43,507 nucleotides of DNA, from NCBI GenBank assembly GCA_944386975.1, contig CALXDC010000021.1, positions 1 through 43,507 of the forward strand, written 5' to 3'. Below, piece after piece: positions 1-43,507 of this stretch. The stretch is from an uncultured Oscillospiraceae bacterium. Lineage in GTDB: Bacteria > Bacillota > Clostridia > Oscillospirales > Oscillospiraceae. The notes under the pieces are model-generated. The model did no database searches and was not told the origin of the DNA. It saw nothing but the letters and a program-made list of their open reading frames with translations. How positions within the stretch are numbered: position 1 is the first letter of the stretch; each line of letters starts with the position of its first letter. The translations under genes were made by a program, and so were the position numbers.

Positions 1-26
1 TCAAGGGCTGGAAGGCTCCCAATCAG

Positions 27-71
27 TTGGTAAGGATGAGGTCGGCGGTTCGAATCCGCCCAGCAGCTCCA
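27..71 (+). other. 3' half of tRNA-Thr(GGT), attachment-site remnant A
   Basis: The sequence begins at an anticodon loop TTGGTAA (anticodon GGT) and continues with anticodon 3' stem GGATG, variable loop AGGTC, a fully paired T arm (GGCGG/CCGCC around TTCGAAT), the 3' acceptor strand and CCA at 69-71. The bases before the loop do not pair with GGATG, so the 5' half of the tRNA is missing. A break exactly at the anticodon loop is typical of tyrosine-recombinase crossover in tRNA genes. It is therefore read as an att remnant and not a working tRNA. A diverged copy lies at 5284-5328. Confidence 0.8.
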
Positions 72-73
72 GA

Positions 74-115
74 AAAAGTCCTGCAATCTCAATGATTGCA
101 GGACTTTCTCTTTTT
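74..115 (+). terminator. Rho-independent terminator after the tRNA-Thr remnant
   Basis: An 11-bp perfect stem (78-88 with 94-104) and a 5-base loop are followed by a T-rich tract to 115. It sits three bases after the CCA, where a tRNA terminator would be. The corresponding hairpin after remnant B has a different stem sequence. Confidence 0.8.
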
Positions 116-377
116 GCCGGATGGGCTTGGAATAGTCAGATTTTACGGTTTGGTTACCGGTTGGCTACTATTCTTTCTGCAGCCCCGTTTTGGAAAGCGG
201 TTTCTGCAGTTTTTCAAAAAGCCGGAGGTTTAAAGAAACATTTCTTCTGTCCCTGTCTTCGAAAATTTCAGCCACTGCGCAAGGGCATAGGATGTATTCC
301 GCTTTGTGTGGGCTTCGTAGATATCGGTGTTTTTCGGGGCTGCGTCAGTAATCGAGATCTCTAATTATTATAAAATT
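116..377. other. No gene recognised
   Basis: Short open frames exist on both strands but none has a ribosome-binding site or a recognisable protein. The stretch lies between the tRNA remnant and the peptidase module and may be decayed mobile-element DNA. Confidence 0.5.
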
Positions 378-407
378 ATAAAAATGACCCACACCAACAG
401 GTGTGGG
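378..407 (-). terminator. Terminator downstream of the SLH metallopeptidase gene
   Basis: On the minus strand an 8-bp stem (388-395 with 400-407) with a 4-base loop is followed by a run of T. A hairpin at the same relative place, with a related sequence, ends the second copy of this module (18497-18535), so the terminator was duplicated with the module. Confidence 0.7.
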
Positions 408-486
408 CCGCAGCGGTTCTATGCTGAAAAAGATCACGTCAGATTGCGGAAGGCTCATGGATCTGTTCCGATGTGTCCGCTCCGCC

Positions 487-2004
487 TCAGACTGTCTCCG
501 AAAAGAGACGGTAAATGCGAACCATGGTGAGGAGGCTCTGCTCATTGGAGTAGGTTCCGGTGGGGGCGAAGCGACTGTCCCCCACACCAGTCATTATGCC
601 AGAGGAACACATGGCGCGGACGCTTTCCAAGGCCCAGACGGCGCATTGCGCGCTGTCGCGAATCTCCGGCGATTCCCCCTGAAGAAGAGGGAGTTCCAGC
701 GCCTGACACAGCCTGTAGAGCATGACGGCAGCCTCCTGGCGAGTGATCGCACCCTCCGGATCGAAGCTGTCCGCACTCTTTCCGGTGACGACGCCCATCA
801 GAAAGAGCTTGACAATGGCCTCACGGGCGCTGATTCGGGATGTCACGTCGGTGAAGGGGTTGTGCTGATGCATTTGATCCATGGGGTACTGGGGGTAGAG
901 TTCCTCCCAGGAGTCCTGCCGCTGTGCCCAGACAGTTTCCGCCAGCTCATAGGCCGCGGCAGCGAAGTCCTGCCGGGTAGTACCGGACTGGTATCCCGGA
1001 TGAAACGGTGTTCCCAGGGAGGTAAAGACTCCGGAGGGGAAGAGCATCTGATAATCCGAAACCCCGTCCCTGGCCCAACTGCTGGGCTGGGACAGCGTGA
1101 TGTCGGGAAACTGAGAGAGAGGGACACCAAACGCGTCGGATAGAAGCTGGCGGGCATATTGGAGCTTCCGGATAACCGGGGCGTCCGGCCGGCATAGAGA
1201 CAACTCCTGGATCATCTCCGGCCTGGCCAGCAGATAGGAGACGGAATCAGCAAAATCTTCCTCAAAAGCGGTGGAGGCATAAGAGGTGATGAATATATCC
1301 TTCAGGAAGGCGCCTCCATAGGCTGCGCCCTGGTTGAGGGCGGTCCATCGGGCCTCTATCTCCGCCGCGCTGTACATGCTGTTCAGTAAGGTCATGTGGA
1401 GGAGATGGGCGTACTCGTGGGCGAATACTTCGGGGGTCACGTCATAGAGGCGGATCATGATATCGTAGGGAGAATATTGTCCGGCAGTGGTCCAACTGAC
1501 AGAGGGATCGTCTTCCCTGCCGAGGAGGATGGTGAGTGTCTTTCCCCTGGCGGTCAAAGCGGTCCGTGCCTTTTCATAGAGAGCGGCGGGAATGGTCTCT
1601 ATGGCCTTCTCCAGATGAATTATCTGGCACAGCTGCATGTCAAGAGGACGTTCCGGCGTCTCTTCTACGATCACAATGCCGAATCGTTTCTCCACGGCTG
1701 TTTTGCGGGCCTGGAGCTGCAGGGCGACTTCCTCCCGGGTTGGGGCTTCCTCTGCCGGGACCCACTCATAGTCTCCGTCCTCGTTGCAGACATAAGACCA
1801 CTTAACCTGCCCTGAATCATCGTAGACCGGGATCCACTCCCACTGGCCCCAAGCAGTCTCGATCTGGATCGCTGTATACCGTTTCTCTCCCGTGTTGGGG
1901 TCAATCTCATAGCGCATGGAGCCCACCTCAATGGCCGAAACCGGACAGCACAGGCAGGACAGCAACAGTACAAGGGCAGTCAACCATGAAACGATTTGCT
2001 TCAT
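487..2004 (-). CDS. Secreted putative zinc metallopeptidase with C-terminal SLH repeats
   Basis: 505 aa, preceded by a good AAGGAGG site. Residues 1-24 form a signal peptide (basic start, Leu-rich core, cleavage near VSA). H196-E197-Y-A-H200 is an HExxH zinc site in an alpha-helical context. About 50 residues later FEEDFAD (248-253) resembles the third-ligand helix of gluzincin-like peptidases. The last ~120 residues carry two SLH-type repeats (FTDVTSRISAREAIVKLF, then a segment ending near the C-terminus), so the enzyme is probably held in the cell wall. The substrate is unknown. The upstream neighbour on the same strand is only the 3' fragment of an unknown gene (2120-2328), whose intact relative is at 18780-20450. 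That second locus has lost this peptidase except for its signal peptide. Confidence 0.75.
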   Translation of the reverse strand: MKQIVSWLTALVLLLSCLCCPVSAIEVGSMRYEIDPNTGEKRYTAIQIETAWGQWEWIPVYDDSGQVKWSYVCNEDGDYEWVPAEEAPTREEVALQLQARKTAVEKRFGIVIVEETPERPLDMQLCQIIHLEKAIETIPAALYEKARTALTARGKTLTILLGREDDPSVSWTTAGQYSPYDIMIRLYDVTPEVFAHEYAHLLHMTLLNSMYSAAEIEARWTALNQGAAYGGAFLKDIFITSYASTAFEEDFADSVSYLLARPEMIQELSLCRPDAPVIRKLQYARQLLSDAFGVPLSQFPDITLSQPSSWARDGVSDYQMLFPSGVFTSLGTPFHPGYQSGTTRQDFAAAAYELAETVWAQRQDSWEELYPQYPMDQMHQHNPFTDVTSRISAREAIVKLFLMGVVTGKSADSFDPEGAITRQEAAVMLYRLCQALELPLLQGESPEIRDSAQCAVWALESVRAMCSSGIMTGVGDSRFAPTGTYSNEQSLLTMVRIYRLFSETV

Positions 2005-2067
2005 TTATATTTCCTCCTTACATCCGCACAACTTCAGACGGCTGCGCGCACGCAGCTGGTTATACCT

Positions 2068-2096
2068 ATGGTAAACGGAAACCAGGCAAAATACAA
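2068..2096 (-). promoter_or_regulatory. Likely promoter of the SLH metallopeptidase gene
   Basis: On the minus strand TTGTAT (2091-2096), a 17-base spacer and TACCAT (2068-2073). The same arrangement (TTGCAT, 17 bases, TACCAT) is kept at 18722-18750 in the second copy although flanking bases have diverged, which supports a functional role. A GC-rich inverted repeat lies just downstream in the leader (around 2040-2056). Confidence 0.5.
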
Positions 2097-2119
2097 GATA
2101 ATTATAAAAATATAAAATT

Positions 2120-2328
2120 TCAGACACACGGCAGATCAAAAATTCCGAGGCCCTACCGAATCTCCGCCTCTTGATGGGAATAGAGCGGCTCGTGGATCAT
2201 CCGATAGAGACTCCCTTTTTGCTGCGATTCCGGATTTTTCCGGCTTTCCCATCATCGCAGGAGGAGAGAGATGCGTGTTTGGCAACTTTTTTCGCCAGAG
2301 TGCGGATTTCCGGCTCATTCAGCAGAAT
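2120..2328 (-). pseudogene. 3' fragment of the 556-aa unknown gene (copy 1)
   Basis: The DNA aligns by eye along its length with the 3' end of the gene at 18780-20450. The minus-strand reading gives an end like GIFDLPCV against GFLDLPCI in the intact copy, with matching KIRNRS and CxxGK segments. An in-frame stop and small indels lie inside. Homology stops abruptly after base 2328, where plus-strand SLH-protein sequence starts. The rest of the gene has been lost, so this is a broken remnant. Confidence 0.75.
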
Positions 2329-2951
2329 ACCGTGGCCATTCTGGTGGAGGCTGACGGCACCGAGGAGGTCATCAAGACCAGCCTCACCACGGAGAACGGC
2401 GTGGCCGTTTCCCTCTCCGACGGCGACACGGTGAAGATCGTGGACAACAGCAAGGACTTTACCGATGTGTCTGGCACCTACTGGGGTGCGGAGGCCGTGG
2501 ACTTCGCCGCGAGTCGCGAGCTGTTCTCCGGTACCAGCGCCACCACCTTCGAGCCCAACGCCGCCATGACCCGGGCCATGATCGTCACGGTGCTGGCCCG
2601 GCTGGACGGGGTGGACACCACCAAAGGCGACACCTGGTATGAGGCGGGCAGCAGTGGGCCATGGCCAGCGGCATCTCCGACGGTACCAACATGGAGCAGA
2701 GGCTGACCCGGGAGCAACTGGCCACCATGCTGTACCGCTACGCCCAGGGCGCGGGCTGCGACGTGACCAATATGCGGGACCTGGGCAACTATCCCGACGC
2801 CGCTAAGGTCAGTTCCTACGCGGTGGAGGCCCTGCAGTGGGCCACCGGCGCGGGGCTTATCACCGACATGGGCGACGGCACCCTGAATCCTCAGGGCAGC
2901 GCCACCAGGGCTCAGGTGGCCACGATCCTCATGCGGTTCCTGGCACTGTAA
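2329..2951 (+). pseudogene. 3' fragment of an SLH-domain surface protein, frameshifted
   Basis: From the breakpoint, the plus strand encodes the end of a typical Clostridia SLH protein: a short beta-rich piece (TVAILVEADGTEEVI), then FTDVSGTYWGAEAVDF with FEPNAAMTRAMIVTVLARL (SLH 1), YEAG...WAMASGISDGTN with LTREQLATMLYRYAQ (SLH 2), and SSYAVEALQWATGAGLI with TRAQVATILMRFLAL (SLH 3). The frame changes near 2648: adding one G restores the usual YEAGQQWAM reading, so one base has been lost. There is no start codon, signal peptide or N-terminal region. It is a decayed 3' end joined to foreign sequence. Confidence 0.8.
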
Positions 2952-2977
2952 AACGAAATCCAACAGTCCAAAGGCAA

Positions 2978-3003
2978 GGGCCGGAGGCATTCGCCTCCGG
3001 CCC
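2978..3003 (+). terminator. Terminator-like hairpin after the SLH fragment
   Basis: An 11-bp GC-rich perfect stem (2978-2988 with 2993-3003) with a 4-base loop lies 27 bases after the SLH stop codon. The following T tract is poor, so termination strength is uncertain. Confidence 0.55.
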
Positions 3004-3459
3004 TCCTGTCATGTCTCCAGGAGTGAGCGAGGGACCATCTTTGGGAGTAGAATCCGCATGGAATTATAGGCTCTGTTAGCGCAACGGAAAGCACAGCCGC
3101 TTTTCATCATCAGTCTTTCCCTCTCCCTGCCTTGTTTTGTTTACAGTCCCCCAATTTTTGCGCCATGGAAGAACTGTCTGCAGATGCAGGACGGTAATTG
3201 ACAGTAAAAAGCATGGACAAGTGTACAGGTGAATAGAGATCGCTGCCAAAGATTTGAAAAGTGCGGTTGCCTCTGGTCACCAATGATGGAGTAGCACCAT
3301 TCTTTGTTAACACTGTACGAAAAAGATAGCGGAGAACCGCTGTAGAAACGGTCTGGCAGAAGGAAGAAGAATGAAAAGGCTGCGGGGTGGTTCGAGGACT
3401 TTTGCGCTATGTCAAGAGTAAACTGGAACATAAGAGAAAAGTGAAGATGGCAAGAGGTT
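3004..3459. other. No gene recognised
   Basis: Open frames here are short, lack ribosome-binding sites and show no family features. The stretch separates the SLH fragment from the regulatory region of the AlbA_2 gene and is lower in GC than the flanking genes. Confidence 0.5.
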
Positions 3460-3490
3460 AACTTGACTTTCTTTCGGAAAGTTAAGGTTA
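3460..3490. promoter_or_regulatory. Inverted repeat upstream of the AlbA_2 gene
   Basis: ACTTTC (3466-3471) and GAAAGT (3477-3482) form a short perfect stem, with looser symmetry outward (AACTTG against TAAGGTT). It lies about 40 bases upstream of the -35 box at 3526. It could bind a regulator, possibly the AlbA_2 protein itself; no binding is known. Confidence 0.3.
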
Positions 3491-3525
3491 TTGACTTCTG
3501 ATAGTTGAGATTCTCGAAAAATAAG

Positions 3526-3553
3526 TTGACATTCCTGCAAGAATCTATAAAAT
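3526..3553 (+). promoter_or_regulatory. Promoter of the AlbA_2/HATPase gene
   Basis: TTGACA (3526-3531), a 16-base spacer and TAAAAT (3548-3553), followed by GGGAGGTGAA (3561-3570) and ATG at 3576. The strong -35 and short leader suggest direct transcription of this single gene. Confidence 0.6.
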
Positions 3554-3575
3554 AGTAACTGGGAGGTGAATCTCT

Positions 3576-5060
3576 ATGGTGGAAACTGAACTAAAAGAAC
3601 TGCTTGACAAGATTCAGAATCGAAAATGTGAAGAGCAGGTTGTGGAAGTGAAGGCAGCACATAAGGGCTGTCCGGAAAAGTTATATGATACTTTGTCCTC
3701 ATTTTCCAATCAGGACAGCGGCGGAACGCTGGTGTTTGGCCTGGACGAGAAACAGAATTATGCCAAAGTAGGCGTATACGACCCACAGGATCTGCAAAAA
3801 AAAGTGATGGAGTACGGTGAGCAGATGACGCCGTTTGTCCGACCTGTTTTTACCGTATATGCAGAAGAGGAAAAGGTGTTCGTTTCTGCGGAGATCCCCC
3901 CGGTAGATGTGACAGAGAGGCCCTGCTTCAAAACTGCGAAAGGCCGGCTACAGGGGTCCTATATCCGCGTGGGAGACGCGGATAAACCGATGACTGAATA
4001 TGAGGTTTACAGTTACGAGGCATTCCGCAAAAAATATCGGGACGATATTCGGGAAGCGGTGGGGGTGTCCATAGAAACGCTGGATCCGATAAAATTGGAG
4101 GACTATCTTCTGCGGAGAAAAAAGAACCGTCCGCACCTGGATACCGTCCCCACGGAACAACTCTATGAGCTGACAGGGATTTTGAAGAGCGGAAAGGTGA
4201 CCTTATCTGCGGTTATGCTGTTCGGCTATTATCCGCAGGCATATTTTCCACAGTTGAGTGTAATCGCTACCTGTGTGCCCGGCACAGAGGTGGGAATTTT
4301 GGATGAAACAGGACACCGTTTTACCGACAGCCGCCGGATTGAGGGAACACTTCCGGAGATGCTGGAGGGAAGCCTGGCGTTTGTCCGCACCAATATGCGG
4401 ACGGCCACTACGATTGATCCCAAAACAGGAGTGCGGAGGGATACCCCGCAATACCCTATGGATGCTGTCCGGGAAGCGGTACTGAACGCCCTGGTCCACA
4501 GAGATTACAGCATCCATACCGAGGGGATGCCCATTCAGTTGACGATGTATACAGACCGACTGGAAATCTCAAGTCCCGGCGGACTTTATGGCAGGCTGAC
4601 AGTGGATCAACTGGGGCATGTACAGCCGGACACCAGAAATCCTGTCATGGTCACAGCCATGGAGGTGCTGGGGCAGACAGAAAACCGCTATTCGGGAATT
4701 CCGCGTATCCGACATGCTATGGCGGAATTGTCTCTGCCGGAGCCTGTTTTTTCGGATCGCAGAGGCACCTTTACCGTTACGCTCTATAATCGGCGGGAGA
4801 TAGTGCAGCAAGAACAGAAGGAAAGAGTAGTAGAAGAAAAACAGCAAAATGTTGCTTACGATCCCAGAGGTCTACTTGCCTTCTGTCAGGAGCCCAAAAC
4901 CCGAAAGGAAATCATTGCATACCTGAATATTTCCTCGGAACAGTACGCTTTGCGCAAATATTTGGACCCGTTGGTGCAATGCGGAGCGATCCAATTGACT
5001 ATTCCAGAAAAACCAAAAAGCCGGAAACAAAAGTATGTGACGGCTGCAAGAAAAGACTAA
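3576..5060 (+). CDS. AlbA_2 (Schlafen-type) domain and HATPase domain protein, putative transcriptional regulator
   Basis: 494 aa. Residues ~17-155 match the AlbA_2/Schlafen-type fold (EEQVVEVKAAHKG, SFSNQDSGGTLVFGLDE, then GSYIRVGDADKPM). Residues ~295-400 hold a GHKL-type ATPase region with an N-box-like EAVLNALVHRDYS and a following ISSPGG. The C-terminal ~70 residues are basic and look like a winged helix (TRKEIIAYLNISSEQYALRKYL). This architecture is common as 'ATP-binding/RecG-like putative transcriptional regulator' and is frequent in mobile and defence-rich regions; its true role is poorly known. It is a single gene with its own promoter and an upstream inverted repeat, flanked by scarred integration DNA. 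Confidence 0.8.
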   Translation: MVETELKELLDKIQNRKCEEQVVEVKAAHKGCPEKLYDTLSSFSNQDSGGTLVFGLDEKQNYAKVGVYDPQDLQKKVMEYGEQMTPFVRPVFTVYAEEEKVFVSAEIPPVDVTERPCFKTAKGRLQGSYIRVGDADKPMTEYEVYSYEAFRKKYRDDIREAVGVSIETLDPIKLEDYLLRRKKNRPHLDTVPTEQLYELTGILKSGKVTLSAVMLFGYYPQAYFPQLSVIATCVPGTEVGILDETGHRFTDSRRIEGTLPEMLEGSLAFVRTNMRTATTIDPKTGVRRDTPQYPMDAVREAVLNALVHRDYSIHTEGMPIQLTMYTDRLEISSPGGLYGRLTVDQLGHVQPDTRNPVMVTAMEVLGQTENRYSGIPRIRHAMAELSLPEPVFSDRRGTFTVTLYNRREIVQQEQKERVVEEKQQNVAYDPRGLLAFCQEPKTRKEIIAYLNISSEQYALRKYLDPLVQCGAIQLTIPEKPKSRKQKYVTAARKD

Positions 5061-5283
5061 ACTGGTGGGGTGGAAGTACTTCTATTTCGCCTGCATGGGA
5101 GTGCTTGACGGCGGACGGAAAGGACAGCCATTAAAGAAAACGCCGCGCTGACCACACAACCAGCCACAGACGGAGGCGGAACAAACGGAAAACCTGCAAT
5201 TCAAAAGTGCTGGAAAGTAATCTGCCCGGAGCAGAAATGACTATAAATCACGCGAGAAGATTAGAAAAACTAAAAATTTTGCG
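5061..5283. other. No intact gene; short stretch before attachment remnant B
   Basis: A plus-strand reading from about 5067 (WKYFYFACMGVLDGG) looks protein-like for ~30 codons but soon reaches a stop and has no start or ribosome-binding site. It may be the end of a decayed gene; it is not recognised. Confidence 0.35.
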
Positions 5284-5328
5284 TTGGTAAGGATAAGGTC
5301 AGCGGTTCGAATCCGTCCGGTAGCTCCA
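5284..5328 (+). other. 3' half of tRNA-Thr(GGT), attachment-site remnant B
   Basis: It begins at TTGGTAA and runs to CCA (5326-5328) with 5 differences in 46 bases from 26-71. Two changes weaken the T stem (an A-C mismatch and a G-T pair), and there is no 5' tRNA half, so it cannot be a working tRNA. Its own terminator and then an integrase gene reading toward it follow, the usual order at the end of a tRNA-integrated element. Confidence 0.8.
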
Positions 5329-5330
5329 AA

Positions 5331-5364
5331 AAGCCTTGAAAACCGAAGTTTTCAAGGCTTTTTT
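5331..5364 (+). terminator. Terminator after tRNA-Thr remnant B
   Basis: A 13-bp perfect stem (5331-5343 with 5348-5360), a 4-base loop and a T run to 5364. It is placed as in remnant A but unrelated in stem sequence, which suggests each element brought its own terminator. Confidence 0.85.
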
Positions 5365-5487
5365 GTTGCAATTTTTGATTTTTCGGTGTTGGCCAAAATG
5401 TGGGTCAGTTGGTTGACCCACACGGGGAAAGGGTTAAAGAGTGCCGGATGGGAAGGTTGCGCTTCCCGTCCGGCCTTTTTCTCTGCC

Positions 5488-6066
5488 TTACATGACCTGT
5501 GCCATAAAGCTGCCCATCGTTTGAGCGGCTTCGTCCTGCTTCTGCCGTGTGGCGTGGGTGTAGGTGCGGAGGATGAATCCGGCGTCGTAGTGGCCCAGCA
5601 TGGAGGACACGGTTTTTACATCCACGCCGTTCTGGAGGGCTGTGGTGGCAAAGGTGTGCCGCAGATCGTGGAAGCGGATGTGGGGCCGTCCTGCGTCCTT
5701 TAGGATCTTCTTATGGAGGTTGACCACCGAATCTGGGTGGTACATTTCCCCGGTGATGGGAGAGGGAAACAGGTAAGTGCTGTTCGGGTGCTTGTCGTGC
5801 TCCTGGATCAGCAGCTCCACCGCTGTCTGCGGGATGGACTCCAAGCGGACGGAATTCTCCGTCTTGGGCCGGGTGAGTTCCAAGGAGCCGTCCGGGTTGC
5901 GGACATACTGTTTGTTGACCGAGATGGTTCTATTCTGGATGTCCACATCGTCCCAGCGTAGAGCCACCAACTCTCCCTTCCGAGGACCGCTGACCAATTC
6001 CGGATAGAACATGGGGAGCAGGTCCCTGGCTTTGGCTGCCTCCAGATATCTCCGTGTTCTTTTCAA
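5488..6066 (-). pseudogene. Tyrosine recombinase/integrase, 5'-truncated
   Basis: The 192 residues cover only the catalytic domain. Visible are the first catalytic Arg in SGPRKGELVALRW (family members usually have GLR), HDLRHTFAT (HxxR), LGHYD and the Tyr nucleophile in RTYTHAT near the C-terminus. Phage and ICE integrases of this type are about 370-400 aa. The arm-binding and core-binding N-terminal domains are absent, and the frame opens only with a TTG and no ribosome-binding site. The 3' end points at tRNA-Thr remnant B, so this was probably the integrase that used that site. Upstream DNA shows no matching N-terminal half. Confidence 0.75.
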
Positions 6067-6379
6067 AATTCAGAGAACAAAAATCTTGCGTTCCGGAAGC
6101 CGCTCTGTTGACGGTTTGCAGATGTAGTCGGTATTTTTCGGAACGTGGTGAGCCGCTGGACTGTTGTAGTAGTTTCGGCGGATTTCCTTATTTGTTCGAA
6201 AGATTGCTTATTCCGCTGCGGTTCCTCTTTCCATCGAATCTGCTGACGATGGGCTTCGATGAAACCTTGTGGCAAAGTCCTGGCGGCACTTTTCACGGCG
6301 AGTATCGACTTTGGTGGTAGGTATGCAGTTGTCGGAGTACAATCGCAGCCAGATAATAAGAACAAAATAAAAAGGTTAC
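6067..6379. other. No gene recognised
   Basis: This lies between the truncated integrase and the promoter of the large surface protein. A minus-strand open frame of about 100 codons covers most of it but has no ribosome-binding site or recognisable family. It may include debris from the integrase element. Confidence 0.45.
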
Positions 6380-6442
6380 TTGAAAAATGGAAAAAGCAAT
6401 GATATAATCAGCCGTTGTAACCCTACAAAATTTATAAGGAGG
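6380..6442 (+). promoter_or_regulatory. Promoter and RBS of the large SLH surface protein
   Basis: TTGAAA (6380-6385), a 17-base spacer and perfect TATAAT (6403-6408), then AAGGAGG (6436-6442) seven bases before ATG 6450. This is a near-consensus housekeeping promoter, predicting strong expression. Confidence 0.75.
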
Positions 6443-6449
6443 CCAATTT

Positions 6450-9400
6450 ATGCGTTTTGCTCGCAAACGCCTGGGAGCGGCGGTCCTTTGCGCAGCACTG
6501 CTTCTGACGCTTCTGCCTGCCCGTATTTCGGCAGAGGAGACGGTACCTTATCTGGATGAAAGCGGTCAGGTGCAGACACAGGCCGATGTGACGGAAGTGA
6601 CGTCAGGCGATACGGCCTGGAGTGACGGTTGGTATGTGATTCACGACGATGTGTGGATCGACGACCGGATTACGGTCACCGGCGAGGTTTCTTTGATCCT
6701 GGCGGATGCATGTAATTTGCATATCTACGGGGGAATTCGTGTCGGTGACGGCAGCAGTCTGACCATTTACGGGCAGGAGGCCGGTACCGGCGGAGTTTTG
6801 GCGGAGTCAGAAAATTCCGGCATTGCCGCAATTGGCGGCAACGCCGGTGAAGACGGAGGCACCATTGCCATCCATGGAGGAAGGGTAACTGCTGATAACA
6901 TGGGAATGGGGTTTGGCGAGTCTGCCGGCGCCGCAGCAGGGATCGGCGGCGGAGCCGGTGGAGACGGCGGAACCATTACCATCACCGGCGGGACGATTCG
7001 CGCCACCGGCGGCCGCAACTATGAGCAGGGTGCCCAGGGCGCCGGGATCGGCGGCGGCAGCAACGGCGGCAGCGGGAGGATCACCATCACCGGCGGGATG
7101 ATCTCCGCGTATGGCTATGGAATCGGCTGCGGCAGCAGCGGAACAGGAGGAACCGTATCCATTACCGGCGGATATTTCTCCCAGGGAGATTTGATGCAGA
7201 ATACAGTCTGCGGCGCGGCCGTTGCGGAGGGCCTGTTTGTGAGCCTTCAGATGGTAGAGGGCCAAGCCTGGTACTGGGTGACTGATCGGGTAGGGGAGCT
7301 GTTCGTTTCCGGGGGAACCGCCGGGACGGACTATACCAGAGAAAACGGCGTTCTGACGATTCTGTCCGGTACTCCTTTGACAATTTCCGGCAGCGGATGG
7401 ACCGCCAAGGAGCGGATTGTGGTCGGCAGCGGCGTGTCCGCCTCTCTGACCCTGGAAGATGTGGATCTCTTTACGGAGTCCGCACCTCTTGAAATACCTG
7501 CCGGCAGTATGCTGGAGCTTACGCTGGCCGGAGAGAATCAGTTCAGCGCTTCCAGAGGGGCGGGAGTTTTGAATCAAGGGGAGCTGACCATCCGGGGCGA
7601 CGGCGCTCTGAAGGCGCAGGGCTCCTATTCCAAGGCCGGGATGGAAACCGCCGCGGGGACGCTGACCATCAACGGCGGCACGATTACTGCGGCCGGAGGC
7701 AATGGCGGCGCCGGAATCGGCGGCAGTTCCGGACAGAGCGGCGGGACCATTATGATCAATAACGGTGAGGTTATCGCTACCACCGGTACGTCCAGCCGCG
7801 CCGCCGGAGTCGGCGGCGGGGAAGGATCGGGGATTACCTCCGGCGGCAGCGGCGGGAATATTACCATCAACGGCGGCACCGTAACCGCAGTCGGCGGATA
7901 CTGGGGCGCCGGAATCGGCGGCGGCGGCGCGCTGGGAGATTGGTACGGCACCACCAGCGGCAGCGGCGGAAAGATTACCATTACCGGCGGCATTGTAACC
8001 GCGACAGGCGATTTGGGCGCCGGAATCGGCGGCAGCTGCGGTACCTACCAGGGACGCGGCGGCAACAGCGGTGACATTCAGATCACCGGCGGCGTCGTCA
8101 CGGCGACCAGCAACAGAGGCGCCGGAATCGGCGGCGGCGGCGGAACCGAAGCAGGCAGCGCGGGCAAAGGCGACACCATCACCATCAGCGGCGGCGTGGT
8201 TGTAGCTTCCAGCGCCGTAGGGGCCGGGATCGGCGGCGGCGGAGACGGTCATCAGCAGGGCGGCGCCGGCGGCGCCATTGTCATCAGCGGCGGCACCGTG
8301 ACCGCCAAGAGTGACGGCGAGGGCCTGGGCATCGGCGGCGGTCCGAATGCAGACAGCGGTACCTTTTCTACCGGAGAAAGGGGCAGCGGAGTCATTCTTG
8401 CCACTGCCATCGGCGACCAGTCCGAAAAAGACAATTGGAGCGGTATGTTCTTTGAAGGAGATACCGACGGTACGATCTATGGGACCGCAGTGACGCCCAC
8501 CGATGATTTCACAATTCCGGAGGATACCAATCTGGTCATCGGACCGGACCAGGAGGTGGTCATTCCGGCGGGTGTTACGGTCACTATTCTGGGAACCGCT
8601 GCAGGTGATATGACGCTGGAGAGCGGAGCAGGGGTCCAGATCGGAAACGGGCCCAAGGTCCAGGTGGGCGCCGGCGGCGGCACCGTTGTGTCCGGCCCGG
8701 CGGTGGCTCTGCCCGGCGGCGGCTCCGCTGCCATGACAGACGGGCAGGGCGGCGTCATCACAGTGACCATGCCGGAAAGCGGCGGTACGATTGCACCGGA
8801 CGACGCCGGCCGTCTGACGCTGCCTGCCGGTTCCACGATCCAGACCGCCAACGGTCCGGCGATCACTGTGAGCGGTGAGAACGCCGCGGTGACGCCGGAC
8901 GGGGCGGTGCAGGTCCCCGGCGGCGGCTCTGTCATTGTCACGTCCGGCCAGGGCAGTACTACAACGGTAACCCTGCCGGCGGAGGGTGGCGTTATTGTCC
9001 CCGAGGCGGAGGGAAATCTCCGCCTGCCCGGCGGCTCGGCTGTGCAGACCAACGGCGGACAGACCGTCACCATGCCGGAAAGCGGCGGGATTCTCCAGCC
9101 GGACGGCGAGCTCCGCTACATGGTGACCGTCCGCTTTGACAGCCAGGGCGGTTCTTCCGTTGCAAGCAAGGAGGTCACCGTCGGCACGCTGATCGACCAG
9201 CCGGAGGAGCCCACCCGGGACGGCTATACCTTTACGGGCTGGTATCAGGATGCGGAGTGCACCAAAGCCTGGGATTTTGCTGCGATGCCGGCTGCAGAGG
9301 ACCTCACCCTCTATGCCGGTTGGAAAGCAATTTCTTCCGGGGGCGGCGGCTCCGGCTGGGGGACGATTCCTTCCGGCACCCAGCTGCCGCAGACCAATCC

Positions 9401-9917
9401 CTTTGAGGATGTGGCCAGGACGGATTACTACTATGACGCCGTGCTGTGGGCGGTGGAGCAGGAGATTACCGAAGGACTGACGGAAACAGCCTTTGGGCCG
9501 GACCGGGTCTGCACCCGGGCGCAGGTGGTGACGTTCCTGTGGCGCGCCGCAGGCTCCCCCAAGGCGGACGGCGCGGCCAATCCCTTCACCGATGTGTCCC
9601 CGGACGCCTACTACTATGATGCGGTGCTGTGGGCTGCGGAGAAGGGGATCACCGGCGGCACCGCTGCCGGTACCTTCAGCCCCAATTCCGCAGTTACCCG
9701 TGGGCAGACGGTGACCTTCCTGTACCGGGCGGCGGGCTCTCCCACGGTTTCCGGCAGCAGCTTTGCGGATGTGGCGGCAGACGCCTACTATACAGATGCG
9801 GTTGCCTGGGCGGCACAGGAGGACATCACCCCCGGTACCACGGCGGAGACCTTCAGCCCCGACCAGGCCTGCACCCGGGCGCAGATCGTCACCTTCCTTT
9901 ATCGCGACCGGGCATGA
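6450..9917 (+). CDS. Large secreted Gly-rich repeat protein with InlB-type repeat and three SLH domains
   Basis: 1,155 aa. Residues 1-28 are a signal peptide ending near ISA. Two Gly-rich blocks (about 114-245 and 404-637) repeat a unit of 25-40 residues built from TITITGGTVTATGG followed by GAGIGGG, as expected for a right-handed beta-helix. A third block (~690-890) has shorter repeats (VTMPESGGTI, LPAGSTIQT, VPGGGSVIV). Residues ~890-961 form one Listeria-Bacteroides (InlB_B) repeat with GYTFTGWYQDAECTKAWDF. Three SLH repeats (~984, ~1044 and ~1103 onward) end the protein. It should be exported and held on the wall polysaccharide through SLH. An adhesin or shell-like role is plausible; no catalytic motif is visible. 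Confidence 0.85.
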   Translation: MRFARKRLGAAVLCAALLLTLLPARISAEETVPYLDESGQVQTQADVTEVTSGDTAWSDGWYVIHDDVWIDDRITVTGEVSLILADACNLHIYGGIRVGDGSSLTIYGQEAGTGGVLAESENSGIAAIGGNAGEDGGTIAIHGGRVTADNMGMGFGESAGAAAGIGGGAGGDGGTITITGGTIRATGGRNYEQGAQGAGIGGGSNGGSGRITITGGMISAYGYGIGCGSSGTGGTVSITGGYFSQGDLMQNTVCGAAVAEGLFVSLQMVEGQAWYWVTDRVGELFVSGGTAGTDYTRENGVLTILSGTPLTISGSGWTAKERIVVGSGVSASLTLEDVDLFTESAPLEIPAGSMLELTLAGENQFSASRGAGVLNQGELTIRGDGALKAQGSYSKAGMETAAGTLTINGGTITAAGGNGGAGIGGSSGQSGGTIMINNGEVIATTGTSSRAAGVGGGEGSGITSGGSGGNITINGGTVTAVGGYWGAGIGGGGALGDWYGTTSGSGGKITITGGIVTATGDLGAGIGGSCGTYQGRGGNSGDIQITGGVVTATSNRGAGIGGGGGTEAGSAGKGDTITISGGVVVASSAVGAGIGGGGDGHQQGGAGGAIVISGGTVTAKSDGEGLGIGGGPNADSGTFSTGERGSGVILATAIGDQSEKDNWSGMFFEGDTDGTIYGTAVTPTDDFTIPEDTNLVIGPDQEVVIPAGVTVTILGTAAGDMTLESGAGVQIGNGPKVQVGAGGGTVVSGPAVALPGGGSAAMTDGQGGVITVTMPESGGTIAPDDAGRLTLPAGSTIQTANGPAITVSGENAAVTPDGAVQVPGGGSVIVTSGQGSTTTVTLPAEGGVIVPEAEGNLRLPGGSAVQTNGGQTVTMPESGGILQPDGELRYMVTVRFDSQGGSSVASKEVTVGTLIDQPEEPTRDGYTFTGWYQDAECTKAWDFAAMPAAEDLTLYAGWKAISSGGGGSGWGTIPSGTQLPQTNPFEDVARTDYYYDAVLWAVEQEITEGLTETAFGPDRVCTRAQVVTFLWRAAGSPKADGAANPFTDVSPDAYYYDAVLWAAEKGITGGTAAGTFSPNSAVTRGQTVTFLYRAAGSPTVSGSSFADVAADAYYTDAVAWAAQEDITPGTTAETFSPDQACTRAQIVTFLYRDRA
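6790..7180 (+). repeat. In-frame Gly-rich coding repeats, block 1
   Basis: Several degenerate coding repeats of about 75-120 bases, each giving a TITITGG-type strand followed by GAGIGGG-type turns. They lie inside the 6450-9917 gene and make it prone to slippage and assembly collapse. Confidence 0.7.
7650..8360 (+). repeat. In-frame Gly-rich coding repeats, block 2
   Basis: About seven further copies of the same unit, more regular than in block 1, with recurring 'ggcgccggaatcggcggc' sequence. They encode stacked beta-helix coils separated by variable loops (for example GDWYGTTSGSGG). Confidence 0.75.
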
Positions 9918-10030
9918 ACGGACGGAAGCTGACGCAGGCGGCGGGTTCCCCTACGGAATTCTGCGCGGTTATTCTGCCATAAAGCCGGATGTTCCAAGCC
10001 CGTCCGGCGACGGCTGTGAGCACACAATAA

Positions 10031-10072
10031 AAGATGGGCCGCGGAAACGAATGTTCCGCGGCCCATCTTTTT
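10031..10072. terminator. Bidirectional terminator between the surface protein and PTS genes
   Basis: A 16-bp perfect stem (10031-10046 with 10054-10069) and a 7-base loop, with A-rich and T-rich flanks on the two sides. It lies between convergent genes ending at 9917 and 10173 and can serve both. Confidence 0.85.
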
Positions 10073-10172
10073 GTTCGGTATCGGAGCCGTCAGCCTGCAT
10101 GGGGCAAATCAACACGGCTGACTGTTGTTCTATGTCTGCGGACAGGTCTTGCAGTCTCCTGCGGGAGAGGGC

Positions 10173-11237
10173 TCAGCCCTCGCTGCCGCTGCACTCCTGC
10201 ATGGAAAGCGGGAGGTCCGCCATATGGATGGACACATGCGCCCGTTCGCTGGGGAGACGGCGGAAAATCTCCGCCACCACCACGCCGCCGACCAGTCCCC
10301 CTGCCAGGGAGAGGACGATGGCCAGGCAGACCTTCAGAGGATCGTTGAAGGCGAAGGGGGCCAGCAGGCCGGGGATGGTGGAGGCGGTGCCGGGGGCGTT
10401 GTTGACGATGCCCAGCGCCGCCGCCGCGATGCCGGCCAGACCGCCGCCCAGGAAGGAGCCGCTATAGACCGGCAGGGGATGGGAGGTGACGATAACCGCC
10501 TGGGTCAGGGGCTCCAGAACCACCGCGATGGCGTTGCTGGTGTTGCCGTAGCCCATGCGCTTGAAGACCACGCCGTTGGAGATGGCGCCGCCCACGCAGG
10601 CGATGGCCGCGATGCCCATGGGAAGGCCCGTGAGCCCCAGCATGGCGGTGAGAGCCATGGAGCTGAGGGGAGAGGTGCAGACGATCTTCATAAGGCCGCC
10701 CAGCAGGAAGCCCATGATGATGGGCTGCTGCTCCGCCGCCACGGTGATGGCGCCGCCGATCTGCTCCAGGACGGAGGAGACGACGGGGTTCACCAGGAAG
10801 GCCACCAGATAAGCCGTCGGAGCGGCCACCAGGGCGCCGGCGATGATGTTGACGCCCTCGGGGAGCTTCTTTTCCATGAGAGGAGCCAGGAAGGCCACCA
10901 CATAGCCGGCCAGGAAACCGGGTAGAATGCCGAAGCTGCCCACCGCCAGACCGGCGGAAACCGCCAGCACCGGGTTAACGCCCATGTTGATGGGTACCAG
11001 GATGGCGGCGGCCACGCCGCCGAGGCTGCCTGCATTGTTGCCTACCTCCAGGAAGAAGGGGATGGACAGGGCGTTGCCCAGGATGTATTTATGGATGGCC
11101 TCCACCAGGAAGCTGGCAATGGCCGCGTCTGCCATGCCGGACATGGCCAGCTGCCCTTTGGGCATTTTCAGGCTGAACAGAGAAAACACCAATAAGACCA
11201 CGAGTAAAAGACCAAGACCGGTAAACAGTTCCATCAT
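10173..11237 (-). CDS. PTS EIIC-type membrane permease (PTS_EIIC_2 family)
   Basis: 354 aa from the first ATG of an ATG-ATG pair (11235-11237), chosen because AAAGGAGTG lies nine bases upstream; a longer reading to 11282 lacks such a site. The protein is almost entirely hydrophobic with about nine or ten membrane spans and Gly-rich loops (LEVGNNAGSLGGVAAAI, SGSFLGGGLAGIAAAALGI, AFNDPLK), as in stand-alone EIIC_2 proteins. It would move a sugar or similar solute, but no EIIA or EIIB partner is encoded nearby and the substrate cannot be read. It is transcribed away from the kinase/regulator pair, which may control it. Confidence 0.75.
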   Translation of the reverse strand: MMELFTGLGLLLVVLLVFSLFSLKMPKGQLAMSGMADAAIASFLVEAIHKYILGNALSIPFFLEVGNNAGSLGGVAAAILVPINMGVNPVLAVSAGLAVGSFGILPGFLAGYVVAFLAPLMEKKLPEGVNIIAGALVAAPTAYLVAFLVNPVVSSVLEQIGGAITVAAEQQPIIMGFLLGGLMKIVCTSPLSSMALTAMLGLTGLPMGIAAIACVGGAISNGVVFKRMGYGNTSNAIAVVLEPLTQAVIVTSHPLPVYSGSFLGGGLAGIAAAALGIVNNAPGTASTIPGLLAPFAFNDPLKVCLAIVLSLAGGLVGGVVVAEIFRRLPSERAHVSIHMADLPLSMQECSGSEG

Positions 11238-11262
11238 TGCAGCGGTCACTCCTTTCAGACTT

Positions 11263-11280
11263 GTTGTGGTAATGTACAAC
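11263..11280. promoter_or_regulatory. Short inverted repeat upstream of the PTS gene
   Basis: GTTGT (11263-11267) and ACAAC (11276-11280) flank an 8-base centre just upstream of the PTS ribosome-binding site. This size and symmetry would fit a dimeric regulator, but the repeat is short and could be chance. Confidence 0.25.
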
Positions 11281-11523
11281 ACTACTATGAGGGAGGACCT
11301 TCAGATTCATTCATTTTGCTACAGATCCTCGGGAGATTTTCAAAAAATTCAGCGGTTTCACAAGCTGGGCCGGCTGGAATTTGTCAAGAAAGCACAAGAA
11401 TCCCCGCCCGGCGAGACAGAGAGCGGGCGTTTGCACCCCCTTCCCATCCGCGGAGAGCCCGGCAGCGGCGGCGGCCTGGGAACCATTCTGCCGCCCTTTT
11501 ATCCCCTTTCGGCAAAGAAAAGT

Positions 11524-11552
11524 TTGCCAAGAGAAACAGAATCCGCTATACT
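11524..11552 (+). promoter_or_regulatory. Promoter of the histidine kinase/response regulator pair
   Basis: TTGCCA (11524-11529), a 17-base spacer and TATACT (11547-11552), about 50 bases before ATG 11603. The roughly 240 bases between this and the PTS gene hold no gene that I can support. Confidence 0.55.
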
Positions 11553-11602
11553 GAAAAAAGAAGAGCGCTGCGGAAGCGGCGCGGAGAGGATGGGGAGAGA
11601 GG

Positions 11603-12868
11603 ATGGAGAGAGAAACAATCCGCCGCACGGCCCTCAGCGCCCTTTTGATGATTGCCGCCGCCCAGTTCAGCCTCAACCTCTTCCGCAGCCAGCTTCTGAT
11701 CTCCATTGCCGTGGTTCTGATGCCCTTTTTCGTCATGATCTGGGAGCGCTATCCGGTGATTCCGGCGGCCCTGCTGGCGGGGGTGGGCAACTTCGCCCTG
11801 CGGGTGCTTATCGGCTGGCTGGGCACCGGCGTGCTGGACGGCAGCGGGCTGTGGCAGGAGATGGTGTTCTACCTGGTGTACGGCCTGCTGTTTTACCTCC
11901 TCTGCCGGAAAACGGCGTGGTCCTTTGCCGGATGGCGGCAGCTTCTGCCCCTGGTGGCCATCGACTATGGCTCCAATCTGGCGGAGCTGGCCTGTCGGGG
12001 CCAGGGGCTTCTCTCCCTCCAGATGCACGCGGGGCTGCTGGCGGTGGCCCTGCTGCGCACGGCTTTGGTGGCCAGTTTGTGGCTGGTGCTGCGCTCCCAG
12101 CGCCTGACGCTGCTCCGGCAGGAGCACGCGGAGCGGTACCGCCAGCTGATATTGCTGATCTCCCGCCTGAAGGGGGAGATCATCTGGATGCAGAAGACCT
12201 CCGCCATGATGGAGGATACCATGAACACCGCCTACAAGCTCTATACCCGGCTCCAGGCCCAGGGCGTCTCCGACTGCGTGCAGGCCCTCTCCATCAGCAA
12301 GGATATTCATGAGATCAAAAAGGAGTATCAGCTGGTGATCCGGGGGCTCTCCGAGGCCATGGAGGAGGACATGGAGGAGGAGACTGTCGAGTTCCGGCAG
12401 CTGTGGCAGATTCTCTTTGAGGCGGAGCAGACCAACGCCAGGCACGCCGGAATCCAGGTGGAGTGGGAGGTGGACATCGCCACCGACTTCCAGACGGACA
12501 AGCCCTATCAGCTCCTCTCCATTCTCCGAAACCTCCTCGACAACGCCGTCGAGGCGGCCTCCGGCGGCCGCATCCGCATCGCCTTTTCCGCCCGGCGGCA
12601 GGAGGGTATGGAGCTGTTTACCGTCACCAACTGGGGCAAGCCCATCTCCCGGGAGATGCTTCCCCATATTTTTGATCCGGGCTTTTCCACCAAGGTGGAT
12701 TACACCACAGGCCGGGTGGGGCGGGGGATCGGCCTCTGCCTCGTGCGGGATCTGACGGAGCAGGAGTTTCTCGGCTCCCTCCGCGTGGACTCCGGGGATG
12801 ACCGGACCTCCTTTACGGTCTCCATCCCCACGACTTCTCTGGAGGTGTCCTCATGCGATTCTATCTGA
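11603..12868 (+). CDS. Sensor histidine kinase, GlnK (YcbA)-like
   Basis: 421 aa. Residues ~10-165 are hydrophobic with several membrane spans and little extracellular loop, so sensing is probably within or close to the membrane. A helical linker leads to the phospho-acceptor motif ISKDIHEIKKEY, with His236. The GHKL ATPase domain follows: N-box LRNLLDNAVEA, FDPGFSTK and the G-box GRGIGLCLV. The HEIKK acceptor and the adjacent YcbB-domain regulator place it with the B. subtilis GlnK (YcbA) group, which responds to glutamine. The ligand here is unknown. Its end overlaps the start of the response regulator by 16 bases. Confidence 0.8.
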   Translation: MERETIRRTALSALLMIAAAQFSLNLFRSQLLISIAVVLMPFFVMIWERYPVIPAALLAGVGNFALRVLIGWLGTGVLDGSGLWQEMVFYLVYGLLFYLLCRKTAWSFAGWRQLLPLVAIDYGSNLAELACRGQGLLSLQMHAGLLAVALLRTALVASLWLVLRSQRLTLLRQEHAERYRQLILLISRLKGEIIWMQKTSAMMEDTMNTAYKLYTRLQAQGVSDCVQALSISKDIHEIKKEYQLVIRGLSEAMEEDMEEETVEFRQLWQILFEAEQTNARHAGIQVEWEVDIATDFQTDKPYQLLSILRNLLDNAVEAASGGRIRIAFSARRQEGMELFTVTNWGKPISREMLPHIFDPGFSTKVDYTTGRVGRGIGLCLVRDLTEQEFLGSLRVDSGDDRTSFTVSIPTTSLEVSSCDSI

Positions 12869-13728
12869 TTGACGACAGCCCCAATGTGATCAATATTCTG
12901 AAAATCATCATTCATGAGCGGGAGTTGGGGCAGGTCTGCGGCAGCGCGGAGAGCGCCGCCGACGCGCTGGAGGACCTGCCCATCCTCCAGCCGGATCTGG
13001 TGGTGGTGGACCTGCTGATGCCGGAGATGGACGGGATCACCTTCGTGCAGAAGGCCAAGGCCATTCTGCCGGACGCCGCGTACATCATGCTCTCCCAGGT
13101 GACCGCCAAGGAGATGGTGGCCGCGGCCTACAACAGCGGCATCGAGTTTTTCCTCAACAAGCCCATCAACAGCATCGAGGTGGAGAGCGTGATCCGCCGG
13201 GTCTGTCAGTCCCTCTCCATGCAGAAGACCCTCTCCCAGGTCCACACCCTGGTGCAGGGGCTGCCCCAGACCAATGTGCCCCCTCCGTCCTCCGGCCCAG
13301 ACGGCGGCTCCGCCCGCCCGGAGGGGACCGCGGCCATCCGCCAGCGCACGGAGAACCTGCTGCGGTGCATCGGAATCCTGGGCATCTCCGGCAGCCGGGA
13401 CATTGTGGAGCTGGTCTGCTATCTCTCGGAGCACCCGGAGGCCAAGGAGCGCTCCATCAGCGCCCTGTGCGGCCAGGTGGGAAACGCCAGGACCGTGGAG
13501 CAGCGCATCCGCCGGGCCGCCTTTGCGGGGCTGGCGAATCTGGCCAGTCTGGGGCTGGAGGACTACAACAACGAGATTTTCACGGAGTACGCCAACACCC
13601 TCTACCGCTTCGAGCAGGTGCGCAAGGAGATGAACTGCATCAGCGGGAAGAGCAGCGTCCACGGGAAGGTCCAGCTCAATCAGTTTCTCAGCGCGCTGGT
13701 CTCCTACAGTACGGGCGAGTACTATTGA
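12853..13728 (+). CDS. Response regulator with YcbB-type output domain, GlnL-like
   Basis: 291 aa, started by GGAGGTG inside the kinase gene. The receiver domain (1-125) has acidic residues D7 and D8, phospho-acceptor D53 in VVVDLLMPEMDG and K103 in FFLNKPI. A Pro/Ser-rich linker (~136-160) leads to the C-terminal domain (~165-291: QRTENLLRCIGILGISGSRDI, RTVEQRIRRAAFAGLANLASLGLEDY), which matches the YcbB DNA-binding domain of GlnL. In B. subtilis GlnL activates glutamine uptake and glutaminase genes. Here the only adjacent transport gene is the divergent PTS permease, so the regulon may differ. Confidence 0.8.
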   Translation: MRFYLIDDSPNVINILKIIIHERELGQVCGSAESAADALEDLPILQPDLVVVDLLMPEMDGITFVQKAKAILPDAAYIMLSQVTAKEMVAAAYNSGIEFFLNKPINSIEVESVIRRVCQSLSMQKTLSQVHTLVQGLPQTNVPPPSSGPDGGSARPEGTAAIRQRTENLLRCIGILGISGSRDIVELVCYLSEHPEAKERSISALCGQVGNARTVEQRIRRAAFAGLANLASLGLEDYNNEIFTEYANTLYRFEQVRKEMNCISGKSSVHGKVQLNQFLSALVSYSTGEYY

Positions 13729-13783
13729 CGGCCGGACCCCTCCTCCGGGGCCTGAAGGTCAGAATTGCAAAAAAATCAAGAAA

Positions 13784-13836
13784 AGAGGAGACCTCCCTCC
13801 CGCACCCCATTGGGGTGCAGAAGGGAGGTCTCCTCT
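13784..13836. terminator. Long hairpin terminator between response regulator and integrase
   Basis: A long interrupted stem pairs 13784-13798 with about 13822-13836, and 13802-13808 with 13812-13818. It lies between two convergent genes (13728 and 13892) and probably ends both transcripts. It also lies close to where the left end of the integrated element should be. Confidence 0.75.
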
Positions 13837-13891
13837 GTCTGCAGCGGGGGCGGCGGAGGAAGATGACGCGGCGGCGGCCGGAACCGCTATG

Positions 13892-15184
13892 CTATTTTCT
13901 CTGTTTCAGCAGGGCCTCCAGGGAGTCCGCCGCCCGGCGGTCGTTTTCCCGCAGGGCGTGGGTGTAGATGTCCATGGTGGTGGAGGTCTGGGCGTGGCCC
14001 AGCCGGGCCGAGACGGTCTTCACGTCCTGATGGGCGCTGATGAGCAGGGTGGCGGAGGTGTGCCGCAGGCCGTGAAAGGGAATCACGGGCAGCGGCGCGT
14101 CGGGGTGGAACCGGTTGTACTGTCCGATCAGCGTCTGGAGGGCGTGGTAGGGGGTGGAGTAGTGCATCATGCGGCCGTCCTCCTGGGTGAACAGCCAGTC
14201 CCCCGTGTCCTTCCAGTAGTCGCCCACCCGGGCCCGGTAGTCCGCCTGACTCCGGCGCAGGGCCTCCAGCCGCTCCGTTAGGGCGTGAGGAATGGTGATC
14301 ACGCGGCGGGAGGTCCGGGTCTTGGGGGCCTTGATGCGGACGCCGCCCTTGACCGGCGAGACTGCCCTGCTGACGGACACCGTGTCCTGATCGAAATCAA
14401 TATCCGCCCAGGTGAGGGCCAGAATCTCCCCCTTGCGCATGCCGGTGTACACAGCCAGTTCCAGCAGCACCTGCATCTGCAGCGGCGCCTCCCGGCAGCT
14501 GGCGTAAGGGGCCACCTGGTAGGGCTTCCCGGTGCCGTCGGTCCGGCGGTGGCCGGCGGTGGTCCAGGTGTGGGGCTGCCGGAGGAAGGCCAGGAAAGCG
14601 GTGGCCTGCTCCGGCGTGAAGAATTTCACCTGGTCAGCCGGGGAGGGCACGGAGGGGAGCTTTACCGCGCTGCAGGGATTACGCTCCAGGATCTCCCACT
14701 CTACGGCGGTGCGGAGCAGGGAGGAGAGGACCACGTGGGTCTTGTGGATGGAGGCGGAGCGGTAGCCGCCGGGCTTGCCGTCCCGCCTTGCGCCGTCTTG
14801 GGTGAGGGAGAGGTAGAACGCGTTGAGGTGGTGGGGCTTCAGCTCCGCCAGCTTCCGGTGGCCCAGAGCGGGTAGAATTTTCTCATCCAGCTCATAGCGG
14901 TACTTGTCCAGGGTGCCGGCCGCCAGATGCACCTGGGCGTACTCGGCCAGCCACCGCTCGGCAAACTCCTGGAGAGTGGTCCGCTCTCCGGCCAGGACCT
15001 GCCCGTTTTTCACCCGCTGTTCAAACGCAAAGGCAAAGGCCTGGACAGCCTTTTCCAGTTTTCTGGGGCTCAGGTCGGGGGGCGGCGTGAAGGTGGCGGT
15101 GCGGGTGAGCTTTTTGCCCCGGATATTGTAGCCGCAGGAGACGGTGACGCGGTAGCTGCCGCCCCGCTTTTGAATGCTTGCCAT
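13892..15184 (-). CDS. Tyrosine recombinase/integrase of the mobilisable element
   Basis: 430 aa, apparently complete. Residues 1-80 form an arm-binding-type domain (IQKRGGSYRVTVSCGYN...), ~85-185 the SAM-like core-binding domain (FAERWLAEYAQVHLAAGTLDKYRYEL) and ~230-425 the catalytic domain with Arg in YTGMRKGEILALTW, Lys in IKAPKTRTSRR, HGLRHTSAT, LGHAQ and Tyr in MDIYTHAL. The family integrates and excises conjugative or mobilisable elements. The gene lies at the left edge of a block with mobilisation genes, reading outward, as usual for such elements. A small HTH gene just upstream may be its excisionase. No attachment repeat could be identified. Confidence 0.9.
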   Translation of the reverse strand: MASIQKRGGSYRVTVSCGYNIRGKKLTRTATFTPPPDLSPRKLEKAVQAFAFAFEQRVKNGQVLAGERTTLQEFAERWLAEYAQVHLAAGTLDKYRYELDEKILPALGHRKLAELKPHHLNAFYLSLTQDGARRDGKPGGYRSASIHKTHVVLSSLLRTAVEWEILERNPCSAVKLPSVPSPADQVKFFTPEQATAFLAFLRQPHTWTTAGHRRTDGTGKPYQVAPYASCREAPLQMQVLLELAVYTGMRKGEILALTWADIDFDQDTVSVSRAVSPVKGGVRIKAPKTRTSRRVITIPHALTERLEALRRSQADYRARVGDYWKDTGDWLFTQEDGRMMHYSTPYHALQTLIGQYNRFHPDAPLPVIPFHGLRHTSATLLISAHQDVKTVSARLGHAQTSTTMDIYTHALRENDRRAADSLEALLKQRK

Positions 15185-15213
15185 AGAAAATCAGATCCTT
15201 TCTGAGAGAATGC

Positions 15214-15246
15214 CCGGCGCCGGAGCGGTATGCGCTCCGGCGCCGG
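15214..15246. terminator. Strong GC-rich hairpin between HTH gene and integrase
   Basis: A 14-bp perfect stem (15214-15227 with 15233-15246) with a 5-base loop, directly after the HTH stop codon on the minus strand. There is no T run, so it could be an attenuator, an RNA-stability element or a recombinase-related site instead of a simple terminator. Confidence 0.5.
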
Positions 15247-15251
15247 TCTGC

Positions 15252-15458
15252 TTACTGGGGCAGCGGGTCGCCGGTGAGGATGCGGACCGCGTTGGCGTAG
15301 GAGATGAGGGCCCGATTTCCGGTAAAGACAGCGGGCAGCAGCCCCTGCTTGACCCAGATGCGAAGGGCATACTCGCTGACGTGGAAGCCCTCCCGCACCA
15401 GACGGGTGTGGATCTGGGGGATGGTGCCCACTTCACAGACGGAATTGACAGAGATCAT
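15252..15458 (-). CDS. Small helix-turn-helix protein, possible excisionase/regulator
   Basis: 68 aa from ATG 15456-15458, which has AAAGGAGG eight bases upstream; longer in-frame readings lack this. The core QIHTRLVREGFHVSEYALRIWVKQGLLPAVFTGNRALISYANAVRIL resembles the winged-helix/MerR-type fold of small excisionases and element regulators (helix, turn, second helix, wing with Gly-Asn-Arg). Its place immediately upstream of the integrase on the same strand supports a part in excision. No experimental family name can be given. Confidence 0.6.
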   Translation of the reverse strand: MISVNSVCEVGTIPQIHTRLVREGFHVSEYALRIWVKQGLLPAVFTGNRALISYANAVRILTGDPLPQ

Positions 15459-15576
15459 AGGGATGTCCTCCTTTGACATAAAATAGAGTCGAACAGCAAA
15501 ATTATTTGCAAAATGGAAAAGGCTGACGGGCAAAATAGCTGCGCAGCGCCGGTTTTTTCCCGCCGGGGAACAGCAT

Positions 15577-16614
15577 TCAGCAGAAAATTTTGCATGCCCC
15601 GTCAGGGGCAGGCACGCAGACCACCCGAAGGGAGCCGTCGCTGTGGCGGAAGAGACAGCGGCCCACGCGCAGGGACCGGATCAGCCGCGCGGTTTCGGCC
15701 CGGCGGGATTCCCCGGCGAGCCGACGGGCCAGGGGGAGAACCTGGTCCTCGCCGGGATAGAACCAGATCCGGAGCGCGGCCTGCTCCAGCGCCTCGGCGG
15801 CAGACTTCCGGCGGAGCCACTGGCTGGCAAACCAGCCGTGGACGCCGAATTTGCGCCCCTCCCGGAGGATGCGGGTGAGCATGCTGTCCTCCCGGAAGGA
15901 GAACCGCTGGCACTCATCCAGCACCACCACCAGGGGGCAGGAGCCGGGCAGCGCCAGCCGGTCGCTCCAGAGGGCGGCCAGCAGCAGCTCCGTCAGTACG
16001 GCCTGAAGCGTCCGGTCCGGCACGGTGTCGAATGTCAGCACCGTGATGCCGGGGCGGTCCAGACCCCAGTCCGGGGCCTCCCCGCCGCCGGGAAAGATCC
16101 GGGCCAGGTCCCGGAGGCGGAGGAGAGAGGGTTCCAGCCCGGCGGCGCGGCTCCTGTCCGCCTCCAGCCACCGGACCAGGCCGGGAAAGCCGCCGCCGGG
16201 GGCCTCCAGAAACGCGGCCAGAGCGCTGCGCAGGCGGACAGGCTGGGCGGTTCCCCGGAAGGCGTAGGCGTCCAGAATGCTGCCCGCAAGCCGGGCCGCC
16301 GTATCGGCGGCGGTCTCCGCATAGGCGGGAGTGAGCTGCAGAGGGCGGAAGGGGTCCCACCGCAGCATCTCCCGCACCGGCCGGACAACGGCGTTTTCAA
16401 GGGGCGGGAGACCGCCCTCTGCCTCCCGGAAGTCCCCGGCGCAGTCGAAGACCAGACAGCGGACGCCCTGAGGGGGCAGCTGGGCCATCAGGTGGCGGAG
16501 GAGGACGCTTTTGCCCCGGCCGCTCTGTCCGAGGACGGCGATATGGCCGTTGCCGCCCTGCCAGGTAACGGGCGCGCCCAGCGGGGAGCGGCCCAGTGAG
16601 AGGGTAAGCGACAT
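15577..16614 (-). CDS. HerA/FtsK-like P-loop ATPase
   Basis: 345 aa with a good AGGAGGG site. Walker A is GQSGRGKS (~residues 29-36) after GGNGHIAVLG, and a DCAGDF strand follows. Walker B is PLVVVLDECQRFS (~218-230), then a sensor-like REGRKFGVHGWFASQWLRR. This is the layout of HerA/DUF87 and VirD4-like ring ATPases that move DNA or proteins. It has no N-terminal membrane anchor, so a classical VirD4 coupling protein is unlikely. It is co-directional with, and 11 bases downstream of, the helicase-like gene at 16626-18419, so the two probably act together in element DNA handling or transfer. Confidence 0.75.
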   Translation of the reverse strand: MSLTLSLGRSPLGAPVTWQGGNGHIAVLGQSGRGKSVLLRHLMAQLPPQGVRCLVFDCAGDFREAEGGLPPLENAVVRPVREMLRWDPFRPLQLTPAYAETAADTAARLAGSILDAYAFRGTAQPVRLRSALAAFLEAPGGGFPGLVRWLEADRSRAAGLEPSLLRLRDLARIFPGGGEAPDWGLDRPGITVLTFDTVPDRTLQAVLTELLLAALWSDRLALPGSCPLVVVLDECQRFSFREDSMLTRILREGRKFGVHGWFASQWLRRKSAAEALEQAALRIWFYPGEDQVLPLARRLAGESRRAETARLIRSLRVGRCLFRHSDGSLRVVCVPAPDGACKIFC

Positions 16615-16625
16615 CGTATCCCTCC

Positions 16626-18419
16626 TTACAGCGGCAGCAGGGGCGGCTCCCCCGGCAGATCCACGGCCTCCCGCCGCAGGGCATAGACCAGAAGGACGGC
16701 GGGCTGGCCGTAGGCGTTCCAGGAGGAAATACGGGTTTCGTAGCCTCCGGCGGAGCAGGATTTGCCCAGGAGGAGGCCCTCCCGGCGCAGCTCCCTTTTC
16801 ACCAGACCGGGCTGCAGGCCCAGCTCCCGGCAGACCGAGGAGAAGGCGGCCTGGTCCAGATAGCAGGCGTCGGCGTCGTAGTAGACACTGCCCCAGGGCG
16901 ACGGCGCGGCGTCCCGGCGGCCTTTGGGATGGCAGGAAAAGCGCTCCGACCGGACCATGCTCCGCACGCCCTCCAGAAAGATTGCCGCCAGCCCCTCGGG
17001 GCAGGCGCGCTGCCGGTCAGCGGTCATGGCCTCCGCCAGTCCCTCCCACCAGTCCTCCGGCACTGCCGGGGGAAGGCCGATCCCGGCAAAGAAGTCGTTC
17101 AGAAACCGGCGTATGCTCTCCAGCGCGGCCAGAACCTCCCCATGGCCGGAGGAAAGGCCGAGACGGTCGGCCAGGGAGCAGCCCCAGATTTTTCCCTCCG
17201 TCAGACAGGCGGCGAGGCGGCTGTGCGTCCGGGCGGCAAAGGCTGCCAGGGCGTAGCCGTACTCCGGAGAAAAGGCGGGCTGGAGCGGGTGGCCGGTTGA
17301 AAAGTCCTCCCGGCGGGGGTTCAGACAGATGACGGAGGACAGGGTGGAGAGGGAGGAGACGTCCGCCCCAAGAATGAGAGGCAGGGTCCGGAGGGGAAGG
17401 CGGCAGGCGTTCTTCCCGGAAGAGAGGGGGACTGTACCGCCGCACAGGGCGGTGTGGAGGAGGCGGCTGTTGGCCAGGCTGGGGGCGGGGGAGTTGCCGT
17501 CCCGGAGCAGGAGGGGGCGGTCCTTGGCAAAGGCCAGGGCAGCGGCGAAGTCCTCCGGCGCGGCGTCCAGGGAGACCGCCTTCTCTCCGGGGAAGGAGAG
17601 AAGACCGATCACCAGGCTTTCCGCCGCCGGAGAGGGGGGCGTGAGCAGCAGGGCCTTGCCGGGAAGGGCGTCCTCCTCCCGGAGCACCGTGGCCAGGAAG
17701 GCGGCGTGCTGCCAGAGCAGCAGGGTCCCCCGCAGCCAGGGGGCGGTGACGGCGGCATAGGCGTCGGTCAGGTTCGACGCGGCCACCGCCGCCGCGGCGG
17801 GCAGGACCTCCGGGGGAGGCAAGGGGATCCGGGGAGTTCCGGCGGCGCAGGTGCGCAGACCGGAGAAGGTCTGAAAGCGCCAGTCTTCCGTATTGAGATC
17901 CTGGGTCCAGCCGGCGAAGAAGGGAATCCATGTGGAATCCATCCGCACTGCTGCGGCGTCCCGGAGCAGTTCCGCCGCCTTGCGGGCGGAGGGCTTGGCG
18001 TTAATCTGGCAGCGGGCGTGCTGCTGCAGGGCGGTGAGGAAGCGGGGAGCATGAAAAAAGTCCTTTTCCGCGATGAGAAGGGGATGGGGGGAGCAGGACA
18101 GGGTCAGCTCGATCTCAGGCGGCCGATGGAACAGCGGGTCATAGAACAGGATCCGGGCGGCGGTGAAGTGAAAATTGGTAATGGGAATGGGGGCGCTGCT
18201 GGGCGACAGGGCGACGTAGCCGCCGTGCTCACCACAGAAAAGGCGGGCATAGGCCGCCTCCCGGGACTTGCTCTTGGCCAGCCGGGTCTGCAGACGGGAG
18301 ATTTCGGACTGCATCTGAAGGACGATGGACGGGTCCACGCCGGTAGGCTGCACGATGATGGGGGACTGAGGCGGATAGCAGGGGTTCGACGGGAAAGCCG
18401 GGTTCTGCATGTTGTTCAT
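16626..18419 (-). CDS. Unknown protein, possibly a degenerate DUF927-like helicase
   Basis: 597 aa from ATG 18417-18419 (AAGGAGG site upstream). The N-terminus is Pro/Asn/Gln-rich, followed by a short coiled coil (~32-55). No intact Walker A is visible. A segment LLLTPPSPAAESLVIGLLSF (~290) sits where a P-loop would be, and RPLLLRDGNS (~337) where a Walker B would be. The end (~505-590: YLDQAAFSSVCRELGLQPGLVKRELRREGLLLG) looks like a winged helix. The order recalls DUF927-type primase/helicase proteins with a lost ATP site, but this is a weak resemblance. Its partner ATPase is the next gene downstream. Confidence 0.5.
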   Translation of the reverse strand: MNNMQNPAFPSNPCYPPQSPIIVQPTGVDPSIVLQMQSEISRLQTRLAKSKSREAAYARLFCGEHGGYVALSPSSAPIPITNFHFTAARILFYDPLFHRPPEIELTLSCSPHPLLIAEKDFFHAPRFLTALQQHARCQINAKPSARKAAELLRDAAAVRMDSTWIPFFAGWTQDLNTEDWRFQTFSGLRTCAAGTPRIPLPPPEVLPAAAAVAASNLTDAYAAVTAPWLRGTLLLWQHAAFLATVLREEDALPGKALLLTPPSPAAESLVIGLLSFPGEKAVSLDAAPEDFAAALAFAKDRPLLLRDGNSPAPSLANSRLLHTALCGGTVPLSSGKNACRLPLRTLPLILGADVSSLSTLSSVICLNPRREDFSTGHPLQPAFSPEYGYALAAFAARTHSRLAACLTEGKIWGCSLADRLGLSSGHGEVLAALESIRRFLNDFFAGIGLPPAVPEDWWEGLAEAMTADRQRACPEGLAAIFLEGVRSMVRSERFSCHPKGRRDAAPSPWGSVYYDADACYLDQAAFSSVCRELGLQPGLVKRELRREGLLLGKSCSAGGYETRISSWNAYGQPAVLLVYALRREAVDLPGEPPLLPL

Positions 18420-18496
18420 TTGGGAAAACCTCCTTACAAAAGATGGCCCAAGTGTAACAGAATTTCCCCCACCCGTCGTTGGAGTTGCGGTCCACA

Positions 18497-18535
18497 AATT
18501 TTTATAAAAATGGCCCGCACCTGTTGGTGCGGGCC
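18497..18535 (-). terminator. Terminator of module copy 2
   Basis: A 10-bp perfect stem (18512-18521 with 18526-18535) with a 4-base loop; the minus strand then runs into T-rich sequence. It is the counterpart of the terminator at 378-407. Confidence 0.75.
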
Positions 18536-18544
18536 GAAGCGGTT

Positions 18545-18658
18545 TTATGATGGAAAAGTGTGCGGCAGACTGCAGAAGACGCACAAAGCGGAAACCGGGC
18601 AGCGCAGGCAGGACAGCAGCAGTACAAGGAGGGGCAGCTGTGAAGCCATCCGCCTCAT
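18545..18658 (-). pseudogene. Signal-peptide remnant of the SLH metallopeptidase (copy 2)
   Basis: A 37-codon frame begins MRRMASQLPLLVLLLSCL and matches the peptidase signal peptide at 2004 (LVLLLSCLCCPVSA against LVLLLSCLRCPVSA). Just after the cleavage site it jumps into sequence homologous to the 3' region beside the copy-1 terminator, so about 1.4-1.5 kb encoding the mature enzyme has been deleted. Promoter and terminator remain. It may still make a short secreted or membrane peptide, but the most likely reading is a deletion remnant. Confidence 0.75.
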
Positions 18659-18721
18659 CTGCGTTTCCGCCTTACGTCCGCACAACCGCATAGGGCTGTG
18701 CGCATATAGCCGGTTACGTCT

Positions 18722-18750
18722 ATGGTAAACGAAGAACGGACAGAATGCAA
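18722..18750 (-). promoter_or_regulatory. Promoter of the peptidase remnant (copy 2)
   Basis: On the minus strand TTGCAT (18745-18750), a 17-base spacer and TACCAT (18722-18727), equivalent to the copy-1 promoter at 2068-2096. It now drives only the 37-codon remnant. Confidence 0.45.
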
Positions 18751-18779
18751 GACCTTTTTGAAAACATAGAAGAAAATCT

Positions 18780-20450
18780 TCAGATACACGGCAGGTCAAG
18801 AAATCCAAGGTCCTGCCTGCCCTCCGCCTCCTGCTGGGTTCCGCCGCCGGAATAGAGCGTCTCATGGATCGTCCGGTAGAGGCGCTCCTCCTCGCTGCGA
18901 TTCCGGATTTTCTCCTTCTTTCCCTCGTCACAGGAGGGCAGGGAGGCGTATTTGGCGGCTTTTTCCGCCAGAGTACAGATCCCCGGCTCATTCGGCAGAA
19001 TGGCGTATCCGAAACGGTGCATAGGATTTTTCGGAGGATCGGAGAGCTCCGCGCAGGACATCTGTATGCCTGCCGGATAAGCAGGCTCCAGATTGTATAG
19101 CGAAAAGCGGGGGGTGACATGGCGGTAAAACTCGGTCAGGAGGTCAAATGTCCGGGCGACCTGGAGGTCTCCCTTCAGAAGCGGTTCGATATCAAACTGC
19201 AGGGCGGAGACATATTGGGAGAACATATACTGGACGAAGGCAGCCCAGTCCTCCTCAGATTCGGGAATTTTGGTGCCGAGAAGGCCGTATACGCCCAACC
19301 CTATGGGGTCACAGAGCTGTCTGGCCAGGGAGGGAAAATCCTGCTTCAGGGTCTCCAGAGACAGGCACAGCTGATTGAGCTTGGCAAAAACCTCCCGCAG
19401 GTAAGCGATGCGCCAATAGACTGCGGGACAGTACAGGATCCAAGCTTGATACGATCGCAGCAAATCAAGAAAGACCTTCTCCATGCAGTCTCCCCATAGG
19501 GGATCCCTGTGCCGGGGAGAAAAGGACGCGTAAAACGCGTCGCACTCCTGCCTGAGCCGCAGGAAAAGGGAGGTCAACCCCGCGGTCAGGGAGATGCCCG
19601 TGCACATTTCAAAATACCACGCGGTTTCGCTGCAGAATACATCTCCCAGGAGCGGGTGCGGGGTGGAGGCGCCGTGCATATGGTACTGAAACGCGTGGGC
19701 GTTTTTCAGCCGCCCCCGCATGGCGACCAGACGGAGAAAGGCCTCCTTCCGTCCGGCATCGCAAAAGGCGGGGAGCTGAAGCTCGGTGCAGCCGGCCAGA
19801 GTGCCTGCGTTGAACTGGATTCCGAACCGGGAGGCACTGTTTTGCAGAATGGTCGGGTAATAATTGGCGGAGGAGATGAGTGAATAGAATTCCAGATCGT
19901 CCCGCAGGGTCTCTTTCCGCCGGCCCGATGGGAAGGCCTCGGCACAGGATTTCCGTACCTCTATCAGGTAGGAGAGCTGCGGGAGATCATAGGCGTGGAG
20001 GAGCAGATCCGAGGTAAGGGAATACGTCCTTTTCTGGCGGTGGGGAAGGTGCTGGAGATTGTTTTTCGTTTCAGCATAAAGAGGCGGGAACATTTTTTGG
20101 ACGGACGCATCGTTGGAGCCGTCGAGGAGAGCCTCTGTCTGATGGCACAGCTGCGCCACGGCTTCGGAAATATCGTCCTCTTTCGGAAAGGAAATGGTGA
20201 GGAGCGGAAGGTTTGACGCTGCCGCTGAGATGCTTTTCACCGGAAGGCGCTCCTGCAGGAACTTCCGGCAAAGCGTGTTGCTGCGAATTGCGCGGGACTG
20301 TGCTGCCCATACCTTTCTTTGCTCGGGGAGATCCAAAGAGGTGGCCTTGGACTCCTTCGCCCCTTGCGGCCGATATTCCTGCGGATCAGTCCGCCAGAGA
20401 TCCCGGTTCAGGATTTGCGTCAGATAGGTCATGATTTCTTCATCTGGCAT
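18780..20450 (-). CDS. Unknown 556-aa protein paired with the SLH metallopeptidase
   Basis: 556 aa, preceded by AAAGGAGGCG and its own promoter. No signal peptide, membrane span or known motif is visible. It is mostly predicted helical, with many aromatic and Cys residues in the middle (for example WRIAYLREVFAKLNQLCLSLETLKQDF), and ends in a polar tail (CDEGKKEKIRNRSEEERLYRTIHETL). A fragment of a second copy lies at 2120-2328, immediately upstream of the intact peptidase gene, so the two genes were once neighbours in both loci. A role linked to the peptidase or to the element is inferred from that pairing only. I do not recognise the family. Confidence 0.7.
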   Translation of the reverse strand: MPDEEIMTYLTQILNRDLWRTDPQEYRPQGAKESKATSLDLPEQRKVWAAQSRAIRSNTLCRKFLQERLPVKSISAAASNLPLLTISFPKEDDISEAVAQLCHQTEALLDGSNDASVQKMFPPLYAETKNNLQHLPHRQKRTYSLTSDLLLHAYDLPQLSYLIEVRKSCAEAFPSGRRKETLRDDLEFYSLISSANYYPTILQNSASRFGIQFNAGTLAGCTELQLPAFCDAGRKEAFLRLVAMRGRLKNAHAFQYHMHGASTPHPLLGDVFCSETAWYFEMCTGISLTAGLTSLFLRLRQECDAFYASFSPRHRDPLWGDCMEKVFLDLLRSYQAWILYCPAVYWRIAYLREVFAKLNQLCLSLETLKQDFPSLARQLCDPIGLGVYGLLGTKIPESEEDWAAFVQYMFSQYVSALQFDIEPLLKGDLQVARTFDLLTEFYRHVTPRFSLYNLEPAYPAGIQMSCAELSDPPKNPMHRFGYAILPNEPGICTLAEKAAKYASLPSCDEGKKEKIRNRSEEERLYRTIHETLYSGGGTQQEAEGRQDLGFLDLPCI

Positions 20451-20507
20451 AGAGAGCGCCTCCTTTCACATGCAGACAGCGGATGAATGCAGGGGATTTT
20501 TCTTTTC

Positions 20508-20535
20508 ATTGTACCAAGAATCCCTGCAATTGCAA
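20508..20535 (-). promoter_or_regulatory. Promoter of the 556-aa gene
   Basis: On the minus strand TTGCAA (20530-20535), a 16-base spacer and TACAAT (20508-20513), about 60 bases before ATG 20450. Confidence 0.5.
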
Positions 20536-20651
20536 GACACCGGCGCATGGAAAGGCTTATTTCCTGGGGAGGGCGTCGCCGCTTCTCCGGATCCCGCCCC
20601 GGGCGGCAGTAAACTTTTATCCGGACAGAACATCTCCAATAAGGGGACCCA

Positions 20652-20680
20652 AAGGGGATGACGGCACGGTCATTCCCCTT
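20652..20680. other. Candidate oriT inverted repeat
   Basis: AAGGGGATGAC (20652-20662) and GTCATTCCCCTT (20669-20680) form an 11-bp stem with one bulged base and a 6-base loop. It sits about 70 bases upstream of the MobC-like and relaxase genes, the usual position for a transfer origin. The flank GGGGACCCAAAG repeats part of the arm. No nic site can be identified by eye. Confidence 0.45.
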
Positions 20681-20747
20681 GCGGCTCCGTAAGGATATGG
20701 ACAGGGAGGGAGGCCGCGGCGGCATTCCCTCCGGAGAGGAGAGCAAG

Positions 20748-21014
20748 ATGCAGCAAAAAAAGATCACGATCCGGCCCAGTGAGGCGGAATATGAACAGAT
20801 CCAGAACCTTGCGAAACGAAGCAACAAGAGCGTGAACCGCTGCCTTATCGACGCCGCCCTGGGGACGGAGGTTCGGGAGGACCGGCGGCTGGCCCTGATG
20901 GCCGGGGCCCTTTGCGGCCTGCAGAATATTCTGCTGCAGTCGGAGAGCAGGGAGACGCTGAAGAAAGAAGTGGCCCGGTGGCGCACAGAGGCCTTTCGGA
21001 TCATAGGAGGATGA
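20748..21014 (+). CDS. MobC-like ribbon-helix-helix mobilisation accessory protein
   Basis: 88 aa from ATG 20748, which follows a GGAGAGGAGAG site; a longer frame starting at 20658 would cross the candidate oriT. KKITIRPSEAEYEQIQNLAKRSNKSVNRCLIDAAL is a typical ribbon-helix-helix sequence (beta strand, then two helices), and the remainder resembles the helical tail of plasmid MobC proteins. These proteins bind oriT and help the relaxase open DNA. The relaxase gene follows after three bases, so the two are co-translated. Confidence 0.7.
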   Translation: MQQKKITIRPSEAEYEQIQNLAKRSNKSVNRCLIDAALGTEVREDRRLALMAGALCGLQNILLQSESRETLKKEVARWRTEAFRIIGG

Positions 21015-21017
21015 GCT

Positions 21018-21578
21018 ATGGCACAGATGAAGGTAATCACCAAAAACGGGACGGACAGTCCCTATCCGGAAAAATACAGGGACCGGTATGCTGTGGAGGA
21101 TGTGGTGGGCTATATTCTGCAGGATGCAAAGACCTGCGGATTTGTGGGCGGCTGGGGCGTGGATGTGCGGCGGGCCGCCTGGGAGATGGAGCAGGTGGCG
21201 GCCCTGTGGCATAAGCAGGAGGGCGTCCGCATCCGCCATTGGGTGCTCACCTTCTCCCGGGAGGAGCTGGAACGGCTGGAGAAGAGGACAGGGCTGCCGG
21301 CCCGGCAGGTCCTCCAGGAATTGGGGTGGCGCTGCGCCGGATTTTATGCCGGGCGGCACCAGATCGTCTTCGGAGTCCACTTGGACGAGCCGCCGTTCCA
21401 TCTCCACTTCGCCATGAACACCGTGTCCTATGCGGACGGGAAAAAATATGCCGGGACCAAGGGGGAACTGTACGCCTATGAGCAGGCGTTGAAGGAGATC
21501 CTGGGGCGTTATGGGCTGCCGCTCTACCATGTGGCGGACCGGGCGGAGGCCAAGAGGCCCTTCCGGGGGTACCGGTAG
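21018..21578 (+). CDS. Short relaxase/mobilisation nuclease
   Basis: 186 aa with an AGGAGG site overlapping the previous gene's end. The metal-binding motif of HUH relaxases is seen in HQIVFGVHLDEPPFHLHFAMN (His residues ~118-136, with HLH), followed by NTVSYADGKKY, a typical continuation. Tyr residues near the N-terminus (PYPEKYRDRY) could include the nicking Tyr. Most Mob relaxases are 300 residues or more; this one ends soon after the nuclease core, lacking the C-terminal helicase or primase part. It should start transfer of the element at oriT with a conjugation apparatus supplied by another element. Confidence 0.7.
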   Translation: MAQMKVITKNGTDSPYPEKYRDRYAVEDVVGYILQDAKTCGFVGGWGVDVRRAAWEMEQVAALWHKQEGVRIRHWVLTFSREELERLEKRTGLPARQVLQELGWRCAGFYAGRHQIVFGVHLDEPPFHLHFAMNTVSYADGKKYAGTKGELYAYEQALKEILGRYGLPLYHVADRAEAKRPFRGYR

Positions 21579-21596
21579 AACAGGAACGGGAAACAG

Positions 21597-21625
21597 GGAC
21601 GGAGCCGGTACCGCCGGCTCCGTCC
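21597..21625. terminator. Hairpin between relaxase and micro-peptide operon
   Basis: A 12-bp perfect GC-rich stem (21597-21608 with 21614-21625) and a 5-base loop, placed between convergent transcripts ending at 21578 and 21637. The T tract is weak on both sides. Confidence 0.6.
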
Positions 21626-21636
21626 TATGCTCTGCC

Positions 21637-21738
21637 TCAGGGATTGCGCATGGCAAGATAGGCGCTGATTCCCAGCAGGGCGCCCTCCGCCAGCTGGGCC
21701 AGCGGTCCCGTGGCTGCGGCGACAAACAGCGACAGCAT
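21637..21738 (-). CDS. 33-aa hydrophobic micro-peptide
   Basis: 33 codons with AAGGAGG seven bases before the ATG at 21738. The sequence starts MLSLFVAAATGPLAQLAEG and continues with a hydrophobic ALLGISAYLAM ending in RNP, so it can form a single membrane helix or amphipathic peptide. It is the last gene of the amidoligase operon, 24 bases after the 27-aa peptide. The strong ribosome-binding site and position argue for translation. Its function is unknown; membrane subunit, toxin-like peptide or modification substrate are all possible. Confidence 0.5.
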   Translation of the reverse strand: MLSLFVAAATGPLAQLAEGALLGISAYLAMRNP

Positions 21739-21762
21739 GAAAGTTCCCTCCTTACCGGTTCG

Positions 21763-21846
21763 TTATTCCGAAGTTTCCAGCTCCTCCAGGGCCAGCAGGA
21801 CCCCCAGAGCCAGAACAAAGCCCAGCAGCTTCCACTCCATCGTCAT
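21763..21846 (-). CDS. 27-aa micro-peptide with acidic C-terminus
   Basis: 27 codons. The ATG overlaps the stop of the DUF3846 gene as ATGA (21843-21846), and GGGAGG lies just upstream, so translation is probably coupled. After MTMEWK a helix LLGFVLALGVLLALEE leads to a Glu-rich end (LEELETSE). It looks like a one-pass membrane peptide with an exposed acidic tail. The operon's amidoligase acts, in its family, on carboxylates, which makes this tail a possible target; that is inference only. Confidence 0.5.
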   Translation of the reverse strand: MTMEWKLLGFVLALGVLLALEELETSE

Positions 21847-22223
21847 GCACCTCCCTTCTCCCGCAGTACGGTCAGCCGACCGTCCGCCAGGAAGAATATC
21901 TCCGGACGTGCAAAGCGGATGGAAAATCGGCGGAGCTGTTCCTCTGTCAGGGAGGTGAAATCCTCCGCCTCCGGCGGCGCGCCGCAGAGGAAGAAGGTCC
22001 CGGTAATCACGTCGTACACCGCGCCCGTCTCCTCGTCGTACAACGCCCGGTTCAAGGGCAGGCCCAGAAGCTTTCCCTCCTCGTGGCACACCAGGGCCAC
22101 CGGCGCGTCAAAGGGGTAGAGCGCCTGGATGGGTCCTCCTGTCACGGCCTGCATGGAGGCAAGGTCCCCGCAAATCTCCCGGACCGACGGCCGCTCTCCC
22201 GGAGAGACTACCAGAATCCGCAT
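21843..22223 (-). CDS. DUF3846 domain protein
   Basis: 126 aa from ATG 22221-22223, which overlaps the amidotransferase stop as TGATG. The sequence has the DUF3846 hallmarks: a start RILVVSPGERPSVREI, then YPFDAPVALVCHEEGKLLGLPLNRAL and a GTFFLCG strand. The family is common on Firmicutes mobile elements and has no established function. Tight coupling to the amidotransferase upstream and to a micro-peptide downstream suggests one shared job. Confidence 0.75.
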   Translation of the reverse strand: MRILVVSPGERPSVREICGDLASMQAVTGGPIQALYPFDAPVALVCHEEGKLLGLPLNRALYDEETGAVYDVITGTFFLCGAPPEAEDFTSLTEEQLRRFSIRFARPEIFFLADGRLTVLREKGGA

Positions 22224-23149
22224 CAAAAACACCGCCTTTCCCAGTCGCTGCAGTAAAACAGCTCCTCGATCTCCATGGGGGAGATCCCCTGGCGGACCAG
22301 GCCGTCGATGTCGGCCTCCGTATAGCCGAAGGCGGCTCCCACAGACTTCACCGCCTCCAGGTAGGGGTCTGCCTCCCGGAAGGGGCGGGAGCGCCGCCAG
22401 GGGGCAGAAAAGAGGGGAGGCATCAGATGGGAGTCGTCAAAGAGACTGCGGGAGACCGCCTCTCCCGGCGCCAGGCAGAGAATTTCGCCGCACTTCACCG
22501 GCACCTCCTGCCGGGGGCCCAGATCCAGACGGCTGCGGCGGAGGCCCTCCTCCAGAATGGCCGCTGTGGAGGCGTAGACATAGCAGCCTTTTCGGGGAAA
22601 GCAGTACAGGCAGAAGGGATTGTCCCCCTTCACCACATAGAACCGGTTCTCCTCATCCAGCACGGTGAAGACGAAGGAGCCCTCCACCGTCTCCGCCATT
22701 GTCCGCAGGGCGGAGGGGGTGAGCGCGCCCTGGCGCTCCAGAAGTTGTACCGCCGCATAGCTGTCCGTCTCGATGCTGGTTTCCGGCAGACGGAAGGTCC
22801 GGCGCAGGGCCTTGTCGTTGGACAAAACGCCGTTGTGGGCCAGGGCAAAGCGGGTTTCGCCGGAGCGGCCCATGAAGGGGTGGTTGTTGCGGTTGCGGCC
22901 GGCGCTGCCCTGGGTGGTCATCCGGGTGTGGCCCATCACCACCCAGGCGTCCCGGGGGATACGGAAATGGACGGCCCGGGCCGGGAGAGGCTCTTTGCAG
23001 ATCCGGAGACTGCCGCCGGAGCAGTAGGCGAGGCCGGTGGCGTCCGTGCCGCGGGCCTGGGCGGCCAGGGAGAGGGAGGCGGTCAGCCGTTCCCGCTGCC
23101 GCCGGGTCAGGGCCTGACGGTGGTCCAGAAGGCCGAATAGACAGCACAT
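22223..23149 (-). CDS. Class II glutamine amidotransferase
   Basis: 308 aa with GGAGGAGGTG before the ATG. Cys2 directly after Met (MCCLFG) is the N-terminal nucleophile expected of class II amidotransferases. The following RGTDATG, GHTRMTTQGSAGRNRNNHPF and AHNGVLSN are the glutamine-binding and oxyanion motifs, and SIETDSYA and GSFVFTVLDE complete the Ntn fold. It should release ammonia from glutamine. The C-terminal ~80 residues are not a known synthetase domain, so ammonia may be used by the partner amidoligase encoded one base upstream. Such pairs are known on Firmicutes mobile elements. Confidence 0.8.
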   Translation of the reverse strand: MCCLFGLLDHRQALTRRQRERLTASLSLAAQARGTDATGLAYCSGGSLRICKEPLPARAVHFRIPRDAWVVMGHTRMTTQGSAGRNRNNHPFMGRSGETRFALAHNGVLSNDKALRRTFRLPETSIETDSYAAVQLLERQGALTPSALRTMAETVEGSFVFTVLDEENRFYVVKGDNPFCLYCFPRKGCYVYASTAAILEEGLRRSRLDLGPRQEVPVKCGEILCLAPGEAVSRSLFDDSHLMPPLFSAPWRRSRPFREADPYLEAVKSVGAAFGYTEADIDGLVRQGISPMEIEELFYCSDWERRCF

Positions 23150-23150
23150 C

Positions 23151-24245
23151 TCACACCTCCTCCTCTCCGTCCACCGGATCGTTGACGTAGAGCCGCCGCT
23201 CCTTGAGATACCGCACCAGCTCCGGGGCCTGGCAGCAGGAGACGAAGGTGGTCCAGGAGAGGGCCTTCAGCTCCTGGTCGGAGAGATGCAGCGCCGCGTC
23301 GCAGATCCGATCCGCCAGCTGGAGTGTGGCGATAAGGGTGTTCTGCTTCAGCGTACCCCGGAACATGCGCAGCTCGATGGTGCCGGGATTGGTCAGGTTC
23401 ACGCAGGTGTACCGGCCGCTGCCGCAGCCCTTTTTGGCGTGCTCCAGGATATCCCGGGGCTGTTCCCGGTAGCCGTACCGGGCCGCCCACCGCTCCAGCT
23501 GCCGGGGTGTGCGGCGGCTGAATTTCAAAAGCTCCTCCCAGAATTTCTCGAAGAAGTACAGAATCCGGGCCACGGCTTCGTCCTGCCGTGCCTCCGTCTC
23601 CCCGAAGGCCCGGCGGCTCACATGGATGTGGAGGCCGCAGGTCCGGGCCTGGTGGCTGGTGTAGCCCATGGACCGGGCGGCGGCCAGCACCTCCGCCCAT
23701 GGCATTTCCCGGAGGTGGTAGTCCAGGGACATGGGATAGGTCACCAGTTCGAAGCCGTCGTCCAGGGAGCCGTCGTGCTTGCAGTAGAGCCGCCGCTGCC
23801 CCCGGTTGGCGATGTCCAGCAGCTGCCGGGCGTTGGCGCCGTCCTCCCCCGCTCCATCGATCTCCAGCTCCACCCCGAAAAACCGGGGGCCCTCCCCGTA
23901 AAAAACGGGGGATGGTTTAAAGGAATAGTCGTGAATATTCGCGCCGCGGTCCAGCTGTTCCCAGCATCGGCGGCAGTAGGGGTCCTCTCCCTCCAGATAG
24001 AAGGACTCATTTTCCGGGATCAGGCGGCCGCAGCAGGAGCAGCTGGTGTAGCAGCGGTCGAAGCACCGCGGGCACAGGGGGGAGCGGTCGTCTCCGGCGT
24101 TGTCCTCCCGCCAGATCCGGTCGCCGCAGTGGATGCAGACCACCGTGTCCTGCTCCAGGCAGCTGCTGCAGAAATGGCGGCCGTCAAAGGCGATGAGCCG
24201 GCCCTCAGCGGGGACGCAGCCGCAGGAGTCGCAAACTTGCTTCAT
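23151..24245 (-). CDS. Putative amidoligase with N-terminal zinc-ribbon region
   Basis: 364 aa from ATG 24243-24245 (GAGGTGAT upstream); a longer reading has no such site. Residues 1-110 contain many CxxC pairs (CDSCGC, CSSC, CIHCG, CPRC, CSCCG, CRRC), a LIM or zinc-ribbon-like array. Residues ~125-350 match the Amidoligase_2 family of the glutamine-synthetase-like fold: FFGVELEIDG, KHDGSLDDGFELVT, TCGLHIHVSR, YTCVNLTN and TIELRMFRGTL. The family is predicted to join amines or ammonia to carboxylates at ATP cost. It is the first gene of a tightly coupled operon with amidotransferase, DUF3846 and two micro-peptides. Confidence 0.8.
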   Translation of the reverse strand: MKQVCDSCGCVPAEGRLIAFDGRHFCSSCLEQDTVVCIHCGDRIWREDNAGDDRSPLCPRCFDRCYTSCSCCGRLIPENESFYLEGEDPYCRRCWEQLDRGANIHDYSFKPSPVFYGEGPRFFGVELEIDGAGEDGANARQLLDIANRGQRRLYCKHDGSLDDGFELVTYPMSLDYHLREMPWAEVLAAARSMGYTSHQARTCGLHIHVSRRAFGETEARQDEAVARILYFFEKFWEELLKFSRRTPRQLERWAARYGYREQPRDILEHAKKGCGSGRYTCVNLTNPGTIELRMFRGTLKQNTLIATLQLADRICDAALHLSDQELKALSWTTFVSCCQAPELVRYLKERRLYVNDPVDGEEEV

Positions 24246-24268
24246 AGGGATCACCTCACAAAAAAGAT

Positions 24269-24293
24269 AGCCCGGCGCAGGACGCACCGGGCT
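24269..24293 (-). promoter_or_regulatory. Hairpin in the amidoligase leader
   Basis: AGCCCGG (24269-24275) pairs with CCGGGCT (24287-24293), lying 24 bases upstream of the amidoligase ATG. It could affect translation or be a terminator for a transcript from the right. No promoter in this 170-base divergent gap stands out. Confidence 0.3.
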
Positions 24294-24415
24294 TCATGGA
24301 GATGATATATGGTTGAAATTCATCTGTTTTACGAGAAAAATAAAGGGGAGAAAATGCAGTATTTTATAAATGATCCTCCAACATCCAGGTAAAACCTGAA
24401 TAGGAGGAAACCATC

Positions 24416-24763
24416 ATGAATCCAGAGAAAAAGCAACGAGAAACAACGAGAGAGACCGTTCAGAACATGCGGCGGCGGACCGTGCGTCTGGAGCGGGACG
24501 GCACCTATTGGGAGCCGGAGGAGATTGACAGCTTGATTCAGGAATTTGCCCAGGGCACCGGCATTACAGAGATCGCGCTGCTGCTGCGGCGTACCGAGCG
24601 GGCGGTAGTGCAGCAGATTGAGAAGCGGAATCTCTACCAGGGGCAGCGCGGCCGGTCCAGGAAAAAGCCGGCGGAGAATTCCTGCGGGAAGTGTCTGTGC
24701 GAATTCTGCTCGGCGCCGCCGGAGGCGTGCCCCTGTGGGCGGAAGGAAAAGGAGGGGGACTGA
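24416..24763 (+). CDS. Small HTH protein with Cys-rich tail
   Basis: 115 aa with TAGGAGG before the ATG. Residues 30-75 (YWEPEEIDSLIQEFAQGTGITEIALLLRRTERAVVQQIEK) look like a SANT/Myb-type or sigma-4-like helix-turn-helix. The basic stretch RGRSRKKPAENS leads to CGKCLCEFCSAPPEACPC, seven Cys that could bind zinc. It is likely a DNA-binding regulator of the element. The next gene begins two bases after its stop, so they form a pair transcribed away from the amidoligase operon. Confidence 0.6.
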   Translation: MNPEKKQRETTRETVQNMRRRTVRLERDGTYWEPEEIDSLIQEFAQGTGITEIALLLRRTERAVVQQIEKRNLYQGQRGRSRKKPAENSCGKCLCEFCSAPPEACPCGRKEKEGD

Positions 24764-24764
24764 T

Positions 24765-24992
24765 ATGCTGGAGGAGTATGCGGATATTCTCACGGTGGAG
24801 GAGGTCTGCGAGGCGCTGCGGATCGGAGACAACGCCGCCTATGGGCTGCTGCGCAGCGGCCAGCTGAAGGGCTACCGCAACGGCCGCACCTGGCGGATTC
24901 CAAAAGAGTCCGTCCGCCGCTTCATCCTGGAGCGTGCGGGGCTGGGGGGAGTGTGCGGTCAGGACGAATGGCCCGGTGCGGCGTGTAGGTAG
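24765..24992 (+). CDS. Excisionase-family helix-turn-helix protein
   Basis: 75 aa, ATG 24765, with AAAGGAGGGGG in the end of the previous gene. DILTVEEVCEALRIGDNAAYGLLRSGQLKGYRNGRTWRIPKESVRRFI is the standard small excisionase/MerR-like fold (helix_turn_helix_17 type), where R-N-G-R-T-W forms the wing. It may be the directionality factor of the integrase at 13892-15184, even though it lies at the far end of the element. It is the last element-like gene before the polysaccharide operon, so the right boundary should lie between about 24993 and 25240. Confidence 0.75.
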   Translation: MLEEYADILTVEEVCEALRIGDNAAYGLLRSGQLKGYRNGRTWRIPKESVRRFILERAGLGGVCGQDEWPGAACR

Positions 24993-25080
24993 ATAAGATA
25001 TCCTCAAGAACATGCCCAGGTATGTTAGAAAGAATTTGTACAGTTTGAACCTCTTTCCAGGTAAACAAGGCGTTTCTTTA

Positions 25081-25109
25081 TTGCATAGCAATATGCGATA
25101 TGTTATAAT
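25081..25109 (+). promoter_or_regulatory. Promoter of the polysaccharide operon with overlapping inverted repeat
   Basis: TTGCAT (25081-25086), a 17-base spacer and perfect TATAAT (25104-25109). GCATA-GCAA-TATGC (25083-25096) overlaps the -35 and spacer, so a repressor could sit there. The leader to ATG 25245 is about 130 bases. The gap 24993-25244 holds no gene. Confidence 0.65.
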
Positions 25110-25173
25110 CATAAAACATAAAAACATGTTTGAGATTGCAAAAGATTGAAACAACTGGGTAGGTTTGATCTAC

Positions 25174-25185
25174 ATATGATCATAT
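25174..25185. promoter_or_regulatory. 12-bp palindrome in the polysaccharide operon leader
   Basis: ATATGATCATAT is a perfect palindrome about 65 bases downstream of the -10 box. It may be an operator; the AT-rich context makes chance possible. Confidence 0.25.
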
Positions 25186-25244
25186 AGTACAGGAAAGATA
25201 AGGAACTGGTTTGCTCACGATCACAATGATGGAGGAATGCCACA

Positions 25245-26123
25245 ATGAAAGGAATTGTTTTGGCCGGTGGAAGCGGTACGCGGCTGTATCCCCTTACAAT
25301 GGTGACGTCCAAGCAATTGCTCCCGATTTACGATAAACCCATGGTATATTATCCACTGTCCACTTTGATGCTGGCAGGAATACGAGATATCCTCATTATT
25401 TCCACACCTCAGGATCTGCCCAATTTTGAGCGGCTTCTGGGGGATGGCAGCCAGTTCGGGATTCACCTCTCCTACAAGGTGCAGCCCTCTCCGGATGGGC
25501 TGGCCCAGGCTTTTATTCTGGGGGAGGAATTTGTGGCCGGAGACCGGTGCGCCATGATTTTGGGAGACAATGTCTTTTACGGCGCCGGACTCACTTCTCA
25601 CCTGCGGCGGGCTGCCAGTCAGGAGACGGGAGCTACTGTGTTCGGCTATTATGTGGATGATCCCCAGCGTTTCGGTGTGGTGGAATTTGATGCTTCCGGC
25701 AAGGCTGTGTCTCTGGAGGAAAAACCCCAAAACCCCAAGTCTAATTACGCCGTGACAGGACTTTATTTCTACGACGAGAAGGTCTGCCAGCGGGCCAAAG
25801 AACTGAAGCCCTCTGCGCGGGGAGAACTGGAGATTACGGATCTCAACAGGATCTATCTGGAAGAGGATACCCTGAACGTCATTACCCTGGGCCGGGGCTA
25901 TGCCTGGCTGGACACCGGCACGGTGGACTCATTGGCGGAGGCCACGGAGTTTGTCCGGGTCATTGAAACGCGTACTGACACCAAGATCGCGGCGCTGGAG
26001 GAAATTGCTTACCGCAACGGCTGGATCGACCGGGAGAGGCTGCTGGCCTCTGCAGAAAAGTACGGGAAGTCGCCGTACGGCGCGCACCTGCGGGCTGTGG
26101 CAGACAACAAGATTTTATACTGA
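25245..26123 (+). CDS. rmlA: Glucose-1-phosphate thymidylyltransferase
   Basis: 292 aa, the usual length, with GGAGG before ATG. It converts glucose-1-phosphate and dTTP to dTDP-glucose, the first step to dTDP-L-rhamnose. The nucleotide-binding start [13 protein letters not shown], the [17 protein letters not shown] segment, LGDNVFYG and [20 protein letters not shown] are all intact RmlA signatures. First gene of an 18-kb plus-strand operon; rmlC follows after 16 bases. Confidence 0.95.
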
Positions 26124-26139
26124 GAGGCGGATATCTTCT

Positions 26140-26685
26140 ATGGAATTTATGAAAACAAAGCTGGACGGTGTGATTATTGTGGAGCCGAAGGTGTTCGGCG
26201 ACCACCGGGGCTTCTTCATGGAGAGCTGGTCCAAGCGGGAATTTGAAAAGGCAGGTCTGTTCTACGACTTTGTGCAGGACAACCACTCATCCTCTACGGT
26301 GAAGGGGACCTTGCGCGGCATTCATTTTCAGAAAGGAGACAAAGCGCAGGCCAAGCTGGTGCGCTGTGCCCGGGGCGCTGTGTTGGATGTGGCGGTAGAT
26401 CTGCGCCCGGCCAGTCCCACTTATAAACAGTGGGTGGCGGTAGAACTCTCAGAGGAGAACAAGCGGCAGCTGCTGATCCCCAGGGGGTTCGGCCACGGCT
26501 TTGTGACGCTGACAGACCATGTGGAGTTCCTCTACAAGGCGGACAACTATTACGCGCCGGAGGCGGATGGCGGTATTCGTTGGAACGATCCTGAGCTGGC
26601 GATTGACTGGGGTGTGGAAGAGCCGATTTTGTCGCAGAAGGACCAGACGTCCCCGTGGCTGAAGGACGCCGAAACCGGATTTTAA
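26140..26685 (+). CDS. rmlC: dTDP-4-dehydrorhamnose 3,5-epimerase
   Basis: 181 aa from ATG 26140 (AGAGGCGG upstream); an in-frame ATG nine bases later is an alternative. Cupin-fold enzyme with DHRGFFMESW, the catalytic His in LRGIHFQ, PRGFGHGFVTL and the Tyr region EFLYKADNYYAPEADGGIRWNDP. It epimerises dTDP-4-keto-6-deoxyglucose at C3 and C5. Lies between rmlA and rmlB with 12 bases to the latter. Confidence 0.95.
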   Translation: MEFMKTKLDGVIIVEPKVFGDHRGFFMESWSKREFEKAGLFYDFVQDNHSSSTVKGTLRGIHFQKGDKAQAKLVRCARGAVLDVAVDLRPASPTYKQWVAVELSEENKRQLLIPRGFGHGFVTLTDHVEFLYKADNYYAPEADGGIRWNDPELAIDWGVEEPILSQKDQTSPWLKDAETGF

Positions 26686-26697
26686 GGAGAAAAGATC

Positions 26698-27717
26698 ATG
26701 AAAATGTTGATTACCGGCGGCGCCGGCTTCATTGGCAGCAATTTTATATTTCACATGCGTAAGGCCCATCCTGATTATGAGCTCATTTGTGTAGATAAAC
26801 TGACCTATGCCGGTAACTTGGAGACCTTGGCGCCTGTGATGGACGATCCCAAGTTTACCTTTGTCAAAGCGGATATTGCGGACCGCGCCGCCATGGAGGA
26901 GACCTTTGCCGGTCTGCGTCCGGATGTGGTGGTGAACTTCGCCGCTGAGAGCCATGTAGACCGTTCCATTGAGAACCCGGGAGTGTTTCTGGAGACCAAC
27001 GTGATGGGTACCCAGGTGCTGCTGGATGTCAGCCGGAAGTACAGTGTGCAGCGGTACCATCAGGTATCCACCGATGAGGTGTACGGAGACTTGCCTCTGG
27101 ACCGGCCCGACCTGTTCTTCACGGAGCAGACCCCGCTGCATACCTCCTCGCCCTATTCCGCATCCAAGGCTTCGGCAGATCTCCTGTGCAATGCGTATCA
27201 GCGCACCTACGGCATGCCGATCACGATCTCCCGCTGCTCCAATAACTACGGTCCCTACCAGTTTCCGGAGAAACTGATTCCCCTGATGATTGCCAACGCT
27301 TTGGCGGACAAGCCTCTCCCGGTCTACGGTCAGGGAATCAACGTGCGGGACTGGCTATATGTGGAGGATCACTGCCGGGCCATTGATTTGATCTTGGGAA
27401 ATGGAAAAGTAGGCAATGTCTATAACATCGGCGGGCATAATGAGATGCGCAACATCGACATTGTCAAGAAGATCCTGGCGATCTTGGGCAAGCCTGAGAG
27501 CCTCATTACCTATGTGACGGATCGCAAAGGACATGATATGCGCTACGCCATCGATCCTGCCTTCATCCACCGGGAGCTGGGCTGGCTGCCGGAGACCAAG
27601 TTTGAAGATGGAATTCAAAAAACGGTGCAGTGGTATTTGGAGAATCGCCCTTGGTGGGAGAATATTGTCAATGGAGAGTATCAGACCTATTATGAACGGA
27701 TGTACGGAAACCGGTAA
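26698..27717 (+). CDS. rmlB: dTDP-glucose 4,6-dehydratase
   Basis: 339 aa with AAGGAGA before ATG. NAD-binding GGAGFIGSN is at the N-terminus. The active site is seen as STDEVYG and YSASKASAD (Tyr/Lys pair), with [18 protein letters not shown] and [16 protein letters not shown] further on, all RmlB hallmarks. It makes dTDP-4-keto-6-deoxyglucose. The 3' end overlaps the following glycosyltransferase start region. Confidence 0.95.
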
Positions 27718-28675
27718 GCCTCTGGTCTCCATCCTGATGGCAGTCTATGAGCCGCGGATGGACTGGCTGCGGGAACAGCTGCTGTCCCTGAATGCGCAGA
27801 CGTACCCGAATTTGCGGCTCTATATCCGGGATGATTGTTCTCCTACGGTGCCATATGAAGAAATACAGTCCTGCGTGCAGGACTGTATTTCCGCGTTTCC
27901 GTATACGATCCAGCGAAATGAACAAAATCTGGGATCCAACGGGACCTTTGAGTGGCTGACCAGGGAAGCGGAAGGTGAATATTTTGCCTACTGTGACCAA
28001 GATGACGTATGGTTGCCGGAAAAGATAGAACGATTGAAAGATTCCTTGTTGAAAAAACAAGCTCTCCTAGTGTGCTCTGATATGTATGTAATTGATGAAA
28101 ACGGGATGATTATTGCAGATAGTATTAGAAAAGTGCGACGTCACCACGTATTTTGTTCTGGGGAGCGATTATCTAGAAAGTTGCTATTTAGTAATTTTGT
28201 AACCGGCTGTACGATGATGGTTAATAGCAAAATGGCCAAAGCTGCAGTCCCCTTTTGCCCGTATATGGTACATGATCATTATTTGGCACTATGGAGTGCT
28301 GAACACGGTAAAATTTATAGTGAGAGCAGGCCACTCATACGCTACCGAATACACGGAGCAAATCAGACAAATGTGATGGCTGGTGTAAAGGATAAGCGCA
28401 GTTATGGCGAAATTAGAATACGGCTATCAAAAAATAAATTTGAATGGCTAAAGGAACATTTTCCTTGTGGACAGGAGACAAAGGAGGCTATTAATCAAGG
28501 TTTAATTTGGTCTGATGCGCGCTTGAGAAGCTGGAATCACCGAGGAGGTATGGGCACTCTGTGGAAATATCGGAATCTTAACAGAATTGTGTCTGCAGCG
28601 GAATGTTGTTTAAAATATATGCCAAATAGTGTGTTTATGGCGGCCGTACGTTTGGTAAGAAATAATAAGGTGTAA
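27671..28675 (+). CDS. Glycosyltransferase family 2
   Basis: 334 aa from ATG 27671 (GGGAG ten bases upstream); ATG 27692 is an alternative and both lie inside the end of rmlB. The GT-A start is [41 protein letters not shown], and the DxD-like region is [26 protein letters not shown] and [11 protein letters not shown] follow, typical of rhamnosyltransferase-like GT2 enzymes. It should add one sugar to the glycan in the cytoplasm. Base composition changes inside the gene: the first ~280 bases are as GC-rich as rmlB, the rest is clearly AT-rich. This suggests a recombined 3' portion. Confidence 0.85.
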
Positions 28676-30357
28676 TGATGAAAATATTAGTGACAGGTGC
28701 AACAGGGCAGCTGGGATATGAGGTTTGTAAGGTCTTGCGAGAGAGGGGGGTGGAATATAAGGGCGTGTGCTCGGCAGATTTTAGTATTGTGGATGCTGCT
28801 GCGGTGGACGCCTACGTGAGGGAATACCGGCCGGATGCGGTGATTCATTGCGCAGCCTATACTGCTGTGGATGAGGCGGAGGGCCACCGGGAGCAGTGCT
28901 TTGCGGTGAATGAGATGGGTACTCGAAATATTGCCCGGGCTTGCCGAGCATTAGACGCCAAAATGCTGTATATCTCCACTGATTATGTGTTTTCTGGCAA
29001 GGGAAGCAGGCCTTACGAGGTGGACGACCAGGTTCAGCCTCAGAACGTGTACGGAGCCAGCAAGCTGGCAGGTGAGTTTGCTGTGAAGGAGAACCTGACG
29101 AGGTACTTCATTGTACGCACCTCTTGGCTGTTTGGCCGGGGAAATAACTTCATTGTGAATATCCTGCACAGGGCCCAGGAGAATAAGAGCATCACGGTAG
29201 TGGACGATCAGGTGGGGGCACCTACTTATGCTGCGGATTTGGCAAAATTACTCTGTGATATGGTGGAGAGCGATCGATATGGAATCTATCACGCGGCGAA
29301 TGAGGGGAGCTGCAGCCGATATGAGCTGGCCCGGGAAGTAGTGTGCCAAGCGTGGTTGGATGTACAAGTCCGATCGTGCGCTACAAAGGAGTATAGCCTG
29401 CCTGCTGTCCGTCCTCTCAACTCCCGACTGAGCAAGGAGAGCCTAGATGTGGCTGGGTTTGCCCGACTGCCGAGTTGGCAAGATGCCTTGTGGCGCTTCC
29501 TGCGCCGGGATAACCCTACAAAAAAAATATTGGTGACTGGCGGAAACGGATATCTCGGAAAGCATGTAGTAAAGTTGTTGTTGGATGCTGGATATCCGGT
29601 TATGGTAGCGGCCTCACACCCGGAAGCGACTGATCCCCGGGCACTCATCTGCCCAGAGCCGATTTTTTCTGGAGCAGAAGACATTTACCGCAGAGTGGGC
29701 AGCCCTGACGTGTGCATCCACTTGGCCTGGAAGGACGGCTTTGCCCATAACTCTCCAGCCCACATGCAGAACCTCTCGAATCATATTGAGTTTTGCAGAC
29801 ATATGATGAATGGAGGACTACCCATTCTTTCGTGTATGGGCACTATGCATGAAGTGGGATATTGGGAGGGCCCTATTAATGAGAATACCCCGTGTGCTCC
29901 GCAGACTCAGTATGGAATTGCCAAGAATGCCATGAGACAGAGCCTATTGCTTTTGGCGAGGGAAAACACATGTGTGTTGCACTGGCTAAGGCTCTATTAT
30001 ATCGTTAGTGACGACGTCAACGGGCAAAACATTTTCGCTAAGATTCTAAAGGCTGCTAAACAGGGGAAAACCACTTTCCCCTTCACCAGCGGCAAAAATG
30101 TGTACGATTTTATTGAAATTGATGAGCTCGCTAGACTGATTGTGATGGCCAGCCTCCAAACGGAGGTCTCAGGTGTAACGGATGTGTGTACAGGAAAACC
30201 AGAATCCCTGGCCTCGTGTGTGGAGCGGTTTATACAGTCTCACCATCTTTCTATCAAGCTAGAATATGGGAAGTATCCTGACCGGCCGTATGACAGTCCG
30301 GGGGAGTGGGGAGACAGTACCAAAATCCAAAAGATCCAGGAGAACTATAAAAAATGA
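28675..30357 (+). CDS. rmlD: RmlD (dTDP-4-dehydrorhamnose reductase) fused to a second SDR enzyme
   Basis: 560 aa; the ATG overlaps the previous stop as TAATG. Residues 1-280 are a complete RmlD: ILVTGATGQLGYEV, STDYVFSGKG, the YGASK catalytic pair, VRTSWLFG, VDDQVGAPTYAADLA and the RP.NSRL end. After a short RRDNPTKK linker, residues ~283-560 are a second extended SDR with its own VTGGNGYLGKHV, the YGIAK pair, LRLYYIVSDD and FIEIDELARLI. The first part makes dTDP-L-rhamnose. The second may be another nucleotide-sugar reductase or epimerase (for example toward 6-deoxytalose, or a heptose epimerase), which cannot be decided by eye. RmlD is normally a separate ~285-aa protein. Confidence 0.85.
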   Translation: MMKILVTGATGQLGYEVCKVLRERGVEYKGVCSADFSIVDAAAVDAYVREYRPDAVIHCAAYTAVDEAEGHREQCFAVNEMGTRNIARACRALDAKMLYISTDYVFSGKGSRPYEVDDQVQPQNVYGASKLAGEFAVKENLTRYFIVRTSWLFGRGNNFIVNILHRAQENKSITVVDDQVGAPTYAADLAKLLCDMVESDRYGIYHAANEGSCSRYELAREVVCQAWLDVQVRSCATKEYSLPAVRPLNSRLSKESLDVAGFARLPSWQDALWRFLRRDNPTKKILVTGGNGYLGKHVVKLLLDAGYPVMVAASHPEATDPRALICPEPIFSGAEDIYRRVGSPDVCIHLAWKDGFAHNSPAHMQNLSNHIEFCRHMMNGGLPILSCMGTMHEVGYWEGPINENTPCAPQTQYGIAKNAMRQSLLLLARENTCVLHWLRLYYIVSDDVNGQNIFAKILKAAKQGKTTFPFTSGKNVYDFIEIDELARLIVMASLQTEVSGVTDVCTGKPESLASCVERFIQSHHLSIKLEYGKYPDRPYDSPGEWGDSTKIQKIQENYKK

Positions 30358-30404
30358 CGGAACAGGGAAGATCATAGGGCAGAGTATATAAGAGGAGAGA
30401 AGTT

Positions 30405-31844
30405 GTGGTGCAGGATTTAGAACAGATTAAGAATCAGACAGTGCTGGTGGTCGGCGATATGATGGTGGATAAATATATCTTGGGAACAGTGAACCGCATA
30501 TCACCGGAGGCACCGGTTCCTGTGTTGCATCAACGGGAGGTCCAGAGAAAACTGGGAGGTGCCGGCAATGTCATTGTGAATGTAGTGAGCCTGGGAGCTA
30601 GAGTCAGGGCTGTGGGGCGTGTGGGAAATGATGAGGAAGGTGCATTTTTTTCCCGGAATCTCAGCGATCTGCATGTGGACACACGGTATATTTTTATAGA
30701 GGGCAGCACCATCACAAAAACAAGGGTATCCGCCAGCAATCAGCAGTTCATCCGAATTGACGAAGAGACTGTGACGGCGCCTTCGAAAAGCGTGACAGAA
30801 CGGATCTCAGCGGAGCTGGACGCTATTTTAGGTGGCGTCACCGTAGTGGTGCTTTCCGATTATGCAAAGGGATTTTTGACTGAAGAATTGACGCAGAGGA
30901 TTATCGTTGCGGCAAAGGAACGGGGGATCATCGTATTGGTGGACCCCAAGGGAAAGCACGTGGGCAAGTACAGAGGGGCAACAGCTATTACCCCTAACGG
31001 CAAGGAATTCATGGATATGACCGGCCTGGCCGAACTCCCTGGAGAGGCGAAGATCGAGGAAGTGGGTCTGCGATTGTGCACGCAGGCAGATCTGGATTAT
31101 GTCATTTTTACCCGCTCGGAGAAGGGTATCTCCGTGATTGACAGAGCAGATGCAAAAAAAACCGACTACCCCGCACTGAAAAAAGAGGTCGTGGATGTGA
31201 CCGGTGCAGGAGATACGGTTGTGGCTACTATTGCCCTCATGCTGGGGGCGGGCTTTCCCATGAGCGAATGTATCACCATGGCCAATCAAGCCGCCTCTAT
31301 TGTAATCTCTCGGTTCGGGGCGTCCCAGACTACGGTGGAGGAGATAAAAGAGGCCTTAGGCATGCAAGTGCAGACGGGACATGATCAGCAGGAGATCTTA
31401 GCGCGGATTGCACAACAGAAACGCCGGGGCAAGAAGGTCGTGTTTACCAATGGTTGTTTTGACTTGGTACATGCTGGGCATATCAGCAGCTTCCGTCAGG
31501 CGCGGTCATTTGGGGATATTCTGGTAGTGGGGGTTAATTCGGATGAGTCTGTTCGCAGACTGAAGGGGGAAACCCGGCCTATCGTGTCATTGCCCCATCG
31601 GATTGCCTTGCTGACAGCGCTGAAATGCGTGGATTATGTTATTCCCTTTGAGGAGGACACGCCTCAGGACCTGATCGAACAGGTCAGACCTGATGTGTTG
31701 GTGAAGGGGAAGGACTGGGAAGGAAAGAGAATTGCGGGTGATGAGTTTGTGCAGGCCTATGGCGGAAGTGTGCGCTTTGTGGAATTGGAGCAGGGGTTGT
31801 CTACGACGGAGCTCATTGAACGCATTAAGAAGACGATAAAATGA
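30405..31844 (+). CDS. hldE: Bifunctional heptose-7-phosphate kinase/heptose-1-phosphate adenylyltransferase
   Basis: 479 aa from GTG 30405 with AGGAGA upstream; full HldE length. The ribokinase-like domain (1-325) has KLGGAGNVIVNVVSLGA, NGKEF and the catalytic DVTGAGDT (~264-271). The adenylyltransferase domain (~345-479) has VVFTNGCFDLVHAGH with the nucleotide-binding HAGH (~356-359), GVNSDESVRRLKG and a STTELIERI end. It makes ADP-D-glycero-beta-D-manno-heptose together with GmhA and GmhB, both encoded in this operon. No separate HldD epimerase gene is seen. ADP-heptose genes are standard in Gram-negatives and less expected in this background. Confidence 0.9.
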   Translation: MVQDLEQIKNQTVLVVGDMMVDKYILGTVNRISPEAPVPVLHQREVQRKLGGAGNVIVNVVSLGARVRAVGRVGNDEEGAFFSRNLSDLHVDTRYIFIEGSTITKTRVSASNQQFIRIDEETVTAPSKSVTERISAELDAILGGVTVVVLSDYAKGFLTEELTQRIIVAAKERGIIVLVDPKGKHVGKYRGATAITPNGKEFMDMTGLAELPGEAKIEEVGLRLCTQADLDYVIFTRSEKGISVIDRADAKKTDYPALKKEVVDVTGAGDTVVATIALMLGAGFPMSECITMANQAASIVISRFGASQTTVEEIKEALGMQVQTGHDQQEILARIAQQKRRGKKVVFTNGCFDLVHAGHISSFRQARSFGDILVVGVNSDESVRRLKGETRPIVSLPHRIALLTALKCVDYVIPFEEDTPQDLIEQVRPDVLVKGKDWEGKRIAGDEFVQAYGGSVRFVELEQGLSTTELIERIKKTIK

Positions 31845-31860
31845 AGGCGGGTACATTAAG

Positions 31861-33060
31861 GTGATTGAAAAAATAAAAAAGGTGCTACGGCATAAAGAGC
31901 TGAGGTGGTTTTGGCGGTATGCCTCCATGGCAAAGCTGCATATCGGGCGCTACGCCAGCAAAAAAATCATATTGGTCCGGCTGGACATGATTGGCGATTG
32001 CACCATGTTCAGCAGTGCGGCCAAAGCAATTTGCGACCATTATAAAGATCGGGAAGTAACAGTGGTGTGTCTGTCTACTACAAAGCCCATCTTTGAGCGG
32101 ATAGGGTGTTTTCATGAGGTTATCCCAGTGGATTTTAAACCTACTGCCATTGATTACCCCAAGCTCAAGACTCTGATTCGTCGGTTGCGCTCCACCGAGT
32201 ATGACCTGCTACTTCAGCCCCAGGCCTCGAAGTTACCCATTGCGGATATCATTGACGCGGCTATCAAATGCAACCGTCGGATTGCGCTGGAGACCAAAGT
32301 AGGAAACAGCAGCGCTAGATGGGTGGACATGGTCAATTTCCTGTATGATGAATTTATCCCCTCACCCAAGGGAATCGTAAGTGAGTTTGATTACTACGGG
32401 GCATTTGTGAGGGGGCTGGGATGTCCGGACTATAAGACCACTTGTCCCAGCTTGCCCTATCACGAGCAGAATTTTATCGAGGGCAACTACTATGTCCTCT
32501 ATCCTGCTGGGTCGTTCAAACAGAAGTTCTGGCCGCTGGACCGGGTGGCCTGGCTGGCGGACCATATTTATCAGAAGACGGGCTTTATCGCAGTAATTCT
32601 GGGGGCTCCTCACGAGAAGTGGGTGGCCGATGAGATTAAGGACAAGCTCCATCCCCTGACGGCAATGTCTACCATTGACCTGATGGGGAGGACTACTATC
32701 GGGGAAGTAGTTGATATCATTGGAAATGCCCAGTTTGTCATCTCCAACGACACGAGCGGGGTTCATATTGCCTGCGCTACCAAGACGCCGTCTGTGGTAG
32801 TGGTGGGTGGTTGGCACTTCAAGCGCTTTCTGCCATACCACATTGAGAACCCTGCCCCCGACGATTGCTTGCCTGTTTCAGCCTATACCAAGATGCCTTG
32901 CTATTACTGTGACTGGGATTGGAATACGATCGGAGAGAGAAACCAGGAGTGCCTGCACCGCATGCAGAGGGAGGAACCCTGTACGTGTATCGATGCGGTG
33001 TGCTACGAGCAGGTATGTGAATTAGTAGATGAAGTAATTGAAAGAGTACAGCTATGTTAA
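31861..33060 (+). CDS. Glycosyltransferase family 9 (heptosyltransferase-like)
   Basis: 399 aa from GTG 31861. GT-B fold: the N-terminal half has KKIILVRLDMIGDCTMFSSAAKAI; the C-terminal half has YYVLYPAGSFKQKFWPLDRVAWLADHI and the nucleotide-sugar site ISNDTSGVHIACATKTPSVVV, the GT9 signature. GT9 enzymes use ADP-heptose in known cases, and the gene directly follows hldE, so transfer of heptose to the glycan is likely. The last ~80 residues are Cys-rich (CYYCDWDWNTIG), which is unusual. It overlaps the next gene by seven bases. Confidence 0.85.
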   Translation: MIEKIKKVLRHKELRWFWRYASMAKLHIGRYASKKIILVRLDMIGDCTMFSSAAKAICDHYKDREVTVVCLSTTKPIFERIGCFHEVIPVDFKPTAIDYPKLKTLIRRLRSTEYDLLLQPQASKLPIADIIDAAIKCNRRIALETKVGNSSARWVDMVNFLYDEFIPSPKGIVSEFDYYGAFVRGLGCPDYKTTCPSLPYHEQNFIEGNYYVLYPAGSFKQKFWPLDRVAWLADHIYQKTGFIAVILGAPHEKWVADEIKDKLHPLTAMSTIDLMGRTTIGEVVDIIGNAQFVISNDTSGVHIACATKTPSVVVVGGWHFKRFLPYHIENPAPDDCLPVSAYTKMPCYYCDWDWNTIGERNQECLHRMQREEPCTCIDAVCYEQVCELVDEVIERVQLC

Positions 33061-34877
33061 AGAGAGGAAATACACTCCATTTCATTAATCGTGTGGACGG
33101 AAATAACTGCGGGGACATGATGGCCTGCCCACTGCTGTACTACTATGATTACTTTAAACAGTATTGTATTAAGCGTCATGATATACGCTTTATCGACTAT
33201 GAGAGCATTTCAAGTTCAGATGTGGTGATCTTGGGGGGAGGAGGACTGCTCGACTACGCTGAGTCTATGAATCGAGCTATCAACAGGGTGCTGGATATCG
33301 GTGCGGCAGTGATCGCTTGGGCTCCGGGATTCAACACCCATAGTCAGTACTGCGACAGAGTAAAGACGCCGATCCATTTTGAACGATTTGCCCTCCTTGG
33401 GGTGCGCGATGATCAGAATTCACTCCAGTTGCCTTATTTGCCGGATGTTAGCTGTAAGCTGGAGGGGTTGCGGAGATCCTACACAGTATGCAGAGAGGTT
33501 GGGATTGCGGCACATAAGGATTATCCTATTGTGGGTCTCGACCTGGATGTTATCACCAATGAGCGCAGTATGGATGAGATTCTCCGGTTTATCGGTGAGT
33601 CGAGGACCATTATTTCCAACAGCTTTCATATGATCTATTGGGCCATCTTGATGGGGAAGAAGACGGTGTGCGTGGCACCATTCAGCTCAAGATTTTTTTC
33701 ATACCGATATAAACCGGAATATTGCTCTGGCACCCTGCAGGATGCAGTGGAATGCCTTGGAAAGGCGCAGCGCTACCATGTGCTAGAGGAATGCGTCCAG
33801 ATGAACGATTCCTTTTTTCAGCGGGTAAGGGAGATTATTGAGAGCAGGCTTACACCCGAACATAACCTATTTGCACTCTATGAAGGGACCACCCAGGAGG
33901 CCATTTTAAGGGAGTCGTACAGAGAGCGACAGCTGCAAGAGGGGGATATGCTCATTGCGCAGCTGTTTGTGGATGAAGGCTCGGGTTTTTGCGAGGAAAA
34001 CAAACTTATCTCCATTAACAATGTGTACGGAGATGACGTACACACCATTCGCTTTGACCTTGCTGGTTTTTCTAACCCCAGGAGGCTGCGCTTTGATCCC
34101 ATAGAGGCATATTTTTGTAAAGTCAAAATGCTCAGCGTAGAGTCAGACAGAGGTCCTCTGTCCTATTGGGCAAAAGCAGCCGTCAACACAGATGGTTGGA
34201 ATTATTTCTTGACTACCGACCCCCAATACTATATTGGGGTGACTCCGCAGGAGAAATCTGTTACGGTGAACTTCAGACTCAGACTTTTGAGTCACAGCGA
34301 GGCCGAGGCTAACCTGTATGGTTTTTTAGATTATCAAGATCAGAGAATAGAAGCATTTGTAGGACAGCTCCGAGAAAAAGAAGCGGATTTGCAGCGTCAA
34401 ATACAGATTGTCCAGGAACAAAAGGGGCAAATAGAGCAGGAGACTGCTCGGCTTCAGGAGCAGAATGAGATGCTTAGTCAATATGTTGAGCATATTCAGG
34501 AACAGAGAAAAGAAATAGAGTGGCAGTCCCTTAGGCTACGGCATCAGGATGAGGAATTGGCGCAAAAAGAGCAAAGCATTTCGCGCCAAGATCAGGAATT
34601 GGTGGTGCGCGCAGAAAAAATACATGCCCAGGATGTGCAGATTAAGCGGCTCCTTGAATGTATAGAACAGCAGAGCCAGAAGCTCACACAACAGAGTCAG
34701 CGCATTGAAAAGATGGAGGGGTGTATTACTAGACAGACTTTTGAGGTGGAACAAATGTCCCTGCAACTAAAGAACCTCTACAACTCTACCTGCTGGAGAA
34801 TTACAGCGCCCATTCGGAAAATTGGCGATTTTATTAAGCTTTTATTGAAAGGAATCAATAAAAATGCGACTAAGTGA
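33054..34877 (+). CDS. Polysaccharide pyruvyltransferase-family protein with coiled-coil extension
   Basis: 607 aa. Residues 1-265 match the PS_pyruv_trans family: GNNCGDMMACPLLYYY, VVILGGGGLLDY, GLDLDVITNERSMDEIL and the conserved His segment ISNSFHMIYWAILMGKKTV. The family adds ketal-linked pyruvate to wall or exopolysaccharides. Residues ~290-430 form a beta-rich domain (AQLFVDEGSGFCEENKL...) also seen in other polysaccharide enzymes. Residues ~435-575 are a long Gln/Glu-rich coiled coil. The end NLYNSTCWRITAPIRKIGDF is a common tail of cell-surface glycosyltransferases. The coiled coil may hold an assembly complex together. It overlaps both neighbours (7 and 14 bases). Confidence 0.8.
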   Translation: MLKRGNTLHFINRVDGNNCGDMMACPLLYYYDYFKQYCIKRHDIRFIDYESISSSDVVILGGGGLLDYAESMNRAINRVLDIGAAVIAWAPGFNTHSQYCDRVKTPIHFERFALLGVRDDQNSLQLPYLPDVSCKLEGLRRSYTVCREVGIAAHKDYPIVGLDLDVITNERSMDEILRFIGESRTIISNSFHMIYWAILMGKKTVCVAPFSSRFFSYRYKPEYCSGTLQDAVECLGKAQRYHVLEECVQMNDSFFQRVREIIESRLTPEHNLFALYEGTTQEAILRESYRERQLQEGDMLIAQLFVDEGSGFCEENKLISINNVYGDDVHTIRFDLAGFSNPRRLRFDPIEAYFCKVKMLSVESDRGPLSYWAKAAVNTDGWNYFLTTDPQYYIGVTPQEKSVTVNFRLRLLSHSEAEANLYGFLDYQDQRIEAFVGQLREKEADLQRQIQIVQEQKGQIEQETARLQEQNEMLSQYVEHIQEQRKEIEWQSLRLRHQDEELAQKEQSISRQDQELVVRAEKIHAQDVQIKRLLECIEQQSQKLTQQSQRIEKMEGCITRQTFEVEQMSLQLKNLYNSTCWRITAPIRKIGDFIKLLLKGINKNATK

Positions 34878-36819
34878 CCAGCCTAAACGCGCGTGTATCT
34901 ATTTTATCTATGACCGGGACGGGATCGTGGACCGCTATGTAATCCATCAGTTGGAAGATATGCGGAAAAACGTTGCCTTTCTTCATTGTGTGATCAACGG
35001 GAAACTGACTCACAAGGGAAAATATGCTTTGGAGCATGTGGCCGACGAAGTATATGTACGTGAGAATAAGGGAAACGATATCGGGGCGTACAAAGCTGCC
35101 ATTCAACATATCGGGTGGGAAAAGCTTTCGTCCTTTGATGAACTTGTTATCATGAACAACACATGCTTTGGGCCGGTCTATCCGTTTAAAGAGTGTTTTG
35201 ATTGGGCCCAAAATCAGGATGTTGATTTTTGGGGGCTGACTGGAGATACCAAGACGGACTGGCTGGGAACAAAGAATTATCTGCACTACAATGAATCTCG
35301 GATGCATATGCAGTCCTACTTTCTTGTTTTGCGCAAGCCCCTGTTGGGCAGCAACCTGCTGAAAGAGTTCTTCGACGAGATCCCCGAGGATACCAGCTAC
35401 GTGTTCTCCGGCTGCTACTATGAGTACGCCTTTCCTGGATATTTTGAGGAGCGGGGGCACCGGGGAGCGCTTTACTGCGGCGATGAGGATGATATGGATT
35501 ATCCACTGCTCCACAATCCGGCCTCTCTGCTGCGCAAATACAGGATGCCCCTTTTTAAAAAGCGCAGCTTTTTCCACCACTATACCGACGTCCTCAATCA
35601 CTCCGCGGGGGAGGCCACGGCCAGGCTGATCCGTTTCCTCCAGGAGGAGACCGATTATGATATGGATCTGGTGTGGGAGTCCATCCTCCGGACCTGCAGC
35701 CTTTCCGATGTGGTGCGCTGCGCCCAGCTGAACCGTGTGCTCCCCAGCCGCCAGTTGACGGACGGGAAGCCGGCCGGGGGCAGCAGGGTGGGCCTGGTGT
35801 ACCACGCCTATTATGAGGACCTGTTTGACGAGAGCATCTCCTATATCATGAATTTCCCCGCCTGGGCCGGCGTGCTGATCACCACAGACACCCAGGAGAA
35901 AAAAGCGGCGCTGGAGGCCAAGCTTCAGGCCGCCGGGGGCAAAGGAGAGGTCATCGTCATTGAGAACCGGGGGCGCGACGTGTCCAGCCTTCTGGTGGGA
36001 GCGGCGGAGTTTGTGAAGCGGTACGACCTGATCTGCTTTGCCCATGAGAAGAAGACCCCGCAGATCAAGCCCTATACCGTGGGCCGTTCCTGGGCGTATA
36101 AGCTGCATGAAAATATGTTTGGAACCGGGGAATTTGTCCAAAATGTGATTGCCATGTTTGAGCGTGAGAAGCGGCTGGGCATCGCGTTCCCCTCGGCGCC
36201 CAACCACAGCCACTACGCGTACAGCATCGGAAACGGCTGGAGCGGAAACTTTGAAAATACCCGCAAGCTCCTGACGGATTTTCATGTCCGGGCGGCCATC
36301 AACGAGCACACCCTCTGTGTCGCCCCTCTGGGCACCTGCTTTTGGTTCCGGACCAAGGCGCTGGAGAAGCTGTTCGCGGGATACGACGGGGACGGCTGGA
36401 AGTACTCGGATTTTCCCCGGGAGCCCAATCGCTACGATCAGACCATCCTCCATGCCATTGAGCGCTCCTACGCCTACTTTGCACAGGACGCGGGGTATTA
36501 TCCGGTGTACCTCTACAGCGACCGGTTCGCCCAAGTGGAATTGACCACCCTGGAATTCAATCAGTCGGGCGCCACCGAGATGCGGGCATGGGTGAATGCC
36601 TTGGCCATGAATTCCCTTGTTACTGATTCCCAGAAGCGTGATGAAGAGATGACCTCCGAGGAGATCGTACAGCGTTATGACCAAAGTATCAACTATGGAG
36701 TGAAGCAAAGTATGATACATCTGGCATTTGCACTGCGCTGCAAGTACCCTACTATGTGGAAAATTATGCTGCCTGTCAGACGGGTGGTTCAGATGGTGCT
36801 GGGAATTAAGACCAAGTAA
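34864..36819 (+). CDS. Rhamnan synthesis F (RgpF-like) protein
   Basis: 651 aa. Two RgpF-type segments are visible. The N-terminal half has CIYFIYDRDGIVDRYVIHQLEDMR, ENKGNDIGAYKAAIQHIGW, DELVIMNNTCFGPVYPF and MQSYFLVLRKPLL. The second half has VGLVYHAYYEDLFDESISYI, IENRGRDVSSLLVGAAEFV, YDLICFAHEKKTPQIKPY and APLGTCFWFRTKALEKLFAGY. RgpF proteins act in assembly of rhamnose-rich wall polysaccharides, fitting the rml genes upstream. GC content rises sharply from about 35340 and falls again near 36600, giving a mosaic gene. The start overlaps the previous gene by 14 bases. Confidence 0.85.
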   Translation: MRLSDQPKRACIYFIYDRDGIVDRYVIHQLEDMRKNVAFLHCVINGKLTHKGKYALEHVADEVYVRENKGNDIGAYKAAIQHIGWEKLSSFDELVIMNNTCFGPVYPFKECFDWAQNQDVDFWGLTGDTKTDWLGTKNYLHYNESRMHMQSYFLVLRKPLLGSNLLKEFFDEIPEDTSYVFSGCYYEYAFPGYFEERGHRGALYCGDEDDMDYPLLHNPASLLRKYRMPLFKKRSFFHHYTDVLNHSAGEATARLIRFLQEETDYDMDLVWESILRTCSLSDVVRCAQLNRVLPSRQLTDGKPAGGSRVGLVYHAYYEDLFDESISYIMNFPAWAGVLITTDTQEKKAALEAKLQAAGGKGEVIVIENRGRDVSSLLVGAAEFVKRYDLICFAHEKKTPQIKPYTVGRSWAYKLHENMFGTGEFVQNVIAMFEREKRLGIAFPSAPNHSHYAYSIGNGWSGNFENTRKLLTDFHVRAAINEHTLCVAPLGTCFWFRTKALEKLFAGYDGDGWKYSDFPREPNRYDQTILHAIERSYAYFAQDAGYYPVYLYSDRFAQVELTTLEFNQSGATEMRAWVNALAMNSLVTDSQKRDEEMTSEEIVQRYDQSINYGVKQSMIHLAFALRCKYPTMWKIMLPVRRVVQMVLGIKTK

Positions 36820-36871
36820 ACTGATGGATAGCAGAAAATAAATCTGATAGAGAACAAAAAGTGTGGGTAAT

Positions 36872-37531
36872 ATGAAGAAAAGAGAAAAAACGTTAGAGCA
36901 ATTGCGGAAGGAATTATTTGATCGGTTTCCCCAACTTGTAAGTTGCCGCACATCATTTGATGAAGCATTCAGTACTCTGCTCAACTGCTACCGCGAGGGC
37001 GGAAAGCTGTTGGTTGCAGGAAATGGAGGCAGTGCGGCGGACTCGGAGCACATAGTAGGTGAGTTGATGAAGTCGTTCTTGTTCAACCGGAAGATTACAG
37101 ATGACGTGGAGCGGAATTTGGTGGAGTGTTTTGGCGAGGACGGTTTGCATTTAGCGGAAAAACTGGAAGGAGCACTGCCCGCCATTCCATTGACATCCAT
37201 GCCAGCATTAACCAGTGCGTTTGCCAATGATGTGGATGTCGCAGTTTCTTTTGCACAAATGCTGTATGGATACGGTTGCGCGGGAGATGTTTTGCTGGGA
37301 ATTTCCACATCGGGAAACTCAAAGAATGTCTTGTATGCATTGATGGTAGCAAAGGCAAAGGGTATCCGAACCATTTTGCTCACTGGTGGGACCGGTGGAC
37401 GGGGAAGAGCCTTGGCGGATCATATCATCTGCGTGCCAGAGACGGAGACATTCAAGATTCAGGAACTGCATCTACCTATTTACCACGCACTTTGTGCCAT
37501 GCTCGAGGCGGAACTGTTTCAAGAGAAATGA
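36872..37531 (+). CDS. gmhA: Sedoheptulose-7-phosphate isomerase
   Basis: 219 aa from ATG 36872; an in-frame GTG at 36863 is possible and neither has a strong ribosome-binding site. SIS-domain protein: LLVAGNGGSAADSEHIVGELMKSF, the GISTSGNSKNVLYAL phosphate loop, ILLTGGTGG and the catalytic region QELHLPIYHALCAMLE are GmhA features. It turns sedoheptulose-7-phosphate into D-glycero-D-manno-heptose-7-phosphate, the substrate of HldE. A helical N-terminal extension of ~30 residues makes it a little longer than typical GmhA (~190 aa). Confidence 0.85.
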   Translation: MKKREKTLEQLRKELFDRFPQLVSCRTSFDEAFSTLLNCYREGGKLLVAGNGGSAADSEHIVGELMKSFLFNRKITDDVERNLVECFGEDGLHLAEKLEGALPAIPLTSMPALTSAFANDVDVAVSFAQMLYGYGCAGDVLLGISTSGNSKNVLYALMVAKAKGIRTILLTGGTGGRGRALADHIICVPETETFKIQELHLPIYHALCAMLEAELFQEK

Positions 37532-37580
37532 ACTCACAATCAGAAACATTTAGTTAAAATCGAGTGTGATGCTTATTATA

Positions 37581-37602
37581 CTTGTTCTTAATAGATAACA
37601 AG
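37581..37602. promoter_or_regulatory. Short inverted repeat between gmhA and gmhB
   Basis: CTTGTT (37581-37586) and AACAAG (37597-37602) around a 10-base AT-rich centre in the 112-base gap. It might mark an internal promoter or a processing point; evidence is thin. Confidence 0.2.
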
Positions 37603-37643
37603 AAATCCAATGTGAACCTGAAGAACGATGAGGGGGTAGGCAT

Positions 37644-38150
37644 TTGAACAAAGCATTTTTATTGGATCGAGATGGCACAATTAATGTGGATACCGGATAT
37701 GTGGGGGATCCAGACAAGGTAGAGCTTTTATTGGGAGTTGCGGAGGCCATCCGGAACATGAACCGAACTGGGTACCTTGTGATCGTTGTGTCTAATCAGA
37801 GCGGAGTGGCCAGAGGGTATTTCGGACTGGATGCGGTGAAACGGGTAAACGACAGAATTAATGAGCTGTTGGCCCAGCAAGGCGCCCACATAGATGCGTT
37901 CTATGTCTGTCCGCATTTGAAGGGCGGGGCAGTCAAAGAATTTGATGTTGAGTGTGAATGCCGTAAGCCCAAATTGGGTCTATTTCAAAAGGCCATCACC
38001 GATTTCTCACTTGATCCTGCTCAGTGCTTTGCTTGCGGGGATAAGCCCCGAGATATAGAGCGGCTGACGGAGCTGGGAATACCCCCGGAGCATCTGGCGA
38101 TTGTCGACGGTGTGACCATAACTGAGTGCTTTCCATTCCTGTCGGAGTGA
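37644..38150 (+). CDS. gmhB: D-glycero-beta-D-manno-heptose 1,7-bisphosphate 7-phosphatase
   Basis: 168 aa from TTG 37644, chosen because GAGGGGGT lies just upstream and the frame begins NKAFLLDRDGTINVD. HAD-family phosphatase: DRDGT motif at the N-terminus, VVSNQSGVARG, the zinc site CPHLKGG...CECRKPKLG and CFACGDKPRDIE. It removes the 7-phosphate from heptose-1,7-bisphosphate so that HldE can attach AMP. With hldE and gmhA this completes the route to ADP-D-glycero-beta-D-manno-heptose within the operon. Confidence 0.9.
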   Translation: MNKAFLLDRDGTINVDTGYVGDPDKVELLLGVAEAIRNMNRTGYLVIVVSNQSGVARGYFGLDAVKRVNDRINELLAQQGAHIDAFYVCPHLKGGAVKEFDVECECRKPKLGLFQKAITDFSLDPAQCFACGDKPRDIERLTELGIPPEHLAIVDGVTITECFPFLSE

Positions 38151-38226
38151 TGGCTTGGTATGATATCCCCGACGCCAATGGGCGGAAAGGACTATTGCGA
38201 CTATTTCACTGATAACGAGGTTTAGT

Positions 38227-39648
38227 ATGGTATTTTCATCGCCGATTTTTTTGTTTTTATTTTTTCCATTTGCTTTATTGGGGTATTACTTGTTCAGAAA
38301 GAAGCTGGGGAATCTATTTCTCCTGATCATCTCGTTGCTGTTTTACGCATGGGGTGAACCTAAATTTGTCGTCGTTATGATCGCTACGGTCCTTCTAGAT
38401 TATCTGCTGGGGCTGTGGGGGAACTGGGCGCGTGTAAGGGGGCGCAGTACCCGTCCAGTCATTGTGATGGCTGCTGTGTTAAATGTGGGGCTTCTGTTTG
38501 TATTCAAATACTTAAATTTTGCGACGGAGAACCTGCGCCTGCTGTTGGGAGATATGGTCCCGCTAACGCAAATTGTCCTTCCCATCGGGATTTCCTTTTT
38601 CACGTTCCAGGCTATGTCCTATGTATTTGACGTATGCGCTGGAAAAGGTGAAGTGCAGCGCAATCCGCTCAATGTATTGCTATATGTTAGCCTGTTTCCC
38701 CAGTTGATCGCCGGACCCATTGTGCGCTATCAAACCGTGGCGCAGGAGATCAAGCACCGCAAGGAGACGCTGGATGACTTTACCTACGGAATTGAACGTT
38801 TTATCATTGGGTTTGCCAAAAAGGCCGTCCTGGCCAATACCATTGGCATTACTGTGGATTACTGTTTCGGCCTGGTGGGCGGCCAGGGCGGTTCGGGCCT
38901 GACCACAGGGATCGCGTGGCTGGGGGCCATCGGATATTCCCTGCAGCTCTATTACGATTTTTCCGGCTACTCGGACATGGCCATTGGCCTGGGGCGCATG
39001 TTCGGCTTCCATTTTGAAGAGAACTTCAACTACCCCTACATGACCAAATCGGTGGGGGAGTTCTGGAGAAGATGGCATATCTCCATGGGCAGCTGGTTCC
39101 GGGACTATGTTTACTTCCCCTTGGGCGGATCGAAGGTGAACGGCACCGGCCGGATTATCTTCAACCTGTTTGTGGTGTGGCTTCTGACCGGAATCTGGCA
39201 CGGGGCGAATTGGACGTTTATCGTCTGGGGTCTTTGGCATTTTATGTGGATCGCCTTTGAGCGTATAAGTGGGATACCAAAGCGCTGCGGGAAACTTGGC
39301 TCATTTTTTTATCGATGCATTTCGTTGCTAGTTGTGATCATTGGATGGGTGATCTTCAGAGCAGATTCCCTGACCCAGGCCAAGGTGTATCTCATTACAA
39401 TGTTTACCAATTGCTTTGGACAAAACCAGGCAGGGTTCCAATATCTATGCAGATATTGGCCCTTCTATTTGGCGGCACTGATCTTTTGTGCCCCAATTTA
39501 TCAGATCCTGCGCCAACGTATGGGAAATGCGTCTGCAAGTTTGATCGGAAATGCGATGTATAAGGTTATCCTGCTGCTGCTGTTTAAGATTTCGATCGTG
39601 TTCTGCATAGCGGGGACCTATAACGCGTTTATATATTTCAATTTCTGA
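38227..39648 (+). CDS. MBOAT O-acyltransferase (AlgI/DltB-like)
   Basis: 473 aa, multi-span membrane protein from MVFSSPIFLFLFFPFALLGY. Family signatures: FKYLNF, LPIGISFFTFQAMSYVFDV, LFPQLIAGPIVRY, YDFSGYSDMAIGLGRMFGF, NFNYPYMTKSVGEFWRRWHISMGSWFRDYVYFPLGG and TGIWHGANWTF with the presumed catalytic His325. It should pass acyl groups (probably acetyl) across the membrane. The next gene encodes the AlgJ/AlgX-type partner domain that would place the acyl group on the glycan. The ribosome-binding site is weak (GAGG), suggesting low or coupled translation. Confidence 0.9.
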   Translation: MVFSSPIFLFLFFPFALLGYYLFRKKLGNLFLLIISLLFYAWGEPKFVVVMIATVLLDYLLGLWGNWARVRGRSTRPVIVMAAVLNVGLLFVFKYLNFATENLRLLLGDMVPLTQIVLPIGISFFTFQAMSYVFDVCAGKGEVQRNPLNVLLYVSLFPQLIAGPIVRYQTVAQEIKHRKETLDDFTYGIERFIIGFAKKAVLANTIGITVDYCFGLVGGQGGSGLTTGIAWLGAIGYSLQLYYDFSGYSDMAIGLGRMFGFHFEENFNYPYMTKSVGEFWRRWHISMGSWFRDYVYFPLGGSKVNGTGRIIFNLFVVWLLTGIWHGANWTFIVWGLWHFMWIAFERISGIPKRCGKLGSFFYRCISLLVVIIGWVIFRADSLTQAKVYLITMFTNCFGQNQAGFQYLCRYWPFYLAALIFCAPIYQILRQRMGNASASLIGNAMYKVILLLLFKISIVFCIAGTYNAFIYFNF

Positions 39649-39670
39649 GTTTGGCGGTGCAACTGATTAT

Positions 39671-42616
39671 ATGAAACGTAAAATTGAGATTGTTTTCTGC
39701 ATACTATTTCTCTTAATGGTTGCGGTTCCGCTGGCATTGTCAGACTTCAGGGGCGGCGGAGTATCCCAGTATGAAAGACGGCAGCTGAAAGAATTCCCCA
39801 CTCTGGTTACAGATACCGGCTTAGATCTGCGGAAACTGGGGGAAATAGATGATTGGGTCGACGATAATATCGGTCTGAGAGATGTTTGCGTGAATCTCTA
39901 CACGCAGCTTATGGTTAAAGGGTTGCATGTATCTTCCAACGATAAGGTTATGTTTGGAACAGATGGCTGGTATTTTTATACTCCGGACCACAATATAGAA
40001 ATCGGCCTGGGAAATTATTTCCTGACTGACGAGCAGCTGGATAAAATCGCCCAGAACCAGCAGCGTATTTCTGATTTTTATCAGGAAATGGGGATTGAGT
40101 ACACTTTGGTGCTTACCCCCAGCAAAGCCAGCGTCTACACCGAATATGTAACTGGCGGAGAGACCACAGGAAGAACCATGATCGATCAGGTATCGGATTA
40201 TTTGACTGAGCATACCGATGTTCATGTGGTCAATACCAAGACGGATCTGGTGGATGCCAAGGATCAGGGAAAACTGTTCTGGAAGACAGATACCCATTGG
40301 ACGGAGCTTGGATCTTATGTGGCCTACGGGAGTATTCTGGATCGGCTCACGGCGTGGGATATTGTTTCCACCCCTAAAATGTATGTGGATTTTACCAAGG
40401 AAACGGCGCATGGATTTGGAGAATTCAATACCATGCTGGGCAATTATAAGATCCTGGGTGAAGAAGAAATCCCCAAGGGCGTGTTGCAGGGAAGCGGTGA
40501 GCAGATCACCAGCGGCGCACAATACGAAAAATTAGCTGCGATTCAGAAGGTGGTTGAGCCCAATTACCCGGCCATCATCATCCACAATGACCAAAGCACG
40601 GATCAAAACTTGCTTATTTATGGCGATTCCCAGTGGGAACTGATTAGAAATATGCCGTGGTATTTTTCCGCCAATTTTTCCGATGTAGTGTCGATGCGTT
40701 CCGATAAACTGAACATGGATATTGATTACTGTGCGCAGCCGGATGTGATTATTTTTGGCTGTTCCGAGCGATATATCGATACCAAGCTTTTGGCGGACAA
40801 CCCCTCCTTTATTCCCTTCATGGATCAGCCGGACCAGGCGCTCAGTGATAGGAGCGGAGTAAACGACGCGGAGTGGCGTCTGTTTGTGGATAGCTTTGAC
40901 GGGGCTGTCTCCACACAGGAAGATACGCTGAATCGTATGAGCAGCAACACGAGTAGCTCGGTAAATATTCAGGGCTGGTGTGCGGATCTGCGGAATCACT
41001 CCAGTATGAGCAGCTTGTATGTCCAGATCGGTACCATGTTGTTCCCGTGTGAGTATGGGCTTAACAGTGAAAGTGTGGCGGACTATTATCAGGACGAGGC
41101 GTATGGTCAGTGCGGATTTTCCGTGCAAATTCCTCGGATCTGTTTTGAGCGAACCAATCCCGACCAAATAAAGTTTGTGGCTATCTCCCAGGATGGGCAA
41201 AAAGAGTTTGAAAAAACATACGCCCTCCGTCAGACAAATCCCAGCACCATGTATGAGGGCCTTGCCGATCTGCCGGTGCAGTCCCTAGACAATTCTGCCA
41301 ATAATCTCTGGATCGATTACTGCAACGATGTGGCACAGCCGGATGCACAGCTGGTGCACCTTGATTTGAGCCAAAGCGATGAGCTCAGCTTCAGCGGATG
41401 GGCAGCGGATCTGACCGGCGGCACGCCGCTGGGGGCGCTGTATGTCCAGATCGGGGACCAGATATTCCAGTGTCATTACGGAGAGGAACGGGGCGCCGTC
41501 GCGGATTATTTCCAGAATGAGAATCTGAAATATACGGGCTTCAGCTTCTCCGTCCCCGCGGACGTATTTCAGGGCGGCGCAGTTGACACCATGATCTTTA
41601 TCGAAGTGTCCCAGGACGGCGCCTATCGTTATGAGGACGTGCCCTACCGGATCGATTACGCACAGACCTCCGGCGCGGAGGGAACCGGAGAGCCCCAGAC
41701 GGCTCCCCAGCAGCCGGAAGACTCCGCCCAGAGCGAAGACGGCGAAAATCTGTTTGCCTCCAGGTATGTCACGGTTCTGCTGTTTGCCGTGGTCATTCTC
41801 ACGTTCTGCCTGCTACTGTTCTTCCTAGTCCACAACGATCAGGGGGAGATGTTACGTAAGTTCAATCAAAAGAAATTCTTGTTCTCTGAGCTGATCAAAC
41901 GGGATTTCACGCTGAAATACAAGAGGACTATTTTGGGCATGTTCTGGAGCATCCTCTTTCCCTTGGTAAATTTGCTGATCATGTGGCTGGTGTTCAACAA
42001 GCTGTTGGGCAGCAATATCGACCATTTTGTGGTCTACCTGTTTGCCGGACAGCTGATCTTCAACTATTTCAGCGACGCCACCAATATGGGCATGACCTCC
42101 CTAGTGGACAATGCCAGCATTTTTACCAAGGTAAACGTCCCGAAGTATTTATTCCTGTTCTCGCGGAATGTCTCCACGCTGATCAACTTCGGCCTGACCC
42201 TGATCATATTCTTTTTGTTCGTCGGGCTGGATGGCCTTCCGTTTTCCATCAAGTTCCTCTCGCTGCTGTATCCCATCATCTGCCTGATCATTTTAAATCT
42301 GGGGACAGGCATGATTTTGTCAGCCCTGTATATGTTCTTCCGGGACATGCGGTACCTGTGGAGCGTAGCGACACAACTTCTGATGTGGATGTCTGCCATC
42401 TTTTATAGTATTGACGGCTTCTCAGAGGAAGTGCAGAGATTGTTTTTGCTCAATCCTGTGTATTTGTGTATCCGGTACTTTAGAAAAGTAGTCATTGAGG
42501 ACACCATTCCGACAGCCCAGTTCCATCTCCTCTTGGCGGCAATATCTCTTGGCGTTTTTGGTATCGGGTGTATTGTTTACAAGAGAAAGAATCATGAGTT
42601 TTTGTACTATGTATAA
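39671..42616 (+). CDS. AlgJ/AlgX-like O-acetylation domain fused to ABC-2 glycan-export permease
   Basis: 981 aa in one uninterrupted frame. A membrane anchor (residues 5-25) is followed by an SGNH/AlgJ-like domain (~30-420) with KTDTHWTELGSYVAYGSIL (D207, H209) and LLIYGDSQWEL (G318-D319-S320), the expected catalytic pieces. Two related beta-type repeats follow (~427-515 and ~570-665: INIQGWCADL-like and FSGWAADLTGG, each with LYVQIG). A Gln/Glu/Pro-rich linker leads to a membrane span (~700-722), then a Wzm/TagG-type ABC-2 permease (~728-981): FSELIKRDFTLKYKRTILGMFWSILFPL, LFAGQLIFNYFSD and LLWMSAIFYS-like segments. Topology would put the acetylation domain outside and the permease start inside. 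I know these parts only as separate proteins. Confidence 0.85.
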   Translation: MKRKIEIVFCILFLLMVAVPLALSDFRGGGVSQYERRQLKEFPTLVTDTGLDLRKLGEIDDWVDDNIGLRDVCVNLYTQLMVKGLHVSSNDKVMFGTDGWYFYTPDHNIEIGLGNYFLTDEQLDKIAQNQQRISDFYQEMGIEYTLVLTPSKASVYTEYVTGGETTGRTMIDQVSDYLTEHTDVHVVNTKTDLVDAKDQGKLFWKTDTHWTELGSYVAYGSILDRLTAWDIVSTPKMYVDFTKETAHGFGEFNTMLGNYKILGEEEIPKGVLQGSGEQITSGAQYEKLAAIQKVVEPNYPAIIIHNDQSTDQNLLIYGDSQWELIRNMPWYFSANFSDVVSMRSDKLNMDIDYCAQPDVIIFGCSERYIDTKLLADNPSFIPFMDQPDQALSDRSGVNDAEWRLFVDSFDGAVSTQEDTLNRMSSNTSSSVNIQGWCADLRNHSSMSSLYVQIGTMLFPCEYGLNSESVADYYQDEAYGQCGFSVQIPRICFERTNPDQIKFVAISQDGQKEFEKTYALRQTNPSTMYEGLADLPVQSLDNSANNLWIDYCNDVAQPDAQLVHLDLSQSDELSFSGWAADLTGGTPLGALYVQIGDQIFQCHYGEERGAVADYFQNENLKYTGFSFSVPADVFQGGAVDTMIFIEVSQDGAYRYEDVPYRIDYAQTSGAEGTGEPQTAPQQPEDSAQSEDGENLFASRYVTVLLFAVVILTFCLLLFFLVHNDQGEMLRKFNQKKFLFSELIKRDFTLKYKRTILGMFWSILFPLVNLLIMWLVFNKLLGSNIDHFVVYLFAGQLIFNYFSDATNMGMTSLVDNASIFTKVNVPKYLFLFSRNVSTLINFGLTLIIFFLFVGLDGLPFSIKFLSLLYPIICLIILNLGTGMILSALYMFFRDMRYLWSVATQLLMWMSAIFYSIDGFSEEVQRLFLLNPVYLCIRYFRKVVIEDTIPTAQFHLLLAAISLGVFGIGCIVYKRKNHEFLYYV

Positions 42617-42626
42617 GGAGGGCAAC

Positions 42627-43397
42627 ATGGAAAAGGCAAAAGAAGATGTTGTTATTTCCGCTCAAAATGTGCGAATACAGTATAAGCTCGGCGATTTCAA
42701 AGATATCGGCTTGAAGGAATGGACAGTCCGGCATTTGAAGAAAAACTACCATGTGGAGTACTTTATGGCCGTAGACAACGTCACATTTGAATTATGCAAA
42801 GGGGAGATGCTTGGTATTATTGGAACCAACGGTGCGGGAAAATCAACCTTGCTCAAGGCAATATCCGGGATCATGGAGCCTACCAGCGGAAGTATTGAGC
42901 GAAGAGGTAATATTGCTGCTCTTTTGGAACTGGGTAGTGGATTTGATGGAGATTTGACAGTTCGGGAAAACACATACCTTCGTGGAGCAATGTTGGGATA
43001 TACCCGAAAATATATGGATGAGGTTTATAAGCAGATCTTGGATTATGCGGAGCTAAGAGAATTTGAAAACCGTCCATTTAAACAACTTTCTTCTGGTATG
43101 AAATCAAGACTTGCGTTTTCTATTGCTAGTCTAGTGAATCCAGAGATCCTAATTTTGGACGAGGTTCTATCTGTGGGGGATGGGGCCTTCCGAAAAAAGA
43201 GTGAAGCAAAGATGAAAGAAATTATCAGAGGGGATGCTACTACCATCTTGGTTTCACACTCCTTAGAGCAGATTCGAGAGCTGTGCACCAAGATTCTTTG
43301 GCTACACAGGGGAAAACAAATTGCGTTCGGGGAAAATGTTCAGGATATATGTAATAAATATCAAAGTTTTTTAAATAACAAATTTACAATTGTTTAA
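42627..43397 (+). CDS. ABC transporter ATP-binding protein for polysaccharide export
   Basis: 256 aa from ATG 42627 with AAGGAGG upstream; an in-frame ATG further upstream overlaps the permease gene and lacks a site. Wzt/TagH type: an N-terminal YKLGDF...VEYFMAVDNVTFEL lead, Walker A GTNGAGKS (66-73), Q-loop region GLLELGSGF-like ALLELGSGFDGDL, signature LSSGMKSRLAFS and Walker B ILILDEVLSVGD. It powers export of the finished glycan through the permease domain encoded just upstream. It lacks the C-terminal carbohydrate-binding domain seen in some Wzt proteins, so chain recognition may be done by the permease's extra domains. Confidence 0.9.
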   Translation: MEKAKEDVVISAQNVRIQYKLGDFKDIGLKEWTVRHLKKNYHVEYFMAVDNVTFELCKGEMLGIIGTNGAGKSTLLKAISGIMEPTSGSIERRGNIAALLELGSGFDGDLTVRENTYLRGAMLGYTRKYMDEVYKQILDYAELREFENRPFKQLSSGMKSRLAFSIASLVNPEILILDEVLSVGDGAFRKKSEAKMKEIIRGDATTILVSHSLEQIRELCTKILWLHRGKQIAFGENVQDICNKYQSFLNNKFTIV

Positions 43398-43465
43398 AGC
43401 GTAGTTCCAAAATGAATGGCAGCTAATTTTATAGAAACTGAACAAGCTATAGAGATTGATTACCT

Positions 43466-43507
43466 ATGTTAAAGACCGGCCCAGCCATGACCACCCGTAT
43501 GCGATCT
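43466..43507 (+). CDS. Possible start of a further gene, cut by the window end
   Basis: ATG 43466 opens 14 codons (MLKTGPAMTTRMRS) running off the end. The upstream sequence has no convincing ribosome-binding site. The 68 bases after the ABC ATPase stop show no terminator, so the operon may continue. The reading is weak. Confidence 0.15.
   Translation, partial: MLKTGPAMTTRMRS

Follow-up and report, generated by a model that had tools for sequence, protein, structure and literature searches.

In MBOAT-SGNH pairs (PatA/PatB, AlgI/AlgJ/AlgX and PatA1/PatB1), an MBOAT protein with a WHG histidine and a C-terminal FXYXXF motif is matched with a separate SGNH protein carrying an Asp-x-His motif and a serine. 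Excerpts of one account (PMC12148441) describe FXYXXF as the acyl-shuttle hexapeptide of PatA and of other MBOAT proteins with SGNH partners, and DltB as dependent on a separate microprotein, DltX. D-alanylation by DltB/DltD uses an MBOAT protein without a shuttle of its own, together with DltX and the carrier DltC. AT3-SGNH fusions (OatA, OafA, OafB) are single polypeptides in which, according to excerpts of a second account (PMC9558356), an extra helix puts the SGNH domain outside; in these fusions it sits on the acyl-transferring membrane protein. Wzm/Wzt (TarG/TagH) exporters comprise an ABC-2 permease and an adjoining ATPase, encoded within a glycan cluster. The timing and place of glycan O-acylation relative to ABC transport are hard to test, since the acyltransferase is usually a protein apart from the transporter. 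MBOAT-SGNH chemistry and Wzm/Wzt export are already known; described here is a variant in which they appear to be covalently united. In a gut-type bacterium, a sugar-acylating domain and the export channel of the same surface polymer appear to be one protein.

The window, the whole 43,507-nucleotide stretch analysed, is one contig (C21) of a draft genome; the draft totals 2,658,788 bases over 96 contigs and is 90.48% complete. In the assembly sequence, the fused gene is a single frame running from an ATG start to TAA with zero internal stops (Table 1). The unbroken frame is confirmed at the level of the assembly only. Pfam finds both ALGX (PF16822, 6.5e-14, aa 93–256) and ABC2_membrane (PF01061, 2.5e-9, aa 738–940) in the protein, each above its curated cut-off, and a defence-system scan returned nothing for it. 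A sequence-only reading of this DNA had described one frame joining an anchor, an SGNH domain with DTHW and GDS motifs, two beta repeats, a linker and an ABC-2 permease, with an MBOAT gene directly upstream and an ABC ATPase gene directly downstream; the frame, both Pfam domains, the two motifs (from aa 207 and aa 318) and both neighbours bear this out.

Table 1. Features of the fused gene and its surroundings, with positions numbered from the first letter of the window.
Feature	Position	Strand	Basis or content
Glycan genes upstream	25245..38150	+	RmlA, C, B, GT2, RmlD-epimerase fusion, HldE-like, GT9 (Pfam)
Glycan genes upstream, continued	within 25245..38150	+	pyruvyltransferase-like, RgpF, GmhA-like, GmhB-like (Pfam)
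MBOAT acyl-transfer protein (AlgI/PatA type), 473 aa	38227..39648	+	PF03062 1.8e-21; DltB structures 1.2e-22
Fused ORF, 981 aa	39671..42616	+	signal anchor, SGNH domain, two beta repeats, linker, TM helix, ABC-2 permease
N-terminal signal anchor (aa 1–29)	39671..39757	+	hydropathy; helix 2–22 in AF2 model
AlgJ/AlgX-like SGNH domain (aa 26–395)	39746..40855	+	PF16822; AlgJ 4o8v; Foldseek AlgJ, PatB1
DTHW motif (D207, H209 of triad; starts aa 207)	40289..40300	+	kept in 25/25 aligned sequences
GDS motif (nucleophile S320; starts aa 318)	40622..40630	+	kept in 25/25 aligned sequences
Beta repeat 1 (aa about 428–520)	40952..41230	+	self-comparison, AF2
Beta repeat 2 (aa about 556–664), Ig-like sandwich	41336..41662	+	AF2 pLDDT 85.8 modelled alone
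Flexible linker (aa 665–693)	41663..41749	+	pLDDT 32–33 in blocks 671–690
Extra membrane helix (aa 694–721)	41750..41833	+	AF2, hydropathy; positive-inside count gives an outside-to-inside course
Complete ABC-2 (Wzm-type) permease from Met727	41849..42613	+	PF01061; 6oih, 6m96; stand-alone alignment
ABC ATPase (Wzt/TagH type), 256 aa	42627..43397	+	profile matches

When SGNH-only or beta-only sequences were aligned by MAFFT together with permease-only ones, parts of the SGNH and beta rows were misplaced onto the permease. For this reason AF2 modelling was restricted to aa 1–730 and, separately, to beta repeat 2. In the model of aa 1–730 (17 sequences, mean pLDDT 73.5, pTM 0.53), the SGNH domain is confidently predicted and is followed by two beta domains, a linker modelled as disordered and a helix spanning 694–721. 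The nearest solved structure to the SGNH half is AlgJ (4o8v, 4.3e-11), and Foldseek ranks AlgJ (3.5e-14), PatB1 (9.3e-12) and a DHHW protein (2.1e-11) at the top for the model, so that among MBOAT-SGNH pairs its nearest counterparts are AlgJ and PatB1. Residues R70, D207, H209, G214, G250 and S320 are invariant in a chosen 17-row alignment of 14 of the 22 other listed SGNH proteins, two more divergent ones and the window's own. When all 22 other listed proteins are taken with the two divergent ones and the window's own, D207, H209 and S320 are present in all 25 sequences and G250 in 24. The protein thus has both the Asp-x-His plus serine and the AlgJ-like fold of an SGNH partner. Among the matches listed, the closest relatives of this half are in genomes G060 and G691.

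Unlike the SGNH proteins of the described pairs, which are separate, this one is followed by two Ig-like repeats and is covalently attached to a permease. The two repeats share 35% identity over 102 aa and are both folded in the AF2 model. Neither has a Pfam match above cut-off, and repeat 2 alone has no match in the PDB at E < 0.001 (best E 0.029). They look Ig-like, and our guess is that they serve as a spacer or as a guide for the glycan. The linker behind them is rich in proline and glutamate and leads into a helix with a peak hydropathy of 3.3, flanked by one lysine or arginine in the 15 residues before it and four in the 15 after. The topology requires such a helix, because the N-terminus of the permease must return to the cytoplasm; the sequence-only reading did not list one between beta repeat 2 and the permease. 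A single polypeptide in which an added helix leaves the SGNH domain outside recalls the AT3-SGNH fusions. However, the 981-aa protein has no PF01757 (AT3) match up to E 0.1, its SGNH domain is on the exporter, and the MBOAT protein is separate.

The permease half matches 6oih and 6m96 best among solved structures (about 6e-18), both of which we take to be Wzm structures, and TarG (6jbh) more weakly (1.7e-5). It aligns end to end with one stand-alone permease at 69% identity, and in alignments the stand-alone relatives start near the equivalent of Met727. With 726 aa ahead of Met727, this is not a plain Wzm/Wzt permease of ~260 aa; what sets it apart from the described exporters is an enzyme domain at its N-terminus, on the extracytoplasmic side, together with the two beta repeats and the additional helix. 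A PF01061 search of the genome, whose assembly is 90.48% complete, returned the fused gene as its sole match at E <= 0.001.

The coding start of the ATPase is best placed at 42627, behind AAGGAGGG. TagH and Wzt models score best for it, all below their equivalog cut-offs, and Pfam reports no Wzt C-terminal carbohydrate-binding domain, a difference from the described exporters. An ABC-2 permease beside a glycan-type ATPase in a glycan cluster is nonetheless the arrangement of a Wzm/Wzt exporter. We assume the HldE, GmhA and GmhB labels of the upstream genes from domain content (PfkB plus CTP_transf_like, SIS and a PNK3P-type phosphatase, respectively). The surface glycan of the locus would be rhamnose-containing and probably contain heptose too, and the cluster suggests that the exporter transports it.

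The MBOAT protein has its WHG histidine in GIWHGANW and ends in FIYFNF, which fits FXYXXF, so it combines the conserved histidine and the shuttle motif of the MBOAT member of an MBOAT-SGNH pair. FIYFNF is also the C-terminus of the MBOATs of G691, G704 and G088; the L107/L108 MBOAT ends in FLYIRY, where the last F of FXYXXF is not matched. The best NCBIfam model is DltB, below cut-off. We rejected an identification as DltB, given the protein's own FXYXXF end and a TIGR04091 score of 148.7 bits against a cut-off of 375; in contrast to D-alanylation, the shuttle here is part of the MBOAT itself. The genome has four MBOAT matches. Besides the window's own, the one on contig 24 has a separate frame of 401 aa with an SGNH match beside it, and the remaining two are adjoined by separate frames of 390 and 302 aa.

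We therefore read the locus as encoding an exporter with a built-in acyltransferase, in which an enzyme acting on a rhamnose-, probably heptose-containing surface glycan is joined to a Wzm/Wzt-type ABC permease, and give this reading a probability of about 0.6. By analogy with PatAB, the MBOAT protein would draw an acyl group, acetyl being the likeliest, from acyl-CoA within the cell, load it on the tyrosine of its C-terminal FIYFNF peptide and offer it on the outer face to Ser320 in the SGNH domain, which would hand it on to a sugar. The SGNH domain would be held near the permease by the beta repeats, the flexible linker and the extra membrane helix, and, going a step beyond the analogy, the acceptor could be the glycan chain emerging from its own permease, in which case decoration would occur during export. 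ABC-2 permeases function as dimers, so there would be two acyltransferase domains per exporter. The sequence-only reading had already proposed one machine that exports and decorates, with the MBOAT protein as acyl-transfer partner and the ATPase as motor. Its domains and both partners hold up in profiles and motifs (PF03062, the WHG histidine and the FXYXXF terminus for the one, TagH/Wzt-type matches for the other), while direct support does not extend to acylation at the moment of exit from the pore or to acetyl as the group.

We then asked how the parts are arranged in relatives. G691 (L149), a genome of the same family, has the genes in the order MBOAT (56% identity), SGNH-beta-beta (35–39%, a 706-aa frame), permease (59%) and ATPase (74%), with RmlB, GT2 and RmlD upstream and a single base between the SGNH stop and the permease ATG. 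G704 (L150) has RmlD, an epimerase, RgpF (37%), MBOAT (51%), SGNH, permease (62%) and ATPase (69%); its SGNH protein is divergent (561 aa, one beta repeat), keeps D, H and S, has no Pfam match, and matches another SGNH protein weakly (22.7%, 3e-5). In G060, two SGNH-beta genes and the exporter are on different contigs, and the exporter permease has a TM-beta-TM front. The order of parts that the sequence-only reading suggested looking for elsewhere recurs, unfused, in G691 and G704, and among the genomes searched the fusion itself was found only in its own. That reading would have counted it against the fusion if all close relatives had the parts only as separate genes; this is true of the relatives examined, and makes the fusion a singleton without contradicting its frame.

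No SGNH-permease fusion outside the genome appeared among the matches listed for the genus (11 genomes), the family (300 and 400), the order (394 searched by permease and 394 by the SGNH half), the class (391) and the genera of G691, G704 and G087 (7, 7 and 6 genomes). Genomes recur between these samples, and those for family, order and class were drawn from larger groups; in the family sets (300, 400) and the SGNH-half order set (394) the best two candidates per genome were scored, so a second fusion could have escaped detection. A scan of genome contigs with the SGNH-beta alignment gave three loci, the G060 contig among them, none fused; viral contigs gave no fusion match, and no plasmid record covered 80% of the fused protein. 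Two long SGNH ORFs (869 and 776 aa) were discarded as further fusions for want of a permease match, and a 756-aa permease frame on contig 17 of G182 proved to be only 303 aa in the stretch examined. A covalent acyltransferase-exporter union is likewise absent among the matches listed in a literature search, whose coverage leaves out preprints and most subscription papers. With one assembly only, the fusion is not directly supported as a fixed trait of a lineage.

A tree was calculated from 48 permeases with identity of roughly 44% or more; of the 50 listed, L033 and L035 were omitted. The window's permease groups with those of G281, G087, G215, G262 and G165 (100/100). These five are stand-alone, and the 8.5 to 19 kb examined around each hold no MBOAT or SGNH match. 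Since the SGNH half is nearest G060/G691 and the permease half nearest the G281 group, the two halves differ in their closest relatives. The permeases of G691 and G704 are placed apart from the window's, with at least two changes forced by the starred branches. These three permeases lie in different parts of the tree; acylation and export genes therefore occur together on at least two permease lineages. As to architecture, the 48 rows include one SGNH fusion, two AT3-like fusions and one TM-beta-TM form; six permeases have Pro-rich or basic N-terminal extensions (among them L076, which is truncated where its piece ends), and the other 38, in frames no longer than 330 aa, lack an extension the size of a domain.

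Other related exporters carry fusions of their own. The ATPase adjoining the permease in G493 is an 808-aa ATPase-TM-beta-acyltransferase-3 protein (PF01757 6.6e-35, 121.2 bits), and G1127 has an 809-aa counterpart (7.8e-38, 130.8 bits) that is 90% identical over the first 535 aa and 83% in the AT3 part. These are two of the seven genomes of one genus; three of the seven have a plain ATPase of 245–266 aa, and two have no match at threshold. As in the window, a subunit of a glycan exporter is joined to a membrane acyltransferase module, but on the ATPase side and from the AT3 family, and the 18 kb around the G493 copy hold no MBOAT or SGNH match. G593 has a related ATPase-TM-beta protein (965 aa) whose polytopic C-terminal part looks by eye like a GT-C glycosyltransferase; the only Pfam match to that part at E values up to 0.1 is a weak LapA_dom. 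The TM-beta regions of G493 and G593 are 27% identical over 164 aa (1.8e-19) and weakly resemble the G060 permease front (8.6e-6), with no recognisable kinship to the window's beta repeats (E > 5). The permeases of G012 and G073, from two genera, are preceded by an AT3-like domain that scores 31.0 and 24.5 bits against a Pfam cut-off of 31 and is 70% identical between the two. AT3 domains are expected to have an N-terminal catalytic histidine motif, which is apparently missing from both. The domain may therefore not be an enzyme; it may be inactive or act in another way, and we toned down an earlier view that AT3-permease fusions prove coupling. The gene order in G691 and G704 and the AT3-ATPase fusions of G493 and G1127 strengthen a functional link between acylation and export.

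Of the alternatives to a built-in acyltransferase acting during export, the one that survives best, though we consider it unlikely, takes the fusion as real but as a tether only, which fixes stoichiometry and location while acylation follows after the chain leaves, as with a separate AlgJ or PatB. With the parts separate in G691 and G704, the covalent link is dispensable for the pathway, and a disordered linker of ~28 aa permits loose placement. Yet acyltransferase fusions recur on a different exporter subunit, and this points to an advantage in being near the pore. It is less probable still that the SGNH domain is no acetyltransferase and instead transfers a different acyl group, or corrects the chain by cleaving esters on it: SGNH folds do include esterases, and DltB, albeit below cut-off, is the best model for the MBOAT, but the domain is paired with an MBOAT that has the FXYXXF shuttle, a pairing which excerpts of one account (PMC12148441) give as typical of acyl-CoA-using transferases.

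We regard it as similarly improbable that the joined frame is an artefact, either a chimeric assembly or a missing stop. The fusion is a singleton in every search, relatives have separate genes, and the draft is in 96 contigs at 90.48% completeness. Total GC also shifts at the junction, from 0.59 to 0.44. However, the drop is confined to codon positions 1 and 2, as expected for a membrane protein though no proof against a break, and GC3 in 60-codon windows over aa 661–800 (0.73, 0.70, 0.72, 0.75, 0.77) has none. Gene order agrees with that of the unfused relatives. The stand-alone SGNH-beta proteins inspected (two L040, one L149, one L150) end directly after their last beta repeat, whereas in the window's protein some 63 further residues, missing from them, separate beta repeat 2 from the permease. 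A lost stop codon could not supply these residues, which include a correctly oriented membrane helix. The openness of the linker frame is by itself weak evidence, because one more of the five remaining frames is also open there. Taken together, an assembly error behind the fusion is unlikely. Hardly to be expected is a fused transcript that also, or for the most part, yields a separate permease through internal initiation at Met727 or linker proteolysis: stand-alone relatives start near Met727 and a purine-rich stretch, CAGGGGGAG, precedes it, but its G-rich part reaches the ATG, closer than the spacing of a normal ribosome site, and the extra helix would be purposeless if the permease were always separate.

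A wider reading, which we hold only tentatively, is that the glycan ABC exporters of the order are machines that export and decorate, with outside-acting enzymes as covalent exporter parts that would modify the chain co-translocationally at the pore exit. Its cases would be the SGNH-permease of the window and the AT3-ATPases of G493 and G1127, with the AT3-like permeases of G012 and G073 and the GT-C-like part on the G593 ATPase as possible further ones. Against the main reading, that of a built-in acyltransferase, it counts that the SGNH fusion is in one assembly only, that the SGNH protein of G704 is divergent, and that most tree permeases (38/48) have no domain-size extension. A natural fusion links the two activities at a defined stoichiometry and offers a single construct for probing co-translocational modification, and if such fusions recur on different subunits of the exporter, this would speak for selection of the coupling between acylation and export.

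The RmlD-SDR epimerase gene is the second in-frame fusion of the window's glycan cluster, its two parts lying in one frame. At a comparison locus with unfused relatives (L150), the RmlD and epimerase counterparts are separate ORFs, side by side.

Positions of features in the window and in fetched loci of comparison genomes
Locus (genome)	Position	Length (aa)	Feature
Window	28675-30357		RmlD at aa 1-278, then a second SDR epimerase starting near aa 282
Window	33054-34877		Pyruvyltransferase-like protein, PF04230 match
L101 (G593)	5027-7921	965	Exporter-family ATPase, TM-beta module, polytopic GT-C-like part
L097 (G299)	6524-8443	640	UDP-galactopyranose mutase joined to ATPase
L086 (G428)	2063-4495		Distant permease preceded by about 500 unassigned aa
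L042 (G182 contig 17)	2948-3856		Partial permease match
L042 (G182 contig 17)	3203-3853		Partial permease match, strand opposite to the preceding

In L101 and L097, it is an ATPase that is part of a fusion. The mutase part of the G299 fusion matches PF03275 (5e-74), and the C-terminal GT-C-like part of the G593 fusion gave no convincing Pfam match.

Five permeases (L036, L039, L051, L054 and L058), which match the window's permease at 33-39%, carry a front composed of a TM segment, a beta-rich stretch and a further TM segment. Their stop-to-stop frames span 486-579 aa, and comparable frame lengths were seen again in other genera. For the four scanned (L036, L051, L054 and L058), the added front had no Pfam match over the cut-off. 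The extended L086 permease matches the window's at 33%, and permeases in L072 and L077 (G500 and G617) have long N-terminal arginine/proline-rich repeats, such as GERPRRPRPEGA. In L042, the two opposite-strand matches share a single stretch, a pattern like that of a broken or rearranged permease copy.

In the window's pyruvyltransferase-like protein, the C-terminal part is coiled-coil-like, with weak matches to SMC models; by analogy with WbdD, this protein might, speculatively, serve as a length ruler.
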